From Streptococcus suis (lineage in GTDB: Bacteria; Bacillota; Bacilli; Lactobacillales; Streptococcaceae): DNA of 64,000 nt. The notes beneath the pieces were generated by a model. That model was given only the letters and a program-made list of their open reading frames with translations. It did no database searches and had not been told where the DNA came from. The translations under genes were made by a program, and so were the position numbers. Positions 1-64,000 of the stretch are shown in pieces. Location of the stretch: the NCBI GenBank assembly GCA_002831545.1, contig CP025095.1, positions 682,001 to 746,000 of the forward strand, in the 5' to 3' direction. The first letter of the stretch is position 1; the number at the start of each line of letters is the position of its first letter.

Positions 1-3000
1 GAGGAAACAACTGAAGAAACGGTTGAGGATGTGAATAAGCCTTTGTTACGTGTTTTGAAGAATGAACCGCACTATCATCTGATGAAGCATGTTCGTTCTT
101 CTAAAGTGACTTACAAGCTTGATGACCAATATAATACTTTTAGGAAAGCCATTGCTCGATTGTTTGTTAATGATACTGAGATTCACCAAGAAGAATTAAC
201 AGATAAAAATAAGCTAGAAGTTCGCTTTAGAAACCTACTACCAAACGTTGACTATTTCGTTAAGACGGATTTGGTGTACATGGATAGTAAGAATGTTGAA
301 CGCACAGAGCGTCTTATGGATGAAGTCTACATTGATTTTGAAGAACGTCATTTTGAAATCAAGAATATTGATGAGGCAGAGGTTTGGAAGAATGAAAACG
401 GTAGATTAGTGAGAAAAGTTGCAATTAAAGTAGAACCAAATGATGACCATAATTATTTCATCAAGCTCCAATCAGATGAGCATAAGGATATTTTCTTACC
501 AGTTGTGAGCATTGACGAAGAATCATTGAGTGGTAAACGTCATTTCAAATTGCAGGCTAAATTCACCAATCCAGAGGAAAGACGACAAAAACTAGATAAG
601 TATCATGATACTGTGATAGTATACTTACCGAGAGAGGTTCGTGAAAATCATGAAACAAGGAATAAGTACAGCACATTCACTAGTCTATTAAATGCTATGA
701 AGACTAATTCTTCGGGTACTTTTGAACTTCAACAAGATTTGACGGCATCAGAAGTCGTGCTGTCGGATACAGACAAATCTTATCTGAAAAATCAATTCCA
801 TGGAACCCTCAAAGGTAATGGTTTCACTATTCATGACTTGAAAGCACCATTATTTGATGATTTACGAGGAACTGTATCTGATTTGAACCTGAAAGCAGTA
901 GATATTCATCTGCCGAAAGAAAAAGAGGTAGGAGCTTTAGCCAAACAGTCTACTAATGGTAGTGTTAGCAATGTCCATGTTGAAGGAAGAGTTGTTGCAG
1001 ACAATTTCTTAGGTGGTCTGATAGGAGAAGTGGACAGAACGTCGCTCTCAAAAGTTAGCTTTACAGGTTCTTTAATCAGTCTTGGTAAGGACGATAATAA
1101 AGTTGGCGGTATTGCTGGCTGGCTCGGTGGCGGTAGTATTACAAAAGGCTATGTAGATGCGACCATTTCATCTGCCTCTTCGAATGTGAAGGCTGGTGGC
1201 TTGGTTGGTCAGTTGGAACATGCTAATGCTCGGATTACTTCAAGTTATGTGACAGGTAGGATTACTACAACGAAGACAAAAGATACGGAAGTTGGCGGAC
1301 TTGTTGGTACAATATTGAAAGGAAATGATACTAATAATAGCATACAGCTTACAGATAATATTGTAGCAGTCAATGTTGTAAATGGAAATAAAGTGTATGG
1401 CAGGCTAGATGAAACCTTACGACCATTTAGTAATATACGGATTGTGACGGGTAAAGCAGTTGGTGAAAACAATTCATCTGAATCTATCATAGAAATAGAT
1501 GTAGCAGGAGCTGTTCAAGAACTCAACCTATGGGCTATCCGTCCGTCTGAAAAAGAAGCAGAGCGGAAATTACGCCAGAAGAATGCCTTTGACATTGATT
1601 ATGCTACGGCTCAATTTGCTTTGGCAGAGCGCAAGCAAGCCTATGAAAACATGGAAAGACTGCTTCCGTTCTTCACAAGAGATGTGATTATCCAGTACGG
1701 AAATCGACTGGAAAAAGATGACGAATTGGTGACCAAGAAATTACTAGACGTCGTACCATTGGTGGATAAAGTACCATATTTGGATGTACTAGGTACTAGC
1801 GTCGGAAAAAATAATCAAGAGATATCAAATCGTGATAAGATAAACGGATTGCTTCTACACTTTGCAGACGGAACAGTCAAATACCAATACTTGGTGAAGA
1901 AAAAAGACTTGAGTAGAGGCGCTGTTACGGAATACCTGATATTAGACAAAAATATCAGCTACACTCCTGAAGTCATGGCAAATGACTTTGAATATAGGAA
2001 ACTACTAGGTAGCTTGATTTCGGAATTTGAAGGGATTACTTTTACCTCTTCGGCTGTACAAGAAGCACTCGGTCTCAATGGTAATTCAAGAGACAAAGAA
2101 TGGCTCTTCCTCCAGGAATCGTTTGAGGATGTCAAATCGAACTTGCAGGCACATTTGTCCGAATTGATTTCAAACTACAATTTAGTGGGATTGGATAGTT
2201 CGACTGCCAATCATTTCCTAAAATCCTATATCAGTAAAAACAAGGCGCAGCTTCTACTTGGTTTAGCCTACATGAATCGTTGGTACAATATTCAGTTTGG
2301 CGATGTCAATGCCAAGAATTTGATGATGAAGAAAGCAGATTTCTTTGGTAAGAATGTCAATTCTCTGGACCAACTCATCCGTATCGGTAGCATGGGAGCA
2401 GAGATGTTGAAACCGAAGAACAACTATGCTCTTGCAAGTCAAGTGATTGCCAAGGAGTCAATCGGTGGCGATTTGTTTGATTACCTAGAGGGCTACCGGA
2501 AGGCTTTTGTACCGAAGATGACCAATAATGACTGGTTTAAGTCTTCTACCAAGGCTACCATCATTGAAACTCCGTCTACCATCAAGGAAGTGCTAGAAAA
2601 ACAAACAAATCCGACCAAGGATATTCACCACAATGGTTTTTACGAAAAACTGGCAGGGGAAAATTGGAAGTTCAAAGAAATGGCCTTGATTCTTCTAGTC
2701 ATGCCAAGTAAGGATATCTTTATCTTGACCGATATGGCCAATACCTTGATTGGAATGTATGATAACAATAAAGGGGTCAGTGAAGAACGTTTGCAGGAAA
2801 TTGCCAAGATGTGGGCAGGTCATGCAGACTATCTCTACAACATTCTTCCAGAAAATCATAAAGAAAAAATGTTCCGTAGAACCATTACTTGGGATACGAA
2901 ACGTATTGGTAACGATTGGAAGGCACTAGATAAGTTGACTAGTATGAATTATTCTGGTATGAAGCACTTCTACCTGCCACTAGGCTATGTCTATCCAAAT

Positions 3001-4158
3001 GAATCGAAAGGTGCTCATGCGGATACCCGAATGGATGGGATTTATTTCTTCAATCATGATGCCATAACGGAAGATGGGGCACGAGTTTACACCCATGAAA
3101 TGACCCATATCGGAGATGACAATACGCTTCTTTTAGGTCATGGCAAGCGAACAGGTCTAGATTTTGAAGTCTATGCGCGTGGTTTGTTTGAGTCTATTAC
3201 TTGGGGAAATCAAGATAGATTTGGTTTCAATAATGTCTATGATTTTAGTAAGTATGATAAAAATAATTACGGAAGACGCTTGACCAATAAGACTCCAGAT
3301 CGTTTCCAATCAACTAAAGATTTACAAGACTATATGAAGGGCTACTTAGATGTTATCTATACCTTGGATCTTTTGGAAGCTGAGGCTGTTTTGGGATTGT
3401 CTAATCCTCAAGCAAAACAGAATTGGTTTAATCAGATGGTAACGGAAAATGGAAACACCTCTGTAGCCAACCAGTTTACCAATACCTTTACAAGTCTTGA
3501 CCAGCTGATTGAAAATGGGATGATTTCGAGACGTCCATATGAGGATAGCTATTACAACTATGGCAATTATGGTTCAAATAGCCATTCGAATGCATACTTG
3601 GAGGTTAGAGCATTTGATCCGATATATGGTTCTTTAAATAATGATGGAACCAGTCGTAACGAGTATGAGGTGCGTAAGATTGCCTTTGAACTCTTAGCAG
3701 AATACGGTTACGAAAATGGTATGGTTCCTTACCTGTCTGACCAATATAAGAATACATTAGGCAAGCGAGAAGCCTATGGTCGTATGAAGGATAGTGAACT
3801 CATTTCGCTCATTTCGAAAAATGAGTATGAAAATAGTGCGACATTCCGAAAAGCCATGTTTGCGAAACGGCAGCAGCATTTAGAAAACTTGAAACCAGTA
3901 GAGTTGATTACTAAGAATCCTTTGAATGGTGATGGTTATTTCTACGATTCCACACGTACGGTAAATTCTGTAGCAGAATTGCGTCAATTGATGCAAGCGG
4001 CAGTAGAGTATGATGCTACTCATCACAAATACTACTCACAGAATGGTCAGAACGTAGGGACACAATCCCGTGTCTATAGCCTAAAAGCAGCCGTCTTAAA
4101 CGGATACCTCCGTGCAACAAATGACTTTAGAGACTCTATCTACAAGGATACTCCATAA
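1..4158 (+). CDS. M26-family zinc metalloprotease, 5' end outside window
   Basis: This is the C-terminal 1385 codons of a large surface zinc metalloprotease of the M26 (IgA1 protease/Zmp) family. The frame is open from base 1, so the gene begins upstream; the first ATG-like codons are not a real start. Visible parts are GLUG-like glycine-rich repeats at about nt 930-1320 (GGLIGE, GGIAGW, AGGLVGQ) and the catalytic motif HEMTH at nt 3094-3108. A Glu (EVYARG) lies 24 residues after the first His and is the expected third zinc ligand. It is paralogous to the next gene over the whole M26 part (shared YENM..LLPF, DLF.YLE, NWFK.S.KA, EAE blocks). The substrate cannot be told from sequence; IgA1, mucin or other host proteins are cleaved by family members. 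An intrinsic terminator follows. Confidence 0.9.
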   Translation, partial: EETTEETVEDVNKPLLRVLKNEPHYHLMKHVRSSKVTYKLDDQYNTFRKAIARLFVNDTEIHQEELTDKNKLEVRFRNLLPNVDYFVKTDLVYMDSKNVERTERLMDEVYIDFEERHFEIKNIDEAEVWKNENGRLVRKVAIKVEPNDDHNYFIKLQSDEHKDIFLPVVSIDEESLSGKRHFKLQAKFTNPEERRQKLDKYHDTVIVYLPREVRENHETRNKYSTFTSLLNAMKTNSSGTFELQQDLTASEVVLSDTDKSYLKNQFHGTLKGNGFTIHDLKAPLFDDLRGTVSDLNLKAVDIHLPKEKEVGALAKQSTNGSVSNVHVEGRVVADNFLGGLIGEVDRTSLSKVSFTGSLISLGKDDNKVGGIAGWLGGGSITKGYVDATISSASSNVKAGGLVGQLEHANARITSSYVTGRITTTKTKDTEVGGLVGTILKGNDTNNSIQLTDNIVAVNVVNGNKVYGRLDETLRPFSNIRIVTGKAVGENNSSESIIEIDVAGAVQELNLWAIRPSEKEAERKLRQKNAFDIDYATAQFALAERKQAYENMERLLPFFTRDVIIQYGNRLEKDDELVTKKLLDVVPLVDKVPYLDVLGTSVGKNNQEISNRDKINGLLLHFADGTVKYQYLVKKKDLSRGAVTEYLILDKNISYTPEVMANDFEYRKLLGSLISEFEGITFTSSAVQEALGLNGNSRDKEWLFLQESFEDVKSNLQAHLSELISNYNLVGLDSSTANHFLKSYISKNKAQLLLGLAYMNRWYNIQFGDVNAKNLMMKKADFFGKNVNSLDQLIRIGSMGAEMLKPKNNYALASQVIAKESIGGDLFDYLEGYRKAFVPKMTNNDWFKSSTKATIIETPSTIKEVLEKQTNPTKDIHHNGFYEKLAGENWKFKEMALILLVMPSKDIFILTDMANTLIGMYDNNKGVSEERLQEIAKMWAGHADYLYNILPENHKEKMFRRTITWDTKRIGNDWKALDKLTSMNYSGMKHFYLPLGYVYPNESKGAHADTRMDGIYFFNHDAITEDGARVYTHEMTHIGDDNTLLLGHGKRTGLDFEVYARGLFESITWGNQDRFGFNNVYDFSKYDKNNYGRRLTNKTPDRFQSTKDLQDYMKGYLDVIYTLDLLEAEAVLGLSNPQAKQNWFNQMVTENGNTSVANQFTNTFTSLDQLIENGMISRRPYEDSYYNYGNYGSNSHSNAYLEVRAFDPIYGSLNNDGTSRNEYEVRKIAFELLAEYGYENGMVPYLSDQYKNTLGKREAYGRMKDSELISLISKNEYENSATFRKAMFAKRQQHLENLKPVELITKNPLNGDGYFYDSTRTVNSVAELRQLMQAAVEYDATHHKYYSQNGQNVGTQSRVYSLKAAVLNGYLRATNDFRDSIYKDTP

Positions 4159-4182
4159 AGAGTGGGGTATGCACAGATAGAT

Positions 4183-4219
4183 GAGCAGTGGACAGGATGT
4201 TCACTGCTTGTCTTTTTTG
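4183..4219 (+). terminator. Intrinsic terminator after first M26 protease
   Basis: An 8-bp stem (GAGCAGTG at 4183-4190 with CACTGCTT at 4202-4209, one G-U pair) is followed by a T-rich run. It separates the two protease genes into separate transcripts. Confidence 0.75.
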
Positions 4220-4322
4220 TCAGAAAGGTATTCTATTAAATCTTACAGAAATATAGAAAGGAAATTTTTAGCGGAGCTAGTGTGATTGCATGATTGATGA
4301 ATGTTAATTTGCGAATTCGTGA

Positions 4323-4328
4323 TATAAT
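4323..4328 (+). promoter_or_regulatory. -10 box for the second M26 protease gene
   Basis: A TATAAT hexamer lies 49 bases before the ATG at 4377. No well-spaced -35 box is seen. The start is supported by the AAAGGAGAAGG Shine-Dalgarno sequence just upstream. Confidence 0.5.
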
Positions 4329-4376
4329 AAAAGCGATATCTTAATTCTATATTGTATAAAGGAGAAGGTTTAGAAA

Positions 4377-7300
4377 ATGAAACAATATCGACACTCCATC
4401 TTTTCAATAAGGAAATTATCTATCGGAGTGGTTTCACTCTGCATTGGTAGTGGACTTCTCTTATCAAGCCTATCTGGATTACAGGTAGAAGCGAGTGAGA
4501 GGATTGCCAAGTCCAATCAAGAAATTCATTTCCAGTACCTCTTAGAAGAGGAGTTAAGTCCAGAAGAGAAAAACAGAATTGTTCAGAATCTACCAGAGGA
4601 ATTGCGTCAAGAGGCGACCTATTTTGTGGTTTATCGTCCGCATCCTTCCAAAGTCCTACCTGTGACAGGAGAGGTTGTCTCTCAGGTAGCAGGTTGGTTA
4701 GCGGCAGGTTTTTTGCTTATTGGAATACGGGCAATTAGCTCAAAGAAAGCCAGAGTTACAAGTTTGCTCTATATTACTATTTCTGGGACAGTCCTACCTG
4801 TTTTACAGATTGAGGCACTGCAGAGTCATGCCTTAGCTCGTTTTAATCAGATGGTGACGGTCAAAGCTGGGGATGTCTTGCCTGATGGTAAATTAAAACT
4901 AGATTCCTATGATTTTGTGGGTTATATTGTTGAAGAAGGGAAGACCAGTGATGCGAATATTACTCTTCCAAATCTTGATAACTCACAAAAATCAACTGGT
5001 TTGGATGAGCCAAACTTAACTGATAAGGAAATTCCAAATTCTACTGAACCATCATTACCACAAATTCTTATCAAATACCGTGAAGAACAGATTCCGATGG
5101 AAATGAAGAGAGTGGTAGTAGATGATCCTGAACTAGCTGTTGGGCAGGAGCGTCTAGAGGCTGGGGTTGCTGGCTACTATCTTCACCGATATGAAGAAAG
5201 TTGGTTGGGCGACAATCTCCAGTCTAGTCGCTTAATAGAAGTCATTGAAGAGGTAGGTAAGCCCGAAATCCTCTATCGTGGAACAAAAGTTGAAGAGCTT
5301 CCCGAGCAACCAATTGAAACTCAAGTTCCCGACCACGCCCCCACCGCTCAACCTCCAGTTCGCTTGGAGTATGAATTGCAAGAGCGAGTGGACCAACAAG
5401 TCTTGCCTATTTTAGAAGAGCGTATTGAAACAGATCGCTTAGCCCAAGGAGAGACAGAGACTGTCGAAGGTCAAACAGGTCTTTTGGAAATCACCTATCA
5501 GGATGTGATTGTAGACGGTAAGGTCATAGCAAGTAACGAAGTCAGCCGTACAGAAACCCCAGCTATCAACCGCAAGGTTTACGTTGGTACACGTGTGGTT
5601 GAAGAGCTTCCCGAGCAACCTATCGAAACCCAGGTTCCTGACCATGCCCCCACCGCTCAACCTCCAGTTCGCTTGGAGTATGAATTGCAAGATCGAGTGG
5701 ACCGACAAGTTTTGCCAATCCAAGAAGAGCGTATTGAAACAGATCGCTTAGCCCAAGGAGAGACAGAGACTGTCGAAGGTCAAACAGGTCTTTTGGAAAT
5801 CACCTATCAGGATGTGATTGTAGACGGTAAGGTCATAGCAAGTAACGAAGTCAGTCGTACGGGAACTCCAGCTATCAACCGCAAGGTTTACGTTGGCACA
5901 CGTGTGGACTCTAAAGAAGTGGAACCATTGACCCACAGTATACCAGAAGCAATTATTGTTAGTGAAGAAGTGCCTATTCCATTTGAGAGAGAACAACGTT
6001 CAGATCCAACTATGGCAGTAGGTACTAGTCGTGTTGAGGCTGGGAAAGAAGGTCTTTCTAGGGAAATTTATGCTGAGTTGAATGGAGTACGCACCCATTT
6101 GAAAAGTGAGGAAATCACACCTGCTCAACCAGAGATAACCTATGTAGGAAGTGCTGTGGATGAAGTTACTGAAGAGGAACTTCCACTTGTTGAACGTATC
6201 GTTGAACTTGCAGACCAATATACAGATTATATTTTGGAAGTGCAGGCAGGATATCCTGGTCGTAGAAAAACTATTTCTCGCAACGGGGAAGTCATCCGAG
6301 TAGAGACTGAAGAAGGGCAAGAAAAAATTGTTCACATAGGCATCAAGCCGATTGAGGGAACTGTTGTTGAAAATCTTTCTCAGACATTAGACTACGGAAC
6401 TGTCTATCAAGCTAATCCAAACTTAGCTTTTGGTGTTAGGCAGGAAACAGAGGGCCAGGCAGGTCAAGAAGTTTTTGAAGTGACCTATCGTACCATCAAA
6501 GGTCAAAAAACAGAAGAAATTAGAAGAAAACGAATTTCTTACACAACTCCCGTTGATAAAGTTATCACAGTTGGTACACAGGCTACCGAAGAAGAGGTCA
6601 GAGAAGCCTTGCTAGCAATCTATGAGGCTGATGATACCATTCCACTCGGTCAGAAAACTCCGTTCTCTGATGGAAGAGAGAAGGTGACCGTATATCGGAC
6701 TACTTATGTATTAGACGAAGAAACTGGTCAGGTAAGCAGTCAACGTGACCAAGGTACTCTACGAGAAGCAGGTGAATCACCAATCATTCGAGTCGGTACC
6801 CAGCCGAAAGTGGAAACTCTTCGCGAGCCTTTACCGGTCGTTTATCAGGCAGATACAACCCGTCCGACGACTAGTGAGCCAGTTCGCCAAGCAGGACGTG
6901 ATAAAGTAACGACTATCACTACTAGCTATAGCGTTAATCCAAACACAGGAGAGGTTACTGCAAGTGAACCAGTTCGTAAGGTGACAGATGAGGGTCAATC
7001 AACAGTTATTACAGTAGGTACACAGGCTACCGAAGAAGAGGTCAGAGAAGCCTTGCCAGCAATCTATGAGGCTGATGATACCATTCCACTCGGTCAGAAA
7101 ACTCCGTTCTCTGATGGAAGAGAGAAGGTGACCGTATATCGGACTACTTATGTATTAGACGAAGAAACTGGTCAGGTAAGCAGTCAATGTGACCAAGGTA
7201 CTCTACGAGAAGCAGGTGAATCACCAGTCATTCGAGTCGGTACCCAGCCGAAAGTGGAAACTCTTCGCGAGCCTTTACCGATCGTTTATCAGGCAGATAC

Positions 7301-10300
7301 AACCCGTCCGACGACTAGTGAGCCAGTTCGCCAAGCAGGACGTGATAAAGTAACGATTATCACTACTAGCTATAGCGTTAATCCAAACACAGGAGAGGTT
7401 ACTGCAAGTGAACCAGTTCGTAAGGTGACAGATGAGGGTCAATCAACAGTTATTACAGTCGGTACACAGGCTACCGAAGAAGAAGTCAGAGAAGCCTTGC
7501 CAGCAATCTATGAGGCTGATGATACCATTCCACTCGGACAACAAACCCCATTCTTCGCTGGAAGAGAGAAGGTGACCGTATATCGGACTACTTATGTATT
7601 AGACGAAGAAACTGGTCAGGTAAGCAGTCAACGTGACCAAGGCACTCTCCGAGAAGTAGGTGAATCACCAATCATTCGAGTCGGTACCCAGCCGAAAGTG
7701 GAAACTCTTCGCGAGCCTTTGCCGGTCGTTTATCAGGCAGATACAACCCGTCCGACGACTAGTGATCCAGTTCGCCAAGCAGGTCGAGATAAGGTGATAA
7801 CTCTTACCACCACCTATAGCGTTAATCCAAACACAGGAGAGGTTACTGCAAGTGAATCAGTTCGTAAGGTGACAGATGAGGGTCAATCAACAGTTATCAC
7901 AGTTGGTACACAACCAACAGTTCGTGAAGTTAGTCAGACTCTTCCAACCGTATATAGGGCGAGAGAAGATATGGAACCGCCTTATCGAAAAGAAGTGGTC
8001 ACTGCTCAAGAACGCCGACTTGGGTATCGTACAAACTATGTGGTTAATCCTCAGACAGGGGAGCGTCTTCCACAAGCCGAAGAATCCTTTGTGATATCTG
8101 AAGGTCGTGCAGCTATCATCGAGGTTGGTACAAAATCGACAGTTGTGAGTGAAAAAGTCCCTCATCAAGTTATACGTCAGGATGATTTCACCTTGCCAGA
8201 AGGTGAGGAAGTTGAAGGCCCAGCCGGTCGAGATGGTAGCATAACCAGAACGACATCGTATCGCTTGAATGAAGCGACGGGAGAGCTAGAGACATTGTCG
8301 GTACAAATTGTGGAGGTTGCTGCTCAAAATCAAGTTATTCGAGTTGGTAAAAAAGTTGAAGAAGTGCCACCGAAACCACTCGAAAAACCAACGGTCCGTT
8401 TGGCTAGCGAACGTGCTGGTGGTGCCTTGGTGGTAAATGAAGAAACATCACAGGCTGATTTATACTATCATGTCACTGATCCTGACAATACTTTGCAAAG
8501 CATTCGCCTAGAAATCTATAATGGCCAAGAACTCGTTAAAACTGTTGAAAAAAATTATGATGGTGGGGTAGATGGTTCGCTTCAAGTCACAGATTTGCAG
8601 CACTATGCAGCTTATCAGGCTCGTCTGTCCTATCGTTATAGGACCCAAGACGGTCAGGCAGATGAAACGGTTGCTACTTTGCCATTTGAAATTAGTCCTA
8701 AGTCGATTGAATTTAACAGAGTTAGCAAGAGAGAATTGTTCTATCGTGACCAAGCAGGAGAATTCCAGCAGGTGACTGGACTTTTACAGGCACCGAGTGA
8801 CCTATCCAACTATTTTGTTCGTTACATAAGTCCAGATTCTAAGGAATTTTTATGGGCAGTTGATACGATTACGGAAAACGGCAATCAGTTTGATATAGCG
8901 GTTCGTTTGCCAAAATTAGTTCAGGCTAGAGATCAGGCAGATTCCAATCAACTAGAGAGCCTGGATAAATTCCAAGTTTCGAAGATTGTTTTGGCTCAAG
9001 ATAGTTATGTAGACTTCCAGCAATTGATTCAAGCCATGAAGGCACGACCAGACGGCACCTTCAAATTAGCGGCTGATTTGGTAGCTAGTCCAACTACTGA
9101 TACGGTTTACGTGGAAAACTTCCGTGGTCGTTTGGAAGGCTTGGATGGTAAGGTCTATCGTATTCTCAATTTGAATAAGCCATTGTTCCAAACAATGACA
9201 GGAGCAAGGGTTGAAAATATCCTACTTGAAAATGTAGCATTGGAGAGTGGGGATGCTCGAGCAGCTGCTTTAGCTATCACTGCAAATACTAGTCAGATAC
9301 AAAATGTTCATGTGACTGGTCGTATTCAATCTTATGTAGGTGCAGCAGGTCTGGTCTATGAGTCGAATAGTAGTCAATTTGATTCGGTTTCCTTCAAGGG
9401 AGAATTGGTCTTGAATGAGCACCGAACTAGCAATCAAATTACTTCTGGTGGCTTGGTTGGTAGGTTGATGTCTGGTAGTAGCTTGCGCAAGGCCTATGTG
9501 AACTTGACGTCTACCTTTACACCACGTATCTCTATGCAAGATAGGTTGGGAGGACTAGTTGGAACTGCTATTTTATCTACTATTGATTCAGTCTTTGTAG
9601 AGGGACAAGTGACTAATACTGAGCAGACCAATACTCTAGCTGGGCTTGTTGCAGTTGGTTATATGCCAAGTATTTCCAATGTTGCCTCCGCATTAAAATT
9701 GCCAGAAACAGGGCTTTTGGTCGGAACCAGAACACCACTACCTCTTACTGTATTGGTGCAAGAAAATGTATCGACAGGAGTTGAGGATAATGGTCACAAG
9801 GCGCAGCAGAAATCAACAGAAGAGCTTAAGCAGATTCTTTCTACATGGGGCTTGGATAGGGTTATGCAACCGATTCAGGATGCTTCAGGTAATTCGGACC
9901 AAGCAAGTCATCAGCAAGTGGCTTATCACCTCTTACGCAATGGTAGAGAAGATAGGAAGGTTGCTTATGAAAATATGTCTAAACTCTTGCCATTCTATGA
10001 TCGCCACACTATCGTTCGAATGGGGAATAAATTAGCAACTGATTCAGTATTTGTAACCAAGTCTATTCAATCAATTGTTGCCCTAAAAGATAAGGAAGTT
10101 GTGACAGATTTTTCTGCCCAACCGAGCCAAGTAAACAAACTTTTGGTTTACTTCACAGATAAAGATGTTCAAGTCTTTGACTTAGCTTATCAAGGAGCAT
10201 ATGACCAAACAGGTGTATTAGAATATCGTTTAGGAACAGATTTACTCTTTACACCATACCAGTGGGTAAGTGGACAAAATAGCACATCTCTTGTAGCGAC

Positions 10301-12482
10301 ACTTCGTAATAGTTTCAAAGACTTGGATGTAGAATCTGATGCTTATGCAACTAAAACAAAAATGGCTGGTTATTTGGAAGAGTTACGATTTAAACTTGGT
10401 AAACAAGATTTAACCATTAGTATGAAACAACTCTATCTGAAGAGAACCCAGCAACTATTAAAAGATAATTTGGATCAGGAATTAGGTTCATTTTTAGCTA
10501 GTCAGTGGGTGACAAATGGGGCTACTTCAGCCATTAATGCCTATATGCAGAAACAAGTTGAAGACAATAAAGAATCCATCTGGCTTGCCTTGACCTATTT
10601 GGCACGCTACTACGGTATAGACTTTGATAAACTTAACTTGCGTAATTTAGCTATTTACCAACCGCATTTCTATGGACAATCTCTTTCAACTTTGGATTGG
10701 TTGAAAGAAGTTGGTAATCTAACTTACAAAGAATTGGCACCATTTGCAGCACCAATCACTTTCAAAAAGATATTTGAAAAACAAGTAGGAGTTGGACAGG
10801 ATCTTTTTGCTTACTTAGAGTTGAATCGCCAGTTATTCTCACCTGAAAAAACAGATGCAAATTGGTTTAAAGAGTCTAGCAAAGCCTTTATACATGAGGA
10901 AGTAAGTATAAGTAATCCGTCTAAGTCTGTACAGGTTTATGAACAAATTAAAGGTAATAGTGACTATCACCGTTATATCTTGCCGTTGTTGAACCTACCA
11001 GAGGAGGACCAACTTTACCTCGTTTCACTTCCAAACGTTCTTGTTTTTGGTAGCTATGGTCGATATGTAGATCATCAGTTACAAATCAGTCAGCCCGAAC
11101 TGTACCTAGCTAAGGTCAAAGAAATTCAAGAACAACGGATTCCAAAACACGCCCAGATTTGGAACAGATATATGGAGTTTATCAAGTCCTTGGTATCTGA
11201 CGCTGCACGTCAATCTATCGAATCTAAGCTAATCACAGTTCGTGAAGGATATAATATCAAGGATCCTGCTGGAAAACCATTACGGGGGGATGAGAATGAC
11301 CGTCGTCGTTGGGCAGCGGAATTTGGCGATTCCTACAGCATTATAGATGATTTCTTTGGACCGACAGAACTTTACTATGGTAGTTTTGAGATGTCAGGGG
11401 CGGCAGACTTTGAGTTTAAGAAATACATCATCTATGGCAATGTTGACTTGTTGACATCGACTGGAAATTCAACCTTCACGCATGAAATGACCCACATTCT
11501 CGAAGATCAAATCCTAAATCTTGCAGGAAGACGGCAGGGTCAAGAGTCAGAATCCTATGCAATGGGGCTCTTGCAATCCATCGCTTCGTCGAATGCCTAT
11601 TATTATGGTTTTAACCTGACAGAAGAACTGGCAGCAACAGCCAGTCATAACTCTAGTCCAAGCCGTTTAACTAGCAAGGAAGATTTGCAGAAATATCTCA
11701 AAGGCTCCTTTGATACCACTTATTTCTTAGATGCCTTAGAGGCTGAGGAAATGCTGAAATTGCCAAAAGATCAGTACAAAACTCTCTTGCGTAGAATAGA
11801 ATTGGAATTGGGAGAAACTTATAGTCAAAATGGTCACACATATCGTGACGCATTTGATAAAATTCGAAATCTAAGTGAATCCGAATGGCAAGCAATTAAC
11901 TTGACTAAGGTAGAAGATCTGGTTACTCATAATCTTCAATTGGCGAACACAATCAATAATATCGGTACTTACTTGAGAGACAATGATAAAAATTACTACT
12001 TTGTATCGCTCTACTATCCGATTTATGCAGGTCTACTTAACAATCAAGGAACGGTTGGAGGACTTCAGTTCCGTCGTACTGCCTTGGAACTTTTAGCTGA
12101 AAAAGGTTGGGATCAAGGATTCATACCATACGTGAGCAATCAATTAGTTCAAGAGGCTCAGACCAATGGTAAAGCTTTAACAGATGAATACATTTGGAAC
12201 AAGCTTATGCCTGATTACCAAGACTATGCAAGCTTCAAGAAAGCTCGTTATCAGACTAGTTTGACCCAGAAAAATACCATGAAACTAATTCAAATTTCAT
12301 GGCAAGGTCAACAGTATGAACTCAAAAATGGACAAGAGATTCAAGCTTTGATGAAGTCGGCAATTCTAGCAGATTTGGCAAGTCCGCAAAGTAGCTTCCA
12401 ACGACAGCAGCTAAAAGAAGTCTTGTACAAGGCCTTTCATGAAGCAAGTCAAGAATTTAGGGAAAGTATTTTCTTGCCATAA
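4377..12482 (+). CDS. iga: YSIRK signal, N-terminal LPxTG, G5-repeat M26 metalloprotease (IgA1 protease family)
   Basis: A 2701-residue surface protease. The order is a YSIRK-like signal peptide (residues 1-40), LPVTG at 94-98 followed by two hydrophobic segments (about 103-121 and 127-147), a long G5-like repeat region (about 225-1345), a GLUG-like M26 N-terminal region (about 1545-1810) and the M26 peptidase part. The zinc motif HEMTH is at residues 2369-2373, with a Glu about 23 residues later as probable third ligand. An LPxTG near the N-terminus rather than the C-terminus is a known trait of streptococcal M26 proteases and fits cell-wall anchoring with the catalytic part facing out. The repeats include three 444-bp DNA units and two 309-bp units, so copy number may vary between strains. 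The IgA1 specificity is inferred from the family only; another host substrate is possible. Confidence 0.9.
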   Translation: MKQYRHSIFSIRKLSIGVVSLCIGSGLLLSSLSGLQVEASERIAKSNQEIHFQYLLEEELSPEEKNRIVQNLPEELRQEATYFVVYRPHPSKVLPVTGEVVSQVAGWLAAGFLLIGIRAISSKKARVTSLLYITISGTVLPVLQIEALQSHALARFNQMVTVKAGDVLPDGKLKLDSYDFVGYIVEEGKTSDANITLPNLDNSQKSTGLDEPNLTDKEIPNSTEPSLPQILIKYREEQIPMEMKRVVVDDPELAVGQERLEAGVAGYYLHRYEESWLGDNLQSSRLIEVIEEVGKPEILYRGTKVEELPEQPIETQVPDHAPTAQPPVRLEYELQERVDQQVLPILEERIETDRLAQGETETVEGQTGLLEITYQDVIVDGKVIASNEVSRTETPAINRKVYVGTRVVEELPEQPIETQVPDHAPTAQPPVRLEYELQDRVDRQVLPIQEERIETDRLAQGETETVEGQTGLLEITYQDVIVDGKVIASNEVSRTGTPAINRKVYVGTRVDSKEVEPLTHSIPEAIIVSEEVPIPFEREQRSDPTMAVGTSRVEAGKEGLSREIYAELNGVRTHLKSEEITPAQPEITYVGSAVDEVTEEELPLVERIVELADQYTDYILEVQAGYPGRRKTISRNGEVIRVETEEGQEKIVHIGIKPIEGTVVENLSQTLDYGTVYQANPNLAFGVRQETEGQAGQEVFEVTYRTIKGQKTEEIRRKRISYTTPVDKVITVGTQATEEEVREALLAIYEADDTIPLGQKTPFSDGREKVTVYRTTYVLDEETGQVSSQRDQGTLREAGESPIIRVGTQPKVETLREPLPVVYQADTTRPTTSEPVRQAGRDKVTTITTSYSVNPNTGEVTASEPVRKVTDEGQSTVITVGTQATEEEVREALPAIYEADDTIPLGQKTPFSDGREKVTVYRTTYVLDEETGQVSSQCDQGTLREAGESPVIRVGTQPKVETLREPLPIVYQADTTRPTTSEPVRQAGRDKVTIITTSYSVNPNTGEVTASEPVRKVTDEGQSTVITVGTQATEEEVREALPAIYEADDTIPLGQQTPFFAGREKVTVYRTTYVLDEETGQVSSQRDQGTLREVGESPIIRVGTQPKVETLREPLPVVYQADTTRPTTSDPVRQAGRDKVITLTTTYSVNPNTGEVTASESVRKVTDEGQSTVITVGTQPTVREVSQTLPTVYRAREDMEPPYRKEVVTAQERRLGYRTNYVVNPQTGERLPQAEESFVISEGRAAIIEVGTKSTVVSEKVPHQVIRQDDFTLPEGEEVEGPAGRDGSITRTTSYRLNEATGELETLSVQIVEVAAQNQVIRVGKKVEEVPPKPLEKPTVRLASERAGGALVVNEETSQADLYYHVTDPDNTLQSIRLEIYNGQELVKTVEKNYDGGVDGSLQVTDLQHYAAYQARLSYRYRTQDGQADETVATLPFEISPKSIEFNRVSKRELFYRDQAGEFQQVTGLLQAPSDLSNYFVRYISPDSKEFLWAVDTITENGNQFDIAVRLPKLVQARDQADSNQLESLDKFQVSKIVLAQDSYVDFQQLIQAMKARPDGTFKLAADLVASPTTDTVYVENFRGRLEGLDGKVYRILNLNKPLFQTMTGARVENILLENVALESGDARAAALAITANTSQIQNVHVTGRIQSYVGAAGLVYESNSSQFDSVSFKGELVLNEHRTSNQITSGGLVGRLMSGSSLRKAYVNLTSTFTPRISMQDRLGGLVGTAILSTIDSVFVEGQVTNTEQTNTLAGLVAVGYMPSISNVASALKLPETGLLVGTRTPLPLTVLVQENVSTGVEDNGHKAQQKSTEELKQILSTWGLDRVMQPIQDASGNSDQASHQQVAYHLLRNGREDRKVAYENMSKLLPFYDRHTIVRMGNKLATDSVFVTKSIQSIVALKDKEVVTDFSAQPSQVNKLLVYFTDKDVQVFDLAYQGAYDQTGVLEYRLGTDLLFTPYQWVSGQNSTSLVATLRNSFKDLDVESDAYATKTKMAGYLEELRFKLGKQDLTISMKQLYLKRTQQLLKDNLDQELGSFLASQWVTNGATSAINAYMQKQVEDNKESIWLALTYLARYYGIDFDKLNLRNLAIYQPHFYGQSLSTLDWLKEVGNLTYKELAPFAAPITFKKIFEKQVGVGQDLFAYLELNRQLFSPEKTDANWFKESSKAFIHEEVSISNPSKSVQVYEQIKGNSDYHRYILPLLNLPEEDQLYLVSLPNVLVFGSYGRYVDHQLQISQPELYLAKVKEIQEQRIPKHAQIWNRYMEFIKSLVSDAARQSIESKLITVREGYNIKDPAGKPLRGDENDRRRWAAEFGDSYSIIDDFFGPTELYYGSFEMSGAADFEFKKYIIYGNVDLLTSTGNSTFTHEMTHILEDQILNLAGRRQGQESESYAMGLLQSIASSNAYYYGFNLTEELAATASHNSSPSRLTSKEDLQKYLKGSFDTTYFLDALEAEEMLKLPKDQYKTLLRRIELELGETYSQNGHTYRDAFDKIRNLSESEWQAINLTKVEDLVTHNLQLANTINNIGTYLRDNDKNYYFVSLYYPIYAGLLNNQGTVGGLQFRRTALELLAEKGWDQGFIPYVSNQLVQEAQTNGKALTDEYIWNKLMPDYQDYASFKKARYQTSLTQKNTMKLIQISWQGQQYELKNGQEIQALMKSAILADLASPQSSFQRQQLKEVLYKAFHEASQEFRESIFLP
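5289..5906 (+). repeat. Two tandem 309-bp repeats inside the protease gene
   Basis: The unit starting GTTGAAGAGCTTCCC at 5289 recurs at 5598, giving a 309-bp (103-residue) period. The two copies are nearly identical and encode G5-type modules ending in a GTRV motif. Periods are multiples of three, so unit loss or gain keeps the frame. Confidence 0.85.
6573..7904 (+). repeat. Three tandem 444-bp repeats inside the protease gene
   Basis: The phrase GGTACACAGGCTACC starts at 6573, 7017 and 7461, and a diverged GGTACACAA phrase at 7905 marks the end, so the period is exactly 444 bp (148 residues). Each unit holds two G5-like modules. Copies differ at a few bases only, for example CGT versus TGT (Arg to Cys) in the second copy, which suggests recent duplication or gene conversion. 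Confidence 0.9.
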
Positions 12483-12596
12483 GGTATTCGTTTTTGATAG
12501 TTTGGAGACTAATAGGTCACTTACCCCAAAAATACAGAAAATCTGAAAAGACTACTAAGTTCTCCTAAAATACTTGATTTTATCGGGGGGTATAAT

Positions 12597-12790
12597 AGGT
12601 ATGTAGGATGAAAATAATCCTAACAACATTTACCTTTGATTATATGCTACTGGATTCGTTTGTTCTGTCCAGTGTCAAACAATTGAAGGTTTGAAGAGCA
12701 GAACATCCTCCCTACTGTGTTACCCTACATAGAAATAAATAGTTCGGACTCTATGAAACAGTGAATCGCGTATATTCACTGTTTTTCTTT
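12597..12790 (+). ncRNA. Candidate structured non-coding RNA of about 190 nt
   Basis: A TATAAT at 12591-12596 is followed by a closing helix TATGTAGG (12600-12607) with CCTACATA (12725-12732). Inside is a long irregular hairpin: TGTTCTG (12661-12667) with CAGAACA (12699-12705), and within it TCAAAC (12675-12680) with GTTTGA. A strong intrinsic terminator lies at 12757-12790. No open frame of useful length is present. The size, own promoter, own terminator and long interrupted hairpin recall 6S-like RNAs, but I do not recognise the family, and an extended 3' UTR of the protease gene is the alternative. Confidence 0.45.
12757..12790 (+). terminator. Strong intrinsic terminator
   Basis: A 10-bp perfect stem (AAACAGTGAA at 12757-12766 with TTCACTGTTT at 12776-12785) is followed by TTTCTTTTT. 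It ends the candidate RNA or the protease transcript. Confidence 0.8.
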
Positions 12791-12799
12791 TTACCTCGA

Positions 12800-12807
12800 A
12801 AATTCAG
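12800..12807. repeat. Left 8-bp target duplication of the ISL3 element
   Basis: AAATTCAG directly precedes the element's GGCTC end and is repeated exactly at 15329-15336, right after the other end. An 8-bp duplication is typical of the ISL3 family. Confidence 0.9.
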
Positions 12808-13912
12808 GGCTCTTTGTCAACTGTAGTGGGTAGACGAAAAGCTAACACCTAGAGAGGACGAAATTCGTTCTCTCTTTTTGTATATTCAAAGCAATATATA
12901 TCTTTGTTTTAAAGTTCGTAAAATTCCTAAAGCCGAAAGCCTGTCTCTTGATGTCTTTGATGAGTTTATTGGTCGCTTCCAGTTTAGCGTTGGAATATGG
13001 AAGCTCCATGGCGTTCGTGATGTACGTTTTATACTTTAGAAACGTTTTAAAAACAGTTTTAAAGGCAGGATTGACAAGATCCAAATTGTCTTCTAGAAGC
13101 TCGAAGAAATATTTCGAGTTCATCTCTTGGAAATGGAAGAGAAGGATCTGATAGAGTTCGTAATAGAATTTCAGTTCCTCAGAGAAATTCAATGTCTTCT
13201 GGACAACCTCTCTCGGTGTTATTGTTTGCCCAAAAGTGCGAGAAAAGAAGCGATTCAGAGACAGTTTTCGACTATCTTTTTGGAGAATACGCCAGTGATT
13301 TTTCATGGATCGATAAGGTAGGGAACGCGTATCGAAAGTCTTCATAATATCAATTCTAGTCGTCATCATAGCACGGCTCAGGTGTTGGATAATGTGAAAT
13401 CTATCAAGGACAATTTTAGCTCTTGGAAATAGTTTTTTGATGATGGGAATATAGCTACCCGACATGTCCACTGTTACGACCTCGACAGTTTCTCTGACTG
13501 CCCTAGGATACTTGTAGAAATAGTTCTTTATGGTTGCTTGGCGGTTATTCTCTAGAATGGTCACAATGCGTCTCGTCTCAAAATCCTGAGCAATAAAGGC
13601 GAGTTTTCCCTTGTTCCGACTAAATTCATCCCAGCTCAAGACTTTTGGTAATTTCGTAAAATCATGCTCAAATTGAAACTGAGCCAGTTTCCTCTGGACG
13701 ACCGATACGGAGATATGTAGTCTCCTAGCGATGGCTATATTGGTCATGTTTTCTGTATGGAGTTGTGTCACTTTCTCCCAAATAGGTTGGGAAATCTGAC
13801 AGTTTTTCTTGACTAGAGTTGTCTCAGCTACAGTCACTTTTTGGCAAGATTTGCATTGAAACCGCCGTTTCTTATACTATTCAAAAAACAAAAACTAACC
13901 TATAATAGATTT

Positions 13913-14425
13913 ATGAAACTTACTATCGAACAAACGAAAGAATTAAAAACTTATTTGAAAGATAAAACCTATTCTCCATTTCATAGACGACTTCAAGTTA
14001 TCTTGTTCAGAGCAGAAGGTCTTAGCTATAAGGAAATCACTAACCTCATCGGCTATTCAAAGTATACAATCTGGTCCTTACAGCGCAAGTACGAACTTGA
14101 GGGGATTTCAGCTCTAGTAAGAGAAACGCGAGGTGGACGGAACCGTCAATATTTAACCCTTCAAGAAGAGGAAGCGTTTCTAAAAGAACAGTTAACAGCC
14201 TCACTAAATGGCGAATTTGTGACGATAAACTCTCTCTATGAAGCTTATCAGAAACGGGTTGGACACCCTACGACCAAGGAAGGATTCTATGCCATTCTTA
14301 AACGCCATGGTTGGCGCAAAGTGACGCCAAGACCAGAACACCCTAAAAAAGCAGACGCCGAAACGATTCTAGCGTCTAAAAATAAAATCTTCATTCACGA
14401 AAACAGGAAAGCGCTTCAAGAATAG
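13913..14425 (+). CDS. IS630-family transposase, orfA (HTH part)
   Basis: This 170-residue frame holds the N-terminal helix-turn-helix region (LSYKEITNLIGYSKYTIWSL) and the winged-helix linker (TKEGFYAILKRHGWRK). The frame is open further upstream to 13841, but that stretch overlaps the terminal repeat, and ATG 13913 is the natural start. The catalytic half is in the next phase; the frames would join if the ribosome slipped by +1 (or -2) in the A-rich stretch before 14420. Whether this is programmed frameshifting or a decay mutation cannot be told here; many streptococcal IS630 copies are annotated as two ORFs. Confidence 0.85.
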   Translation: MKLTIEQTKELKTYLKDKTYSPFHRRLQVILFRAEGLSYKEITNLIGYSKYTIWSLQRKYELEGISALVRETRGGRNRQYLTLQEEEAFLKEQLTASLNGEFVTINSLYEAYQKRVGHPTTKEGFYAILKRHGWRKVTPRPEHPKKADAETILASKNKIFIHENRKALQE

Positions 14426-14450
14426 TCGTCGCTATCATAAAGTCAGGCTA

Positions 14451-14948
14451 ATGTATCAAGATGAGGCGGGTTTCGGTTGGATCAGTAAAATTGGGAAGGC
14501 CTGGGCACCAAAAGGGGTGAGACCGCATGTACATAGTCACTATATTCGTGAGTATCGCTATTGCTATGGTGCTGTTGATGCCCATACAGGAGAGTCCTTC
14601 TTCATTATCGCTGGGGGCTGTAATACAGATTGGATGAATGTTTTTCTCAAACAACTATCTGAAGCTTATCCTGACGATTATATTTTATTAGTGATGGACA
14701 ATGCCGTTTGGCATAAATCAAGTACCTTAGAGAAACCACATAATATTGGTTTTGAGTTTATTCCTCCCTATACTCCTGAAATGAATCCAATTGAACAAGT
14801 TTGGGCTGAGATTCGAAAGAGAGGGTTTAAGAATAAAGCTTTTAAAACACTAGACGATGTGATAAACAAGCTTCAAGAAGTAATACGAGAGTTAGATTGG
14901 TCTATTTTAAAACCAATTGTTAGTAGACAATGGTTTAAAAACACTTGA
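14451..14948 (+). CDS. IS630-family transposase, orfB (DDE catalytic part)
   Basis: A 165-residue frame with the three catalytic acidic motifs: MYQDEAG, LLVMDNAVWHKS and NPIEQVWAE. The phase is open further upstream (…FKNSRRYHKVR), which is conserved-looking transposase sequence, so this is the second half of one split protein rather than a free gene. No Shine-Dalgarno sequence is seen before ATG 14451. The transposase may still be functional through frameshifting, which matters because MITE-like repeats with matching ends are in the window. Confidence 0.85.
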   Translation: MYQDEAGFGWISKIGKAWAPKGVRPHVHSHYIREYRYCYGAVDAHTGESFFIIAGGCNTDWMNVFLKQLSEAYPDDYILLVMDNAVWHKSSTLEKPHNIGFEFIPPYTPEMNPIEQVWAEIRKRGFKNKAFKTLDDVINKLQEVIRELDWSILKPIVSRQWFKNT

Positions 14949-15328
14949 CTGGTTTGCTTTTGATTTTTGTTGAGTATTAAGCAAGAGGAGGGTCGGAAAG
15001 CCCTGGCAATCCAAAATCGGAATCTTTGACGACTTTTGAAAGTCGTACTTGATGCATTTTCCTTGGCAATGAGAACAACGAGGACTGTCGTAATCTAGCT
15101 TTGCCCTGATTTCTAGATGGGTCTGATGTTTCAAAACGAAGAGAATTTTGATATTTTTGTCTTTGATTCCGATTAGTTCTGTGGTATGATAAAGCTGTTC
15201 CATATGAACCCTTTCTAATGAGTTGTTTAGTCGCTTTTCATTATAGGTCATATGGGACTTTTTTTCTACACTCAAAAAGGCTCTATAATCTCTACAGTGG
15301 ATTTACCCACTACAGAAATTATAGAGCC

Positions 15329-15336
15329 AAATTCAG
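15329..15336. repeat. Right 8-bp target duplication of the ISL3 element
   Basis: AAATTCAG directly follows the element's right end (ATAGAGCC), identical to 12800-12807. Confidence 0.9.
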
Positions 15337-15352
15337 TTGGTGGAAAATTTTG

Positions 15353-15361
15353 GTATAATAA
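15353..15361 (+). promoter_or_regulatory. Extended -10 promoter for phoH
   Basis: A TGGTATAAT extended -10 box lies just outside the ISL3 right end, about 28 bases before the TTG start and ahead of the AAAGGAG ribosome site. The insertion therefore left the phoH core promoter in place, though sequences upstream of -35 were replaced. Confidence 0.6.
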
Positions 15362-15388
15362 TAGAAAAACTACCAAAGGAGAAGTTTC

Positions 15389-16411
15389 TTGCTAGAACAT
15401 TCGATTGATATTCAATTAAAACACCCAGATGACCTATTTAGCCTCTTTGGGTCCAATGAACGCCATCTGCGCCTGATGGAACAAGAGCTTGGGGTGGTCA
15501 TCCACGCTCGGACAGAAGTGGTGCAAATCATTGGCCAGGAAGCACAAGTAGAACAAGCTCGTCTGGTTATTCAGTCCCTCTTAGTCTTGGTCAATCGAGG
15601 TCTGGTCATCAATACGCCCGATGTGGTAACGGCAATTTCCATGGTCAAAAATGATGAGATTGAAAAATTCGTTGCCCTCTACGAAGAAGAGATCATCAAG
15701 GACAACTACGGCAAACCCATTCGCGTAAAGACTCTTGGTCAAAAACTCTATGTGGACAGCGTAAAGCGTCATGACATCGTGTTTGGAATTGGACCAGCTG
15801 GTACTGGTAAGACCTTCTTGGCGGTTACTCTAGCTGTAACAGCCCTCAAGCGGGGACAGGTCAAGCGGATTGTCCTAACCCGTCCTGCGGTCGAGGCGGG
15901 CGAAAGTTTAGGTTTTTTGCCAGGGGATTTGAAAGAAAAAGTAGATCCTTATTTGCGCCCGGTCTATGACGCCCTCTACCAGATTTTGGGCAAGGAGCAG
16001 ACCACGCGCCTAATGGAGCGAGAGATTATTGAGATTGCACCGCTGGCCTATATGCGGGGTCGGACGCTGGAAGATGCCTTTGTCATCTTGGATGAGGCGC
16101 AAAATACCACCATTATGCAGATGAAGATGTTCCTGACCCGTCTGGGCTTTAATTCCAAGATGATTGTCAATGGGGATATTAGTCAGATTGACCTGCCACG
16201 CAAGGTTAAGTCAGGTTTAATTGATGCGACAGAGAAACTAAGCAAAATTCCACAGATTGATTTCGTACATTTTTCAGCCAAGGATGTGGTCCGCCACCCA
16301 GTCGTTGCCCAGATTATCAATGCCTATGAGCAGGAGGCTCTGGCTGCGGATAACCGAGCAAGTTTTGAAACGATTGGGGAGCTGAAGAAAGTGCAAGATG
16401 CGGAGGAGTAA
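15389..16411 (+). CDS. phoH: PhoH family ATPase
   Basis: A 340-residue cytoplasmic P-loop ATPase of the PhoH/YbeZ family, usually linked with RNA metabolism and YbeY. The Walker A motif GPAGTGKT, the family block LTRPAVEAGESLGFLPGDL and the Walker B VILDEAQN are all present, and an N-terminal region with KH-like features precedes them (residues 1-110). The start is TTG at 15389, chosen for the AAAGGAGAAG ribosome site 4-5 bases upstream. Length is normal for the family. It is the first gene to the right of the ISL3 element. Confidence 0.92.
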   Translation: MLEHSIDIQLKHPDDLFSLFGSNERHLRLMEQELGVVIHARTEVVQIIGQEAQVEQARLVIQSLLVLVNRGLVINTPDVVTAISMVKNDEIEKFVALYEEEIIKDNYGKPIRVKTLGQKLYVDSVKRHDIVFGIGPAGTGKTFLAVTLAVTALKRGQVKRIVLTRPAVEAGESLGFLPGDLKEKVDPYLRPVYDALYQILGKEQTTRLMEREIIEIAPLAYMRGRTLEDAFVILDEAQNTTIMQMKMFLTRLGFNSKMIVNGDISQIDLPRKVKSGLIDATEKLSKIPQIDFVHFSAKDVVRHPVVAQIINAYEQEALAADNRASFETIGELKKVQDAEE

Positions 16412-16471
16412 TTATTTTCTGCATCTTTGTCTGTCGAAATAGTTTGTGGAAAACAAATGAGGGAGTGACGC

Positions 16472-18487
16472 GTGATAAAACAAGGTCTACTGAGATTGGT
16501 TTTGCTTGGTTTTAGCTGTCTCTTAGCTGCCTGCGGTGGTCAGAAAATAGGAGATGACCAAGCACAAGTTGAAAAAGCAGAACCGACTATCCAAACTAAT
16601 TTTTATCAAGCTATAAATAGGGACTGGTTAAATGGTGGTTGGTTATCAAGTGGTACACCATTCTACAATGAGTTTACAAGATTGCAAATGGAAGTAGATG
16701 AGCAATTAAAATCGGATTTTGACAAAATGGTAGCTGGTCAGCTAGAGCCTCAGTCTGAGGATTTAGTAGAATTTATCAAGTTGTATCAGCAAGGTCTTGA
16801 TTTTACCAAAAGGGAAGAAGATGGTGTCAGAGTAGCTAGAATGATACTGGATGAAATGATGGGAATTACTACGTTTTCCGATTTGAAATCGCTTAGCCAA
16901 GATTGGATTCGTAAGGACTATCCATTGCCCTATGGTCTTGATGTGATTGCCAATCCACGAAACACATCTGAAAGAATGCTAATTTTGCTACCACCTCAGA
17001 CGATTTTACCTGATAAGTCCTACTATGAAGACAGGACCGTTCGTGAGAAACTCATGGATTCTTACCGTATATCTGCGAGACATATTTTGGAAAAATGTGG
17101 CTACTCAGACGAGGAGGCCACTGCTTTGGTTGAAGGTGCCATTGCTTTTGACAATCGACTCGTTGACACTCTACCAGCTAGTGAGAATGTGCATAGTGAT
17201 TGGGGACCTGTGAACGCAGAAGAACTTAGAACATTTTCAGAGGTTAAAAACTACTCTCCAGCTTTATCGATTGGAGAACAATTAGTAGGACTGGTGGGCT
17301 TGGAACCGGGGGAAGTTTATGTTTCTAATCCAAGCTATTTTGAACAATTATCCCAATTTATCAAGGAAGAAAATTTCTCAGAATATCGATCATGGGCTTT
17401 GGTTAGCCAAGCAATGAAGTTGGCTCCCTATTTGACTGGGGAAATCATGCAGACAGCAGGGAGATTTCATGCAGAAGTCCAAGGAGTTTCGGCCTCCTAT
17501 CCAAATGATTACATGACTTATCTGGATGTGACTGGAATTTTCAAGGAAAGCTTGGGGGGTTATTATGGTCATAACTATGCCGATGAAACGGACTTACTTG
17601 CCATTCAGGAAATCGCTGAGGCAATCTCTAGGACTTATCAAGAAAGGATTCTAGCCAATAAATGGCTCAGTCAAGCCACCAAGCAAGCCGCAATTAAAAA
17701 ATTAGAAAATATCACTTATCATATCGGCTATCCAAGGGAGTTGAGCGACTGGACCAAGTCATTAAAGGTGCGTGAAGACTTGTCTTATATTGAAAATGTT
17801 TTGGCTATTACGATTCAAGCTAGAACAGGTGTTTTCGAGCGTTATAGTCAGCCAATAGATAGACAAACTTGGGTTAGCAATGTATCGGCAAGTGAAGTAA
17901 CAGCCGCCTATGCTCCTAGTCAGAATGCTATTTATATTCCGGCGGCTATTTTACAAGCTCCCTATTATGACAAAAATCAATCTGTAGCCGAGAATTATGG
18001 CGGGATTGGCAAAATTATCGCTCATGAGTTTGTTCATGCCTTTGATGCCACAGGAGCAAATTTTGATGAGACTGGTAGTCTAAAAGACTGGTGGACAGAG
18101 CGAGATAGACTAGCGTTTGAAGAAAAAAATCAAGTCCTAGTAGACTTGTTTGATGGTCTGGAAGTTTATGGTGGTAGAGTAGATGGTCACTTAACCTTGT
18201 CTGAAAATCTTGCGGATTTGGGAGGAATACAGATTTCCTTGGCTACGCTCAAAAAAGAAGAACCGTCAGCTAATCTAAAAGAATTTTTTGAGCACTATGC
18301 CCGTAGCCGTCGAGAAATGGTTGCGGTTGATTATGGCCGTTATCAACTTCAGGTAGACACACATTCTCCTGAGGAATTTCGGGTCAATCTCCAATTACAG
18401 CAAATAGATGATTTTTATAAAGTCTACCATATTCAAGAAGGAGACCCCATGTATAGGGCACCCGAAGAGAGACTGGTTATGTGGTAA
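16472..18487 (+). CDS. pepO: M13-family (PepO-type) metallopeptidase lipoprotein
   Basis: A 671-residue neprilysin-like zinc endopeptidase. The zinc motif HEFVH is at residues 518-522 and the second motif ENLADLGG supplies Glu578 as third ligand. The substrate-binding NVSASEVTAAY block and a C-terminal Trp are as in the family. Unlike cytoplasmic PepO forms, it starts with a lipoprotein signal (hydrophobic stretch then LLAAC, with Cys21 lipidated), so it should be anchored on the outside of the membrane. The GTG start follows a GAGGGAG ribosome site. Family members act on small peptides; the natural substrate here is unknown. A bidirectional terminator follows. Confidence 0.9.
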   Translation: MIKQGLLRLVLLGFSCLLAACGGQKIGDDQAQVEKAEPTIQTNFYQAINRDWLNGGWLSSGTPFYNEFTRLQMEVDEQLKSDFDKMVAGQLEPQSEDLVEFIKLYQQGLDFTKREEDGVRVARMILDEMMGITTFSDLKSLSQDWIRKDYPLPYGLDVIANPRNTSERMLILLPPQTILPDKSYYEDRTVREKLMDSYRISARHILEKCGYSDEEATALVEGAIAFDNRLVDTLPASENVHSDWGPVNAEELRTFSEVKNYSPALSIGEQLVGLVGLEPGEVYVSNPSYFEQLSQFIKEENFSEYRSWALVSQAMKLAPYLTGEIMQTAGRFHAEVQGVSASYPNDYMTYLDVTGIFKESLGGYYGHNYADETDLLAIQEIAEAISRTYQERILANKWLSQATKQAAIKKLENITYHIGYPRELSDWTKSLKVREDLSYIENVLAITIQARTGVFERYSQPIDRQTWVSNVSASEVTAAYAPSQNAIYIPAAILQAPYYDKNQSVAENYGGIGKIIAHEFVHAFDATGANFDETGSLKDWWTERDRLAFEEKNQVLVDLFDGLEVYGGRVDGHLTLSENLADLGGIQISLATLKKEEPSANLKEFFEHYARSRREMVAVDYGRYQLQVDTHSPEEFRVNLQLQQIDDFYKVYHIQEGDPMYRAPEERLVMW

Positions 18488-18490
18488 ATT

Positions 18491-18534
18491 AAAAACTGCC
18501 TGGTTCAATCAGAACTGGGCAGTACTTATTTTTA
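18491..18534. terminator. Bidirectional terminator between convergent genes
   Basis: ACTGCCTGGTTC (18495-18506) pairs with GAACTGGGCAGT (18512-18523), with A/T runs on both sides. It serves the M13 peptidase gene on the plus strand and the MBL hydrolase gene on the minus strand. Confidence 0.8.
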
Positions 18535-19170
18535 CATTCTAAAAAATGGATTAAAATTTTTCTCATGTCCAACGCTGGTATTTTGACCATGACCTGGATG
18601 GACAGTGTAGTGGTTTGGCAGGGTAAAAATGTGTTCTCTGATACCTGCAATCAAGTCATCAAAGTTGCTGGTTGGCAGGTCTGTGCGTCCCACAGTTTCA
18701 CGGAAAAGTGCGTCTCCAGTGATGACACATTCATCCTCTGGGAAGATAAAGGAAACACCACCAATAGAGTGCCCAGGTGTTGGAACTACCTTGAAATGAA
18801 AACCGTCAAACTGGTAGTCTTCTTGGTATTGGAAGATTTTTTCAGCAGGTCGGCAGACTACATTTCCCATATCATCATGACGAGGTAGACCTGATAGATT
18901 CATCTCAGGTGTAAATAGCCAGTCGGCCTCACTTTCAGCCACATAGACAGGCGGGAAATTGTAGGTCTCACGCAGGATGTCCAAACTCATAATATGGTCA
19001 TAGTGAGTGTGAGTCAGGAGAATAGCCGCAATTGGTTTTCCGATTTTTTCGATAGTTGCTTGAATTTTTGTCCAGTCACTCCCAGGGTCAATGATAATCA
19101 GATGGGTATCATTTTCAAGGTAGTAGGTATTTTGAAAAGCGACAGGGTTGACAGATTTATGAATAAGCAT
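18532..19170 (-). CDS. Metallo-beta-lactamase fold hydrolase (glyoxalase II-like)
   Basis: A 212-residue protein with the MBL zinc-binding motif THTHYDH, a downstream PTPGHS histidine, GDALF and HPGHG, so all metal ligands are present. It resembles YqgX/GloB-like hydrolases that cleave thioesters such as S-lactoyl conjugates, but many such proteins act on other substrates and I do not assign one. The start ATG at 19170 is preferred over a GTG five codons upstream because GAGGAG lies 7 bases before it. It is transcribed divergently from dinG. Confidence 0.85.
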   Translation of the reverse strand: MLIHKSVNPVAFQNTYYLENDTHLIIIDPGSDWTKIQATIEKIGKPIAAILLTHTHYDHIMSLDILRETYNFPPVYVAESEADWLFTPEMNLSGLPRHDDMGNVVCRPAEKIFQYQEDYQFDGFHFKVVPTPGHSIGGVSFIFPEDECVITGDALFRETVGRTDLPTSNFDDLIAGIREHIFTLPNHYTVHPGHGQNTSVGHEKNFNPFFRM

Positions 19171-19271
19171 GGCATTTCTCCTCACAGAAACAGTTTTTAT
19201 ATAAGTAGTCTAACAAAAAATTCCAACGACTTCATGGAATTTGTTTGAGGCTTTTTCCTTACGCTCTATTG

Positions 19272-19280
19272 TGCTATAAT
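19272..19280 (+). promoter_or_regulatory. Extended -10 box that overlaps the first ATG of dinG
   Basis: TGCTATAAT is a perfect extended -10 element. Its last bases form the first in-frame ATG (19279), and the second ATG (19288) sits about where transcription should begin. This argues for the second ATG and a leaderless or nearly leaderless message. Confidence 0.55.
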
Positions 19281-19287
19281 GAACAGT

Positions 19288-21747
19288 ATGAAAGATACGC
19301 GAACAAGCAATCGGTATGCCGTTGTGGATTTGGAAGCAACAGGTACAGGTGCCGATGCAAAAATCATTCAAATCGGGATTGTTCTAGTTGAAAATGGAGA
19401 AATTATTGACAGCTATGCGACGGACATCAATCCCTATGAGCTACTGGATGACCATATCAAGAATCTGACAGGTATCACAGACCAACAATTGGAGCAGGCA
19501 CCTGATTTTGGTCAGGTAGCAAGTACCATTTACGACATGATTGGAGATGCTATTTTTGTAGCGCATAATGTCAAATTTGATGCCAATCTCTTGGCAGAAG
19601 CACTCTTTTTTGAAGGTTATGAACTGTTGACACCGCGTGTAGATACGGTAGAATTATCACAGCTATTTTTCCCGACTTTTGAAAAATATAGCTTGGGAAA
19701 CCTTGCAGAGCATTTGGAACTTGGTTTGGACCAGGCACACACGGCCATATCAGATGCCATGGCTACGGCTCGACTTCTTATCAAAATTCAAGAGAAAATC
19801 AAGAGTTTGCCTCGAACTGTTGTTGATAAAATTCTTGATTTGGCGGACAATCTGCTCTTTGAATCCCGGATGGTCATTGATGAGATGGTGCCTGTTCTGT
19901 CAGAAAATCTATCATACGATTTAGAATCTATTCATGACTTGGTCTTGAAAAAGCCAGAAGAAATCAAGTCAGCCTACCGATTATCTGAAGATTTTTCGAC
20001 CAATATTGCCCTTCTCGGCTTGCATGAACGAAAAAAACAAACTGCTTTTGCTCAAGTAGTAGAAAAACGCTTGGTTGACGAAGAAAAAGTGCATTTTATT
20101 CAAGCGCAGGCAGGCTTGGGGAAGACTTACGGTTATCTACTACCCTTGCTTGCCAAGTCGGACCAGCCTCTCTTGGTCACCGTACCGACCAAGCTCCTTC
20201 AAGAGCAGATTATGGAAAAGGAAGGGAGCAAGCTGCAAGAGATTTTTCATATTTCCACAGTTTCGCTCAAGTCGCACAAGCATTTTATCAAGTTAGACAA
20301 CTACTGGAAAACCCTGCAGAGGCAGGATGATAATCGCCTGGTCAATCAATTCAAAATGCAGGTGCTTGTCTGGTTATGCGAAACCACGACAGGTGATTTG
20401 GACGAACTAAAGCAGAAACAGCGCTATCAAGCCTATTTTGATGAGATTGCCCATGACGGAAATGTGGAACCAGAAAGTCTCTTCTGGGGCAGGGATTTTT
20501 GGCAGCGTTTGAACCAGCAAGCCTTATCCAGCCGGTTGCTCATCACCAACCACGCCTATTTCCTCAGTCATCTCAAGGATCAAGATCCACTGATGGATAA
20601 TCGTTTGGTGGTCATCGACGAGGCCCAGAAATTCCTCTTGGCTGCTGAAAATCTGGCGACGGATTCTCAGGATTTGACAAGTATGTTACAAGTATTGCAA
20701 AGTAAAAAGGATAGAGCGACGACTATTTTGGACCAACGTTTGTATGAGTCGTGCCAGTTTGAACTCAACCACTTTTTGACCCGTTTTCGCCAGCATGGGC
20801 AGCGAGAAGTTTCAAAAGACGAACTGGGTCAAGTCAAGCAGAATCTGGCTGAGTTACAAGATGTTGACCTACAAGACCTGGACCAACTCCTTGATGTCTA
20901 CGACCATTTTTGGCTGGAGGAAAAGTATCTTGAGGACAAGCGGATTGCTTATTTGCGGGGCTCCAAGGACAGTCTCTTGAATGTGGCTACTTATCTGCCA
21001 GATACTAAGATTTTCTGTATCAGCGCCACCTTGACCATCAGCAAAAAGGTCAGTCTGGCCGACCTTCTGGGCTTTGAGCAGGTTACCATGGACTTGCTTC
21101 CCACACAAGCAGTGCCCAACCAGCAGCTGCTTTTTCCGACCCATCTCCCCGACATCCTCGCTTGGACCAAGGAAGAGCACGCAGCCTATTTGGCTACTAT
21201 TTTAGGAGAAATAGCAGAGCTGGGCCGACCGATTTTAGTTTTGTTTACCTCTATCTCACTGCTTATGCAGGTGTCGGATTTGTTAGAAGACAATAACATT
21301 CCCCACCTAGCCCAACACAAGCATGGACAGGAAATGACTCTCAAACGAAAATTTGAACGAGGAGAATGCCAGATCTTACTGGGTACAGGTGTCTTCTGGG
21401 AGGGAGTTGACTTTGCCAGTCAGGACCAATTGGTTCAGGTCATTACAAGGCTCCCATTCGATAATCCAAAGGACCGGTTTGTACAAAAAATCAATCACCA
21501 TCTGCGTGAAGAAGGGAAAAATCCTTTTTACGATTACAGCTTGCCAATGATGATGATTAAGTTAAAACAAGTCATCGGACGTACCAATCGGCATGACAAA
21601 CAAGATTCACTAGTCTTGGTTTTGGACCCGCGTGTTCACACCAAACGCTATGGACAGCAAATTCTCTCCTTCTTTGAGGACGTATATACTGTTTTGAAAC
21701 CAAAAGAGGTAGAAATTCAAGAGACGGTAAAAGATTTTTTTGAATAA
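19288..21747 (+). CDS. dinG: DinG-type DNA helicase with 3'-5' exonuclease domain
   Basis: An about 819-residue DNA repair protein of the Gram-positive DinG type. Residues 10-170 form a DnaQ-like exonuclease (VVDLEATG, HNVKFDANLL, HTAISDAMATA). A XPD/DinG superfamily 2 helicase follows, with Walker A QAGLGKTYG, the DEAQ box VVIDEAQKF and the C-terminal motif VIGRTNRHDKQD. It lacks an obvious Fe-S cysteine cluster, as usual for this branch. The start is placed at 19288; ATG 19279 is inside the -10 box. No ribosome binding site precedes either. It stands alone, with a terminator after it. Confidence 0.92.
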   Translation: MKDTRTSNRYAVVDLEATGTGADAKIIQIGIVLVENGEIIDSYATDINPYELLDDHIKNLTGITDQQLEQAPDFGQVASTIYDMIGDAIFVAHNVKFDANLLAEALFFEGYELLTPRVDTVELSQLFFPTFEKYSLGNLAEHLELGLDQAHTAISDAMATARLLIKIQEKIKSLPRTVVDKILDLADNLLFESRMVIDEMVPVLSENLSYDLESIHDLVLKKPEEIKSAYRLSEDFSTNIALLGLHERKKQTAFAQVVEKRLVDEEKVHFIQAQAGLGKTYGYLLPLLAKSDQPLLVTVPTKLLQEQIMEKEGSKLQEIFHISTVSLKSHKHFIKLDNYWKTLQRQDDNRLVNQFKMQVLVWLCETTTGDLDELKQKQRYQAYFDEIAHDGNVEPESLFWGRDFWQRLNQQALSSRLLITNHAYFLSHLKDQDPLMDNRLVVIDEAQKFLLAAENLATDSQDLTSMLQVLQSKKDRATTILDQRLYESCQFELNHFLTRFRQHGQREVSKDELGQVKQNLAELQDVDLQDLDQLLDVYDHFWLEEKYLEDKRIAYLRGSKDSLLNVATYLPDTKIFCISATLTISKKVSLADLLGFEQVTMDLLPTQAVPNQQLLFPTHLPDILAWTKEEHAAYLATILGEIAELGRPILVLFTSISLLMQVSDLLEDNNIPHLAQHKHGQEMTLKRKFERGECQILLGTGVFWEGVDFASQDQLVQVITRLPFDNPKDRFVQKINHHLREEGKNPFYDYSLPMMMIKLKQVIGRTNRHDKQDSLVLVLDPRVHTKRYGQQILSFFEDVYTVLKPKEVEIQETVKDFFE

Positions 21748-21749
21748 GC

Positions 21750-21777
21750 AAAAGGGAGCGACAAGGTTCCCTTTTTG
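21750..21777 (+). terminator. Intrinsic terminator after dinG
   Basis: AAAGGGA pairs with TCCCTTT around a short loop and is followed by TTG and further Ts. Confidence 0.75.
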
Positions 21778-21880
21778 TTTTAACACCGAACTAAAATGGA
21801 TGTGTTTTTTGTGAACATCTCACTAAATGTATACCCTTGCACTCTACTGAATAACATTGATTTTCTTTATGATTAAAATA

Positions 21881-21889
21881 TGGTATAAT
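21881..21889 (+). promoter_or_regulatory. Extended -10 promoter of the proline operon
   Basis: TGGTATAAT lies 32 bases before the proB ATG. A TTGATT upstream is 21 bases away, longer than ideal, so the promoter may rely on the extended -10. A GAGAAGAGA ribosome site precedes ATG 21922. Confidence 0.6.
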
Positions 21890-21921
21890 TTTCCAAATAT
21901 TAGTTTTTGTGAGAAGAGATT

Positions 21922-22998
21922 ATGACAGAAAGAACAATTGTATTTAAGGTTGGAACGAGTTCTCTGACGCAAGAAAATGGGAGTTTGGACCGTATCAAAA
22001 TCGCTCGGATTACCAATCAGTTGGCACAGTTGCACCAGAAAGGCTACCAGATTGTACTGGTGACTTCAGGCTCGATTGCTGCTGGTTTTCGGAGATTGGG
22101 ATTTGACAAGCGACCGACCAAGATTGCGGAGAAGCAGGCTTCTGCGGCTGTTGGACAAGGTTTGCTGATTGAGGAATACACGCAAAATCTAATGAAGGAC
22201 GGCATCGTATCGGCTCAGATTTTGCTGACCCAGGATGATTTTGCGGATGCTAGACGCTATCAGAATGCCTCTCAGGCCTTGCAGGTCTTGCTGAAGCAGC
22301 GTGCTATTCCAATTATCAACGAAAATGATACCATTGCCATTGAGGAGATTAAGGTAGGGGACAATGATACTTTATCTGCCCAAGTGGCTTCTCTCTTGAA
22401 AGCGGACCTCTTGGTACTTTTGACGGATGTGGATGGGCTTTACACGGCCAATCCCAACAGCGATCCGACTGCCCAGCACTTGCCTGAAATCAAGGAAATT
22501 ACGGAAGATTTATTTGCCATGGCAGTAGGAGCTGGCTCGTCCAACGGAACAGGTGGCATGACCACCAAATTGCAGGCGGCCCAGATTGCGACCAAGTCAG
22601 GCGTGCCCGTCTTTATCTGCTCTTCAAAAGAGGATACCGCCCTCTTACAGGCGGTCACCCAAGCCAACCGTGGCACTCTCTTTTTAGCAGATGACCATGC
22701 CATGAACCAACGCAAGCAGTGGATGGCCTTCTATGCTCGGACAGATGCAGCAGTTGAGGTGGATGCTGGTGCGGTTGACGCCATGCTGCACCAGGGGCGC
22801 AGTTTGTTGGCTACTGGTGTCAAAGCCTTCGAAGGAGACTTTGAAGTGGGGCAGGTCGTAGAGGTTTATAGCCAAGCAGATCACCGCTTGATTGGCAAGG
22901 GCCGCGTCAAATTGTCCTCCAAGGACTTGCAGGACCAGTTGGCAAATGGCAGAGCAGAGGGCGTGTTTATTCACCGCAACGATTGGGTAAGCCTATAG
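21922..22998 (+). CDS. proB: Glutamate 5-kinase
   Basis: First enzyme of proline synthesis: it phosphorylates glutamate to gamma-glutamyl phosphate in the cytoplasm. The 358-residue protein has the amino-acid kinase fold ([50 protein letters not shown]) followed by a C-terminal PUA domain (from about residue 275, [14 protein letters not shown]), as in full-length bacterial ProB. It is the first gene of proB-proA-proC, with 9-base spacers between the genes. Product inhibition by proline is known for the family. Confidence 0.95.
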
Positions 22999-23007
22999 GA
23001 GAAAAAT

Positions 23008-24246
23008 ATGACAACAACACAAGCATTATTAGATAGTTTATTGGCGCACAAGGCTTCTATCAACTTAGCGACAACAGAACAGAAAAACCAGGCCCTATCA
23101 GCAATGGCAGACCAGTTGGTTGCCCAAACGGAGGCAATTTTAGCAGGTAATGCCATCGATATGGAAAATGCCCAAGGTAAAATCAGCCAAGTTATGCAGG
23201 ACCGATTGCTCCTGACAGCTGAGCGGATTGAAGCTATGGCTGATGGTATTCGTGCCTTGATTGGCTTGCCAGATCCTGTCGGATTAGTCATGGAAGAATC
23301 CACTAGGGCAGACGGCTTGAACATTCGCAAGAAATCCATTCCCTTTGGTTTGGTGGGGATGATTTACGAAAGCCGACCAAACGTGACTTCAGATGCCGCT
23401 GCCTTGGCCATCAAAAGTGGCAACGCAGTTATCTTGCGTGGAGGCAAGGAATCCTTTCATTCGGCCCAGGCTATTGTCACAGCCCTCAAGGCTGGTTTGG
23501 AAGAAGTTGGCCTATCACCTAAGGTCATCGAACTAGTCCAAGATACCAGCCGAGCCTCTGCGACGGAATTGATGACTGCCAAAGGCAAAATTGACCTCTT
23601 GGTACCACGTGGTGGTGCAGGGCTCATTCAGGCCGTTGTGGAAAACGCAACAGTGCCAGTCATTGAAACAGGCACAGGTATCTGCCATGTCTATGTAGAT
23701 AAGGATGCGGACTTGGACAAGGCTCTGCAGATTGTGGTCAATGCCAAAACCAGTCGCCCATCTGTATGTAATTCGGCTGAAGTCTTGCTAGTTCATGAAG
23801 CAATTGCTAGCCAGTTCCTACCACGCTTGGAAGAAACTCTTTCTGGTCAGGTGGAATTGCGGGCTGACAGTCAGGCACAGACTCTTCTCAACCAATCCAC
23901 ACCAGCAGGCGAGCAAGATTTTGACACGGAATTTCTGGACTATATCTTGGCTGTCAAGGTCGTTTCAAATGTAGAAGAGGCTATCAGTCATATCGCTCAA
24001 CACTCGACTGGACACAGCGAGGCCATTGTGACGGAAAACAGCCAAACGGCAGATCGTTTCACACTCCATGTAGATTCGGCAGCAGTCTATGTCAATGCCT
24101 CGACCCGCTTCACAGACGGTGGCGAGTTCGGTCTGGGCTGTGAATTGGGCATTTCTACTCAGAAGATGCATGCTCGTGGTCCAATGGGCCTGCGTGAAAT
24201 GACCACTTACAAGTACATCATCACAGGCGACGGCCACATTCGTTAG
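23008..24246 (+). CDS. proA: Gamma-glutamyl phosphate reductase
   Basis: It reduces gamma-glutamyl phosphate to glutamate semialdehyde with NADPH, the second step of proline synthesis. The 412-residue protein has the aldehyde-dehydrogenase-like fold with the family signature around [20 protein letters not shown] and the catalytic Cys in [15 protein letters not shown]. The [17 protein letters not shown] C-terminal block ([14 protein letters not shown]) is present. It follows proB closely with a GGAGAAAA ribosome site, so the intermediate is made and used by co-expressed enzymes. Confidence 0.96.
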
Positions 24247-24255
24247 GAGGACAAG

Positions 24256-25041
24256 ATGAAGATTGGATTTATCGGACTGGGCAACATGGGAGCGGCTCTG
24301 GCCCAAGCGGTCAGCCAGCAGCCAGATACCCAGCTCCTCCTCAGCAACCACAACCCAGCAAAAGCCCAGGCTCTACAAGTTCAGCTGGGCGGTCAGCTTT
24401 TTTCTAATGGACAAATAGCAGAGCAGGCCGAGATTATTTTCCTTGGGGTCAAGCCTCACCTGATTCAGACAGTCTTGTCAGGCTTGCAGGACCAGATTAG
24501 CCAGAATCCATCAGCTATCTGGATTTCCATGGCAGCAGGAGTGACCCTCGACAGCCTGGCAGAATTTGTGTCGGCTGATAAACTCATTCGTATCATGCCC
24601 AACACACCAGTCGCTATCGGCCAAGGCATGACGACCTATAGCTTGGTCAATCAAGAGCTCGCTCCGCTATTGGAACAAATCCTAGAAAAATCAGGCAAGG
24701 TCCAGCAGGTGCCAGAGAGTCTGATCGACGCAGCAACGGCTATCGCAGGCTGCGGACCAGCCTTTGTCTATCAGATGATTGAGGCCCTGACTGATGCCGG
24801 GGTGCAAAACGGGCTCACGGCTCAAGATGCCAAGGTTTTGGCGGCCCAAACCTTGGCTGGAACTGCTCAGATGGTCTTGAATAGCGACAAGCACCCAGCC
24901 CAGCTGAGACAGGAAGTGACCTCGCCAGGCGGCTCGACTATCGCAGGCGTGGTAGCTCTTGAAAAAGAAAGCTTCCGTTACGCCATTATTAAGGCAGTCG
25001 CCGCCGCCCTCAAAAAGACTAGAAAATTAGGCAAAAAATAG
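24256..25041 (+). CDS. proC: Pyrroline-5-carboxylate reductase
   Basis: It reduces pyrroline-5-carboxylate to proline, the last step of the pathway. The 261-residue protein starts with an NAD(P)-binding motif (IGFIGLGNMGAAL), has the RIMPNTP block and the C-terminal signature around EVTSPGGSTIAGV. An AGGAGG ribosome site precedes the ATG. It ends the proBAC operon, followed directly by a bidirectional terminator. Confidence 0.96.
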   Translation: MKIGFIGLGNMGAALAQAVSQQPDTQLLLSNHNPAKAQALQVQLGGQLFSNGQIAEQAEIIFLGVKPHLIQTVLSGLQDQISQNPSAIWISMAAGVTLDSLAEFVSADKLIRIMPNTPVAIGQGMTTYSLVNQELAPLLEQILEKSGKVQQVPESLIDAATAIAGCGPAFVYQMIEALTDAGVQNGLTAQDAKVLAAQTLAGTAQMVLNSDKHPAQLRQEVTSPGGSTIAGVVALEKESFRYAIIKAVAAALKKTRKLGKK

Positions 25042-25051
25042 AAGACAGCAA

Positions 25052-25082
25052 AAAACGGGACTTTTAATCCCGTTTTGTTTTT
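25052..25082. terminator. Bidirectional terminator shared by proC and the TetR gene
   Basis: AAAACGGGA (25052-25060) pairs with TCCCGTTTT (25068-25076), followed by GTTTTTT. The stop codon of the minus-strand regulator gene (25064-25066) lies in the loop, so the stem is partly inside the 3' end region of that gene. Confidence 0.85.
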
Positions 25083-25468
25083 TCCTTGATCCATTGACTG
25101 ACGTTGGACAGGGTTTTGCTTTGCTCTGCCTTGCGTTTTTGTTCCTGGACAAAATCTGCAAAGCTTTGCTTGACGCCGTCCTTTTGAACCTTGTCCTGCA
25201 AATCATGCCATTTCTTTTTAAGGTTGCTGGAAGTCCGTTCGTAGTAGTCTTCAAGGATTTCTTCCTTGGACTTGTAATTGCGATAGAAAGCATTGCGAGA
25301 AACTCCCGCTTTTCGTACCAATTCAGATACCGAAATTTGCTTGAGCTCCTTTTTCTCTAGGAGAAATAGCAGAGCAGTTTCTATTGATTCCTTAGTCAGT
25401 TGATTTGCTTCTTTATTTGATTGATAGAGGTTTTTCAAAGATTGGGGTGAAATTTTACGACCTGCCAT
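25064..25468 (-). CDS. TetR/AcrR-type transcriptional regulator (short)
   Basis: A 134-residue protein with a TetR-type helix-turn-helix (ISVSELVRKAGVSRNAFYRNYKSKEEIL, about residues 37-64) after an N-terminal TKESIETALLFLL helix. The ligand-binding C-terminal part is short compared with the usual 180-200 residues, and the protein ends in a basic tail. The start is ATG 25468, preceded by AAAGGAAAA; the longer open frame upstream runs into the degV gene and is not used. It is divergent from degV, and a perfect inverted repeat lies in the shared promoter region, so it probably controls itself and degV. Confidence 0.8.
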   Translation of the reverse strand: MAGRKISPQSLKNLYQSNKEANQLTKESIETALLFLLEKKELKQISVSELVRKAGVSRNAFYRNYKSKEEILEDYYERTSSNLKKKWHDLQDKVQKDGVKQSFADFVQEQKRKAEQSKTLSNVSQWIKEKTKRD

Positions 25469-25490
25469 AGTTTTCCTTTTCCGAGTGTCA

Positions 25491-25516
25491 CATCTGAAAG
25501 AAAATGCTTTCAGATG
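25491..25516. promoter_or_regulatory. Perfect inverted repeat, candidate TetR operator
   Basis: CATCTGAAAG (25491-25500) and CTTTCAGATG (25507-25516) are perfect inverted copies around a 6-base spacer. The site is between the divergent regulator and degV genes, 23 bases before the regulator ATG and just upstream of the degV -10 box, where it would cover the -35 region. Confidence 0.6.
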
Positions 25517-25530
25517 GTGTAGTTTAATGA

Positions 25531-25536
25531 TATAAT
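25531..25536 (+). promoter_or_regulatory. -10 box of degV
   Basis: TATAAT 58 bases before the degV ATG. The -35 region at 17-bp spacing falls within the right half of the inverted repeat at 25507-25516. Confidence 0.55.
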
Positions 25537-25594
25537 TGTAAGTAAATAGAGATTTATTGTCAAATAAAAAAGTAAAATTGGAAATGAGAATATT

Positions 25595-26446
25595 ATGACA
25601 AAATGGAAAATTGTTGCAGATTCGGGCTGCGACTATCGTCAATTAGCCAATCTAGCTCCGGACACTGAATTTATTAGTGTGCCACTTACCATCCAAGTTG
25701 GAGAACAAGCATTTGTTGATGATGCAAGCTTAGATATTGATCACATGATGGAGGTGATGGAAGCATCTAAGTCTGCAGCGGGGTCGGCGTGTCCAAGTCC
25801 GCAGGCTTATCAGGCAGCTTTTGAGGGAGCTGAGAACATTATCGTTGTGACGATTACAGGTGGGCTATCTGGTAGTTTTAATGCGGCACGTGTAGCTAGG
25901 GATATGTATATCGAAGAGCATCCGAATGTCAATATCCATTTGATAGATAGTTTGTCAGCCAGTGGGGAAATGGATTTACTTGTTGACGAAATCAATCGCT
26001 TAATTGGTGCAGGACTAGATTTTCCACAAGTAGTAGAAGCGATAACTCACTATCGGGAACACAGTAAGCTCCTCTTTGTTTTAGCGAAGGTTGATAATCT
26101 TGTTAAGAATGGAAGACTGAGCAAATTGGTAGGCACTGTCGTTGGTCTTCTCAATATCCGTATGGTTGGTGAGGCAAGCGCTGAAGGAAAATTAGAGTTG
26201 CTTCAAAAGGCGCGTGGTCATAAGAAATCTGTGACAGCAGCCTTTGAAGAAATGAAAAAAGCAGGTTATGATGGTGGTCGAATTATCATGGCCCACCGCA
26301 ACAATGCTAAGTTCTTCCAACAATTCTCAGAGTTGGTAAAAGCAAGTTTTCCAACGGCTGTTATTGACGAAGTTGCAACATCAGGTCTATGCAGTTTTTA
26401 TGCTGAAGAAGGTGGACTTTTGATGGGCTATGAAGTGAAAGCGTGA
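25595..26446 (+). CDS. DegV family fatty-acid-binding protein
   Basis: A 283-residue cytoplasmic DegV/FakB-like protein. FakB members bind fatty acids and present them to the FakA kinase for phospholipid synthesis. Family features are the N-terminal VADSGCDY, the TITGGLSGSFNAA loop and VDNLVKNGRLSK. This corresponds in position to orfZ on the left flank of S. suis capsule loci. It is divergent from a TetR-type regulator that may control it. The fatty-acid preference cannot be read from sequence. Confidence 0.9.
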   Translation: MTKWKIVADSGCDYRQLANLAPDTEFISVPLTIQVGEQAFVDDASLDIDHMMEVMEASKSAAGSACPSPQAYQAAFEGAENIIVVTITGGLSGSFNAARVARDMYIEEHPNVNIHLIDSLSASGEMDLLVDEINRLIGAGLDFPQVVEAITHYREHSKLLFVLAKVDNLVKNGRLSKLVGTVVGLLNIRMVGEASAEGKLELLQKARGHKKSVTAAFEEMKKAGYDGGRIIMAHRNNAKFFQQFSELVKASFPTAVIDEVATSGLCSFYAEEGGLLMGYEVKA

Positions 26447-26457
26447 TTCACAGAGTA

Positions 26458-26611
26458 ATACTCAATGAAAATCAAAAGTAGCCTAGGAAACGAAGTCGAA
26501 GATAGAACTCTGTTACTATCTTATTTCAAGGTAACAGGCTGAAAACCTCCACTGGAGCTTTTCACTCATCAAGGCAAGTTGACAACGGATAATTTTGATT
26601 TTCGAAGAGTA
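26458..26611 (+). repeat. MITE-like element with IS630-type ends, copy 1
   Basis: A 154-bp element flanked by TA (26456-26457 and 26612-26613). Its left end ATACTCAATGAAAATCAAAA closely matches the right end of the IS630 element at 14977, and its right end on the minus strand, TACTCTTCGAAAATCAAAA, resembles that element's left end. It carries no gene. A second copy in opposite orientation lies at 53990-54142 with only about six differences. It resembles the RUP logic of pneumococcus, where a small repeat is moved by an IS630 transposase. Confidence 0.85.
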
Positions 26612-26645
26612 TAACAATTTTGGAATGTAGTTTCCACTATATAGA

Positions 26646-26685
26646 ATAATCCCCCTCGTCTTTTAAGTTCGAGGGGATTGTTTGT
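26646..26685. terminator. Terminator between convergent degV and MocR genes
   Basis: AATCCCCCTCG and CGAGGGGATT form a GC-rich stem (CCCCTCG 26652-26658 with CGAGGGG 26670-26676) followed by GTTTGT. It lies between genes that converge. Confidence 0.65.
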
Positions 26686-26701
26686 ATGAGACTATTGGAT
26701 T

Positions 26702-27961
26702 TCATTCATTCAAACATCTTACGAATTGCTCCAGTTTATCTGCAAAATCTTGTTCAAAGAAGATCTGTAAGAAATCAGCTTTCTGTCCGCTGAAATAATA
26801 ACACTTTTCAAACATATGTTGGATGCTAGGAGAAAGAATCCCCTTGCTTAGCTGAAAGGTCACGCTCCCTTTGGAAATTCGATACGGGATGTTCAAAGCG
26901 TATTTCTCTAAACAATCTTTTATTTTATTCCACTGAGCGTGATAAATGTGATGAAGATGCTGTGTGTTCCGTGCAAACATACCGTTATCAATGTAGAGCG
27001 AGAGAGCTTTTTGCATGATAAGATTGGTATCGTAGTCGATTAGACTTTTATGTTTGATGAAGGTATCATGTAGCTGATTAGGAAGGCTGATTGCACCGAT
27101 TCGGAGGGCAGGAAAGAGCGTCGGTGTAAAAGATTTTATGTAGATGACACGATTATCTGTATCAAGATAGTGTAAAGGTAGGCTATGACTAGAGTCGAAA
27201 TCCGCCAAATAGTCATCCTCAATGATGTAGACATCGTATTGCTTTGCTAATTTTACGATAGCTGTTTTTGTTGCTATATCATAGTTTGAACCGAGAGGGT
27301 TGTGCAAGCGAGGAATTGTGTAGAAAAACTTGATTTTTCCAGTTTGGAAGATACTTTCCAATTCTTCTAGGTCAATTCCATCTAAATCCCGTTCAATTGT
27401 TTGATAGGGGATTCCTTGATGTCGAATGAGCTCTATCATTCGTGAATAGGTAGGGTTCTCTATCAAGATTTCCGTTTTTCCAGCCCAGGTTTCCATTTGT
27501 GTGAGAATATATAGAGCTTGTTGACTACCAGCTGTGATAACCAGTTGGTCTTTTTTTGTATAGACATGATAGTCCATTAACAGACTTTGAACGGAGGAAA
27601 TCAATTCTGCTAATCCCTCTTGCTGGTGATAGTAGTTGAATAGGTAATTTTCCCGCCCAATAAGACTTTCGTTTAGACAAATCCGAAAATCTTCATAGGG
27701 TAATTCTTGAAAGTCTGCAGGATTGAGCTCTACAGTATGGTCTTGGAAATCTCTATCTTCTAAGATATAATAACCGCTTTTTTCGACAGCGTAGATCTTA
27801 TTTTGGTACTTTAATTCCAACATAGCCTTTTGGACAGTGTCTTTGCTACAATGATATTGCTCACTGAGTTGACGGATAGAAGGTAATTTCTCTCCACGTT
27901 TGAATCGATGTTCCTCTATTCCAGTCAAAATATCTTGGATGATAACTTGATATTTTTTCAT
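26702..27961 (-). CDS. MocR-type regulator (GntR HTH plus aminotransferase-like domain)
   Basis: A 419-residue protein with an N-terminal GntR winged helix (RFKRGEKLPSIRQLSEQYHCSKDTVQKAMLEL, about residues 18-50) and a fold-type I aminotransferase-like domain. The PLP lysine region is YIKSFTPTLFPALRIG and the NPTYSRM and IIEDDYLADF blocks are present. MocR proteins sense PLP or amino compounds and control nearby genes. It matches the orfY position beside S. suis capsule loci and is divergent from yaaA. What it controls here is not known. Confidence 0.88.
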   Translation of the reverse strand: MKKYQVIIQDILTGIEEHRFKRGEKLPSIRQLSEQYHCSKDTVQKAMLELKYQNKIYAVEKSGYYILEDRDFQDHTVELNPADFQELPYEDFRICLNESLIGRENYLFNYYHQQEGLAELISSVQSLLMDYHVYTKKDQLVITAGSQQALYILTQMETWAGKTEILIENPTYSRMIELIRHQGIPYQTIERDLDGIDLEELESIFQTGKIKFFYTIPRLHNPLGSNYDIATKTAIVKLAKQYDVYIIEDDYLADFDSSHSLPLHYLDTDNRVIYIKSFTPTLFPALRIGAISLPNQLHDTFIKHKSLIDYDTNLIMQKALSLYIDNGMFARNTQHLHHIYHAQWNKIKDCLEKYALNIPYRISKGSVTFQLSKGILSPSIQHMFEKCYYFSGQKADFLQIFFEQDFADKLEQFVRCLNE

Positions 27962-28064
27962 CTAGGCCCCCTTTTTATAGACTATGTTACTAGCTAGTAT
28001 ATAGGAAAAATTGAAGAAAGACAATATCTGGATGGGGTTGAGTTTCAGGAATTAAGCTACTCTA

Positions 28065-28073
28065 TGGTATAAT
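28065..28073 (+). promoter_or_regulatory. Extended -10 box immediately before yaaA
   Basis: TGGTATAAT ends at 28073 and the ATG of yaaA begins at 28080, so the expected transcription start is at or next to the start codon. No ribosome site fits between, which suggests a leaderless message. Confidence 0.5.
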
Positions 28074-28079
28074 TAAGTG

Positions 28080-28814
28080 ATGAAAATAATTATACCTAAT
28101 GCAAAAGAAGTAAATACAAATTTAGAGAATGCCTCGTTTTATCCCCTGTCTGATCGAAGTAAGCCGGTGCTGGATGCCATAAGTCAATTTGATGTAGAAA
28201 AGATGGCTGCCTTTTATAAATTGAATGAAGCAAAGGCTGAGTTAGAAGCTGACCGTTGGTATCGAATCAAGACAGGTCAAGCAAAAACCTATCCAGCCTG
28301 GCAGTTATATGATGGTCTTATGTATCGTTATATGGATAGGCGAGGTATAGATTCGAAAGAAGAAAATTATCTGCGTGACCATGTTCGTATAGCGACAGCC
28401 TTATACGGATTGATTCATCCTTTTGAATTCATTTCACCTCACCGCTTAGATTTTCAAGGGAGCTTAAAGATAGGCAATCAGTCTTTGAAACAGTACTGGC
28501 GACCGTATTATGACCAAGAAGTTGGTGATGATGAACTGATTCTCTCACTGGCTTCGTCAGAATTTGAGCAGGTGTTTTCTCCACAGTTTCAGAAAAGATT
28601 AGTTAAAATTCTTTTCATGGAAGAAAAAGCAGGTCAGCTAAAAGTTCACTCGACTATATCAAAAAAAGGTAGAGGAAGATTGCTGTCCTGGTTGGCTAAG
28701 AACAATATTCAGAAATTATCGGACATTCAAGATTTTAAGGTGGATGGCTTTGAATATTGTACTTCCGAATCAACGGCAAACCAACTTACCTTCATACGAT
28801 CAATCAAAATGTGA
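28080..28814 (+). CDS. yaaA: YaaA family peroxide-stress protein
   Basis: A 244-residue cytoplasmic DUF328/YaaA protein. In E. coli the family limits free iron and protects DNA during peroxide stress; DNA binding has been reported. Family blocks seen are LSDRSKPVLDAI, PAWQLYDGLMYRY, RIATALYGLIHPFEFISPHRLDF and the C-terminal GYEY-like GFEYCTSEST. It corresponds to orfX on the S. suis capsule flank. The ATG at 28080 is preferred over GTG 28077. It is monocistronic and separated from wzg by a promoter. Confidence 0.88.
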   Translation: MKIIIPNAKEVNTNLENASFYPLSDRSKPVLDAISQFDVEKMAAFYKLNEAKAELEADRWYRIKTGQAKTYPAWQLYDGLMYRYMDRRGIDSKEENYLRDHVRIATALYGLIHPFEFISPHRLDFQGSLKIGNQSLKQYWRPYYDQEVGDDELILSLASSEFEQVFSPQFQKRLVKILFMEEKAGQLKVHSTISKKGRGRLLSWLAKNNIQKLSDIQDFKVDGFEYCTSESTANQLTFIRSIKM

Positions 28815-28874
28815 AATTATGAAAAAGATAACGTTTTCCAGCACTAAGTAAGGATAGGAAAATATTAATTTCTA

Positions 28875-28883
28875 TGATATAAT
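28875..28883 (+). promoter_or_regulatory. Main capsule operon promoter
   Basis: TGATATAAT is an extended -10 box 37 bases before the wzg ATG, with no convincing -35 box. The ribosome site AGGAAGG is at 28907-28913. This is the only clear promoter ahead of the long run of overlapping capsule genes. Confidence 0.6.
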
Positions 28884-28919
28884 GGGTGCGTTATAAGTAA
28901 AAGTCTAGGAAGGTTGTTT

Positions 28920-30359
28920 ATGAAAAAGAGAAGCGGACGAAGTAAGTCGTCCAAGTTCAAATTGGTAAATTTTGCGCTTTTGGGACTTTATGCCATTACT
29001 CTATGTTTGTTCTTAGTGACCATGTATCGCTATAACATCCTAGATTTCCGGTATTTAAACTATATTGTGACGCTTTTGCTAGTAGGAGTGGCAGTATTGG
29101 CTGGATTATTGATGTGGCGTAAGAAAGCGCGCATATTTACAGCGCTCTTACTTGTTTTTTCACTAGTCATCACGTCTGTTGGAATCTATGGAATGCAAGA
29201 AGTTGTAAAATTTTCAACACGACTAAATTCAAATTCGACATTTTCAGAATATGAAATGAGCATTCTTGTCCCTGCAAATAGTGATATTACAGATGTTCGT
29301 CAGCTTACGAATGTTCTTGCTCCAGCCGAATACGACCAAGATAACATCACCGCTTTGTTGGATGACATATCCAAAATGGAATCTACTCAACTAGCAACTA
29401 GCCCCACAACCTCTTACCTGACAGCATATCAATCTATGTTGAATGGTGAGAGTCAAGCGATGGTCTTCAACGGAGTTTTTAGCAATATTTTAGAAAATGA
29501 AGACCCAGACTTTTCTTCAAAAGTGAAAAAAATATATAGTTTCAAAGTGACTCAGACTGTTGAAACAGCAGTCAAACAAGCGAGTGGGGACAGCTTCAAT
29601 ATCTATATCAGTGGTATTGATACCTACGGTCCAATTTCATCTGTTTCGCGTTCCGATGTCAATATCATTATGACTGTCAATCGTGCGACACATAAGATTT
29701 TATTGACAACTACTCCACGAGATTCATACGTTGCTATCGCAGATGGTGGGCAAAATCAATACGATAAACTAACACATGCTGGAATTTATGGTGTGAACGC
29801 CTCCGTGCACACCTTAGAAAATCTTTATGGTATTGACATTAGTAACTATATCCGACTCAACTTTACTTCCTTCTTACAGTTGATTGATTTGGTTGGTGGT
29901 ATTGATGTTGAAAATACCCAAGAATTTACAAGCGGAGGGTATAATTTCCCGGTTGGGACAGTGCATCTAGATGCAGAGCAAGCGCTAATCTTTGTTCGTG
30001 AGCGGTATTCGTTGGCTAATGGTGATAATGATCGCGGTCAAAACCAAGAAAAAGTCATTGCAGCCCTCATAAAAAAATTGAGTTCACCAGATAATCTAGC
30101 GAATTATCAAGCTATTCTAACTGGTTTGGAAGGATCTATCCAAACAGATTTGAGCTTAGAAACGATTATGGGCTTGGTAAATACCCAATTAGAATCAGGA
30201 ACACAATTTACAGTAGAGTCACAAGCATTGACAGGAACAGGACGCTCAGATTTATCTTCTTATGCGATGCCTGGATCACAACTTTATATGATGGAAATTA
30301 ACCAAGACAGTCTGGAGCAAGCAAAGGCAGCGATTCAGTCAGTATTGGATGGAAATTAA
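28920..30359 (+). CDS. wzg: LytR-CpsA-Psr family capsule attachment/regulatory protein (Wzg, CpsA)
   Basis: A 479-residue membrane protein with three N-terminal membrane segments (about residues 15-85), a DNA_PPF/accessory region and the LCP catalytic domain ([55 protein letters not shown]). LCP proteins move undecaprenyl-linked polymers onto peptidoglycan on the outer face of the membrane. The start is ATG 28920, behind AGGAAGG; the frame is open six bases further up from a TTG. It is the first gene of the capsule operon. Confidence 0.94.
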
Positions 30360-30374
30360 AAAATAGGAGAAAAT

Positions 30375-31064
30375 ATGAACAACCAAGAAGTAAATGCAAT
30401 CGAAATCGATGTTTTATTCTTACTAAAAACAATTTGGAGAAAGAAATTTTTAATTCTCTTAACTGCAGTGTTGACTGCGGGGTTGGCATTTGTCTACAGT
30501 AGCTTTTTAGTGGCACCTCAATATGATGCGACAACTCGTATCTATGTAGTAAGCCAAAATGTAGAAGCTGGTGCCGGGTTGACCAACCAAGAGTTACAAG
30601 CAGGTACCTATTTGGTAAAAGATTATAAGGAAATTATTCTATCACAAGATGTACTGACGCAGGTAGCTACAGAGTTGAACTTGAACGAGAACTTAAAAGA
30701 AAAGGTTTCAGTTTCTATTCCTGTTGATACTCGTATCGTTTCTATCTCCGTGCGTGATGCGGATCCAAATGAAGCGGCACGTATTGCAAATAGCCTTCGC
30801 ACCTTTGCAGCGCAAAAGATTGTTGAGGTCACTAAAGTAAGCGATGTGACAACACTTGAAGAAGCAGTCCCAGCGGAAGAACCAACCACTCCGAATATAA
30901 AACGCAATATCTTGCTTGGTTTATTAGCTGGAGGTATCTTGGCAACGGGAATTATCTTGGCTATGGAAGTTTTGGATGACCGTGTCAAACGCCCTCAGGA
31001 TATTGAAGAGGTAATGGGCTTGACCTTGCTTGGTGTAGTACCAGATTCGAAGAAATTGAAATAG
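30375..31064 (+). CDS. wzd: Capsule chain-length co-polymerase (Wzd, CpsB-type)
   Basis: A 229-residue Wzz-domain membrane protein with two membrane segments (about residues 26-46 and 177-197) and an extracellular loop, ending in a cytoplasmic tail ([23 protein letters not shown]). Together with Wze it controls polymer length and export and activates the kinase through its tail. A proline-rich [11 protein letters not shown] stretch precedes the second membrane segment, as in other PCP2b proteins. It follows wzg by 15 bases. Confidence 0.94.
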
Positions 31065-31073
31065 GAGAACAAT

Positions 31074-31760
31074 ATGGCAACGTTAGAAATTGCGCGTACA
31101 AAAAGAGAGATAGTAAATAAAACCGAGGAGTATTTCAATGCCATCCGTACCAACATTCAGCTTAGCGGAGCGGATATTAAGGTTGTTGGCATTACCTCTG
31201 TTCAATCAAATGAAGGTAAGAGTACAACTGCGGCTAGTCTCGCTATTGCCTATGCTCGTTCAGGTTATAAGACCGTTTTGGTGGATGCAGATATCCGAAA
31301 TTCAGTCATGCCTGGTTTCTTCAAGCCAATTACAAAGATTACAGGCTTGACGGATTACCTAGCAGGGACAACAGACTTGTCTCAAGGATTATGCGATACA
31401 GATATTCCAAACTTGACCGTCATTGAGTCAGGAAAGGTTTCTCCCAACCCTACTGCCCTTTTACAAAGTAAGAATTTTGAAAATCTACTTGCGACTCTTC
31501 GTCGCTATTATGATTATGTTATCGTTGACTGTCCACCATTAGGACTGGTAATTGATGCAGCTATCATTGCACAAAAATGTGATGCGATGGTTGCAGTAGT
31601 AGAAGCAGGCCATGTTAAGCGCTCATCTTTGAAAAAAGTAAAAGAGCAGTTGGATCAAACAGGCACACCGTTCTTAGGCGTTATCTTGAACAAATATGAT
31701 ATTGCCAATGAGAAGTATAGTGAATACGGAAACTACGGACATTACGGCAAAAAAGCTTAA
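31074..31760 (+). CDS. wze: Capsule tyrosine autokinase (Wze, CpsC/CpsD-type)
   Basis: A 228-residue BY-kinase. The Walker A QSNEGKSTTA (about residues 44-53), the A' motif VLVDADIR and the Walker B VIVDCPPLG are present. The C-terminal tail has a tyrosine cluster (four Tyr in YSEYGNYGHYGKKA), the autophosphorylation site that is cycled by Wzh. It works on the inner face of the membrane with Wzd to tune capsule amount and length. Confidence 0.95.
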   Translation: MATLEIARTKREIVNKTEEYFNAIRTNIQLSGADIKVVGITSVQSNEGKSTTAASLAIAYARSGYKTVLVDADIRNSVMPGFFKPITKITGLTDYLAGTTDLSQGLCDTDIPNLTVIESGKVSPNPTALLQSKNFENLLATLRRYYDYVIVDCPPLGLVIDAAIIAQKCDAMVAVVEAGHVKRSSLKKVKEQLDQTGTPFLGVILNKYDIANEKYSEYGNYGHYGKKA

Positions 31761-31798
31761 TTTCTCAGATAATATAAGTTTGATAAGTAGGTATTAGT

Positions 31799-32530
31799 AT
31801 GATTGATATTCATTCGCATATCATATTTGGTGTGGATGACGGTCCCGAAACTATTGAAGAGAGCCTGAGTTTGATAGGCGAAGCTTATCGTCAAGGTGTT
31901 CGCTATATCGTAGCGACATCTCATAGACGAAAAGGGATGTTTGAAACACCAGAAAAAGTTATCATGACTAACTTTCTTCAACTTAAAGCAGCAGTAGCAG
32001 AAGTTTATCCTGAAATACGATTGTGCTATGGTGCTGAATTGTATTATAGTAAAGATATCTTAAGCAAACTTGAAAAAAAGAAAGTACCCACACTTAATGG
32101 CTCGCGCTATATTCTCTTGGAGTTCAGTATGAATACTCCCTGGAAAGAGATTCAAGAAGCAGTGAATGAAGTGACGCTACTTGGGCTAACTCCCGTACTT
32201 GCCCATATAGAACGATATGATGCCCTAGCGTTTCATGCAGAGAGAGTAGAAGAGTTAATTGACAAGGGATGCTATACTCAGGTAAATAGTAACCATGTGC
32301 TGAAGCCCGCTTTAATTGGCGATCGAGCAAAAGAATTTAAAAAACGTACTCGGTATTTTTTAGAGCAGGACTTAGTACATTGTGTTGCTAGCGATATGCA
32401 TAATTTATATAGTAGACCTCCGTTCATGAGTGATGCTTATAAGTTAATAACAGAGGAATTTGGCAAAGATAAAGCGAAAGCGTTGCTGAAAAAGAATCCT
32501 CTTATGCTATTAAAAAACCAGGCGATTTAA
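31799..32530 (+). CDS. wzh: PHP-type tyrosine-protein phosphatase (Wzh)
   Basis: A 243-residue metal-dependent phosphatase that removes phosphate from the Wze tyrosine tail. The PHP metal motifs IDIHSHI (residues 2-8), FGVDDGP, ATSHRRKG, LAHIERY and the final ASDMHN are all seen. It is the last of the four conserved regulatory genes at the front of the capsule operon. In the usual S. suis naming this is cpsD-like. Confidence 0.93.
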   Translation: MIDIHSHIIFGVDDGPETIEESLSLIGEAYRQGVRYIVATSHRRKGMFETPEKVIMTNFLQLKAAVAEVYPEIRLCYGAELYYSKDILSKLEKKKVPTLNGSRYILLEFSMNTPWKEIQEAVNEVTLLGLTPVLAHIERYDALAFHAERVEELIDKGCYTQVNSNHVLKPALIGDRAKEFKKRTRYFLEQDLVHCVASDMHNLYSRPPFMSDAYKLITEEFGKDKAKALLKKNPLMLLKNQAI

Positions 32531-32558
32531 ACTGGTTACTCTAGATTGTGGAGAAAAA

Positions 32559-34385
32559 ATGGATTTAGGAACTGTTACTGACAAACTGTTAGAGCGCAAC
32601 AGTAAACGATTGATACTCATGTGCATGGATACGTGTCTTCTTATAGTTTCCATGATTTTGAGCAGGCTGTTTTTGGATGTTATTATTGACATACCAGATG
32701 AACGCTTTATTCTTGCAGTTTTATTTGTTTTAATATTCTACCTGATTATCTCAGTTAGACTAAAGGTTTTTTCGTTAATTACGAGGTATACTGGATATCA
32801 AAGTTATGTGAAAATAGGACTGAGTTTGATATCCGCTTATTCATTATTTTTAATCATTTCAATGATTCTATGGCAGACCTTTAGTTATCGTTTCATCTTA
32901 GTGTCCTTATTTTTGTCGTATGTAATGCTCATTACTCCGAGGATTGTTTGGAAAGTCTTACATGAGACGAGAAAAAATGTCATTCGAAAGAAGGATAGCC
33001 CACTAAGAATCTTAGTAGTAGGTGCTGGAGATGGTGGGAATATCTTCATCAATACCGTCGAAGATCGAAAATTGAATTTTGAAATTGTCGGTATAATTGA
33101 TCGTGATCCAAATAAACTTGGAACATTTATCCGTACCGCTAAAGTTTTAGGAAACCGTAATGATATTCCACGATTGGTAGAGGAATTAGCTGTTGACCAA
33201 GTGACGATTGCCATCCCTTCTTTAAATGGTAAGGAGCGAGAGAAGATTGTTGAAATCTGTAACACTACAGGAGTGACCGTCAATAATATGCCGAGCATTG
33301 AAGACATTATGGCGGGGAACATGTCTGTCAGTGCCTTTCAGGAAATTGACGTAGCAGACCTTCTTGGTCGACCAGAGGTTGTTTTGGATCAGGATGAATT
33401 GAATCAGTTTTTCAAAGGGAAAACAATCCTTGTCACAGGAGCAGGTGGCTCTATCGGTTCAGAGTTATGTCGTCAAATTGCTAAGTTTATGCCTAAACGC
33501 TTGATGTTGCTTGGACATGGAGAAAATTCAATCTATCTCATTCATCGAGAGTTACTGGAAAAGTACCAAGGTAAGATTGAGTTGGTCCCTCTCATTGCAG
33601 ATATTCAAGATAGAGAATTGATTTTTAGCATAATGGCTGAATATCAACCCGATGTTGTTTATCATGCTGCAGCACATAAGCATGTTCCTTTGATGGAATA
33701 CAATCCACATGAAGCAGTGAAGAATAATATTTTTGGAACGAAGAATGTGGCTGAGGCGGCTAAAACTGCAAAAGTTGCCAAATTTGTTATGGTTTCAACA
33801 GATAAAGCTGTTAATCCGCCAAATGTTATGGGAGCGACTAAACGTGTTGCAGAAATGATTGTAACAGGTTTAAACGAGCCAGGTCAGACTCAATTTGCGG
33901 CAGTTCGTTTTGGGAATGTTCTAGGTAGTCGTGGCAGTGTTGTGCCGCTATTCAAGGAACAAATTAGAAAAGGTGGACCTGTTACGGTCACCGACTTTAG
34001 GATGACTCGTTATTTCATGACGATTCCTGAGGCAAGTCGTTTGGTTATACAAGCTGGACATTTGGCAAAAGGTGGAGAAATCTTTGTCTTGGATATGGGC
34101 GAGCCTGTACAAATTCTGGAATTGGCAAGAAAAGTTATTCTGCTGAGTGGTCATACTGAGGAAGAAATCGGGATTGTAGAATCTGGAATCAGACCAGGCG
34201 AGAAACTCTACGAGGAATTACTATCAACAGAAGAACGTGTCAGCGAACAGATTTATGAAAAAATATTTGTGGGTCGCGTTACAAATAAGCAATCGGACAT
34301 TGTCAATTCATTTATCAATGGATTACTCCAAAAAGATAGAAATGAATTAAAAGATGTGTTGATTGAATTTGCAAAACAAGAATAA
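32559..34385 (+). CDS. CapD/WbpM-type UDP-GlcNAc 4,6-dehydratase (membrane)
   Basis: A 608-residue polysaccharide biosynthesis protein. Residues 20-125 hold four membrane segments, then a first Rossmann domain (VVGAGDGGN, about 149) and a second SDR domain with TGAGGSIGSE (about 293) and the active-site stretch STDKAVNP..MGATK (Met424, Lys428). Met in place of the usual SDR Tyr is typical of FlaA1/WbpM 4,6-dehydratases. The likely reaction is UDP-GlcNAc to UDP-4-keto-6-deoxy-GlcNAc, feeding the first capsule sugar. A row of hairpins and a Fic gene follow. Confidence 0.9.
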   Translation: MDLGTVTDKLLERNSKRLILMCMDTCLLIVSMILSRLFLDVIIDIPDERFILAVLFVLIFYLIISVRLKVFSLITRYTGYQSYVKIGLSLISAYSLFLIISMILWQTFSYRFILVSLFLSYVMLITPRIVWKVLHETRKNVIRKKDSPLRILVVGAGDGGNIFINTVEDRKLNFEIVGIIDRDPNKLGTFIRTAKVLGNRNDIPRLVEELAVDQVTIAIPSLNGKEREKIVEICNTTGVTVNNMPSIEDIMAGNMSVSAFQEIDVADLLGRPEVVLDQDELNQFFKGKTILVTGAGGSIGSELCRQIAKFMPKRLMLLGHGENSIYLIHRELLEKYQGKIELVPLIADIQDRELIFSIMAEYQPDVVYHAAAHKHVPLMEYNPHEAVKNNIFGTKNVAEAAKTAKVAKFVMVSTDKAVNPPNVMGATKRVAEMIVTGLNEPGQTQFAAVRFGNVLGSRGSVVPLFKEQIRKGGPVTVTDFRMTRYFMTIPEASRLVIQAGHLAKGGEIFVLDMGEPVQILELARKVILLSGHTEEEIGIVESGIRPGEKLYEELLSTEERVSEQIYEKIFVGRVTNKQSDIVNSFINGLLQKDRNELKDVLIEFAKQE

Positions 34386-34386
34386 A

Positions 34387-34411
34387 GAAAGTAAAAGATA
34401 TTTTTACTTTC
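34387..34411 (+). terminator. Hairpin after the dehydratase gene, possible attenuator
   Basis: GAAAGTAAAA (34387-34396) pairs perfectly with TTTTACTTTC (34402-34411). It is AT-rich and not followed by a T-run, so it may be only a weak terminator or processing site. Confidence 0.4.
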
Positions 34412-34440
34412 CTAGAGTTTAAACGATGTTTAAATTCTAG
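34412..34440. repeat. Long inverted repeat between the dehydratase and Fic genes
   Basis: CTAGAGTTTAAAC (34412-34424) pairs with GTTTAAATTCTAG (34428-34440) around a 3-base loop, with a single mismatch or wobble. It is directly next to the previous hairpin and before a third small one (GGAAG...CTTTCC, 34440-34459). Confidence 0.6.
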
Positions 34441-34470
34441 GAAGGTTGAAAAACTTTCCAGAGGTAAGAT

Positions 34471-35187
34471 ATGCTAGGTCATAGGTTAGTAAGAGAAAAA
34501 GAAAATAGGATCAAAGGTGGTCTTTACCATAAGGTTCAGATAGAGCTGGCTTTCAACTCAAACCATATAGAGGGGAGTCAACTGACGCATGACCAGACAC
34601 GGTATATCTATGAGACCAATACGATTGGTTTTGAAGAAAATTCAACCATAAAGGTGGATGATATTATCGAAACGACCAATCATTTTACGGCTTTTGATTT
34701 TCTCTTAGACAGCTTTCAAGATGATTTGAATGAAACTTGGATAAAGGAGATTCATGCTATTTTGAAGAGAGGAACCTCTGATTCTCGGAAGTCATGGTTT
34801 CAAGTCGGAGACTATAAATTATACCCAAATGAAGTCGGCGGTCGTGAAACGACTCTACCCGAGCATGTGGAGTCAGATATGCAAGAATTGCTTAGAAATT
34901 ATCATGCTCTATCATCTACTTCCTTTGAGGATATTCTTGACTTTCATGTTCGATTTGAACGCATCCATCCCTTCCAAGATGGTAACGGACGAGTAGGTCG
35001 ATTGATTATGTTCAAAGAATGTCTTAAACATGGACATATCCCCTTTATCATCGGAGATGACATGAAGTATTTTTACTATCGTGGCTTAGCCGAGTGGGGA
35101 GAACAGAATGGTTTCTTGCTGGATACTTGTCTAGCAGCACAAGATAGATTTAAGCAATATTTGGAGTATTTTAGGGTTGAGGATTAA
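34471..35187 (+). CDS. Fic family protein, class II with N-terminal inhibitory motif
   Basis: A 238-residue Fic protein. The full catalytic motif HPFQDGNGRVGR is at residues 166-177, so AMP transfer (or a related nucleotidyl transfer) to a target protein is expected. The N-terminal SNHIEG (residues 30-35) fits the S/TxxxE G/N inhibitory helix of class II Fic proteins, so the enzyme should be self-inhibited. It lies inside the capsule operon between the dehydratase and the initial transferase, with hairpins on its upstream side and the next gene 17 bases downstream. No antitoxin gene is next to it. Its target is unknown; capsule enzymes or regulators are only a guess. Confidence 0.88.
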   Translation: MLGHRLVREKENRIKGGLYHKVQIELAFNSNHIEGSQLTHDQTRYIYETNTIGFEENSTIKVDDIIETTNHFTAFDFLLDSFQDDLNETWIKEIHAILKRGTSDSRKSWFQVGDYKLYPNEVGGRETTLPEHVESDMQELLRNYHALSSTSFEDILDFHVRFERIHPFQDGNGRVGRLIMFKECLKHGHIPFIIGDDMKYFYYRGLAEWGEQNGFLLDTCLAAQDRFKQYLEYFRVED

Positions 35188-35204
35188 GGATTAAGGAGAT
35201 TGGA

Positions 35205-35804
35205 ATGTATCCGATTATTAAGCGTATTTTATCTGTTATTATTTCAGGGTGTTCCATTATTGTTTTAAGTCCAGTTCTATTATTAGTTTCACTGGCAATC
35301 AAACTGGATTCAAAAGGTCCAGTACTATTTAAACAAAAACGAGTTGGTAAGAATAAGAAATACTTCATGATTTATAAGTTCCGTTCAATGTATGTGGATG
35401 CGCCAAGTGATATGCCAACTCATTTATTAAAAGATCCGAATGCTATGATTACTAAAGTAGGAGGCTTTCTTCGAAAAACGAGTTTAGATGAGCTTCCGCA
35501 ACTATTTAACATTTTAAAAGGTGAAATGGCTATTGTCGGACCCAGACCAGCATTGTGGAATCAATATGACCTTATTGAAGAACGTGATAAGTACGGGGCA
35601 AATGATATCCGACCTGGATTAACTGGTTGGGCTCAAATTAATGGTCGTGATGAATTGGAAATCGATGAGAAGTCAAAATTGGATGGATATTATGTTCAAA
35701 ATATGAGTCTAGGGTTGGATATTAAATGTTTCTTTGGAACTTTCCTTAGTGTTGCTAAGAGCGAAGGAGTAGTCGAAGGCGGAACGGGGCAGAAAGGAAA
35801 GTAA
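35205..35804 (+). CDS. Initial phosphosugar transferase, PglC-like
   Basis: A 199-residue monotopic phosphoglycosyl transferase that starts each repeat unit by moving a sugar-phosphate to undecaprenyl phosphate. It has one N-terminal hydrophobic segment (about residues 8-30), KQKRVGKNKKYFMIYKFRSM, the Asp-Glu dyad in TSLDELPQLFNILKGEMA and IVGPRPAL. Its small size without extra membrane helices is like PglC rather than WchA/CpsE, and PglC-type enzymes often use 6-deoxy amino sugars. This fits the dehydratase upstream. A GGAG ribosome site precedes the ATG; it overlaps the next gene at ATGA-type junctions. Confidence 0.9.
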   Translation: MYPIIKRILSVIISGCSIIVLSPVLLLVSLAIKLDSKGPVLFKQKRVGKNKKYFMIYKFRSMYVDAPSDMPTHLLKDPNAMITKVGGFLRKTSLDELPQLFNILKGEMAIVGPRPALWNQYDLIEERDKYGANDIRPGLTGWAQINGRDELEIDEKSKLDGYYVQNMSLGLDIKCFFGTFLSVAKSEGVVEGGTGQKGK

Positions 35805-36664
35805 TGAAAAGAGTATTGATAACAGGAGCAAACTCATATATCGGGACATCTTTCGAAAAATATGTTTTGGAAAAAGGTATTGATTTTGAAATAGATACCT
35901 TGGATTTATTAGAGCCTAACTGGAAAGACTACGATTTTTCAGGGTATGATTCTGTTTTTCATGTTGCAGGGATAGCACATTTTTCTAAAGACGAAAGTAA
36001 AAAAGAACTATATTATAAAGTAAATACTGAACTAACTGAGCATGTTGCGAAGATTGCTAAGCAAGCAGGTGTTGGTCAGTTTATATTTATGAGTAGCATT
36101 ATCGTTTATGGTGATAGTACGAGTGGGGAACGAGTTATAACTAAGGATACCCAACCTGCACCTTCTGACTTTTATGGCGACAGTAAATTGCAAGCTGAAC
36201 AGAGACTGGAAAAGTTAGTGGGCGATAATTTTAGAGTTGTCATTCTCAGACCACCGATGATTTATGGTAAAGGTTCTAAGGGAAATTATCCTAAATTATC
36301 AAAAGTAGCTCAGAAAACTCCAATTTTTCCAAAAATTTCGAATTCAAGAAGCATGTTGCATATCGATAATCTTTGCGAATTTGTTAAACAAGTTATCAAG
36401 TTGGAATTGAGTGGTGTGTATTGTCCACAAAATTCAGAATATGTTAATACTTCTGAATTAGTTAAAGCTATAGCTGAAGTACATGGAAAGAAAGTATGTT
36501 TGACAAAAATATTTAACCCAATCATAAAGTTTTTCTTCCATTTAGATACAGTGAAAAAAGTATTTGGAAATCTTACTTATAATCAATCACTGAGTCAATA
36601 TGAATTTGAGTATCAAATTGTAGATTTTAATGAATCCATTAGGTTGACAGAGGGGTACTTATGA
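35804..36664 (+). CDS. NAD-dependent epimerase/dehydratase, probable 4-keto sugar reductase
   Basis: A 286-residue extended SDR protein with ITGANSYIGT at the N-terminus and the catalytic pair Ser (SSIIVYGDS) and FYGDSK (YxxxK). It resembles WbpV/WbjF-like reductases that act after a 4,6-dehydratase. With the CapD-like dehydratase, I infer a UDP-4-keto-6-deoxy-GlcNAc reduction to a QuiNAc or FucNAc nucleotide, but the stereochemistry cannot be seen. It overlaps the transferase upstream by one base and the glycosyltransferase downstream by four. Confidence 0.8.
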   Translation: MKRVLITGANSYIGTSFEKYVLEKGIDFEIDTLDLLEPNWKDYDFSGYDSVFHVAGIAHFSKDESKKELYYKVNTELTEHVAKIAKQAGVGQFIFMSSIIVYGDSTSGERVITKDTQPAPSDFYGDSKLQAEQRLEKLVGDNFRVVILRPPMIYGKGSKGNYPKLSKVAQKTPIFPKISNSRSMLHIDNLCEFVKQVIKLELSGVYCPQNSEYVNTSELVKAIAEVHGKKVCLTKIFNPIIKFFFHLDTVKKVFGNLTYNQSLSQYEFEYQIVDFNESIRLTEGYL

Positions 36665-37779
36665 AAATTGTAATTGTAAATTGCTTTGACACATATGAAC
36701 ACAGAGTCGACCTCTTGCTTGCTTATTTTTTATCTAGGGGAGACGAAGTTTCAGTTATAGCCTCAAATTTTAGGCACATTGATAAGGTAAAAAGATTTGA
36801 TAAAAAGAAACATTATACTTTTGTTGACGCTATTCCTTACCGTAAGAATTTATCTTATACGCGTTTAAAGTCACACTGGAAGATAGCAAAACAAATTTTT
36901 TCAGAATTGCCTTGTGATATAGATTTACTGTGGGTGCTTGTTCCCCCTAACTCATTTGTAAAGCAAGCAGCAGAATATAAGAAAAGAAATCCTTGCACCA
37001 AATTAGTGTTTGATATTATTGATATGTGGCCGGAAACAATACCGGCCAACAAATTTAAGAATTTCTTTTTGTTAAAATTCTGGGGCAACATTAGAGATTC
37101 CTATTTGAAGTATTCTGATTATGTTGTGACGGAGTGTGGTCTTTATCAGACTAAACTACCATTAGAGAATTTCGGAAATAGAATCTCAACTCTTTACTTA
37201 TCTTTTGGTGATGTTAATATCGCTCGAGATAATTCTTTATTAAATTTGAGTGGAAAAGAAATAGTTTTATGTTATCTTGGTTCGATGAACAATATTGTTG
37301 ATATAAATATTATTTCAAATATAATCGCTTCGCTTTCTATGAAATACGCTGTTACACTTCATCTAGTAGGCGATGGTGAAAAGAAAGAAAATTTGCTTTC
37401 GTTACTTAAATCCCAAAAGATTAAAATAATCGATCATGGAAAGATATTTGATCAAGAAGTTAAATCCCAAATTTTAAGTAAGTGTCATTTTGGATTGAAC
37501 ATAATGAAGAAGGAAGTGTTTGTTGGGTTAACGATGAAGAGTTTGGATTATTTAAAAAATGGTCTGCCTCTTATTAATAATTTAAAGGGGGATACGTGGG
37601 GATTTGTAGAGAGGGACGGTATAGGAATAAACACTGAGGATGGAGTAATTACTGCAGAAGTACTTACTGATTATTTTGAAAAATATTATCATATTCAGTC
37701 TTTTTATAGTAATCACTTTTCGGAACAAAAATTTTATTCGGATTTAAGTTTAATTATGAAGAAAATAGAGTGTGACTAA
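36661..37779 (+). CDS. Glycosyltransferase family 4-like
   Basis: A 372-residue GT-B glycosyltransferase. Features are DIIDMWPETIPANKF in the N-terminal half, and LVGDGEKKENL and a Glu-rich FGLNIMKKEVFVGLTMKSLDYL donor-site region in the C-terminal half. The usual EX7E spacing is only partly recognisable. It is AT-rich compared with the housekeeping genes and translationally overlaps both neighbours. The sugar it adds is unknown; by order it may add the second sugar. Confidence 0.8.
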   Translation: MKIVIVNCFDTYEHRVDLLLAYFLSRGDEVSVIASNFRHIDKVKRFDKKKHYTFVDAIPYRKNLSYTRLKSHWKIAKQIFSELPCDIDLLWVLVPPNSFVKQAAEYKKRNPCTKLVFDIIDMWPETIPANKFKNFFLLKFWGNIRDSYLKYSDYVVTECGLYQTKLPLENFGNRISTLYLSFGDVNIARDNSLLNLSGKEIVLCYLGSMNNIVDINIISNIIASLSMKYAVTLHLVGDGEKKENLLSLLKSQKIKIIDHGKIFDQEVKSQILSKCHFGLNIMKKEVFVGLTMKSLDYLKNGLPLINNLKGDTWGFVERDGIGINTEDGVITAEVLTDYFEKYYHIQSFYSNHFSEQKFYSDLSLIMKKIECD

Positions 37780-38363
37780 TGAATAGAAGTTCTAATTATA
37801 ACATGATAGAAAAAATAGAAAACTTGTTTTTTTTAATCCTGACTAAATTGCTCTTCAAATCTGCAAGACTTATTCGATTTCCGGTTTATCTACGAGGAGG
37901 TCAATATATGGACCTTGGAAATCAGTTAACCTTGGGAAGATACTGTAGATTTGATGTGCTTGGAAATCATAAATCTAAGAAACTCATTTTCGGAAGAAAT
38001 GTTTGCATAGGAGACCATGTTAGGATTTCTTGTGTTGAAAAAATTGAAGTTGGTAACGATGTTTTGATTGGTTCAAGAGTGCTAATAATCGATAATTCTC
38101 ACGGAAATTATGCGGGGGAAAATCAAGATAGTCCATTAGTACCTCCGAATCATAGAGGAGTGCACTCCTCTCCAATTTTAATAGGGGATAATGTTTGGAT
38201 TGGTGAGGGAGTTGTTATTCAAAAAGGAGTGACTATTGGTAGTGGAAGTATTATCGCAGCAAATACTGTTATAACGAAAAATGTTCCTTCAAATTGTATT
38301 GTTGCAGGACTTCCGGGAAAAGTGATAAAGGAATATAATTTTGAAAAGAGAGTATGGATTTAA
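37779..38363 (+). CDS. Hexapeptide-repeat O-acetyltransferase
   Basis: A 194-residue left-handed beta-helix acyltransferase of the colanic-acid/galactoside acetyltransferase type. The repeats begin about residue 45 (LTLGRYCRFDVLGN, VCIGDHVRIS, VLIGSRVLI) and the C-terminal part has IGDNVWIGEGVVIQKGVTIGSGSIIAANTVITKNVP. A catalytic-type His is in DNSHGNY. It probably O-acetylates a capsule sugar. Start overlaps the previous stop. Confidence 0.87.
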   Translation: MNRSSNYNMIEKIENLFFLILTKLLFKSARLIRFPVYLRGGQYMDLGNQLTLGRYCRFDVLGNHKSKKLIFGRNVCIGDHVRISCVEKIEVGNDVLIGSRVLIIDNSHGNYAGENQDSPLVPPNHRGVHSSPILIGDNVWIGEGVVIQKGVTIGSGSIIAANTVITKNVPSNCIVAGLPGKVIKEYNFEKRVWI

Positions 38364-39379
38364 GTATGAGTGAAAATAATATTTGTAATAAACCAAAATT
38401 TTCTATCATTGTTCCTGTTTATAATGTTGAATCAACTATATCACGATGTCTAGATAGTATTTTAAATCAGACATATGAAGATTATGAAGTTATTTTAATT
38501 AATGATGGTTCAACAGATTCTAGTTTAGACATTTGTAATCAATACAAAAGTATTGACAGACGTATAAAAGTTTTTACTAAAATTAACGGTGGTTTAAGCT
38601 CTGCAAGAAATACAGGGATAACTTATGCAATTGGAGACTATCTCTGTTTTGTTGATAGCGATGATTGGATAGCCAATGATATGTTACAACATTTTGAAGT
38701 ATTGCTGAAAGAACACCAACCAGATATCATATCCACATCGTATAAAATTACAAAAAAAATAACAGATTCTGAAATTGATACTAGCTTAGTTAATACCAAA
38801 ATAATGACTAGGACGGAAGCTTTAGAATATTTTTTATTTGAGGGAATGAATAGTCGAGTATCTGATTATCCAGTTTGGATAAAGTGTTACAAAAAAGAAT
38901 TGTTTAGGAATATCAAATTTCCAATGGGTGTTCTATATGAAGATTATGCAACAAATATTAGATTGATAAAAAAAACAAAAAAGTATGTAAAAAGCTCAAA
39001 AATCTGTTATTTTTATTATCAAGGTGGCAGTAGCATAGTTCGAAGCGGATTTAAGTATAAGGACAGTGACCTAATTCATCAAAGTATGCTTGTAGAAAAA
39101 CTTGTTAGTGGGGAATCATTGCTTTGTCAAAAGTTTGCAAAGGAAAAGACGGCACGTTCATATTTTTCTTTATTACTAAAGATTGCAGTTTATGGATTTG
39201 ATGAATCAGTGAGTGCCAGTGTTCAAAAAGAACTTGTCAAAAATTTTTCAAAACAAGTTCGTACTCATTTAAAGTTATTGTTGAGGTCATCTATGCCATT
39301 GAATCGTAAATTATTGATGTTATTAATGTGTATTGACTATAGGTTGCTATTGCCATTAAGAATAGGAGTAAAAAAATGA
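38354..39379 (+). CDS. Glycosyltransferase family 2
   Basis: A 341-residue GT-A glycosyltransferase with FSIIVPVYNVESTISRCLDSILNQTY, the nucleotide-binding NDGSTDSS, the SARNTG loop and the metal-binding VDSDDW motif. A later DYPVWIKCYKKELF and EDYATNIRL block is typical of capsule GT2 proteins. It starts 10 bases inside the previous gene. Donor and linkage unknown. Confidence 0.9.
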   Translation: MDLSMSENNICNKPKFSIIVPVYNVESTISRCLDSILNQTYEDYEVILINDGSTDSSLDICNQYKSIDRRIKVFTKINGGLSSARNTGITYAIGDYLCFVDSDDWIANDMLQHFEVLLKEHQPDIISTSYKITKKITDSEIDTSLVNTKIMTRTEALEYFLFEGMNSRVSDYPVWIKCYKKELFRNIKFPMGVLYEDYATNIRLIKKTKKYVKSSKICYFYYQGGSSIVRSGFKYKDSDLIHQSMLVEKLVSGESLLCQKFAKEKTARSYFSLLLKIAVYGFDESVSASVQKELVKNFSKQVRTHLKLLLRSSMPLNRKLLMLLMCIDYRLLLPLRIGVKK

Positions 39380-40455
39380 ATGTTATGTTTGTTTCTAGTT
39401 CATTAACAGGAGGGGGAGCAGAACGTGTCATATCCGTTATAGCAAATGAATTTTCTAAAATTCCTGCTATAGATAACATAACTTTAGTTTCAATTATTGA
39501 AGATAAAGTCTCTTATGAATTGAACAAACAAATTAAATATATTCCATATAAGGGTATTAATGAAAATAAACTGATTCGAGTCATAAAACGTTTCTCATTT
39601 TTACGTAAAACGATTATAAAAGAAAAACCAGATGTAATCATATCATTTGCTACACAGGTTAACATTTATTCAATAGTGGCTAATCTCGGTTTAAAAACTA
39701 AAGTAATTATTTCCGAGAGGAATGACCCTAATAGAGATCCTATTCAAAGCACAGTTAGGAAAATCCGAGATCAAGTATATAAATTATGTGATGGAGCAGT
39801 ATTTCAAACTACAGATGCAATGAATTATTTTGAAAAGGTGGGTAGATTTCCTAGAACAGTGATATTAAATCCATTGAAAGCAAATTTACCAGAGCCATAC
39901 GAAGGGATAAGAGAGAGTAGAATTGTTACGGTTGCTAGATTACATCCAGCAAAAAATTTACCTTTATTGATAAGTAGTTTTAAAAACATCATTAGAAAGT
40001 TTCCGAACCTTACTCTTGAAATATATGGAGAAGGAGAGGAGAAAAATCATTTAATAGAATTAGTTAAGACTAAAGGAATTACAGAGAGGGTATTTTTTAA
40101 AGGTTTTAGTAATTCAATACATAATGATATAAATGCGGCTGCTTGTTTTGTTTTGTCATCAAACTATGAGGGCATGTCAAATGCAATGCTTGAATCACTT
40201 GCGTTGGGTATTCCGACTATATGTACAGATTGTCCGATAGGGGGTGCTCGAATGGTAATTGATCATATGGAAAATGGTTTGTTATTTCCTGTTGGAAATC
40301 AAGAAAAATTAGAACAATATTTAGAATTAATTCTTGAGGATTTTTCGTTAAGAGAAAAATTTAAAGAAAATTCTATAAAAATAAGAGAGAGGTTGTCGTC
40401 AGAAAAAATATCAAAACAATGGTTCGAATTTGTAAAGTTAATATTGACAGAGTAG
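39376..40455 (+). CDS. Glycosyltransferase family 4
   Basis: A 359-residue GT-B enzyme with SSLTGGGAERVI near the start, RNDPNRDP, VTVARLHPAKNLPLLI, EIYGEGEEKNHL and the C-terminal EX7E region SSNYEGMSNAMLESLALGIP. This is a canonical retaining GT4 such as those transferring GalNAc or hexoses in capsule and O-antigen loci. It has an AGGAG ribosome site and overlaps the stop of the GT2 gene. Confidence 0.9.
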   Translation: MNVMFVSSSLTGGGAERVISVIANEFSKIPAIDNITLVSIIEDKVSYELNKQIKYIPYKGINENKLIRVIKRFSFLRKTIIKEKPDVIISFATQVNIYSIVANLGLKTKVIISERNDPNRDPIQSTVRKIRDQVYKLCDGAVFQTTDAMNYFEKVGRFPRTVILNPLKANLPEPYEGIRESRIVTVARLHPAKNLPLLISSFKNIIRKFPNLTLEIYGEGEEKNHLIELVKTKGITERVFFKGFSNSIHNDINAAACFVLSSNYEGMSNAMLESLALGIPTICTDCPIGGARMVIDHMENGLLFPVGNQEKLEQYLELILEDFSLREKFKENSIKIRERLSSEKISKQWFEFVKLILTE

Positions 40456-40461
40456 AAAAAA

Positions 40462-41649
40462 ATGAAATATAGATTAAAGCCTTTTGCAGCATATTTTTTA
40501 TTGTTGTTTATGTTTAGTTTAATGACTGTTAATTACAGCTCAGTGACAATTTTTAGAGTAAATTTATTTTTTTTAATTGTTATATTTATGTTTGGATATA
40601 CTATTTTGAACATAATATATAATCGCAAAATATATTTGGACGGATTTTTTAGAATATATTTGCTGTTTTTTTTATGGAGCTGCTTGACAAAATTTTGGGC
40701 AGTGAGTGATATTTATTATTCGTTGGGAATCAATACAATGAGCCTTACTTTAATAATACTATTTATATTTAGTAATTTGATAAAAAGTAAAGAAGATATT
40801 TATCATACAATTTGGGCGATAGCTTGGGCAGGTGTAGGTATGGTATTATTTTATGGTTTTTATTTTGGATTCCGTACTATGATTTATATTCGGTTGAATA
40901 ATAACATAACAACTGTCAATGCAAATACATATGGATTGTGTGCATTTTTTTCAGCAATAGGGTTCTTGTATATGTATATGACAAATCAAAAAAGGTTAAT
41001 CAATTTGATACTGATGTTGTCTATGTTAGGGATTAGTATATTATCGGGTTCAAGAAAAGTATTGATTCTTTTTTTAATTATAATATTAGGAACCTATCTA
41101 TTTACAGAATTGAAAAAAAGTTTTCATAGATTTTTGAATATAACGATCATGATTTTTGTTTTTTATTTATTGATACAAAACAATCAATTTTTATATAATA
41201 CTATTGGTCTACGAATTTTAGAGACAGTGAATTATTTGTCAGAAGATGGTGTAGCTAGTAATACAAGTACTGGAATTCGATCTTCGATGATTGAATTGGG
41301 TATGAGATTGTTTAGGTTAAAACCATGGCTAGGATATGGTGTAATGGGGTCGTATATTTATAATGGTAATACTTATTTTCATAATAATTTTGTTGAACTT
41401 TTAGTTAATACAGGCATAGTAGGTACTGTTATTTATTATTCCGGTTTCTTTATATTACTAAAGCACAATATTAAAGCGTATCTATATAGTTTTAATTTTG
41501 AAACACTATTTTTCTTGTTATTACTTATTTCTATTATTTTTATGGATTATTCATTAGTTTCGTATAATGAAAGAATAGTGTTGGTGTGGCTAATTTTGAT
41601 GTTTAAAATGTATAAAATGGGATTTTTGTTTGAGGGAGGCCGTATATGA
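40462..41649 (+). CDS. wzy: Capsule repeat-unit polymerase (Wzy)
   Basis: A 395-residue integral membrane protein with about ten to twelve hydrophobic segments and a larger outside loop with RxxxWxGYGVMGSYIYNG-like sequence (RLKPWLGYG) and FHNNFVELLVNTGI, which resembles the Wzy/O-antigen ligase family. It joins repeat units on the outer face of the membrane. Very AT-rich, as Wzy genes usually are. Family members are poorly conserved, so the call rests on topology, the family motif and operon position. Confidence 0.82.
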   Translation: MKYRLKPFAAYFLLLFMFSLMTVNYSSVTIFRVNLFFLIVIFMFGYTILNIIYNRKIYLDGFFRIYLLFFLWSCLTKFWAVSDIYYSLGINTMSLTLIILFIFSNLIKSKEDIYHTIWAIAWAGVGMVLFYGFYFGFRTMIYIRLNNNITTVNANTYGLCAFFSAIGFLYMYMTNQKRLINLILMLSMLGISILSGSRKVLILFLIIILGTYLFTELKKSFHRFLNITIMIFVFYLLIQNNQFLYNTIGLRILETVNYLSEDGVASNTSTGIRSSMIELGMRLFRLKPWLGYGVMGSYIYNGNTYFHNNFVELLVNTGIVGTVIYYSGFFILLKHNIKAYLYSFNFETLFFLLLLISIIFMDYSLVSYNERIVLVWLILMFKMYKMGFLFEGGRI

Positions 41650-42560
41650 AAAGGTTATTAAAAGTTATTAGTAACAGAGGATATCGTTTCAAAGTATTGA
41701 CTAAATTAGGATTTTATAATAATCTACCAGATGATGTCTTTTTGAAGAGATTATATAAATTTGAAATGAATAAGGAACTTGAACTAGATAATCCAAAAAC
41801 ATATAATGAGAAATTGCAATGGTTAAAAATTAATGATAGAAATCCCTATTATACAGATCTTTCAGATAAATATAAAGTGAAAGATATTGTTGCTAATGCA
41901 ATAGGAGGGAAATACATAGTTCCTACACTTGGGATTTGGGATAACGTACAGGATATTGATTTCGAAGCATTACCTAATCAATTTGTTTTAAAATGTACGC
42001 ATGATTCAGGTAGTGTTATTATTTGTAGAAATAAAGAAGAGTTGGATATAAATAAAGTTAAAAAAACTCTTGATAAAGCATTGAAGGGAAATTTTTATTA
42101 CTATTCTAGAGAATGGTGTTATAAAAATGTACAACCTAGGATTATTGCTGAAGAATATTTAGAAGATTTAGCTAATACAGATGATACGGTAGATTATAAA
42201 TTTTTCTTTTTTAACGGGAGACCAGAATTTATATATATATCTAGAGGATTGGAAGATCATTCCACTGCTCAAATTTCATTTTATGATTTGGAAGGGCAAG
42301 AATTGGACTTTTGTAGAGATGATTATCGTCGTTTAGGTGATTTTAGCCTACCTAAAAATTATAAAGAAATGAGAGAAGTAGCAGAAAAACTTTATAAGAT
42401 ATGTAACGCTCCATTTGTGCGGATAGATTTGTATTCTGTTAATGGTAGGATATATTTTTCGGAATTTACCTTTTATCCAGCAGGAGGCTTTTTACCATTT
42501 TCACCTAAAGAAACAGATGAAAAACTTGGAGAGTTGTTAGATTTGACACAGATTGATTAA
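41646..42560 (+). CDS. TupA-like ATP-grasp protein
   Basis: A 304-residue protein with ATP-grasp features of the TupA family: QFVLKCTHDSGSVIIC in the N-terminal half, IIAEEYLEDL, DYKFFFFNGRPEFI and the C-terminal VRIDLYSVNGRIYFSEFTFYPAGGF. ATP-grasp ligases join a carboxylate to an amine; TupA is named for teichuronopeptide synthesis in Bacillus, where amino acids are joined to a uronic-acid polymer. Here UDP-glucuronate genes lie in the same locus, so it may amidate a uronic acid of the capsule with an amino acid. It overlaps wzy by four bases. Confidence 0.82.
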   Translation: MKRLLKVISNRGYRFKVLTKLGFYNNLPDDVFLKRLYKFEMNKELELDNPKTYNEKLQWLKINDRNPYYTDLSDKYKVKDIVANAIGGKYIVPTLGIWDNVQDIDFEALPNQFVLKCTHDSGSVIICRNKEELDINKVKKTLDKALKGNFYYYSREWCYKNVQPRIIAEEYLEDLANTDDTVDYKFFFFNGRPEFIYISRGLEDHSTAQISFYDLEGQELDFCRDDYRRLGDFSLPKNYKEMREVAEKLYKICNAPFVRIDLYSVNGRIYFSEFTFYPAGGFLPFSPKETDEKLGELLDLTQID

Positions 42561-42599
42561 ACTTCTCCTTGATTAATCATCGACTATGAGGATATATAA

Positions 42600-44099
42600 T
42601 TGATAAAAAAGTTAACGACAAAAGTTATATTTAAAAACACCATTATTTACATGGTTTGTGGGGTGTTAATTAGAGGATTTAGTTTTTTTCTACTTCCGCT
42701 CTATACTTCTTATTTAACCACTGTTGATTATGGTATTACAAGTCTTGTAAGTAGTTTTTTAATAACCGGTTCATTTTTAGTCGCTGCATCGTTATATTCA
42801 GCAATATTTCGCTTTTATGTAGATTTAAAACATGACACAGTTAGGTTAAGTCGCTTTTATGGGACTATAATTTTATTTGTTTTAATAATGAGTATTATTG
42901 CTAGTGTAGTCATGATACTTGGAAAGGAGCTAGTTGGTCATTATTTTTTTCCCAACATCGACTTTTTTCCGACGATATTCATTTCCATTTTATCACTAGT
43001 TTTTTATTGTCAGTATACTATTTATGAAAATATTTTAAAAAGTCAACAGCAAGCTGGAAAGTATGCAATTATTACACTGATATTTTTTATTCTTACCCTA
43101 GTTTTAAATATATTATTTGTAGTACATTTTAAACTGGGAGCGAATGGTGTCTTACTTGCCAATCTCATAACATATGCTGTGTACTTCTTTGTAATGTTAG
43201 TTGATTTATGGAAATCTAGTATGATAATGTGGTGTTTGGATAAAAGCTTACTAAAGGAAGCTTTGCTATATTCGATACCAATAATCCCTCATAATTTATC
43301 AACCCATATCACAGTTTTTTTGTCGAAGCTTTTTATCGGAGACATTGGGAATCTAGGAGATGTAGGACTGTTTGCGATTGCCTCCCAATTCGGTAGTATT
43401 GCTGATATAGTTCAAGGTTATGTGAATAGTGCTTACGGTCCATGGCTCTATGAGCAGATGACGATATTAAACGATTCAGTTCGGAAGAATATTGCGAAAA
43501 TTTCAGAAATTTTAACGTATGTAATTGGTTTTTTCCTTTTGGGCATTGCACTATTTTCTCATGATTATATTATTTTGTTATTAGATAAAGGCTATGCTTC
43601 TTCTTGGAAGTATATTCCTTTGATAGTAAGTGTATTTTTGATAAAGATACTTTACTATTTTTATGTAGAAATTCTCTTCTATCATAAGAAAGCATCAAGA
43701 TTGATTTTTGTTGCAACCTTATCAAGTAGCTTGGTGAATGTGGTAATTTCTTATTATTTGATTGGAATCTTAGGTATAACCGGCTCAATCCTTGCAGATT
43801 TTATTTCAATGTTCATACGAGTCGGGATTGTCATAGCAATTAGCAAACGATTTGAAGATATAGGATTAAAGCTTTCAAAGCTTGTCTATATCATCATGGT
43901 AGTTGTTGTTTTTATGGGGATTGGGCTGTATTTTACATATCTTAACTATCCGTTTACATTTAGTTATATTGAGTTTGGGTACAGAGTTGTTGTGATGTTT
44001 ACTTACCTAGGTTTTGTGCTTTATAAATTCCGTGCAGAGTTTAAACAATTCTTAAATCAGAGAAAAAATCTTTTGGGAGGAAAAAATGGAAAGAAATGA
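42600..44099 (+). CDS. wzx: Repeat-unit flippase (Wzx)
   Basis: A 499-residue polysaccharide transporter of the MOP superfamily with about 12-14 hydrophobic segments (TIIYMVCGVLIRGFSFFLLPLYTSYL at the start). It moves lipid-linked repeat units across the membrane for Wzy. The start is TTG at 42600 with a GAGG about 10 bases upstream; the next LicD gene starts within its last codons. AT-rich. Confidence 0.88.
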   Translation: MIKKLTTKVIFKNTIIYMVCGVLIRGFSFFLLPLYTSYLTTVDYGITSLVSSFLITGSFLVAASLYSAIFRFYVDLKHDTVRLSRFYGTIILFVLIMSIIASVVMILGKELVGHYFFPNIDFFPTIFISILSLVFYCQYTIYENILKSQQQAGKYAIITLIFFILTLVLNILFVVHFKLGANGVLLANLITYAVYFFVMLVDLWKSSMIMWCLDKSLLKEALLYSIPIIPHNLSTHITVFLSKLFIGDIGNLGDVGLFAIASQFGSIADIVQGYVNSAYGPWLYEQMTILNDSVRKNIAKISEILTYVIGFFLLGIALFSHDYIILLLDKGYASSWKYIPLIVSVFLIKILYYFYVEILFYHKKASRLIFVATLSSSLVNVVISYYLIGILGITGSILADFISMFIRVGIVIAISKRFEDIGLKLSKLVYIIMVVVVFMGIGLYFTYLNYPFTFSYIEFGYRVVVMFTYLGFVLYKFRAEFKQFLNQRKNLLGGKNGKK

Positions 44100-44937
44100 A
44101 TTTTTGGAAGAGGTTCGTAAGAGTTCATATTATCGTAAAGATTTCGAACAAATTTTTGAAGAGTTCAAATCCTATCAAGATTTAATTTTGAATGCTTTGA
44201 GAGAATTTCATAAGGTTTGTGTCACGAACTCAATTCCATATCAATTAGCATATGGTTCCTTATTAGGTGCTGTGAGAGATAATGGTCAAATTCCATGGGA
44301 TTATGATGTGGATGTTTTTGTTCCATATTCGAAAAAAGAGGAGCTTATTGAGGCACTAAAGAATGATTTGAACGACGAGTTTTATTTTTACTGTCCAGAA
44401 GTCGATGAGAACTGTCGTCATTATATGATGCGGATTGCACCAAAAGGTTACTCTACGGAGTTATTTCATTTAGATGTATTTTATTTGATTGGTATGCCAG
44501 AAGAGCCAGAAGAAAGGAAGAGATTTTCTAAAGAAGTACAACAACTGGCCTTTATCAGATACTATAAATTGATTTCTCTTATAAAATCAACTAATTCATT
44601 TAAAGGTGCAGTAAAAATCGGTTTATTTAAGCTGAGATACTTATTTCGAAATGTTGAAAGAGATTATAAGAAATTTGAAGAATTATGTAGTATGTATGGA
44701 CTGGAGGAGTCAAGTTACGCCACAACAGCAGACATTTTTGCCACATGGTATGAGATTCCAACAAAAAATGTACTATCGATAGAAAAAATGCAAACTTTAG
44801 AAGGTGAATTTTGTGTGCCAACATCTTACGAGCAGTTACTTTCGTTACTCTATGGTGATTATTTAAAGGTACCTGCATTAGAAAATAGAATCAAAGAATT
44901 ACTGAAACATCATAATTTACAGTCTAAGAATATTTAA
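44086..44937 (+). CDS. LicD family phosphocholine transferase-like protein
   Basis: A 283-residue LicD-type protein: QLAYGSLLGAVRDNGQIPWDYDVDVFVPY contains the metal-binding DYDVDV pair. LicD proteins transfer phosphocholine or related phospho-groups from a CDP-activated donor to a sugar of a surface polymer. It is directly followed by a LicC-LicA fusion, so phosphocholine is the most likely group. It overlaps wzx by 14 bases with GGAGG just before the ATG. Confidence 0.88.
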   Translation: MERNEFLEEVRKSSYYRKDFEQIFEEFKSYQDLILNALREFHKVCVTNSIPYQLAYGSLLGAVRDNGQIPWDYDVDVFVPYSKKEELIEALKNDLNDEFYFYCPEVDENCRHYMMRIAPKGYSTELFHLDVFYLIGMPEEPEERKRFSKEVQQLAFIRYYKLISLIKSTNSFKGAVKIGLFKLRYLFRNVERDYKKFEELCSMYGLEESSYATTADIFATWYEIPTKNVLSIEKMQTLEGEFCVPTSYEQLLSLLYGDYLKVPALENRIKELLKHHNLQSKNI

Positions 44938-44950
44938 TGAGGTTGCATGG

Positions 44951-46495
44951 ATGATACTAAAAAATGCTATTATTCTCGCGGCGGGCTTAGGTAGACGAAC
45001 TATCCCATTAAATTTTGAGACTCACAAGGCTTTTCTAGAAGTGAATGGTGAGATATTGATTGAACGATTAATCGTACAACTCAAAGAAGCTGGGGTTTCT
45101 GAAATTATTATTGTTATTGGATACAAAAAAGAACAATTCCGATATTTAATAGATAAGTACGAAGTTGAATTAATTGAAAATGATGATTTTGCTAACTCCA
45201 ATACACTATACTCCCTAAGTTTAGCGGAATCCTATTTGTCGAATTCCTATATAATTCCATGTGACATCTGGTGCGCAACAAATCCTTTTACTAGCAAGAA
45301 AGATGACTCCTCTTGGTATATGATTGCTGATATTTCAAAAAACGTAACAAAGTTAGATGATTTGAGCGAAAGATTAGGTGTTGCTTTTATAGAGCAATCA
45401 GATTCAATTTGGATAAAACAGAGGCTTCGAGAGTTGGCAAATAATCCTAGTCAACAAATGCTAGCTTGGGAAGAGCTTTTGGTTACAGATGGGGAACTAG
45501 CAATACCTACATTCAAAAATTGCGAGCATTTTATACAAGATATTAATACATTTGAAGATTTGATATACTTAGATGATATGTCTAATCATTTAAGAGTAGA
45601 AGCAATAGATATTATTTGTACAACTTTTGATATTGATCCTAAAGAAATAAAGAATGTACTTGCCTTGAAAAAAGGCATGACCAATCGTTCTTTTATGTTT
45701 GAATGCAAGGAAAAAAGTTACATTATGAGAATTCCTGGGGAGGGAACCGATAAATTAATTAATCGAGAACAGGAAGCTGAAGTTTACAGAGTAATTGCTG
45801 GGGAAAGTATTAGTGATGAATTGATTTATATTAGCCCTGAAAAAGGATATAAAATTACTTCTTTTATTGATGGTGCAAGAAACTGTGATTCAAATAATAA
45901 AAGCGATGTTTCATTATGTATGAAAAAATTAAGAAGTTTTCATGAAAAGGAATTAACTACTTCTCATGAGTTTGATTTATTTGGAGAGATAGAATTTTAT
46001 GAAAGCTTAAGAGGAAACAGGGAGTCTATATACGAAGACTATCAATCTGTTAAAAATAGAGTACTTACTCTTAAGAGTTATATTCAGTTGAATATAGAAA
46101 AAAAGGTTCTTTGTCACATTGATGCAAATCCCGATAATTTCTTAATCTTTGAGAAAAATAATCAAACAGAGGTTCGTTTAATTGATTGGGAGTATGCAGG
46201 GATGCAGGATCCTGATTTAGACATTGCGATGTTTGCTATTTATTCTCAATACAATAGGGAGCAAATAGATTTTTTGATAGACGCATACTTTGAAGAAGGA
46301 TGCGAAGAAAGAATAAGAATGAAAATTTATGCATATGTTGCTACTGCTGGTTTGTTATGGAGCAATTGGTGTGAATATAAACAGCAAGTAGGGGTTGAGT
46401 TTGGCGATTATGCTCAGTCCCAGTATGAATATGCAAAAGAGTTTTCCGTTATAGTCAGTGAGTATCTATCAACTTTTGAAGATGGTGTTCATTAG
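44951..46495 (+). CDS. Bifunctional phosphocholine cytidylyltransferase/choline kinase (LicC-LicA fusion)
   Basis: A 514-residue two-domain protein. Residues 1-225 are a nucleotidyltransferase (AIILAAGLGRRTIPL, IIIVIGYKKEQF, ENDDFANSNTLYSL), as in LicC. Residues about 235-514 are a choline/ethanolamine kinase of the APH fold with GMTNRSFMFE, Brenner motif CHIDANPDNFLI (Cys388-His389) and the metal-binding IDWEYAGMQDPDLDIA. Together they would make CDP-choline from choline through phosphocholine. It lies right after licD and would provide its donor. A separate licC-like gene exists at 50443, so one of the two may use a different substrate. Confidence 0.87.
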   Translation: MILKNAIILAAGLGRRTIPLNFETHKAFLEVNGEILIERLIVQLKEAGVSEIIIVIGYKKEQFRYLIDKYEVELIENDDFANSNTLYSLSLAESYLSNSYIIPCDIWCATNPFTSKKDDSSWYMIADISKNVTKLDDLSERLGVAFIEQSDSIWIKQRLRELANNPSQQMLAWEELLVTDGELAIPTFKNCEHFIQDINTFEDLIYLDDMSNHLRVEAIDIICTTFDIDPKEIKNVLALKKGMTNRSFMFECKEKSYIMRIPGEGTDKLINREQEAEVYRVIAGESISDELIYISPEKGYKITSFIDGARNCDSNNKSDVSLCMKKLRSFHEKELTTSHEFDLFGEIEFYESLRGNRESIYEDYQSVKNRVLTLKSYIQLNIEKKVLCHIDANPDNFLIFEKNNQTEVRLIDWEYAGMQDPDLDIAMFAIYSQYNREQIDFLIDAYFEEGCEERIRMKIYAYVATAGLLWSNWCEYKQQVGVEFGDYAQSQYEYAKEFSVIVSEYLSTFEDGVH

Positions 46496-46585
46496 GAAGT
46501 GTAATGTTTTATTTTCTTGTTTGAATGATGAATGCAAATATAATCGGAGATGTTTGCTTTATAAAATAGATAGGGAGGAAGTATA

Positions 46586-47641
46586 TTGAAATTAAATAGG
46601 AACAGAATTATTTTCATCACAGGTTCAGCTGGTTTCATCGGTAGCAACCTAGTATTAGAACTATTACGGAGTGACGAAGTATATCATATTATCGGTCTTG
46701 ATAATATGAATGATTACTACCAAGTATCGCTCAAGCATTATCGTCTTGAACAGATTGAGCAACAGTTGACTCATAGTAAAAGCAAGTGGACGTTCATAGA
46801 GGGAGACTTGGCAGACAAGGATTTGGTCACTTCAATTTTTGAAGATTACCATCCGAATATTGTTGTTAATTTAGCTGCTCAGGCTGGAGTTCGCTATTCC
46901 ATTACCAATCCAGATGTTTATATAGAAAGCAATATTATTGGTTTTCAAAATATCTTAGAAGCCTGCCGTCACTATCCTGTTGAGCATTTAGTATACGCGT
47001 CATCGTCTTCTGTCTATGGAGGAAATGAAAAAGTACCATTCTCTACGGACGATAAAGTTGATAATCCAGTTTCACTATATGCTGCAACTAAAAAGTCAAA
47101 TGAGTTATTTGCTCATGCTTATAGTAAACTATATGATATACCAACAACTGGTTTACGTTTCTTTACAGTTTATGGTCCTGCAGGACGACCAGATATGGCA
47201 TACTTTGGTTTTACTAATAAATTGATAAAAGGTGAAACGATTGAAATTTTCAACTACGGAAATTGCAAGCGTGATTTTACCTATGTTGATGATATTGTGG
47301 AAGGTGTCAAGCGTGTAATGTTTGGCGCACCGCAGAAGAGAAGTGGAAGTGATGGTCTCCCTATTCCGCCGTATGCAATCTACAATATTGGCAATAGCAA
47401 TCCTGAAAACTTATTGGATTTTGTTCACATATTGAGTGAGGAACTAGTTTTGGCAGGAGTATTGCCAGCAGATTTTGATATTGAAGCACATAAGAAACTT
47501 GTACCTATGCAAGCTGGAGATGTACCTGTAACCTATGCTGATACCTCTGATTTGGAGAGAGATTTTGGTTTTAGCCCCTCTACCACTCTCAGAGAAGGCT
47601 TGCGCCAATTTGCTCAATGGTATAAAGAGTATTACAAATAG
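46586..47641 (+). CDS. UDP-glucuronate 4-epimerase (CapI-like)
   Basis: A 351-residue extended SDR protein: ITGSAGFIGSNLV at the N-terminus, LDNMNDYYQVSLKHYRL (typical of UDP-GlcA epimerases), the catalytic SSSSVYGGN and YAATKK pair. It would convert UDP-glucuronate to UDP-galacturonate. The start is TTG at 46586 after GGGAGG. The UDP-glucose dehydrogenase that makes its substrate is the next gene, so the pair supplies uronic acids to the capsule. Confidence 0.87.
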   Translation: MKLNRNRIIFITGSAGFIGSNLVLELLRSDEVYHIIGLDNMNDYYQVSLKHYRLEQIEQQLTHSKSKWTFIEGDLADKDLVTSIFEDYHPNIVVNLAAQAGVRYSITNPDVYIESNIIGFQNILEACRHYPVEHLVYASSSSVYGGNEKVPFSTDDKVDNPVSLYAATKKSNELFAHAYSKLYDIPTTGLRFFTVYGPAGRPDMAYFGFTNKLIKGETIEIFNYGNCKRDFTYVDDIVEGVKRVMFGAPQKRSGSDGLPIPPYAIYNIGNSNPENLLDFVHILSEELVLAGVLPADFDIEAHKKLVPMQAGDVPVTYADTSDLERDFGFSPSTTLREGLRQFAQWYKEYYK

Positions 47642-47786
47642 TTTTATTTTGCTATTGGGGCGATAGCCTTTTGGACAAATGCCATAATTTGTGTCAGGAT
47701 TAGTAAGAAAGGACTAGTAAATAACATTCACTAACTTCGTGAGATTTGCATCTGGTTTTTCCTCTTACATTAAAAGGAGTTAATCA

Positions 47787-47858
47787 TGATAAAAGACATT
47801 CATTCGATTTTATTGTTCAAACCAAATCTTAATTTGGATATAGTGCCAGAACTGTAGG
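47787..47858 (+). CDS. Possible 23-codon small ORF of unknown function
   Basis: ATG 47787 follows AAAAGGAG by a short spacer and the frame (MIKDIHSILLFKPNLNLDIV...) ends at a TAG after 23 codons. I recognise no family. It may be the remains of a larger gene, because the 329-base stretch 47642-47970 otherwise holds only the promoter of the next gene. Confidence 0.25.
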
Positions 47859-47910
47859 AAGATGGATAATTTTCATAGTTGATTTTACTTTCTTTTTAAT
47901 AATCATTATT

Positions 47911-47939
47911 TTGATTTTTTTAGTAACAAATGGTATACT
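47911..47939 (+). promoter_or_regulatory. Promoter of the HTH-UDP-glucose dehydrogenase gene
   Basis: TTGATT (47911-47916), a 17-bp spacer and TATACT (47934-47939) preceded by TG form an almost ideal sigma-A promoter with an extended -10. It gives this gene its own transcription start inside the capsule locus. The ribosome site GAGGTGA follows at 47959-47966. Confidence 0.75.
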
Positions 47940-47952
47940 TTGTATACCATTT
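47928..47952. promoter_or_regulatory. Perfect palindrome over the -10 box, candidate operator
   Basis: AAATGGTATAC (47928-47938) and GTATACCATTT (47942-47952) are perfect 11-bp inverted copies around TTT. It covers the -10 box and the expected start point, so a bound protein would block transcription. The gene behind it encodes a helix-turn-helix domain, which makes self-repression likely. Confidence 0.7.
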
Positions 47953-47970
47953 TTATATTGAGGTGAAATT

Positions 47971-49461
47971 ATGAGTAACAAAGAATTTTCTCAAGAATTT
48001 CTTAAAACTATTATTTTTTCTAAAAGAAAAGAGTTAGGGTATTCTCAGCAGGAACTTTCTGATTTGACAGGAATAAATAGGGCTATGATTAGCAAGTTGG
48101 AGCAAGGGGAGTATCTTCCGTCAATTCCGCAATTACTTTCTCTGAGCAATGTGCTTGATTTTGAAATAAACAGTTTATTTGTTTCTGATTTTCCGAAGTC
48201 AATCGGCACTCTTCCGGCAAAAAAAATCGCTGTCGCAGGAACAGGCTATGTTGGTCTATCTATCGCTGTTTTACTAGCCCAGCATCATCAACTCACAGCT
48301 GTGGATATTATCCAAGAAAAAGTTGATTTAATCAATGCAAAGAAGTCTCCTATTCAAGATGATTATATTGAAAAATATCTAGCTGAGAAAGACTTGAATT
48401 TAGTAGCAACACTTGATGCAGAAACAGCCTACAGAGAGGCAGAAATTGTTGTGATTGCTGCTCCAACTAATTATGATAGTGCTAAGAATTACTTCGATAC
48501 AAGTCATGTGGAAGCCGTTATACAGGCAGTATTATCGGTCAACCCTCAAGCTTTAATGGTTATCAAATCAACGATTCCTGTTGGCTTTACCCAATCTATG
48601 CGTGAGAAGTTTGGTACAGAAAATATTATTTTCAGTCCTGAATTTCTTAGAGAGTCAAAAGCACTTTATGATAATCTTTACCCTTCACGAATTATTGTGT
48701 CTTGTGAAGAAGGGACTCCAACTTCGGTAGTAGAAGGTTCAAGATTATTTGCCTCACTTCTACAAGAAGGAGCCTTGAAGAAAGATGTGGAAGTGTTGCA
48801 TATGGGTTCTACAGAGGCAGAGGCAGTCAAGCTTTTTGCCAATACCTATTTAGCCTTGCGCGTTTCCTACTTCAATGAATTGGATACCTATGCAGAGTTG
48901 AAAGGGCTGGATACCGAATCCATTATCAAGGGTGTTGGCTTAGATCCACGTATTGGTGACCACTACAATAACCCTTCTTTTGGCTATGGTGGATACTGTC
49001 TACCAAAAGATACCAAGCAGTTGTTGGCGAATTACAATGATGTTCCGCAGAATATGATGACGGCCATTGTTGAAGCAAATAAAACAAGGAAAGATTTCAT
49101 TGCCGATCAGGTGCTGAAAATGGCTGGCTATTATGATTACTCTGAACATGATAGCTATTCTCGCCAGCAAGAAAAAGAAATAATTGTTGGTGTTTACCGT
49201 TTAACGATGAAGAGTAACTCAGATAACTTTAGACAGAGTTCTATTCAAGGCGTCATGAAACGATTGAAAGCCAAAGGTGTAAAGGTCATTATTTTTGAAC
49301 CAACTTTAGAGGCTGGTTCAACCTTCTTTGGTTCTAAAATTGTCAATGATTTGAAAAAATTTAAAGCACAGTGTCAAGCTATTGTAGCCAATCGTTATGA
49401 TAGTTCTTTGGACGATGTGCGGGATAAGGTCTATACACGAGATATTTTTAGGAGAGACTGA
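47971..49461 (+). CDS. ugd: UDP-glucose 6-dehydrogenase with N-terminal XRE-type HTH domain
   Basis: A 496-residue fusion. Residues about 8-65 form a Cro/C1-type helix-turn-helix ([47 protein letters not shown]). From residue 84 a complete nucleotide-sugar dehydrogenase follows: GTGYVGL (90-96), [37 protein letters not shown] and the catalytic Cys343 in [14 protein letters not shown] normal Ugd would begin at the KKIAVAGTG stretch, so about 80 residues are extra and in unbroken frame. It oxidises UDP-glucose to UDP-glucuronate with NAD. It has its own promoter with a palindrome, so it may sense sugar nucleotide or NADH state and control its own gene. Confidence 0.9.
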
Positions 49462-49510
49462 AGAATGTATCGACTTTTTATATATATGCTTATTCCTAAA
49501 AGGAGCAATT

Positions 49511-50431
49511 ATGAAGCTTAGTTTAAGAGGAAATTTACAGGGCTTATTATCAGGCATGTTTTGGGGGTTAGACACATCCTTGAATAGCTTAATATTATTA
49601 ATGGCTCCTTTCATTGTTGAGGATAGTAAACTATTATCTTCTACTTTACTATTGGCATTTTTTCATGATTTCTTTTCTGCGATTTTTTTAACAATTGACT
49701 TATCTATCAGAGGTTGTTTTAAAAATACGATACAAATTATGAAAACTAGAAGTGCTTATTTTGTAATGATAGCAGCAGTATTCGCTGGTCCTTTAGGGAT
49801 GAGAGCCTATCTTTTTGCGGTTGAAAAGTTGGGTGCTGGTTTAACAGCAACAATATCTGCTATATATCCTGCGATAGCTGCTTTATTAGGAATGATTTTT
49901 TTAAAAGATTATTTGACAAGAAAGGGATGGTTTGGACTAGCTTTAACCATCTTGGCAGTTATTTTTCTTGGATATAGTGGCTTTTCTCAAATAGAAGAAT
50001 TATTCGTTGGCTCTTTAGCAGCATTGCTATGTGTAATTGGCTGGGCTTCAGAGAGTGTAATTACCGCTTATGGTATGAAAGAAGATATCTTACCTAAACA
50101 AGCTTTATTTATCAGGCAATGGACTTCAAGCTTAGTCTATCTGTTGTTTATGATAGTAGAGGGGGATGTTGTTTACAGTGTAGCAACTGTTTTAAACTCA
50201 CAATCAATTCTTGTTATCGTTTGTCTTGCATTAATAGGGACTCTTTCCTATTTATTCTATTATTCTGCTATTGATAATATAGGACCTGTAAGAGCGACAG
50301 GTTTAAATGTTACTTATTCGATTTGGACAGTCATTTTTTCATTGTTGTTTTTTGGAGGACAATTAGATATTAAATTAGTTATCAGTAGTGTAGCTATCAT
50401 TATTGGTACGCTATTTGTTTTAAAAAACTAA
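49511..50431 (+). CDS. DMT/EamA permease, LicB-like
   Basis: A 306-residue membrane protein with ten hydrophobic segments in two EamA halves (GLLSGMFWGLDTSLNSLIL at the start, FAGPLGMRAYLF, YPAIAALLGMIFLKDYL, GWASESVITAYGMK, VRATGLNVTYSIWTVIFS). It resembles LicB, the choline uptake protein of the streptococcal lic operon. The ATG at 49511 is chosen over an upstream GTG-like open frame because AAAAGGAG lies 7 bases before it and the earlier residues are not conserved-looking. With licC directly after it, it probably imports choline or a related amine. Confidence 0.82.
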   Translation: MKLSLRGNLQGLLSGMFWGLDTSLNSLILLMAPFIVEDSKLLSSTLLLAFFHDFFSAIFLTIDLSIRGCFKNTIQIMKTRSAYFVMIAAVFAGPLGMRAYLFAVEKLGAGLTATISAIYPAIAALLGMIFLKDYLTRKGWFGLALTILAVIFLGYSGFSQIEELFVGSLAALLCVIGWASESVITAYGMKEDILPKQALFIRQWTSSLVYLLFMIVEGDVVYSVATVLNSQSILVIVCLALIGTLSYLFYYSAIDNIGPVRATGLNVTYSIWTVIFSLLFFGGQLDIKLVISSVAIIIGTLFVLKN

Positions 50432-50442
50432 AAGGAGAATTT

Positions 50443-51132
50443 ATGAGAGCGATTATTTTAGCAGCTGGAATGGGAACTAGATTGAGACCACTGACTTTAA
50501 CAACTCCTAAATCTTTGATTAAAGTTGGAGGTCAAACATTAATAGAAAGACAAATTTTGTTTTTAAATGAAATTGGTATTTCGGAAATTATTATTGTGAC
50601 AGGTTATTTGTCAGAAAAGTTTGACTTCTTAGAGAATAAATATGGTGTAAAATTAATTCATAATGATAAATATGATACCTATAATAACTTTTATAGCATG
50701 TATCTTGTACGGGATTTTTTGAGTGATGCTTATGTAATTGATGCAGACAATTATCTGCACATGAACTTCTTAGATTCTGATATAACCATTTCTACATATT
50801 TTTCGGCATATAAAGATAATTTTGAGGATGAGTGGCTTTTAAAATGCGATGATAATGGTCTGGTGAAAGAAATTGTGATAGATAATGGTGAGGGCTCTAT
50901 TCTATCTGGGGTATCATATTGGGATGCAAAATCTGGTCAGGTTCTAAAAAAACTTATTGAAGAGATGTTAGAATCAAATGATTTTTGTAATTTATATTGG
51001 GATAATCTTGTAAAAGATAACTTGGATAAGTTGATAGTATATAAGAGAGACATTCCTTCGAACGTTATATTTGAGATTGATAATCTTAATGATTTCGACC
51101 AGCTACAAGAATTTTTAAGTTCCCATACCTAG
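50443..51132 (+). CDS. Nucleotidyltransferase, LicC-like phosphocholine cytidylyltransferase
   Basis: A 229-residue single-domain nucleotidyltransferase: AIILAAGMGTRLRPLTLTTPKSLIKVGG, EIIIVTGYLSEKF, HNDKYDTYNNFYSMY and DADNYL metal-binding Asp pair. It is close in plan to LicC of pneumococcus. It follows the permease by 11 bases with AAAAGGAG. It is a second cytidylyltransferase besides the fusion at 44951; the two N-terminal domains are related but clearly diverged. The capsule operon proper ends here in debris. Confidence 0.85.
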   Translation: MRAIILAAGMGTRLRPLTLTTPKSLIKVGGQTLIERQILFLNEIGISEIIIVTGYLSEKFDFLENKYGVKLIHNDKYDTYNNFYSMYLVRDFLSDAYVIDADNYLHMNFLDSDITISTYFSAYKDNFEDEWLLKCDDNGLVKEIVIDNGEGSILSGVSYWDAKSGQVLKKLIEEMLESNDFCNLYWDNLVKDNLDKLIVYKRDIPSNVIFEIDNLNDFDQLQEFLSSHT

Positions 51133-51304
51133 TCATAGAGTAGCTGGATTTTCGGAACTATTCGAATTAATGAACGTATTGCTGATGTGGTACACGATAA
51201 TCGTATGAAGAAAACACTGATTTCAGAAAACCGTATTTTCATATTTTATATAGTCTTTTAGCAAAAATTTATGCTATAATTAGTCTGAATTTGAGGAATT
51301 ATTC

Positions 51305-51403
51305 ATGACTAAACGTAAAAACCATGAAAATAAATTGAAAAAAGCATGTAACAAGAAGGGCTCTTTGTCAACTGTAGTGGGTAGACGAAAAGCTAACACC
51401 TAG
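51305..51403 (+). pseudogene. Start of an unknown gene cut by an ISL3 end
   Basis: A promoter-like TGCTATAAT (51272-51280), a GAGGAATT ribosome site and ATG 51305 open a frame (MTKRKNHENKLKKACNKK...). After 18 codons it runs into the ISL3 end at 51359 and stops at 51403. The original gene is not recognisable. The stretch 51133-51300 before it holds an open but unrecognised fragment (RINERIADVVHDNRMKKT). Confidence 0.4.
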
Positions 51404-51434
51404 AGAGGACGAAATTCGTTCTCTCTTTTTGTAT
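51359..51434 (-). mobile_element. Solo 76-bp ISL3 end
   Basis: These 76 bases are identical to 12808-12883, the left end of the ISL3 element, including its terminal GGCTCTTTGTCAACTG and the terminator-like hairpin. The rest of the element is absent. The match stops exactly where a group II intron-like sequence begins. Confidence 0.92.
51398..51432. terminator. ISL3-borne intrinsic terminator
   Basis: AGAGAGGACG pairs with CGTTCTCTCT around AAATT and is followed by TTTTTG. The same hairpin is at 12849-12882 in the complete element, where it would stop reading out of or into the transposase end. Confidence 0.7.
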
Positions 51435-51503
51435 GTACGACGGGCATGTCGTACATCTGAGGTGAAAGTCCTCCGTGGACAGTAACCGCCCAATAACAAG
51501 GTA
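51435..51503 (+). mobile_element. Candidate 5' fragment of a group IIC intron
   Basis: Starting right after the ISL3 terminator stem and T-run, the sequence has GTACGAC / GTCGTAC as a 7-bp hairpin with GGGCAT loop, then GAGGTGAAAGTCCTC, GTAACCGCC and ATAACAAGG. This order fits the conserved 5' part of domain I in class C group II introns, which insert just downstream of intrinsic terminators. The first bases are GTACG rather than the usual GTGYG. No reverse transcriptase is present, so only a scar remains. Confidence 0.5.
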
Positions 51504-51685
51504 TCTATCCACTCACTCACTCCTTCCTCCAGTATACTGTTATAAAAAACAAACTGGAGGATTTTTTATGTCTCAGCCCATCGTCCCATTGACTATTCCC
51601 AAATCTCGCCGCTTTGAAAAGAAAAGGTAAATGCCTCATAACAAGGTACCTATCCAATCATCTCATTCTCCACTATACTTTTTAT
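51482..51685 (+). repeat. Two diverged direct repeats of about 60 bp
   Basis: The stretch from 51482 (GTAACCGCCCAATAACAAGG, then TATCTATCC, and later CAGTATACT) recurs from about 51628 (GTAAATGCCTCATAACAAGG, TACCTATCC, CACTATACT). Between them is a 20-codon ORF (51568-51630, MSQPIVPLTIPKSRRFEKK) with a GGAGG ribosome site. The arrangement looks like remains of a duplicated mobile segment; I do not recognise the family. Confidence 0.5.
51568..51630 (+). pseudogene. 20-codon ORF, probable remnant of a mobile gene
   Basis: ATG 51568 has a CTGGAGGA ribosome site and opens MSQPIVPLTIPKSRRFEKK before TAA. It lies between diverged repeats in a region of mobile debris, so it is probably the cut start of a transposase-type gene. 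No family is recognised. The rest of 51690-51880 holds only the -10 box at 51815-51823 (TGCTATAAT) for the next gene. Confidence 0.3.
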
Positions 51686-51891
51686 TTATTGTGATATTAA
51701 TATTAAGAATAACTAGTTAAATTGAAGTGATGCAAAGCATTTTAATGGAATAGTATAGGGGTGTTGTTTATCGTTTACTCATGCTCTGTAAAAGTGGAAA
51801 AGATTTGGCTACCATGCTATAATATAGCTAGAATATTTTCCGAATAAATAGGTAGAGAGAATTTCTCAATCACTTTATTTGGAGGAAAAAA

Positions 51892-52812
51892 ATGACTAAA
51901 CGTCGTCAGGCAGTCAGCCCTATGGCTGATATTATTGCAAAAAAGATTTTCAATGACCACGAAATTACCATTGACTTTATAGATACCTTTTTAGGTTTTC
52001 GTCCCAAATCTGTTCAGATATTGAATGGAACTATCGCGGATGTGAAAAAAGAAAGGACTAGACACTTTAGTACAACCGTAGATATTTTGGCTCGGTTAGA
52101 AGATGGGACACAGGTCATTATCGAGATTCAAGTTGCCTATCAAAATGGTTTTATCAAGCGTTTGTGGACTTATTCCTGCCAACATTTGGTGAAGGACTTG
52201 CCCAATATTCGTGAGAAGGTCACGCAGACGCATGATATGTATAATAAAATTTCTCCGATTTATTCGATTGCTTTAGTAGCGAGTAAGTATTTCGATGATG
52301 AAAAACCTATTCACAGTTTTGTAATGACTGAAAAAGATAGCAGTCAAATCTTAGAATTACCATTTGGTGATCAGGAAGAATTAAAGAAACCATTTGAAAT
52401 GGTTATCATTGAGCTGAAAAAGTTTCGTAAGGGTCAACTTGGGAAAAATCAACGCCAATGGATTGAATTTTTTGCAAATAGAGAATTTAGTCAATCGACA
52501 TCAGATATTATTGAAAAGGCAGAGAATCTGCTAAACAGAAATACATGGACAGAGGAGGAAATCGAAATGGTAGATCAATGGTTGCGTAATGCTTCCAACC
52601 ACTTTGGAGAATTGGAAAGTTCTTTTATACGTGGTAGAAATCGTGGAAAGGAAGAAGGAAGAGCCGAAGGTCTAGAAGAAGGAAGTCTACAAAAAAGTTT
52701 AGATGTTGCACAAAAATTATTAGCTAGAGGTCTTGACATAGAGGATGTGTTAGAAATAACAGGACTAACTTCGGAACAGTTGACTCGATCTTCGCAAGAA
52801 CATCAGTTCTAG
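51892..52812 (+). CDS. Rpn family recombination-promoting nuclease (PD-(D/E)XK)
   Basis: A 306-residue protein of the Rpn/putative transposase family (COG5464-like). The nuclease core is seen in MADIIAKKIFNDHEITIDFIDTFL, VDILARLEDGTQVIIEIQV (the D...ExQ/E part of the PD-(D/E)XK fold) and RLWTYSCQHLVKDL. The C-terminus has a charged RGKEEGRAEGLEEG segment typical of the family. Rpn proteins cut DNA and can raise recombination; some act in phage defence. It lies between mobile debris and glf with its own promoter and a TTTGGAGG ribosome site. It is not needed for capsule synthesis and may help shuffle the locus. Confidence 0.85.
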   Translation: MTKRRQAVSPMADIIAKKIFNDHEITIDFIDTFLGFRPKSVQILNGTIADVKKERTRHFSTTVDILARLEDGTQVIIEIQVAYQNGFIKRLWTYSCQHLVKDLPNIREKVTQTHDMYNKISPIYSIALVASKYFDDEKPIHSFVMTEKDSSQILELPFGDQEELKKPFEMVIIELKKFRKGQLGKNQRQWIEFFANREFSQSTSDIIEKAENLLNRNTWTEEEIEMVDQWLRNASNHFGELESSFIRGRNRGKEEGRAEGLEEGSLQKSLDVAQKLLARGLDIEDVLEITGLTSEQLTRSSQEHQF

Positions 52813-52830
52813 GAGGAAAATACAAAATAT

Positions 52831-53943
52831 ATGAAACATTACGACTACTTAGTTGTTGGTGCAGGTCTGTTCGGAGCGGTCTTTGCTCATGAGGCAGCTA
52901 AAAAGGGTAAAAAAATAAAGGTTATCGAAAAACGTGACCATATTGCCGGTAACATCTACACCAAAGAAGTAGAAGGAATCCAAGTTCATGAGTATGGCGC
53001 ACACATCTTCCATACTTCTGAAAAGGAAATTTGGGATTATGTGAATCAGTTTGCTGAGTTCAATCGCTATACAAACACACCAGTCGCCAACTACAAGGGT
53101 GAAATCTACAATCTTCCATTCAACATGAATACTTTCAATAAACTGTGGGGCGTGGTGACCCCTGCTGAAGCAGCAACGAAGATTGCTGAGCAACGGGCTG
53201 TGTTGGGTGGTAAAACGCCTGAGAACTTGGAAGAGCAAGCCATCTCACTTGTTGGTACAGACATCTATGAAAAATTGATCAAGTCATACACCGAGAAACA
53301 ATGGGAAAAACCGTGTACGGAGTTACCAGCCTTCATCATCCGTCGCTTGCCTGTTCGTTTGACTTATGATAATAACTACTTTAACGATACTTATCAAGGT
53401 ATTCCAATCGGTGGCTACACGCAGATTGTTGAAAAAATGTTGGAACATGAGAATATTGATGTTGAGACAAATGTTGATTTCTTTGCCAATAAGGAAGACT
53501 ATTTAGCTACCTATCCGAAGATTGTATTTACAGGAATGATTGATGAGTTCTTTGATTATAAGCTTGGTGAGTTGGAGTATCGTAGCCTTCGTTTTGAAAC
53601 AGAAGTGTTGGATATGGAAAACTATCAAGGGAATGCAGTTGTGAACTACACAGATAGTGAAACGCCATTTACTCGAATCATCGAACACAAACATTTCGAA
53701 TTTGGTACACAAGATAAAACCATTATTACTCGTGAGTATTCGAAGACCTGGAAACGAGGCGATGAGCCATATTATCCAGTCAACAATGATCGCAACAACA
53801 AACTCTATACTGCTTATAAACGCCTCGCAGAACAACAAGAGAATGTTATTTTTGGTGGACGTCTTGGTCATTATCGTTACTACGATATGCACCAGGTTAT
53901 CGGTGCGGCCTTGCAATGTGTGAGAAATGAAGTTGGGGAATGA
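52831..53943 (+). CDS. glf: UDP-galactopyranose mutase
   Basis: A 370-residue FAD enzyme that converts UDP-galactopyranose to UDP-galactofuranose. The FAD-binding VVGAGLFGAVFAHEAA, IEKRDHIAGNIYTKEVEGIQVHEYGAHIFHT and the C-terminal GGRLGHYRYYDMHQVIGAA are all typical. It is the last capsule gene and indicates galactofuranose in the polymer. No dedicated galactofuranosyltransferase can be named among the three glycosyltransferases. A reversed MITE copy and a terminator follow. Confidence 0.95.
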   Translation: MKHYDYLVVGAGLFGAVFAHEAAKKGKKIKVIEKRDHIAGNIYTKEVEGIQVHEYGAHIFHTSEKEIWDYVNQFAEFNRYTNTPVANYKGEIYNLPFNMNTFNKLWGVVTPAEAATKIAEQRAVLGGKTPENLEEQAISLVGTDIYEKLIKSYTEKQWEKPCTELPAFIIRRLPVRLTYDNNYFNDTYQGIPIGGYTQIVEKMLEHENIDVETNVDFFANKEDYLATYPKIVFTGMIDEFFDYKLGELEYRSLRFETEVLDMENYQGNAVVNYTDSETPFTRIIEHKHFEFGTQDKTIITREYSKTWKRGDEPYYPVNNDRNNKLYTAYKRLAEQQENVIFGGRLGHYRYYDMHQVIGAALQCVRNEVGE

Positions 53944-53989
53944 TTTTGAGAAGTCATCAAAGTAGTAATTGATTCTTGGCAGAAGTTGA

Positions 53990-54142
53990 TACTCTTCAAA
54001 AATCAAAATTATCCGTTGTCAAGAGCCTTGATGAGTGAAAAGCTCCAGTGGAGGTTTTCAGCCTGTTACCTTGAAATAAGATAGTAACAGAGTTCTATCT
54101 TCGACTTCGTTTTCTAGGCTACTTTTGATTTTCGTTGAGTAT
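53990..54142 (-). repeat. MITE-like element with IS630-type ends, copy 2 (inverted)
   Basis: The reverse complement of this 153-bp stretch differs from 26458-26611 at only about six positions, including one indel. The ends are TACTCTTC on the left and, on the minus strand, ATACTCAACGAAAATCAAAA, which is even closer to the IS630 right end than copy 1. The flanking dinucleotides are GA and GA rather than TA. Both copies sit between convergent genes, one on each side of the capsule locus. Confidence 0.85.
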
Positions 54143-54165
54143 GAAATGCTCTCAAAATATTAATC

Positions 54166-54194
54166 AAAAAAAACCAGAAATTCTGGTTTTTTTT
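54166..54194. terminator. Bidirectional terminator between glf and the reductase gene
   Basis: AAAACCAGAA (54170-54179) pairs with TTCTGGTTTT (54181-54190), with A-run before and T-run after. It closes the capsule locus transcript and the minus-strand reductase transcript. Confidence 0.85.
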
Positions 54195-54196
54195 GA

Positions 54197-54742
54197 TTAT
54201 TGAATTGCTGCCAACAGGTCAGCTGCTTGTTGCTCGAGTTTTGTTAGAGTTTCGTCAGATAACTCCAATACACCTGTTCCCCATGCTTCTGGATTGATGG
54301 TTGAACCTGTAAATTTACCAGCAATCTGAGTGCGAATAAATGGAAGAAGGTGTTGGAAGTCTTTGAATAGGTGGTCGTGACCGCTGTTAGCGACGGCAGA
54401 GACAGTTGTGATTTTATCTTGTAGGATAGATGGTCCTTTTGGATTGGATAAATCGAGCGAACGACTGAGCCAATCGAGAGCATTTTTTACGATGCCTGGG
54501 ATTGCATAGTTATATACTGGTGAGAAAATCCAGATAGCATCCGCAGCGTCTACTTGTGCACGTAGCTCTGCGATTTCAGGAAGGATAGGTGTCTCGATGT
54601 CTTGGTTGAATAGGGGAATTTTTGCAAGATCAATGTAAGATACTTGAGCCTTATCAGCCAAGAACGCTTCAGCTTTTTTGGCCATTTGATGGTTAAAAGA
54701 ACCGTCACGTAGTGAACCAACTAAAAACAATACGTTTGCCAT
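54197..54742 (-). CDS. NADPH-dependent FMN reductase
   Basis: A 181-residue flavodoxin-like reductase: [17 protein letters not shown] at the phosphate-binding loop, [25 protein letters not shown] and the later [10 protein letters not shown]. Family members reduce flavins, quinones or azo compounds. The ATG at 54742 is used because AAGGGGACC lies just upstream; the frame is open about 20 codons further. It is downstream of a MarR regulator on the same strand, 62 bases apart, which suggests regulated stress use. Confidence 0.87.
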
Positions 54743-54804
54743 GATGGTCCCCTTTTCATAAAAACATAAATTTAGTATATCGTATTTGTCTTTTATTGGC
54801 AATC

Positions 54805-55254
54805 CTAGGTCTGCTGATTCTTGAATTTTTTAAGTATCTCGGCTAATTGGTCTTGTTCTTCTGAACTAAGGACAGAAAAAATCTCTCCAACGTGATCATA
54901 ATGCTCTGGAAGGATTTTTTCAATGGTTTCGCGTCCAAGTGGAGTGAGGGCAATCAAGGAAGCACGACGGTCATTTGTATCGATAGTCTTGTAGATATAA
55001 CCATCTCGAATCATGTTTTTTATAACGACAGTCATGTTGCCAGAAGTACTTAATAATTTATCAATTAAGTCTTGAATCCGCAGATTTCCTTTGTTGTAGA
55101 GTGCCTCCATCACTCCAAACTGACAAACTGTCAGTCCGTATTTTTTGATTGTTTCTAATTCTGATTTTGTGATAGTATTAGCTGCTCTGCGAAAGACGAC
55201 TAGACTGTGAAGTGCATGCTTGTTCTCGTTTAAAGATTGTTCAACAGTTCTCAT
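54805..55254 (-). CDS. MarR family transcriptional regulator
   Basis: A 149-residue winged-helix regulator: [69 protein letters not shown] holds the DNA-binding helix and the DxRxxxLxLT wing. MarR proteins usually repress a neighbouring detoxification gene and release on ligand or oxidation, so the FMN reductase gene after it is the likely target. Only one Cys is in the protein. Confidence 0.88.
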
Positions 55255-55452
55255 GAGAATATTTTAGCAATAAATAGTTCGGTTATCAAGCAAAAAAAGT
55301 TAAATCCTATATTCATAGGTAAAGTACTTTATATAGCATAGAGGAGCTGAACTGTGGGTCTCAGTTCTTGTATTCGTTCTCTGTCTGAAGGAGAATGAAA
55401 GTTTATTCACAATTCAATTACGGAAAAAATGGAAATATGCTTTAACTTGTAG

Positions 55453-55458
55453 TATAAT
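55453..55458 (+). promoter_or_regulatory. -10 box very close to the TseB-like gene
   Basis: TATAAT ends 9 bases before ATG 55468, so the leader would be only a few bases. No ribosome site is visible. Compare dinG and yaaA. Confidence 0.4.
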
Positions 55459-55467
55459 AGGACTACT

Positions 55468-55965
55468 ATGGAAAAAAAGATTTTTCAACTTTTGGAAGTA
55501 TTGGCAACGAAGAAGGGACAGCTGATAGCTGGTTCCTTTATACTCCTAAGTGTCATGACTTTTTCGATATTCGTTATTTGGGACCTTGCAGCTAAGCCTT
55601 TTTCTGATGTGCAGAATCACGCTATTTCTGTAGCTCGAGACTATACGGATATGGAGGTTGTTGATGATGTCTCTATCTACAACGGGACAGAAACATACTT
55701 TAGCGTGCAAGGAAAGACGAGTCAGGGGGAAATGATTGCGGTTATCATTCCTGAAGAGACAAATACTGTGTACGTTTATCCAATGGCGAATGGTATTTCT
55801 AAGGAAGAAGCGCAGGCAGTCGCTACAGAGAATGGTGCGTCAGCAGCTGATAGGGTGATTCTAGGTTTTAGGGATGACAAACCAATTTGGGAGGTCAAAT
55901 CTGGGACAGCTTATTATTTAGTAAATTTTGAAACAGGAGATTTTATCAAGAAGGAGGGCTTATGA
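55468..55965 (+). CDS. TseB-like DUF5590 membrane protein
   Basis: A 165-residue protein with one N-terminal membrane segment (about residues 20-41) and an outside part made of two PepSY-like repeats (ISVARDYTDMEVVDDVSIYNGTETYFSVQG and ISKEEAQAVATENGASAADRVILGF..KPIWEV). It resembles YpmB/TseB of Bacillus, which affects cell-wall elongation through penicillin-binding proteins. It overlaps the aminotransferase gene by four bases, the usual ypmB-aspB order in Firmicutes. Confidence 0.8.
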   Translation: MEKKIFQLLEVLATKKGQLIAGSFILLSVMTFSIFVIWDLAAKPFSDVQNHAISVARDYTDMEVVDDVSIYNGTETYFSVQGKTSQGEMIAVIIPEETNTVYVYPMANGISKEEAQAVATENGASAADRVILGFRDDKPIWEVKSGTAYYLVNFETGDFIKKEGL

Positions 55966-57140
55966 GCAAGCTATCAAAACGTGTCTTAGAAATGGAAGAA
56001 AGTGTCACGCTGGCAGCCGGTGCGCGTGCAAAAGCCTTGAAGGCAGAAGGTCGTGATATTCTGGAATTAACCTTGGGTGAGCCAGACTTCGTCACACCGA
56101 AAAATATTCAAGAAGCTGCTATTAAGTCTATCGAAGATGGTAAGGCGAGTTTTTATACGGTAGCTTCAGGGCTTCCTGAGTTGAAGGACGCAGTCAATAC
56201 CTACTTTGAGAATTTCTATGGCTACTCTATCGAACGCAATCAAGTCGTTCTTGCAACAGGTGCCAAGTTTGTCCTCTACGCTTTCTTTGCGGCAGTCATC
56301 AATCCTGATGATGAGGTTCTGATTCCAACACCTTACTGGGTATCCTATGCTGACCAAATCAAGATGAACGAAGGTGTGCCTGTCTTTGTCACTGCAAGGG
56401 AAGAGCATAATTTCAAGGTAACGGTCGACCAGCTGGAAGCGGCTCGGACTGACAAGACCAAGGTCCTCTTGCTCAACAGTCCGTCCAATCCGACGGGTAT
56501 GATTTACACCCGTGAGGAATTGGAAGCTATTGGCAACTGGGCTGTGGAACACGACATTCTCATCTTGGCAGACGATATTTACGGTCGTTTGGTCTATAAT
56601 GGAAATACCTTCACACCGATTTCAAGCATTTCAGAAAGCATTCGTCAGCAGACTATTGTGGTCAATGGTGTGGCAAAAGCCTATGCCATGACAGGTTGGC
56701 GGGTTGGATTTGCCGTTGGTAATCCTGAAATCATTGCAGCCATGAGTAAGATTGTCGGACAAACGACGTCAAACTTAACAACCGCTGCTCAGTATGCGGC
56801 CATTGAAGCCTTTACAGGTCCGCAAGATACAGTAGAAACCATGCGTCAGGCCTTTGAAGAGCGACTCAATACCATTTATCCCTTGCTGGCAGAAGTACCA
56901 GGTTTTGAGGTTATCAAGCCAGAAGGAGCCTTCTATCTCTTCCCAAATGTCAAAAAGGCCATGGAAATGAAGGGCTACACAGATGTGACTGAATTTACCA
57001 CTGCTATCTTGGAAGAAGTAGGAGTAGCCTTGGTGACCGGTGCAGGGTTTGGAGCTCCTGAGAATATCCGCCTCAGCTATGCAACAGATATGGACACGCT
57101 CAAAGAAGCAGTAGCTCGACTACACACATTTATGAAATAA
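55962..57140 (+). CDS. aspC: Aspartate aminotransferase, PLP-dependent class I
   Basis: A 392-residue cytoplasmic aminotransferase that makes aspartate from oxaloacetate and glutamate. Seen are [11 protein letters not shown], the [17 protein letters not shown] block, [11 protein letters not shown], the PLP lysine in [18 protein letters not shown] and [11 protein letters not shown] with the carboxylate Arg. It comes between the TseB-like gene and asnS, so aspartate is made next to its use for asparagine charging. Confidence 0.93.
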
Positions 57141-57157
57141 TAAAAAGAGGAAAAATA

Positions 57158-58504
57158 ATGTCTAGAAAATTGATTACCATCAACCAAGTAAAAGATTATG
57201 TCGGTCAAGAAGTGACCATCGGTGCCTGGGTTGCCAACAAGTCTGGCAAGGGCAAGTTAGCCTTCCTGCAATTGCGTGACGGAACAGCCTTCTTCCAAGC
57301 AGTTGCCTTCAAACCAAACTTTATTGAAAAATTCGGTGAAGAAGCAGGTACTGAGAAATTCGATGTGGCAAAACGCCTCAGTCAAGAAACGTCTGTCTAT
57401 GTGACAGGGATCGTCAAGGAAGATGAGCGTTCTAAGTTTGGTTATGAGTTGGATGTGACAGACCTCGAAGTCATCGGTGAGTCACAAGATTACCCAATTA
57501 CGCCAAAAGAACACGGTACAGACTTCCTTATGGACAACCGTCACCTCTGGTTGCGTTCTCGTAAACAGGTCGCTATCCAGCAAATCCGTAACGCCATCAT
57601 CTATGCGACCTATGAATTCTTTGAAAAGAATGGCTTTATCAAGTTTGATAGCCCAATCTTGTCTGGAAATGCGGCAGAAGATTCAACAGAATTGTTTGAA
57701 ACAGATTACTTTGGTCAACCAGCTTATCTCAGTCAATCAGGTCAGCTTTACCTGGAAGCTGGTGCTATGGCCCTTGGTCGTGTTTTCGACTTCGGTCCTG
57801 TTTTCCGTGCGGAAAAATCCAAAACTCGTCGTCACTTGACAGAGTTCTGGATGATGGATGCCGAGTATTCCTTCCTAAGCCATGAAGAGTCACTTGACTT
57901 ACAAGAAGCTTATGTCAAAGCCTTGATTCAAGGTGTTATCGACCGTGCGCCACAAGCCTTAGAAACTCTTGAGCGTGATGTGGATGCCCTTAAACGCTAC
58001 ATTGCAGAACCATTCAAACGTGTGGCTTATGATGATGCCATTACTCTTCTGCAAGAACACGAAGCGGATGAAGATACGGACTACGAACACATCGAGCATG
58101 GTGATGACTTTGGCTCACCACATGAAACTTGGATTTCAAACTACTTTGGTGTACCGACTTTTGTGGTCAACTATCCAGCAAGCTTTAAGGCCTTCTACAT
58201 GAAGCCAGTTCCAGGTAATCCAGAGCGCGTGCTTTGTGCGGACCTCTTGGCGCCAGAAGGCTACGGTGAAATCATCGGTGGTTCTATGCGTGAGGATAAC
58301 TACGACGCCTTGGTAGCTAAGATGGATGAGCTCGGCATGGACAAGTCAGAATACGAATTCTACCTTGACCTACGTAAGTACGGTTCAGTGCCACACGGTG
58401 GTTTCGGTATCGGTATCGAGCGTATGGTAACCTTCGTCGCTGGTACAAAACATATCCGTGAAGCCATTCCGTTCCCGAGAATGTTGCACCGCTTGCATCC
58501 ATAA
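57158..58504 (+). CDS. asnS: Asparagine--tRNA ligase
   Basis: A 448-residue class IIb aminoacyl-tRNA synthetase. An N-terminal OB-fold anticodon-binding domain ([29 protein letters not shown]) is followed by the catalytic core with motif 2 ([21 protein letters not shown]) and motif 3 ([15 protein letters not shown]). Length is normal. It is 17 bases after aspC with a GAGG ribosome site and ends in a terminator. Confidence 0.96.
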
Positions 58505-58523
58505 GCAAATCAATAGATATACA

Positions 58524-58550
58524 AACAGACTACAAACGTGGTCTGTTTTT
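58524..58550 (+). terminator. Intrinsic terminator after asnS
   Basis: AACAGAC (58524-58530) pairs with GTCTGTT (58541-58547), followed by TTTC. The -35 box of the toxin-antitoxin operon begins only about 11 bases further on. Confidence 0.75.
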
Positions 58551-58560
58551 CTGGTGTCCA

Positions 58561-58589
58561 TTGACATTTTGAACGAATTGTTATACAAT
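58561..58589 (+). promoter_or_regulatory. Promoter and small palindrome of the toxin-antitoxin operon
   Basis: TTGACA (58561-58566), a 17-bp spacer and TACAAT (58584-58589). The palindrome ATTGT-TAT-ACAAT (58577-58589) covers the -10 box and is a candidate site for the antitoxin's self-repression. Confidence 0.65.
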
Positions 58590-58614
58590 GTATTACAAGA
58601 AGAAAGTAGGTAGA

Positions 58615-58845
58615 ATGATGGGAATTGTATCCTTACGGTTAAACGATGCAGAAGAAGAAATCTTCAGAAGCTATGCCATTCATACAGGAAAAAGCCTGTC
58701 TGAGTTATTTAAAACTGCACTGGCAGAACAGATAGAAGACCAGTTGGACTATGAAATTGGTATCAAGGCTTTGAAGAAATTCCAAGAAAATCCTGTTACA
58801 CACTCGATTGATGATGTTCTTGCGGAGTTAGAAGATGGCTTATAA
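58615..58845 (+). CDS. RelB/DinJ-like antitoxin
   Basis: A 76-residue protein with a ribbon-helix-helix start (IVSLRLNDAEEEIFRSYAIHTGKSLSELFKTAL) and an acidic C-terminal part (HSIDDVLAELEDG) that should wrap the toxin. ATG 58615 is followed at once by a second ATG; AGTAGGTAG upstream fits the first. Its stop overlaps the toxin start by 11 bases, which couples translation. It probably represses its own promoter through the palindrome at 58577. Confidence 0.85.
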   Translation: MMGIVSLRLNDAEEEIFRSYAIHTGKSLSELFKTALAEQIEDQLDYEIGIKALKKFQENPVTHSIDDVLAELEDGL

Positions 58846-59104
58846 ACTTGTTCTCAGCGATGATGCTTTGAAGCAGTTGAAAAAAATGGACAGGCATGTG
58901 GGGATGATGCTTGCAAAGGATTTGAAAAAACGTTTGGACGGTTTGGAGAATCCAAGACAGTTTGGCAAGGCCTTGGTAGGAGACTATAAGGGGCTGTGGC
59001 GGTATAGAGTGGGGAATTACCGTGTGATTTGCGATATTATTGATAACAAAATGGTCATCCTAGCTCTTGAAATCGGGCACCGGAAAGAAATCTATAAAAA
59101 GTGA
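58835..59104 (+). CDS. RelE/ParE-type toxin
   Basis: An 89-residue RelE-superfamily toxin: LVLSDDALKQLKKMDRHVGMMLAKDLKKRL, then LWRYRVGNYRVICDI and a basic C-terminus with GHRKEIYKK. RelE toxins cut mRNA on the ribosome; the basic residues around YRVGNYRVI are those expected for that role. It overlaps the antitoxin gene by 11 bases. A hairpin-rich non-coding stretch follows. Confidence 0.87.
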   Translation: MAYKLVLSDDALKQLKKMDRHVGMMLAKDLKKRLDGLENPRQFGKALVGDYKGLWRYRVGNYRVICDIIDNKMVILALEIGHRKEIYKK

Positions 59105-59509
59105 AGCTTTAGGAAACTAGGCTCGGTATCGGTGCACTTCTCAGAGCTCGTGTCAACATCTCAGCGCAGTGGTTGATTGGGTTTAACAGTCCAGTGGAGT
59201 GAAACAGTTCTGGGAACTGTTTCAGCCCGAGCCTTGAAACAGAAAAGCGAGGTAAAAAGGTTGGAGATAAGATTTGCGAAGCAAATCTCAGCAATTCGTG
59301 TTTTCCACTCCAAATCTTCCTTATACGACTGAAGCGAACGGAGTTCGCCTTATCTCCAACCTCCAAAGGCTCCCCGAACCTTTGGAGCTATGCGGGGGTG
59401 GGGAGACGAACTCCTTTTTGACTTATCGAGTTCTTCCCCACTCCCTGTTTTCTTGTTTTTTCACCTGTTTTTATTTATAATTATTCTAAATAAATCCGTG
59501 GAGAGGAAA
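59105..59509. other. Hairpin-rich non-coding stretch
   Basis: No gene is seen in these 405 bases. Several perfect small palindromes occur: GATTTGC/GCAAATC (59269-59285), GCGAAC/GTTCGC (59335-59350) and GAACTG pairs near 59210-59225 around an AACAGTTCTGGGAACTGTT hairpin. It looks like a degenerate intergenic repeat element rather than a regulatory leader. A GGAGAGGAAA ribosome site for the next gene lies at its end. Confidence 0.5.
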
Positions 59510-60829
59510 ATGAAGCAAGAAAGTTTAGGAAAAGAGATTATTCGTTTGGCCTTTCCTGCGACGGTGGAAAATATTTTTCAGCCCTTAGTTGGTTTTATGG
59601 ATACCCTCTTGATTGCACAGCTGGGGCTGGTAGCGGTGACGGCAGTGGGTCTAGCCAATACGATTTTGAATGTCTATTTGGCGGTCTATATGGCTTTGGG
59701 AGTTGGGGCAACAGCTTTGATTGCTCGGTCTATTGGCGCGGGAGATAGGGAATCTCTTACCTTTCATGTCCGTCAAGCCTTAGTGCTTTCAGTAGGTGTA
59801 GGTCTGCTATTGGGTTTACTATCCCTTGTTTTCGGGCGGCAGATGCTGGTCTTAATGGGAGCAGATGCGGAGAGTTTGGCTGGCGCCCAGGCATTTTTTT
59901 ACTGGGTTGGTGGCTTGACGATTTTCCAAGCTCTGATGACCATTTTGGGAACAATCCTGCGGGCATCTGGCGACACAGTTTCCCCTATGAAAATGAGCTT
60001 ACTGACCAATGGTTTTAATGTGGTCTTGGACTATTTCTTGATTTTTGGTATTGGCTCTTGGTCAGGTTGGGGTATTGTAGGGACCGCCTTGGGAACCATC
60101 TTAGCTCGCTTGCTTGGTACTGTCTTGCTTTACCGAAAGGTACAGCAGACTGACTTGGCAGTTGATCTCAAACAATTGTTCCGCTTGGGAAGTCCTAAGG
60201 AAATGGTGGTTTTGACCCTACCTGCAGCAGCCGAACGCTTGGTTATGCGGTTGGGACAGGTGGTCTATTTCAGTTTGATTGTGGGGCTGGGGACGACTGT
60301 CTATGCTTCTCACATGATTGCAGGCAATATCGAGAGTTTTACCTATATGCCAGCCTATGGTCTTGCGACAGCGGCAGCGGTTTTGATCGGTCAAGCCTTG
60401 GGAAAGGGGGACATCCTCACAGTTAGACGAGTCGCATTTCTCAGCTCTGCCTATGGAGTAGCCACCATGTCCCTTCTGGGAATCGTCTTATTTTTCGGAG
60501 CTCCAAGTTTTGCTCTGCTATTTACCAAAGACCTAGAAGCCGTCCGTCAAGTCGTCATAGCTCTGCGGATTGATGCCTTCAACCAGCCGGGGCTGGCGGT
60601 TTCTTTGATTATGGCTGGCGCTCTGCAGGGATTGGGGGATACCAAGTCGCCGCTCTACTCCACAATGATAGGAATGTGGGGGCTGCGCGTTGTAGGTGTT
60701 ATCGTCTTAGGTCAGATGTTCGGTTTAGGAATTGCCGGCGTCTGGCTGTCGATTTTGATTGACCTGCTCTTGCGAGCGATTTTTCTGACTTGGAGATTTA
60801 TTGTACAAACACGAAAACTGGCTGAATAG
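59510..60829 (+). CDS. MATE family efflux transporter
   Basis: A 439-residue membrane protein with 12 predicted membrane segments in two MatE halves (ATVENIFQPLVGFMDTLLIAQLG, GVGATALIARSIGAG, MIAGNIESFTYMPAYGLATAAAVLIGQALGKGD). It should export drugs or metabolites in exchange for Na+ or H+. The start ATG 59510 is chosen for the GGAGAGGAAA ribosome site; the open frame extends about 40 codons further without such a site. Confidence 0.88.
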   Translation: MKQESLGKEIIRLAFPATVENIFQPLVGFMDTLLIAQLGLVAVTAVGLANTILNVYLAVYMALGVGATALIARSIGAGDRESLTFHVRQALVLSVGVGLLLGLLSLVFGRQMLVLMGADAESLAGAQAFFYWVGGLTIFQALMTILGTILRASGDTVSPMKMSLLTNGFNVVLDYFLIFGIGSWSGWGIVGTALGTILARLLGTVLLYRKVQQTDLAVDLKQLFRLGSPKEMVVLTLPAAAERLVMRLGQVVYFSLIVGLGTTVYASHMIAGNIESFTYMPAYGLATAAAVLIGQALGKGDILTVRRVAFLSSAYGVATMSLLGIVLFFGAPSFALLFTKDLEAVRQVVIALRIDAFNQPGLAVSLIMAGALQGLGDTKSPLYSTMIGMWGLRVVGVIVLGQMFGLGIAGVWLSILIDLLLRAIFLTWRFIVQTRKLAE

Positions 60830-60840
60830 GTCAGTTTTTT
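60814..60840 (+). terminator. Terminator spanning the MATE stop codon, fused to the ridA promoter
   Basis: AAAACTG (60814-60820) pairs with CAGTTTT (60832-60838) around the MATE gene's stop codon, followed by a T-run that leads straight into TGGTATAAT (60840-60848) of ridA. Confidence 0.65.
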
Positions 60841-60848
60841 GGTATAAT
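60840..60848 (+). promoter_or_regulatory. Extended -10 promoter of ridA
   Basis: TGGTATAAT 31 bases before the ridA ATG, with an AAAAGGAG ribosome site in between. It begins on the last base of the terminator T-run. Confidence 0.6.
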
Positions 60849-60879
60849 ATCAATAGAAAGATAAAAAGGAGATCATCAG

Positions 60880-61257
60880 ATGAAAACGATTCACACAGGT
60901 AAGGCACCTGCAGCAATTGGCCCATACGTTCAAGGGAAGGTTGTTGGAAATTTCCTATTTGCCTCTGGTCAGGTTCCTCTCTCACCTGAAACTGGTGAAG
61001 TGGTTGGTGAAACCATTCAGGAGCAGACTGAGCAAGTCCTGAAAAATATTGCAGCAATTTTATCAGAAGCAGGAACAGACTTTGACCATGTGGTGAAAAC
61101 AACTTGTTTCCTAAAAGATATGAATGATTTTGTAGCCTTTAACGAAGTTTATAAAACAGCCTTTTCAGCGGATTTTCCAGCTCGTTCAGCGGTGGAAGTT
61201 GCACGCTTGCCACGTGATGTTAAGGTTGAGATTGAAGTTATTGCAGTTATTGATTAG
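60880..61257 (+). CDS. ridA: RidA family enamine/imine deaminase
   Basis: A 125-residue trimeric protein that hydrolyses reactive 2-aminoacrylate and similar imines. The family blocks APAAIGPYVQGKVVGNFLFASGQVPLSPETGE, TTCFLKDMNDFVAFNEVY and the active-site Arg in PARSAVEVARLPRDVKVEIEVIAV are complete. It is the first gene of the small cluster with rapZ-yvcK-whiA, 21 bases before rapZ. Confidence 0.94.
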   Translation: MKTIHTGKAPAAIGPYVQGKVVGNFLFASGQVPLSPETGEVVGETIQEQTEQVLKNIAAILSEAGTDFDHVVKTTCFLKDMNDFVAFNEVYKTAFSADFPARSAVEVARLPRDVKVEIEVIAVID

Positions 61258-61278
61258 AAGAGAAAAGGAGGGAATGTC

Positions 61279-62166
61279 ATGTCGGACAAACTCCATTTAG
61301 TAATTGTGACAGGGATGTCGGGAGCTGGTAAGACGGTAGCAATTCAGTCTTTTGAAGACTTGGGTTATTTTACCATTGACAATATGCCACCGACTCTCTT
61401 GCCAAAGTTTTTAGAGTTGATTCGTCATAGCCAGGATAACAATAAGATTGCTCTTGTTGTAGATATGCGGAGTCGCTCCTTCTTCTCGGAGATTCGAGAG
61501 GTGTTGGATGAGATTGAGGGGGCAGAGGATTTAGATTTTAAAGTCCTATTCTTGGATGCGACGGATAGTGAATTGGTTGCTCGCTATAAAGAAACTCGTC
61601 GTTCCCATCCTTTGGCGGCTGATGGTCGTGTTTTGGACGGGATTCAGCTAGAGCGTGAACTTTTGGCTCCCTTGAAAAATATGAGCCAGAATGTCATTGA
61701 CACGACTGAGCTGACACCTCGTAATCTCCGTATGGCAATCTCAGAGCAGTTTGCTAGTCAGGACAACCAACCATCCTTCCGTGTGGAAGTCATGTCTTTT
61801 GGTTTCAAATATGGTCTGCCTCTGGATGCGGACTTGGTCTTTGATGTGCGTTTCTTGCCAAATCCTTATTATCAGAAAGAATTACGAAATCTGACTGGTC
61901 TGGATGCTCCCGTCTTTGATTATGTTATGGACCACCAGGAATCTGAAGAATTTTACAGCCACCTTATCGGCTTGATTGAGCCAATTCTTCCTGGTTACCA
62001 GAAGGAAGGAAAATCAGTTCTAACGATTGCCGTTGGTTGCACGGGCGGTCAACATAGAAGCGTAGCCTTTGCTAAACGCTTGGCAGATGATTTGGAGAAA
62101 AACTGGATTGTCAATCGTAGCCATCGCGATAAGGACAGACGGAAGGAGACGGTCAACCGCTCATGA
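61279..62166 (+). CDS. rapZ: RapZ/YvcJ nucleotide-binding protein
   Basis: A 295-residue P-loop protein: [20 protein letters not shown] (Walker A), [30 protein letters not shown] and the C-terminal [23 protein letters not shown] domain. In Gram-positives it binds GTP or sugar nucleotides (YvcJ), and in E. coli it adapts RNase E for GlmZ. It overlaps yvcK by four bases in the conserved yvcJ-yvcK-whiA order. Confidence 0.94.
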
Positions 62167-63137
62167 GAAAACCAAAGATTACAGTTATCGGGGGCGGAAC
62201 GGGAATTCCAGTCATTTTGAAGAGTTTGCGGGATAAGGATGTAGAGATTACCGCTATCGTGACGGTAGCTGATGACGGAGGATCTTCGGGGGAAATCCGC
62301 CAGGCTTTGCAGGTGACCCCTCCAGGTGATTTGCGTAACGTCCTATTGGCTATGTCGGATATGCCCAAACTTTATGAACAAATTTTCCAGTATCGTTTTG
62401 CGGATTCAGATGGACCCTTGGCTGGTCATCCACTAGGGAATCTCATCATTGCTGGCATTTCAGAAATGCAGGGTTCAACCTACAATGCGATGAGGTTGTT
62501 GACGCGCTTTTTCCATACGACAGGGCGGATTTATCCATCTAGCGAACAGGCCTTGACTCTTCATGCTATTTTTACAGATGGGACCGAGGTAGCAGGTGAG
62601 AGCAAGATTTCCAAGCATAATGGGATGATTGATCATGTCTATGTGACAAATTCTTATAACGATGATGAACCGAAAGCCAGTCGCCAGGTGGTTGAAACGA
62701 TTATGGAAAGTGACATGATCGTACTTGGACCGGGTTCTCTTTTTACCTCAATCTTGCCGAATCTGATGATTTCTGACATTGGCAAAGCCCTAAAAGAAAC
62801 CAAGGCTGAAGTGACCTATGTGTGCAACATTATGACCCAACGGGGAGAGACTGAGTTTTTCTCAGATGCGGACCATGTGGCGGTTCTCAATGCACACCTA
62901 GCTGAACAATTCATTGATACAGTTTTGGTCAATATTGAGCCGGTTCCACAAGAGTATATGAATAGCAACCAGTTTGATGAATACTTGGTACAGGTAAAAC
63001 ACGATTTTGCAGGTTTGCAAAAACAGGCTAATCGTGTGATTTCTTCGAATTTTCTTCGTTTGGAAAATGGCGGAGCTTTCCATGATGGTGACTTGGTGGT
63101 AGAAGAGTTGCTCAAGATTTTGCAGGTGCGGCCATGA
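62163..63137 (+). CDS. yvcK: YvcK gluconeogenesis/cell-envelope factor
   Basis: A 324-residue UPF0052/CofD-like protein: [17 protein letters not shown] at the nucleotide-binding site, [41 protein letters not shown]. YvcK is needed for growth on gluconeogenic sources and localises in a helical pattern in Bacillus; it binds UDP-sugars. It starts inside rapZ and overlaps whiA by four bases (ATGA). Confidence 0.94.
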
Positions 63138-64000
63138 GTTTTACAGTACAAGTAAAGGAAGAATTGCTGCTTCAGTCTAGCTCAAATAAGAGCGAGCTAT
63201 CTGCTATTATCAAATTATCAGGTAGTTTGGGCTTAGCTTCATCAGGTTTGACTCTTTCTATCAGCACGGAAAATGCAAAGATTGCCCGTCACATTTATGA
63301 ACTGTTACTCCATTTCTACCAGATTAAGGCTGAGATTCGCCATCATCAAAAACCTAATCTCAAAAAGAACCGTGTGTATGCAGTTTTGATAGAAGACGGC
63401 GTGAATGAGATATTGAACGATTTGCATTTGGCTGATAGCTTCTTTGGATTAGAGACGGGGATTTCTCCCTTGGTTTTGGAAAATGATTCGTGGAGTCAAG
63501 CCTATCTTCGTGGAGCATTTTTAGCGGCAGGCTCTGTTAAGGATCCTGAAAAAGGAAAATACCAGCTTGAAATAGCTTCTGTCTATAGTGACCATGCCAA
63601 TGACCTGGCCAATCTGATGCAGAAATTTCTTTTGGATGCCAAAGTCATTGAGCGAAGTAAGGGAACCATTACCTATCTGCAACGTGCAGAGGACATTATG
63701 GATTTTCTTTTGGTGATTGGAGCAGAAGAGACAAAGACAGAATTTGAGAATGTTAAATTGCTTCGTGAGGCTCGCAATGACCTAAATCGAGCTACAAATG
63801 CGGAAGCCGCTAATATTGCAAAGACGGTCAATGCTAGTATGAAAACAATCAATAATATTATCAAAATTATGGATACTATCGGTCTAGATCAGTTGTCAGG
63901 TGACTTGCAGGAGATTGCCCAGTTGCGAATTCAGCATCCAGACTATTCCATTCAGCAATTGGCGGATAGTCTAACGGTACCGATCACTAAAAGTGGTGTC
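63134..64000 (+). CDS. whiA: WhiA sporulation/cell-division regulator, 3' end outside window
   Basis: The first 289 codons of WhiA; about 14 residues are missing at the window edge given the usual length of about 303. The N-terminal LAGLIDADG-like domain is seen in [19 protein letters not shown], followed by the C-terminal HTH ([24 protein letters not shown]). WhiA links chromosome segregation and division in Firmicutes. The start ATG 63134 overlaps the yvcK stop, as in other Firmicutes. Confidence 0.94.

What the first reader, a model, noticed from the sequence alone, without database searches (positions are those of the whole stretch)
47911..49461. UDP-glucose dehydrogenase fused to a DNA-binding domain, with a perfect palindrome over its own promoter
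Seen in sequence: an unbroken 496-codon frame with a Cro/C1-type HTH (residues 8-65) ahead of a complete UDP-glucose dehydrogenase (GTGYVGL at 90, Cys343), a near-consensus promoter (TTGATT, 17 bp, TG-TATACT) and an 11+11 bp palindrome that covers the -10 box. Known: Ugd enzymes normally start right at the Rossmann motif, and XRE domains bind short palindromes as dimers; Ugd is itself a dimer. Inference: the enzyme represses its own gene and may sense UDP-sugar or NAD(H) state, a direct link between capsule precursor supply and transcription.
Basis: partly seen in the sequence, partly recalled or inferred. Interest (0 to 1): 0.78.

Follow-up and report, generated by a model that had tools for sequence, protein, structure and literature searches.

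The report
Sugar enzyme controlling its own gene
An enzyme that makes a capsule sugar precursor in a pig streptococcus carries a DNA-binding domain, and comparison with dozens of relatives in other bacteria indicates that it binds its own promoter and so sets its own supply, although no binding experiment has been done.

Summary
ORF 47971-49461 (496 aa) joins an XRE-type helix-turn-helix (HTH) to a complete UDP-glucose dehydrogenase (Ugd). A perfect 11+3+11 palindrome covers its -10 box, in a Streptococcus suis-type capsule locus. HTH-Ugd is widespread in Bacillota: 56 of 63 loci of an HTH-only genome scan are such fusions, annotated, where named, only as sugar dehydrogenases. Many relatives carry a comparable palindrome, TGTTAY-N5-RTAACA, near their start. 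At one mismatch within 110 nt it is found in 41 of 68 fused genes, 0 of 79 HTH-less ugd genes and 0.5% of shuffles. A form noted earlier from Lactobacillales holds in 28 of 43 fused genes fetched later, against 6 of 79 controls. Two sites occur in 27 of 69; in one group the pair lies between divergent ugd and epimerase genes. The S. suis palindrome fits the same half-site with a 7-nt gap. Other Streptococcus HTH-Ugd genes, including the host's own paralogue, lack a recognisable site. Best reading: an enzyme that represses its own promoter, like PutA. Sensing of UDP-sugars or NAD(H) is plausible and untested.

The parts
47911..47939 (+). sigma-70-like promoter of HTH-ugd: TTGATT, 17 bp, extended -10 TGG-TATACT
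   Evidence: consensus scan; read in sequence; start site not mapped
47928..47952 (.). perfect 11+3+11 palindrome over the -10 box; operator core TGGTAT-N7-ATACCA at 47931-47949
   Evidence: same place and similar half-sites in five Streptococcus relatives
47912..47928 (.). possible second, weak site TGATTTTTTTAGTAACA (two mismatches to TGTTAY-N5-RTAACA), centre 20 bp upstream of the palindrome centre; tentative
47960..47965 (+). ribosome-binding sequence GAGGTG
   Evidence: read in sequence
47971..49461 (+). HTH-ugd gene, 496 aa
47992..48180 (+). XRE/HTH_3 DNA-binding domain, residues 8-70; recognition helix residues 37-44 (48079-48102)
   Evidence: Pfam, PDB sequence matches incl. SinR, AlphaFold2 block means 91-96
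48220..49458 (+). UDP-glucose dehydrogenase domain, residues 84-496, catalytic Cys343
   Evidence: T201, E228, K287, N291, C343, D347 invariant in the 53 fused sequences aligned
46586..47641 (+). NAD-dependent epimerase, probably UDP-glucuronate 4-epimerase; related genes recur beside HTH-ugd
   Evidence: Pfam Epimerase, no NCBIfam equivalog cut-off met; neighbour analysis; substrate inferred
49517..50431 (+). EamA transporter, 55 bp downstream, probably co-transcribed
   Evidence: operon inferred from distance
50443..51132 (+). nucleotidyltransferase, 11 bp further, probably same operon
   Evidence: operon inferred from distance

Best explanation
HTH-Ugd is a trigger enzyme: an active UDP-glucose dehydrogenase that is also the transcriptional repressor of its own gene. 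The XRE domains of a Ugd dimer bind an inverted repeat whose half-site is about TGNTAY (N5 between half-sites in most Bacillota, N7 in the S. suis group). In S. suis this repeat covers the -10 box, so bound protein excludes RNA polymerase and enzyme level is held constant. Where two sites are present, roughly whole helical turns apart, two dimers probably bind together or loop the DNA. In Erysipelotrichaceae the pair would also control the divergent epimerase. Shown here by computation: the fusion, its spread, the sites and their association with the HTH. Inferred: enzyme activity, binding, repression, dimer geometry, looping. Guessed: that binding of UDP-glucose/NAD(H) to the Ugd domain changes DNA affinity.
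For: Site TGTTAY-N5-RTAACA with at most 1 mismatch within 110 nt upstream: 41 of 68 fused genes, 0 of 79 HTH-less ugd genes, 0.5% of shuffles. Holdout: the motif GTTAYTnnnAATAAC was written down from Lactobacillales before the loci were fetched. In 43 later fused genes (42 of named non-Lactobacillales source, one titled only 'bacterium') it is present with at most 2 mismatches in 28, against 6 of 79 controls, 1 of 43 in coding stretches of the same genes, and about 3.4% of shuffles (Fisher p 2.4e-11). Tree: all 60 fused Ugds lie in one clade of 97 rows with 37 HTH-less ones; site within 260 nt in 40 of 60 fused and 0 of 66 HTH-less. HTH-less close relatives of this gene (L012, 94% identity; L014, 88%) lack the S. 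suis palindrome and have no TGNTAY-N7-RTANCA better than 2 mismatches. Sites are local: of 31 exact sites in 12 genomes (reversed control 12), 17 are at the promoter of the HTH-ugd already known there and 2 more before a second HTH-ugd in G931. In the S. suis group four of six genes match TGNTAY-N7-RTANCA exactly and two with one mismatch, all at -40. In 15 of 15 Erysipelotrichaceae-type loci checked the site ends in TAACAT, a possible -10, with TTG exactly 11 nt before the site, so there too it covers the -10. Catalytic residues are invariant in 53 fused sequences.
Against: No binding data. 27 of 68 fused genes have no site at 1 mismatch or fewer. The host's second HTH-Ugd (G000:C1:1075230) and its relatives, and the L223, L224, L225, L227 and L229 types, have no clear site. 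The S. suis palindrome differs in spacing from the common site, so its assignment to the same family of operators rests on half-site similarity and position, and the N7 pattern was drawn from the same six related genes it is counted in. Controls are all Lactobacillales, and several lie directly behind an upstream gene without room for a promoter of their own. Loci were found by the helix pattern INRAxIS[RK][IL]E, so the set leans towards one recognition helix. Independent phylogenetic contrasts were too few for significance (6 pairs, median p 0.25, none contrary). L012 and L014 have other short inverted repeats upstream (8-bp arms). A second intergenic TGGTATACGTAGTATATCA in the host genome lies near unrelated genes.
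Confidence: 0.78

Rival explanations
1. The palindromes are sites of another repressor that controls the gene, and the fused HTH has a different or no DNA target.
For: XRE proteins are numerous; several fused genes have no recognisable site. Standalone XRE relatives of the HTH exist (L167, L171, L172).
Against: The site follows the presence of the HTH across Bacillota and is absent upstream of the HTH-less ugd genes examined. Exact sites away from HTH-ugd (12 of 31) are as many as the reversed control gives in all (12), which does not suit a regulator with other targets.
Confidence: 0.1
2. The S. suis palindrome acts as RNA: a terminator or leader hairpin that insulates the gene from read-through, unrelated to the HTH.
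For: If transcribed whole it folds at -10.6 kcal/mol (z -3.3) and is the one terminator-like hit of the 500-bp scan (shuffles 0.1). The C-to-U change in relatives keeps a G-U pair.
Against: From the promoter it overlaps, transcription would start inside the right arm (inferred), so the hairpin would form only in read-through RNA. Only 3 G-C pairs. Three examples of the common type fold weakly (-0.9 to -2.9 kcal/mol, z -1.9 to +0.75). No Rfam family matches 47600-48000.
Confidence: 0.08
3. The HTH is a relic kept for oligomerisation or stability, without regulatory function.
For: The HTH label needs 8 changes on the tree, at least 6 forced: most simply it has been lost repeatedly without loss of the enzyme. 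AlphaFold2 shows it as a separate domain joined by a low-confidence linker.
Against: In 17 fused sequences not chosen by a helix pattern, R37 and E44 of the HTH are invariant and I35 and N36 nearly so; the stronger invariance is partly built in, because most of its rows came from the helix-pattern scan. L069 has Cys at 37. The site association is unexplained under this view.
Confidence: 0.06
4. HTH-Ugd binds the sites but activates rather than represses, or regulates mainly the neighbouring polysaccharide genes.
For: In 7 of 11 loci with an adjacent divergent epimerase, the upstream site overlaps the -35 of a TTGTAA-17-TAT(G/C)AT promoter facing the epimerase. One exact site precedes galE in G463.
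Against: Sites over the -10 (S. suis, Erysipelotrichaceae) or just before the ribosome-binding site favour repression. No wider regulon was seen in 12 genomes.
Confidence: 0.1

Closest known systems
PutA (proline dehydrogenase / repressor) and the trigger enzymes BirA and NadR
   Same: Metabolic enzyme with its own DNA-binding domain that represses its own gene; PutA binds only the spacer between divergent putA and putP (PMC8249747, passages read), as proposed here for ugd and epimerase in Erysipelotrichaceae.
   Different: Different enzyme, XRE rather than ribbon-helix-helix domain (the latter recalled), capsule-precursor synthesis rather than catabolism; binding and ligand switch not shown.
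Streptococcus pyogenes UDP-glucose dehydrogenase, 1DLI (organism and the gene name hasB recalled)
   Same: 60% identity over 411 aligned columns and the same catalytic residues.
   Different: No HTH; this protein has an extra 83-residue N-terminus and an insert of about ten residues near residue 393.
SinR and other XRE repressors
   Same: A profile of eight fused HTHs matches SinR (E 5e-7), CylR2 and C.BclI chains; palindromic operators at their own promoters are common in XRE autoregulators (PMC12565409, passages read).
   Different: SinR controls many genes with an anti-repressor (recalled); here the partner domain is an enzyme and sites are local.
Standalone XRE proteins L167, L171, L172 (118-122 aa)
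   Same: Share the N-terminus MK(T/S)LSxxKLAETV and the helix INRA(M/L/I)ISRIE.
   Different: Not fused; in L167 and L171 followed by a gene with the motif HELYHYY, metallopeptidase-like.

Membership tests
UDP-glucose 6-dehydrogenase | NAD-binding, central and UDP-binding domains above Pfam cut-offs | tested here: met
   108.5, 96.1 and 46 bits against 27, 25.4 and 30; NCBIfam TIGR03026 306.7 against 189.8
UDP-glucose 6-dehydrogenase | catalytic Cys, Lys, Asp, Asn, Thr, Glu (roles recalled from the 1DLI literature) | tested here: met
   C343, K287, D347, N291, T201, E228 aligned to 1DLI and invariant in 53 sequences
UDP-glucose 6-dehydrogenase | NCBIfam equivalog PRK15057 cut-off | tested here: not met
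   551.9 bits against 757; L212 and L155 also fall below it; the broader nucleotide sugar dehydrogenase model is met
UDP-glucose 6-dehydrogenase | enzymatic activity and substrate | not testable with these tools
   no assay
XRE/HTH_3 DNA-binding domain | HTH fold and profile score | tested here: met
   44.6 bits against 23; helices 26-33 and 37-44 at high pLDDT
Trigger enzyme (PutA type) | enzyme and DNA-binding domain in one chain | tested here: met
   maintained in relatives
Trigger enzyme (PutA type) | conserved operator at own promoter | tested here: met
   by comparison only, and not in every member: 41 of 68 fused against 0 of 79 HTH-less; holdout
Trigger enzyme (PutA type) | protein binds that operator and represses | not testable with these tools
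   needs EMSA and reporter
Trigger enzyme (PutA type) | substrate or cofactor switches DNA binding | not testable with these tools
   no computation here bears on it

The most novel reading that the evidence does not exclude
A Bacillota-wide class of self-sensing sugar-nucleotide enzymes: UDP-glucose dehydrogenase dimers bind two helically phased operators, loop the promoter DNA, and let go when UDP-glucose or NAD occupies the active site, so that the commitment step to uronic-acid capsule and cell-wall glycans measures its own substrate supply and sets its own transcription, and in some lineages that of the next enzyme, the epimerase.
Probability: 0.3. Interest if true: 0.8.

Novelty: new variant of a known kind. 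Interest (0 to 1): 0.62.

Why it matters
If right, hundreds of proteins (271 and 551 in two capped searches) that are named, where named at all, only as sugar dehydrogenases are regulators as well as enzymes, with a predicted binding site that can be tested in one gel shift. It would add a capsule-precursor enzyme to the short list of trigger enzymes and give a direct, single-protein link between UDP-sugar supply and transcription in gut bacteria, lactobacilli and streptococci.

Tried and rejected
Regulon reading: the S. suis palindrome was searched genome-wide; only one exact core copy, and matches with up to 2 mismatches equal the control. TGGTATACnnnGTATAYCA has one further intergenic match in the host genome, identical in G064 and G924, near a GIY-YIG-like gene and a glycerophosphodiesterase-like gene (names from motifs, recalled); not explained. 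Of the 31 exact TGTTAY sites, 12 are not at an HTH-ugd: one before galE; eight looked at, of which seven lie inside reading frames and one between genes; three in G929 not looked at.

RNA-hairpin reading: examined and kept only as a rival. Alternative alignment of the S. suis palindrome to the common site by its GT...AC ends (15-bp geometry) was my first view and was dropped for the half-site TGNTAY with N7, because L219 and L222 show intermediate half-sites.

Helical phasing: 16 distances (12 loci at 43 bp counted once) give R 0.64 at best in 10.2-10.8 bp, p 0.002, and R 0.56 at 10.5 bp, p 0.005 by jitter. The loci are not fully independent, so this is suggestive only.

Structure: the model is poor in the central Ugd region (mean pLDDT 77, pTM 0.57), so no dimer or hinge geometry was drawn from it.

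Papers: searches (listings only) showed no report of an HTH-Ugd; (listing) served to find trigger-enzyme papers. Most subscription journals are not held. Passages only were seen of PMC12565409, PMC1524751 (nothing useful), PMC8617651 (no mention of a helix or DNA-binding domain in its text by the term count), PMC6978683 and PMC8249747.

Rows dropped: L069 was given a wrong start in the stored set; its start was corrected for only, where it counts as a miss; it was left out, and still hold it with the wrong start. L185 equals L013 and was removed. Five near-duplicates were removed (73 to 68). L197 and L200 were added from then on. Controls include some genes fetched twice (79; 66 rows).

Full report
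Observation. The frame 47971-49461 encodes 496 residues. Residues 18-66 match Pfam HTH_3 and three UDP-glucose/GDP-mannose dehydrogenase domains match within 84-483, all above the curated cut-offs. The best PDB sequence match of the enzyme part is 1DLI (E 1.8e-153; 60% identity in the Foldseek alignment) with the catalytic residues in register. The palindrome at 47928-47952 is perfect. At up to three mismatches it is unique in the window and absent from 100 shuffles, and its core is unique as an exact copy in the host genome. AlphaFold2 on 53 fused sequences gives block means of pLDDT 91-96 for residues 11-70; parts of the central Ugd region are modelled poorly (mean 77, pTM 0.57), so no dimer or hinge geometry is drawn from it. 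The host is called S. suis-type because proteins with an identical HTH are named S. suis.

Spread of the fusion. A search with residues 1-80 found 271 proteins with E <= 0.001 among 316 candidates; the 120 listed carry HTH and Ugd Pfam domains. A Lachnospiraceae query gave 551 among 3097 candidates, the 120 listed again with both. Where a source name is shown, it is a nucleotide sugar or UDP-glucose dehydrogenase. In Streptococcus, 13 of 284 species genomes held have the HTH at E <= 1e-9; three more with a diverged HTH were seen (G121, G125, G340). The host genome and G474 have two copies each. Fusions occur in three further Lactobacillales families: 7 of 105, 3 of 350 and 3 of 76 genomes searched (read from the match tables). 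The genome-contig scan with the HTH alone, pattern INRAxIS[RK][IL]E, returned 63 loci, of which 56 are HTH-Ugd by translation: Lachnospiraceae, Anaerococcus, Erysipelotrichaceae, Ruminococcus, Enterococcus, Ligilactobacillus, S. suis and others. One ends inside the HTH and six are other XRE proteins.

Sites. Upstream regions of non-Streptococcus Lactobacillales fusions showed GTTAYTnnnAATAAC just before the ribosome-binding site (first noted). The later loci showed the longer form TGTTAY-N5-RTAACA. Within 110 nt and at most one mismatch it is found in 41 of 68 fused genes, 0 of 79 HTH-less ugd genes and 0.5% of Markov shuffles. In the holdout of 43 later genes the earlier motif is found at 2 or fewer mismatches in 28 (at 1 or fewer in 20), against 6 of 79 (0 of 79) controls and 1 of 43 internal coding stretches of the same genes. 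Forty-two of the 43 come from records named as non-Lactobacillales; one is titled only "bacterium". Mean A+T of the upstream regions is alike in the two groups (0.73 and 0.72).

Two sites. Within 260 nt, 45 of 69 fused genes have at least one site and 27 at least two, while shuffles have one in 0.8% and controls none of 79. In 12 of the 27 the two sites are exactly 43 bp apart; these are Erysipelotrichaceae-type loci. The other 15 distances are 82 to 203 bp and lean towards whole turns (R 0.56-0.64, p 0.002-0.005). Of 70 loci compared with the window's epimerase, 11 have a related gene divergent and adjacent, 12 have it behind HTH-ugd on the same strand, and in the window's own locus and L039 it precedes; other loci have it farther off or none in the stretch held. 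In 7 of the 11 divergent loci the upstream site overlaps the -35 of a TTGTAA-17-TAT(G/C)AT promoter facing the epimerase. On the ugd side, in 15 of 15 such loci, TTG stands exactly 11 nt before the site and TAACAT at its end, so the site would cover the -10 as in S. suis.

S. suis type. Six Streptococcus genes (L217-L222) have at position -40 TGGTAT-N7-ATACCA, TGGTAT-N7-ATATCA (three), TGATAT-N7-GTAACG and TGATAT-N7-GTAACT, that is TGNTAY-N7-RTANCA with no mismatch in four and one in two; in shuffles of five of them 0 mismatches is reached in at most 0.1% and 1 or fewer in 0.8-2.2%. These genes are related and the pattern was drawn from them, so this is not six independent cases. The half-site is that of the common operator with a 2-nt longer gap. 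L001 and L039 (95% identical protein) share the promoter-operator block and differ upstream of it, which fits transfer of gene and operator as a cassette. The second HTH-Ugd of the genome and the other Streptococcus types have no recognisable site.

Evolution. In a quick tree of 126 Ugd domains all 60 fused rows fall in one supported clade with 37 HTH-less rows. The HTH label needs 8 changes, at least 6 of them on starred branches, most simply one early fusion and repeated loss. L012 and L014, which lack the HTH, group with the window protein and L039 (support 89; without L014 99). Neither has the palindrome; each has other short inverted repeats with 8-bp arms.

Locality. In 12 whole genomes the exact site occurs 31 times (reversed control 12). 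Seventeen are at the HTH-ugd promoter, in G333, G334 and G265 the only one of the genome, and in G927 and G928 the only two. Two more precede a second HTH-ugd of G931 cut by a contig end, one precedes galE in G463; of eight others looked at, seven lie inside reading frames and one between genes; three were not looked at. The regulator therefore looks dedicated to its own gene.

Mechanism. An XRE dimer on a palindrome over the -10 box is a classical autorepressor arrangement. That the repressor is the enzyme itself is the PutA arrangement, where PutA binds only the spacer between divergent putA and putP (PMC8249747, passages). Enzyme activity, binding, repression and ligand control are inferred; none was measured. 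I put autoregulation at 0.78 and a ligand switch at about 0.4.

Limits. Motif counts use the set that suggested the long form of the motif; the holdout is the fairer test. Controls come only from Lactobacillales and several lack room for their own promoter. The loci were picked by one helix pattern, so the set leans towards one recognition helix, and the invariance of HTH residues is partly built in; in 17 sequences not so picked R37 and E44 are invariant. Independent contrasts on the tree were too few to be significant.

Noticed in passing
44086-46495 and 49517-51132: LicD-like, a nucleotidyltransferase-choline kinase fusion, an EamA transporter and a further nucleotidyltransferase flank HTH-ugd, which looks like a phosphocholine decoration module inside the capsule locus.
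   Followed up: no
34471-35187: A Fic-like protein (motif HPFQDGNGRVGR, label recalled) lies inside the capsule locus.
   Followed up: no
31-12482: Two very long adjacent frames (1375 and 2701 aa) with HExxH-like motifs that look like surface metallopeptidases, the second with repeats (not searched).
   Followed up: no
G000:C1:1075230-1076702 (L002, L005): Second HTH-Ugd paralogue of the host (71% identity) in another glycan locus with glycosyltransferase-like and flippase-like genes, without recognisable operator.
   Followed up: partly
L007:1500-1518: Intergenic TGGTATACGTAGTATATCA, identical in G064 and G924, near a GIY-YIG-like gene; a possible further target or an unrelated palindrome.
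   Followed up: partly
L167:4001-5225, L171:4001-5225: Standalone XRE proteins closely related to the fused HTH, followed by a gene with a HELYHYY metallopeptidase-like motif; possible source of the fused domain.
   Followed up: partly
L252:2917-3954: An exact TGTTAY-N5-RTAACA site 31 bp before galE in G463, the only exact site of that genome.
   Followed up: partly
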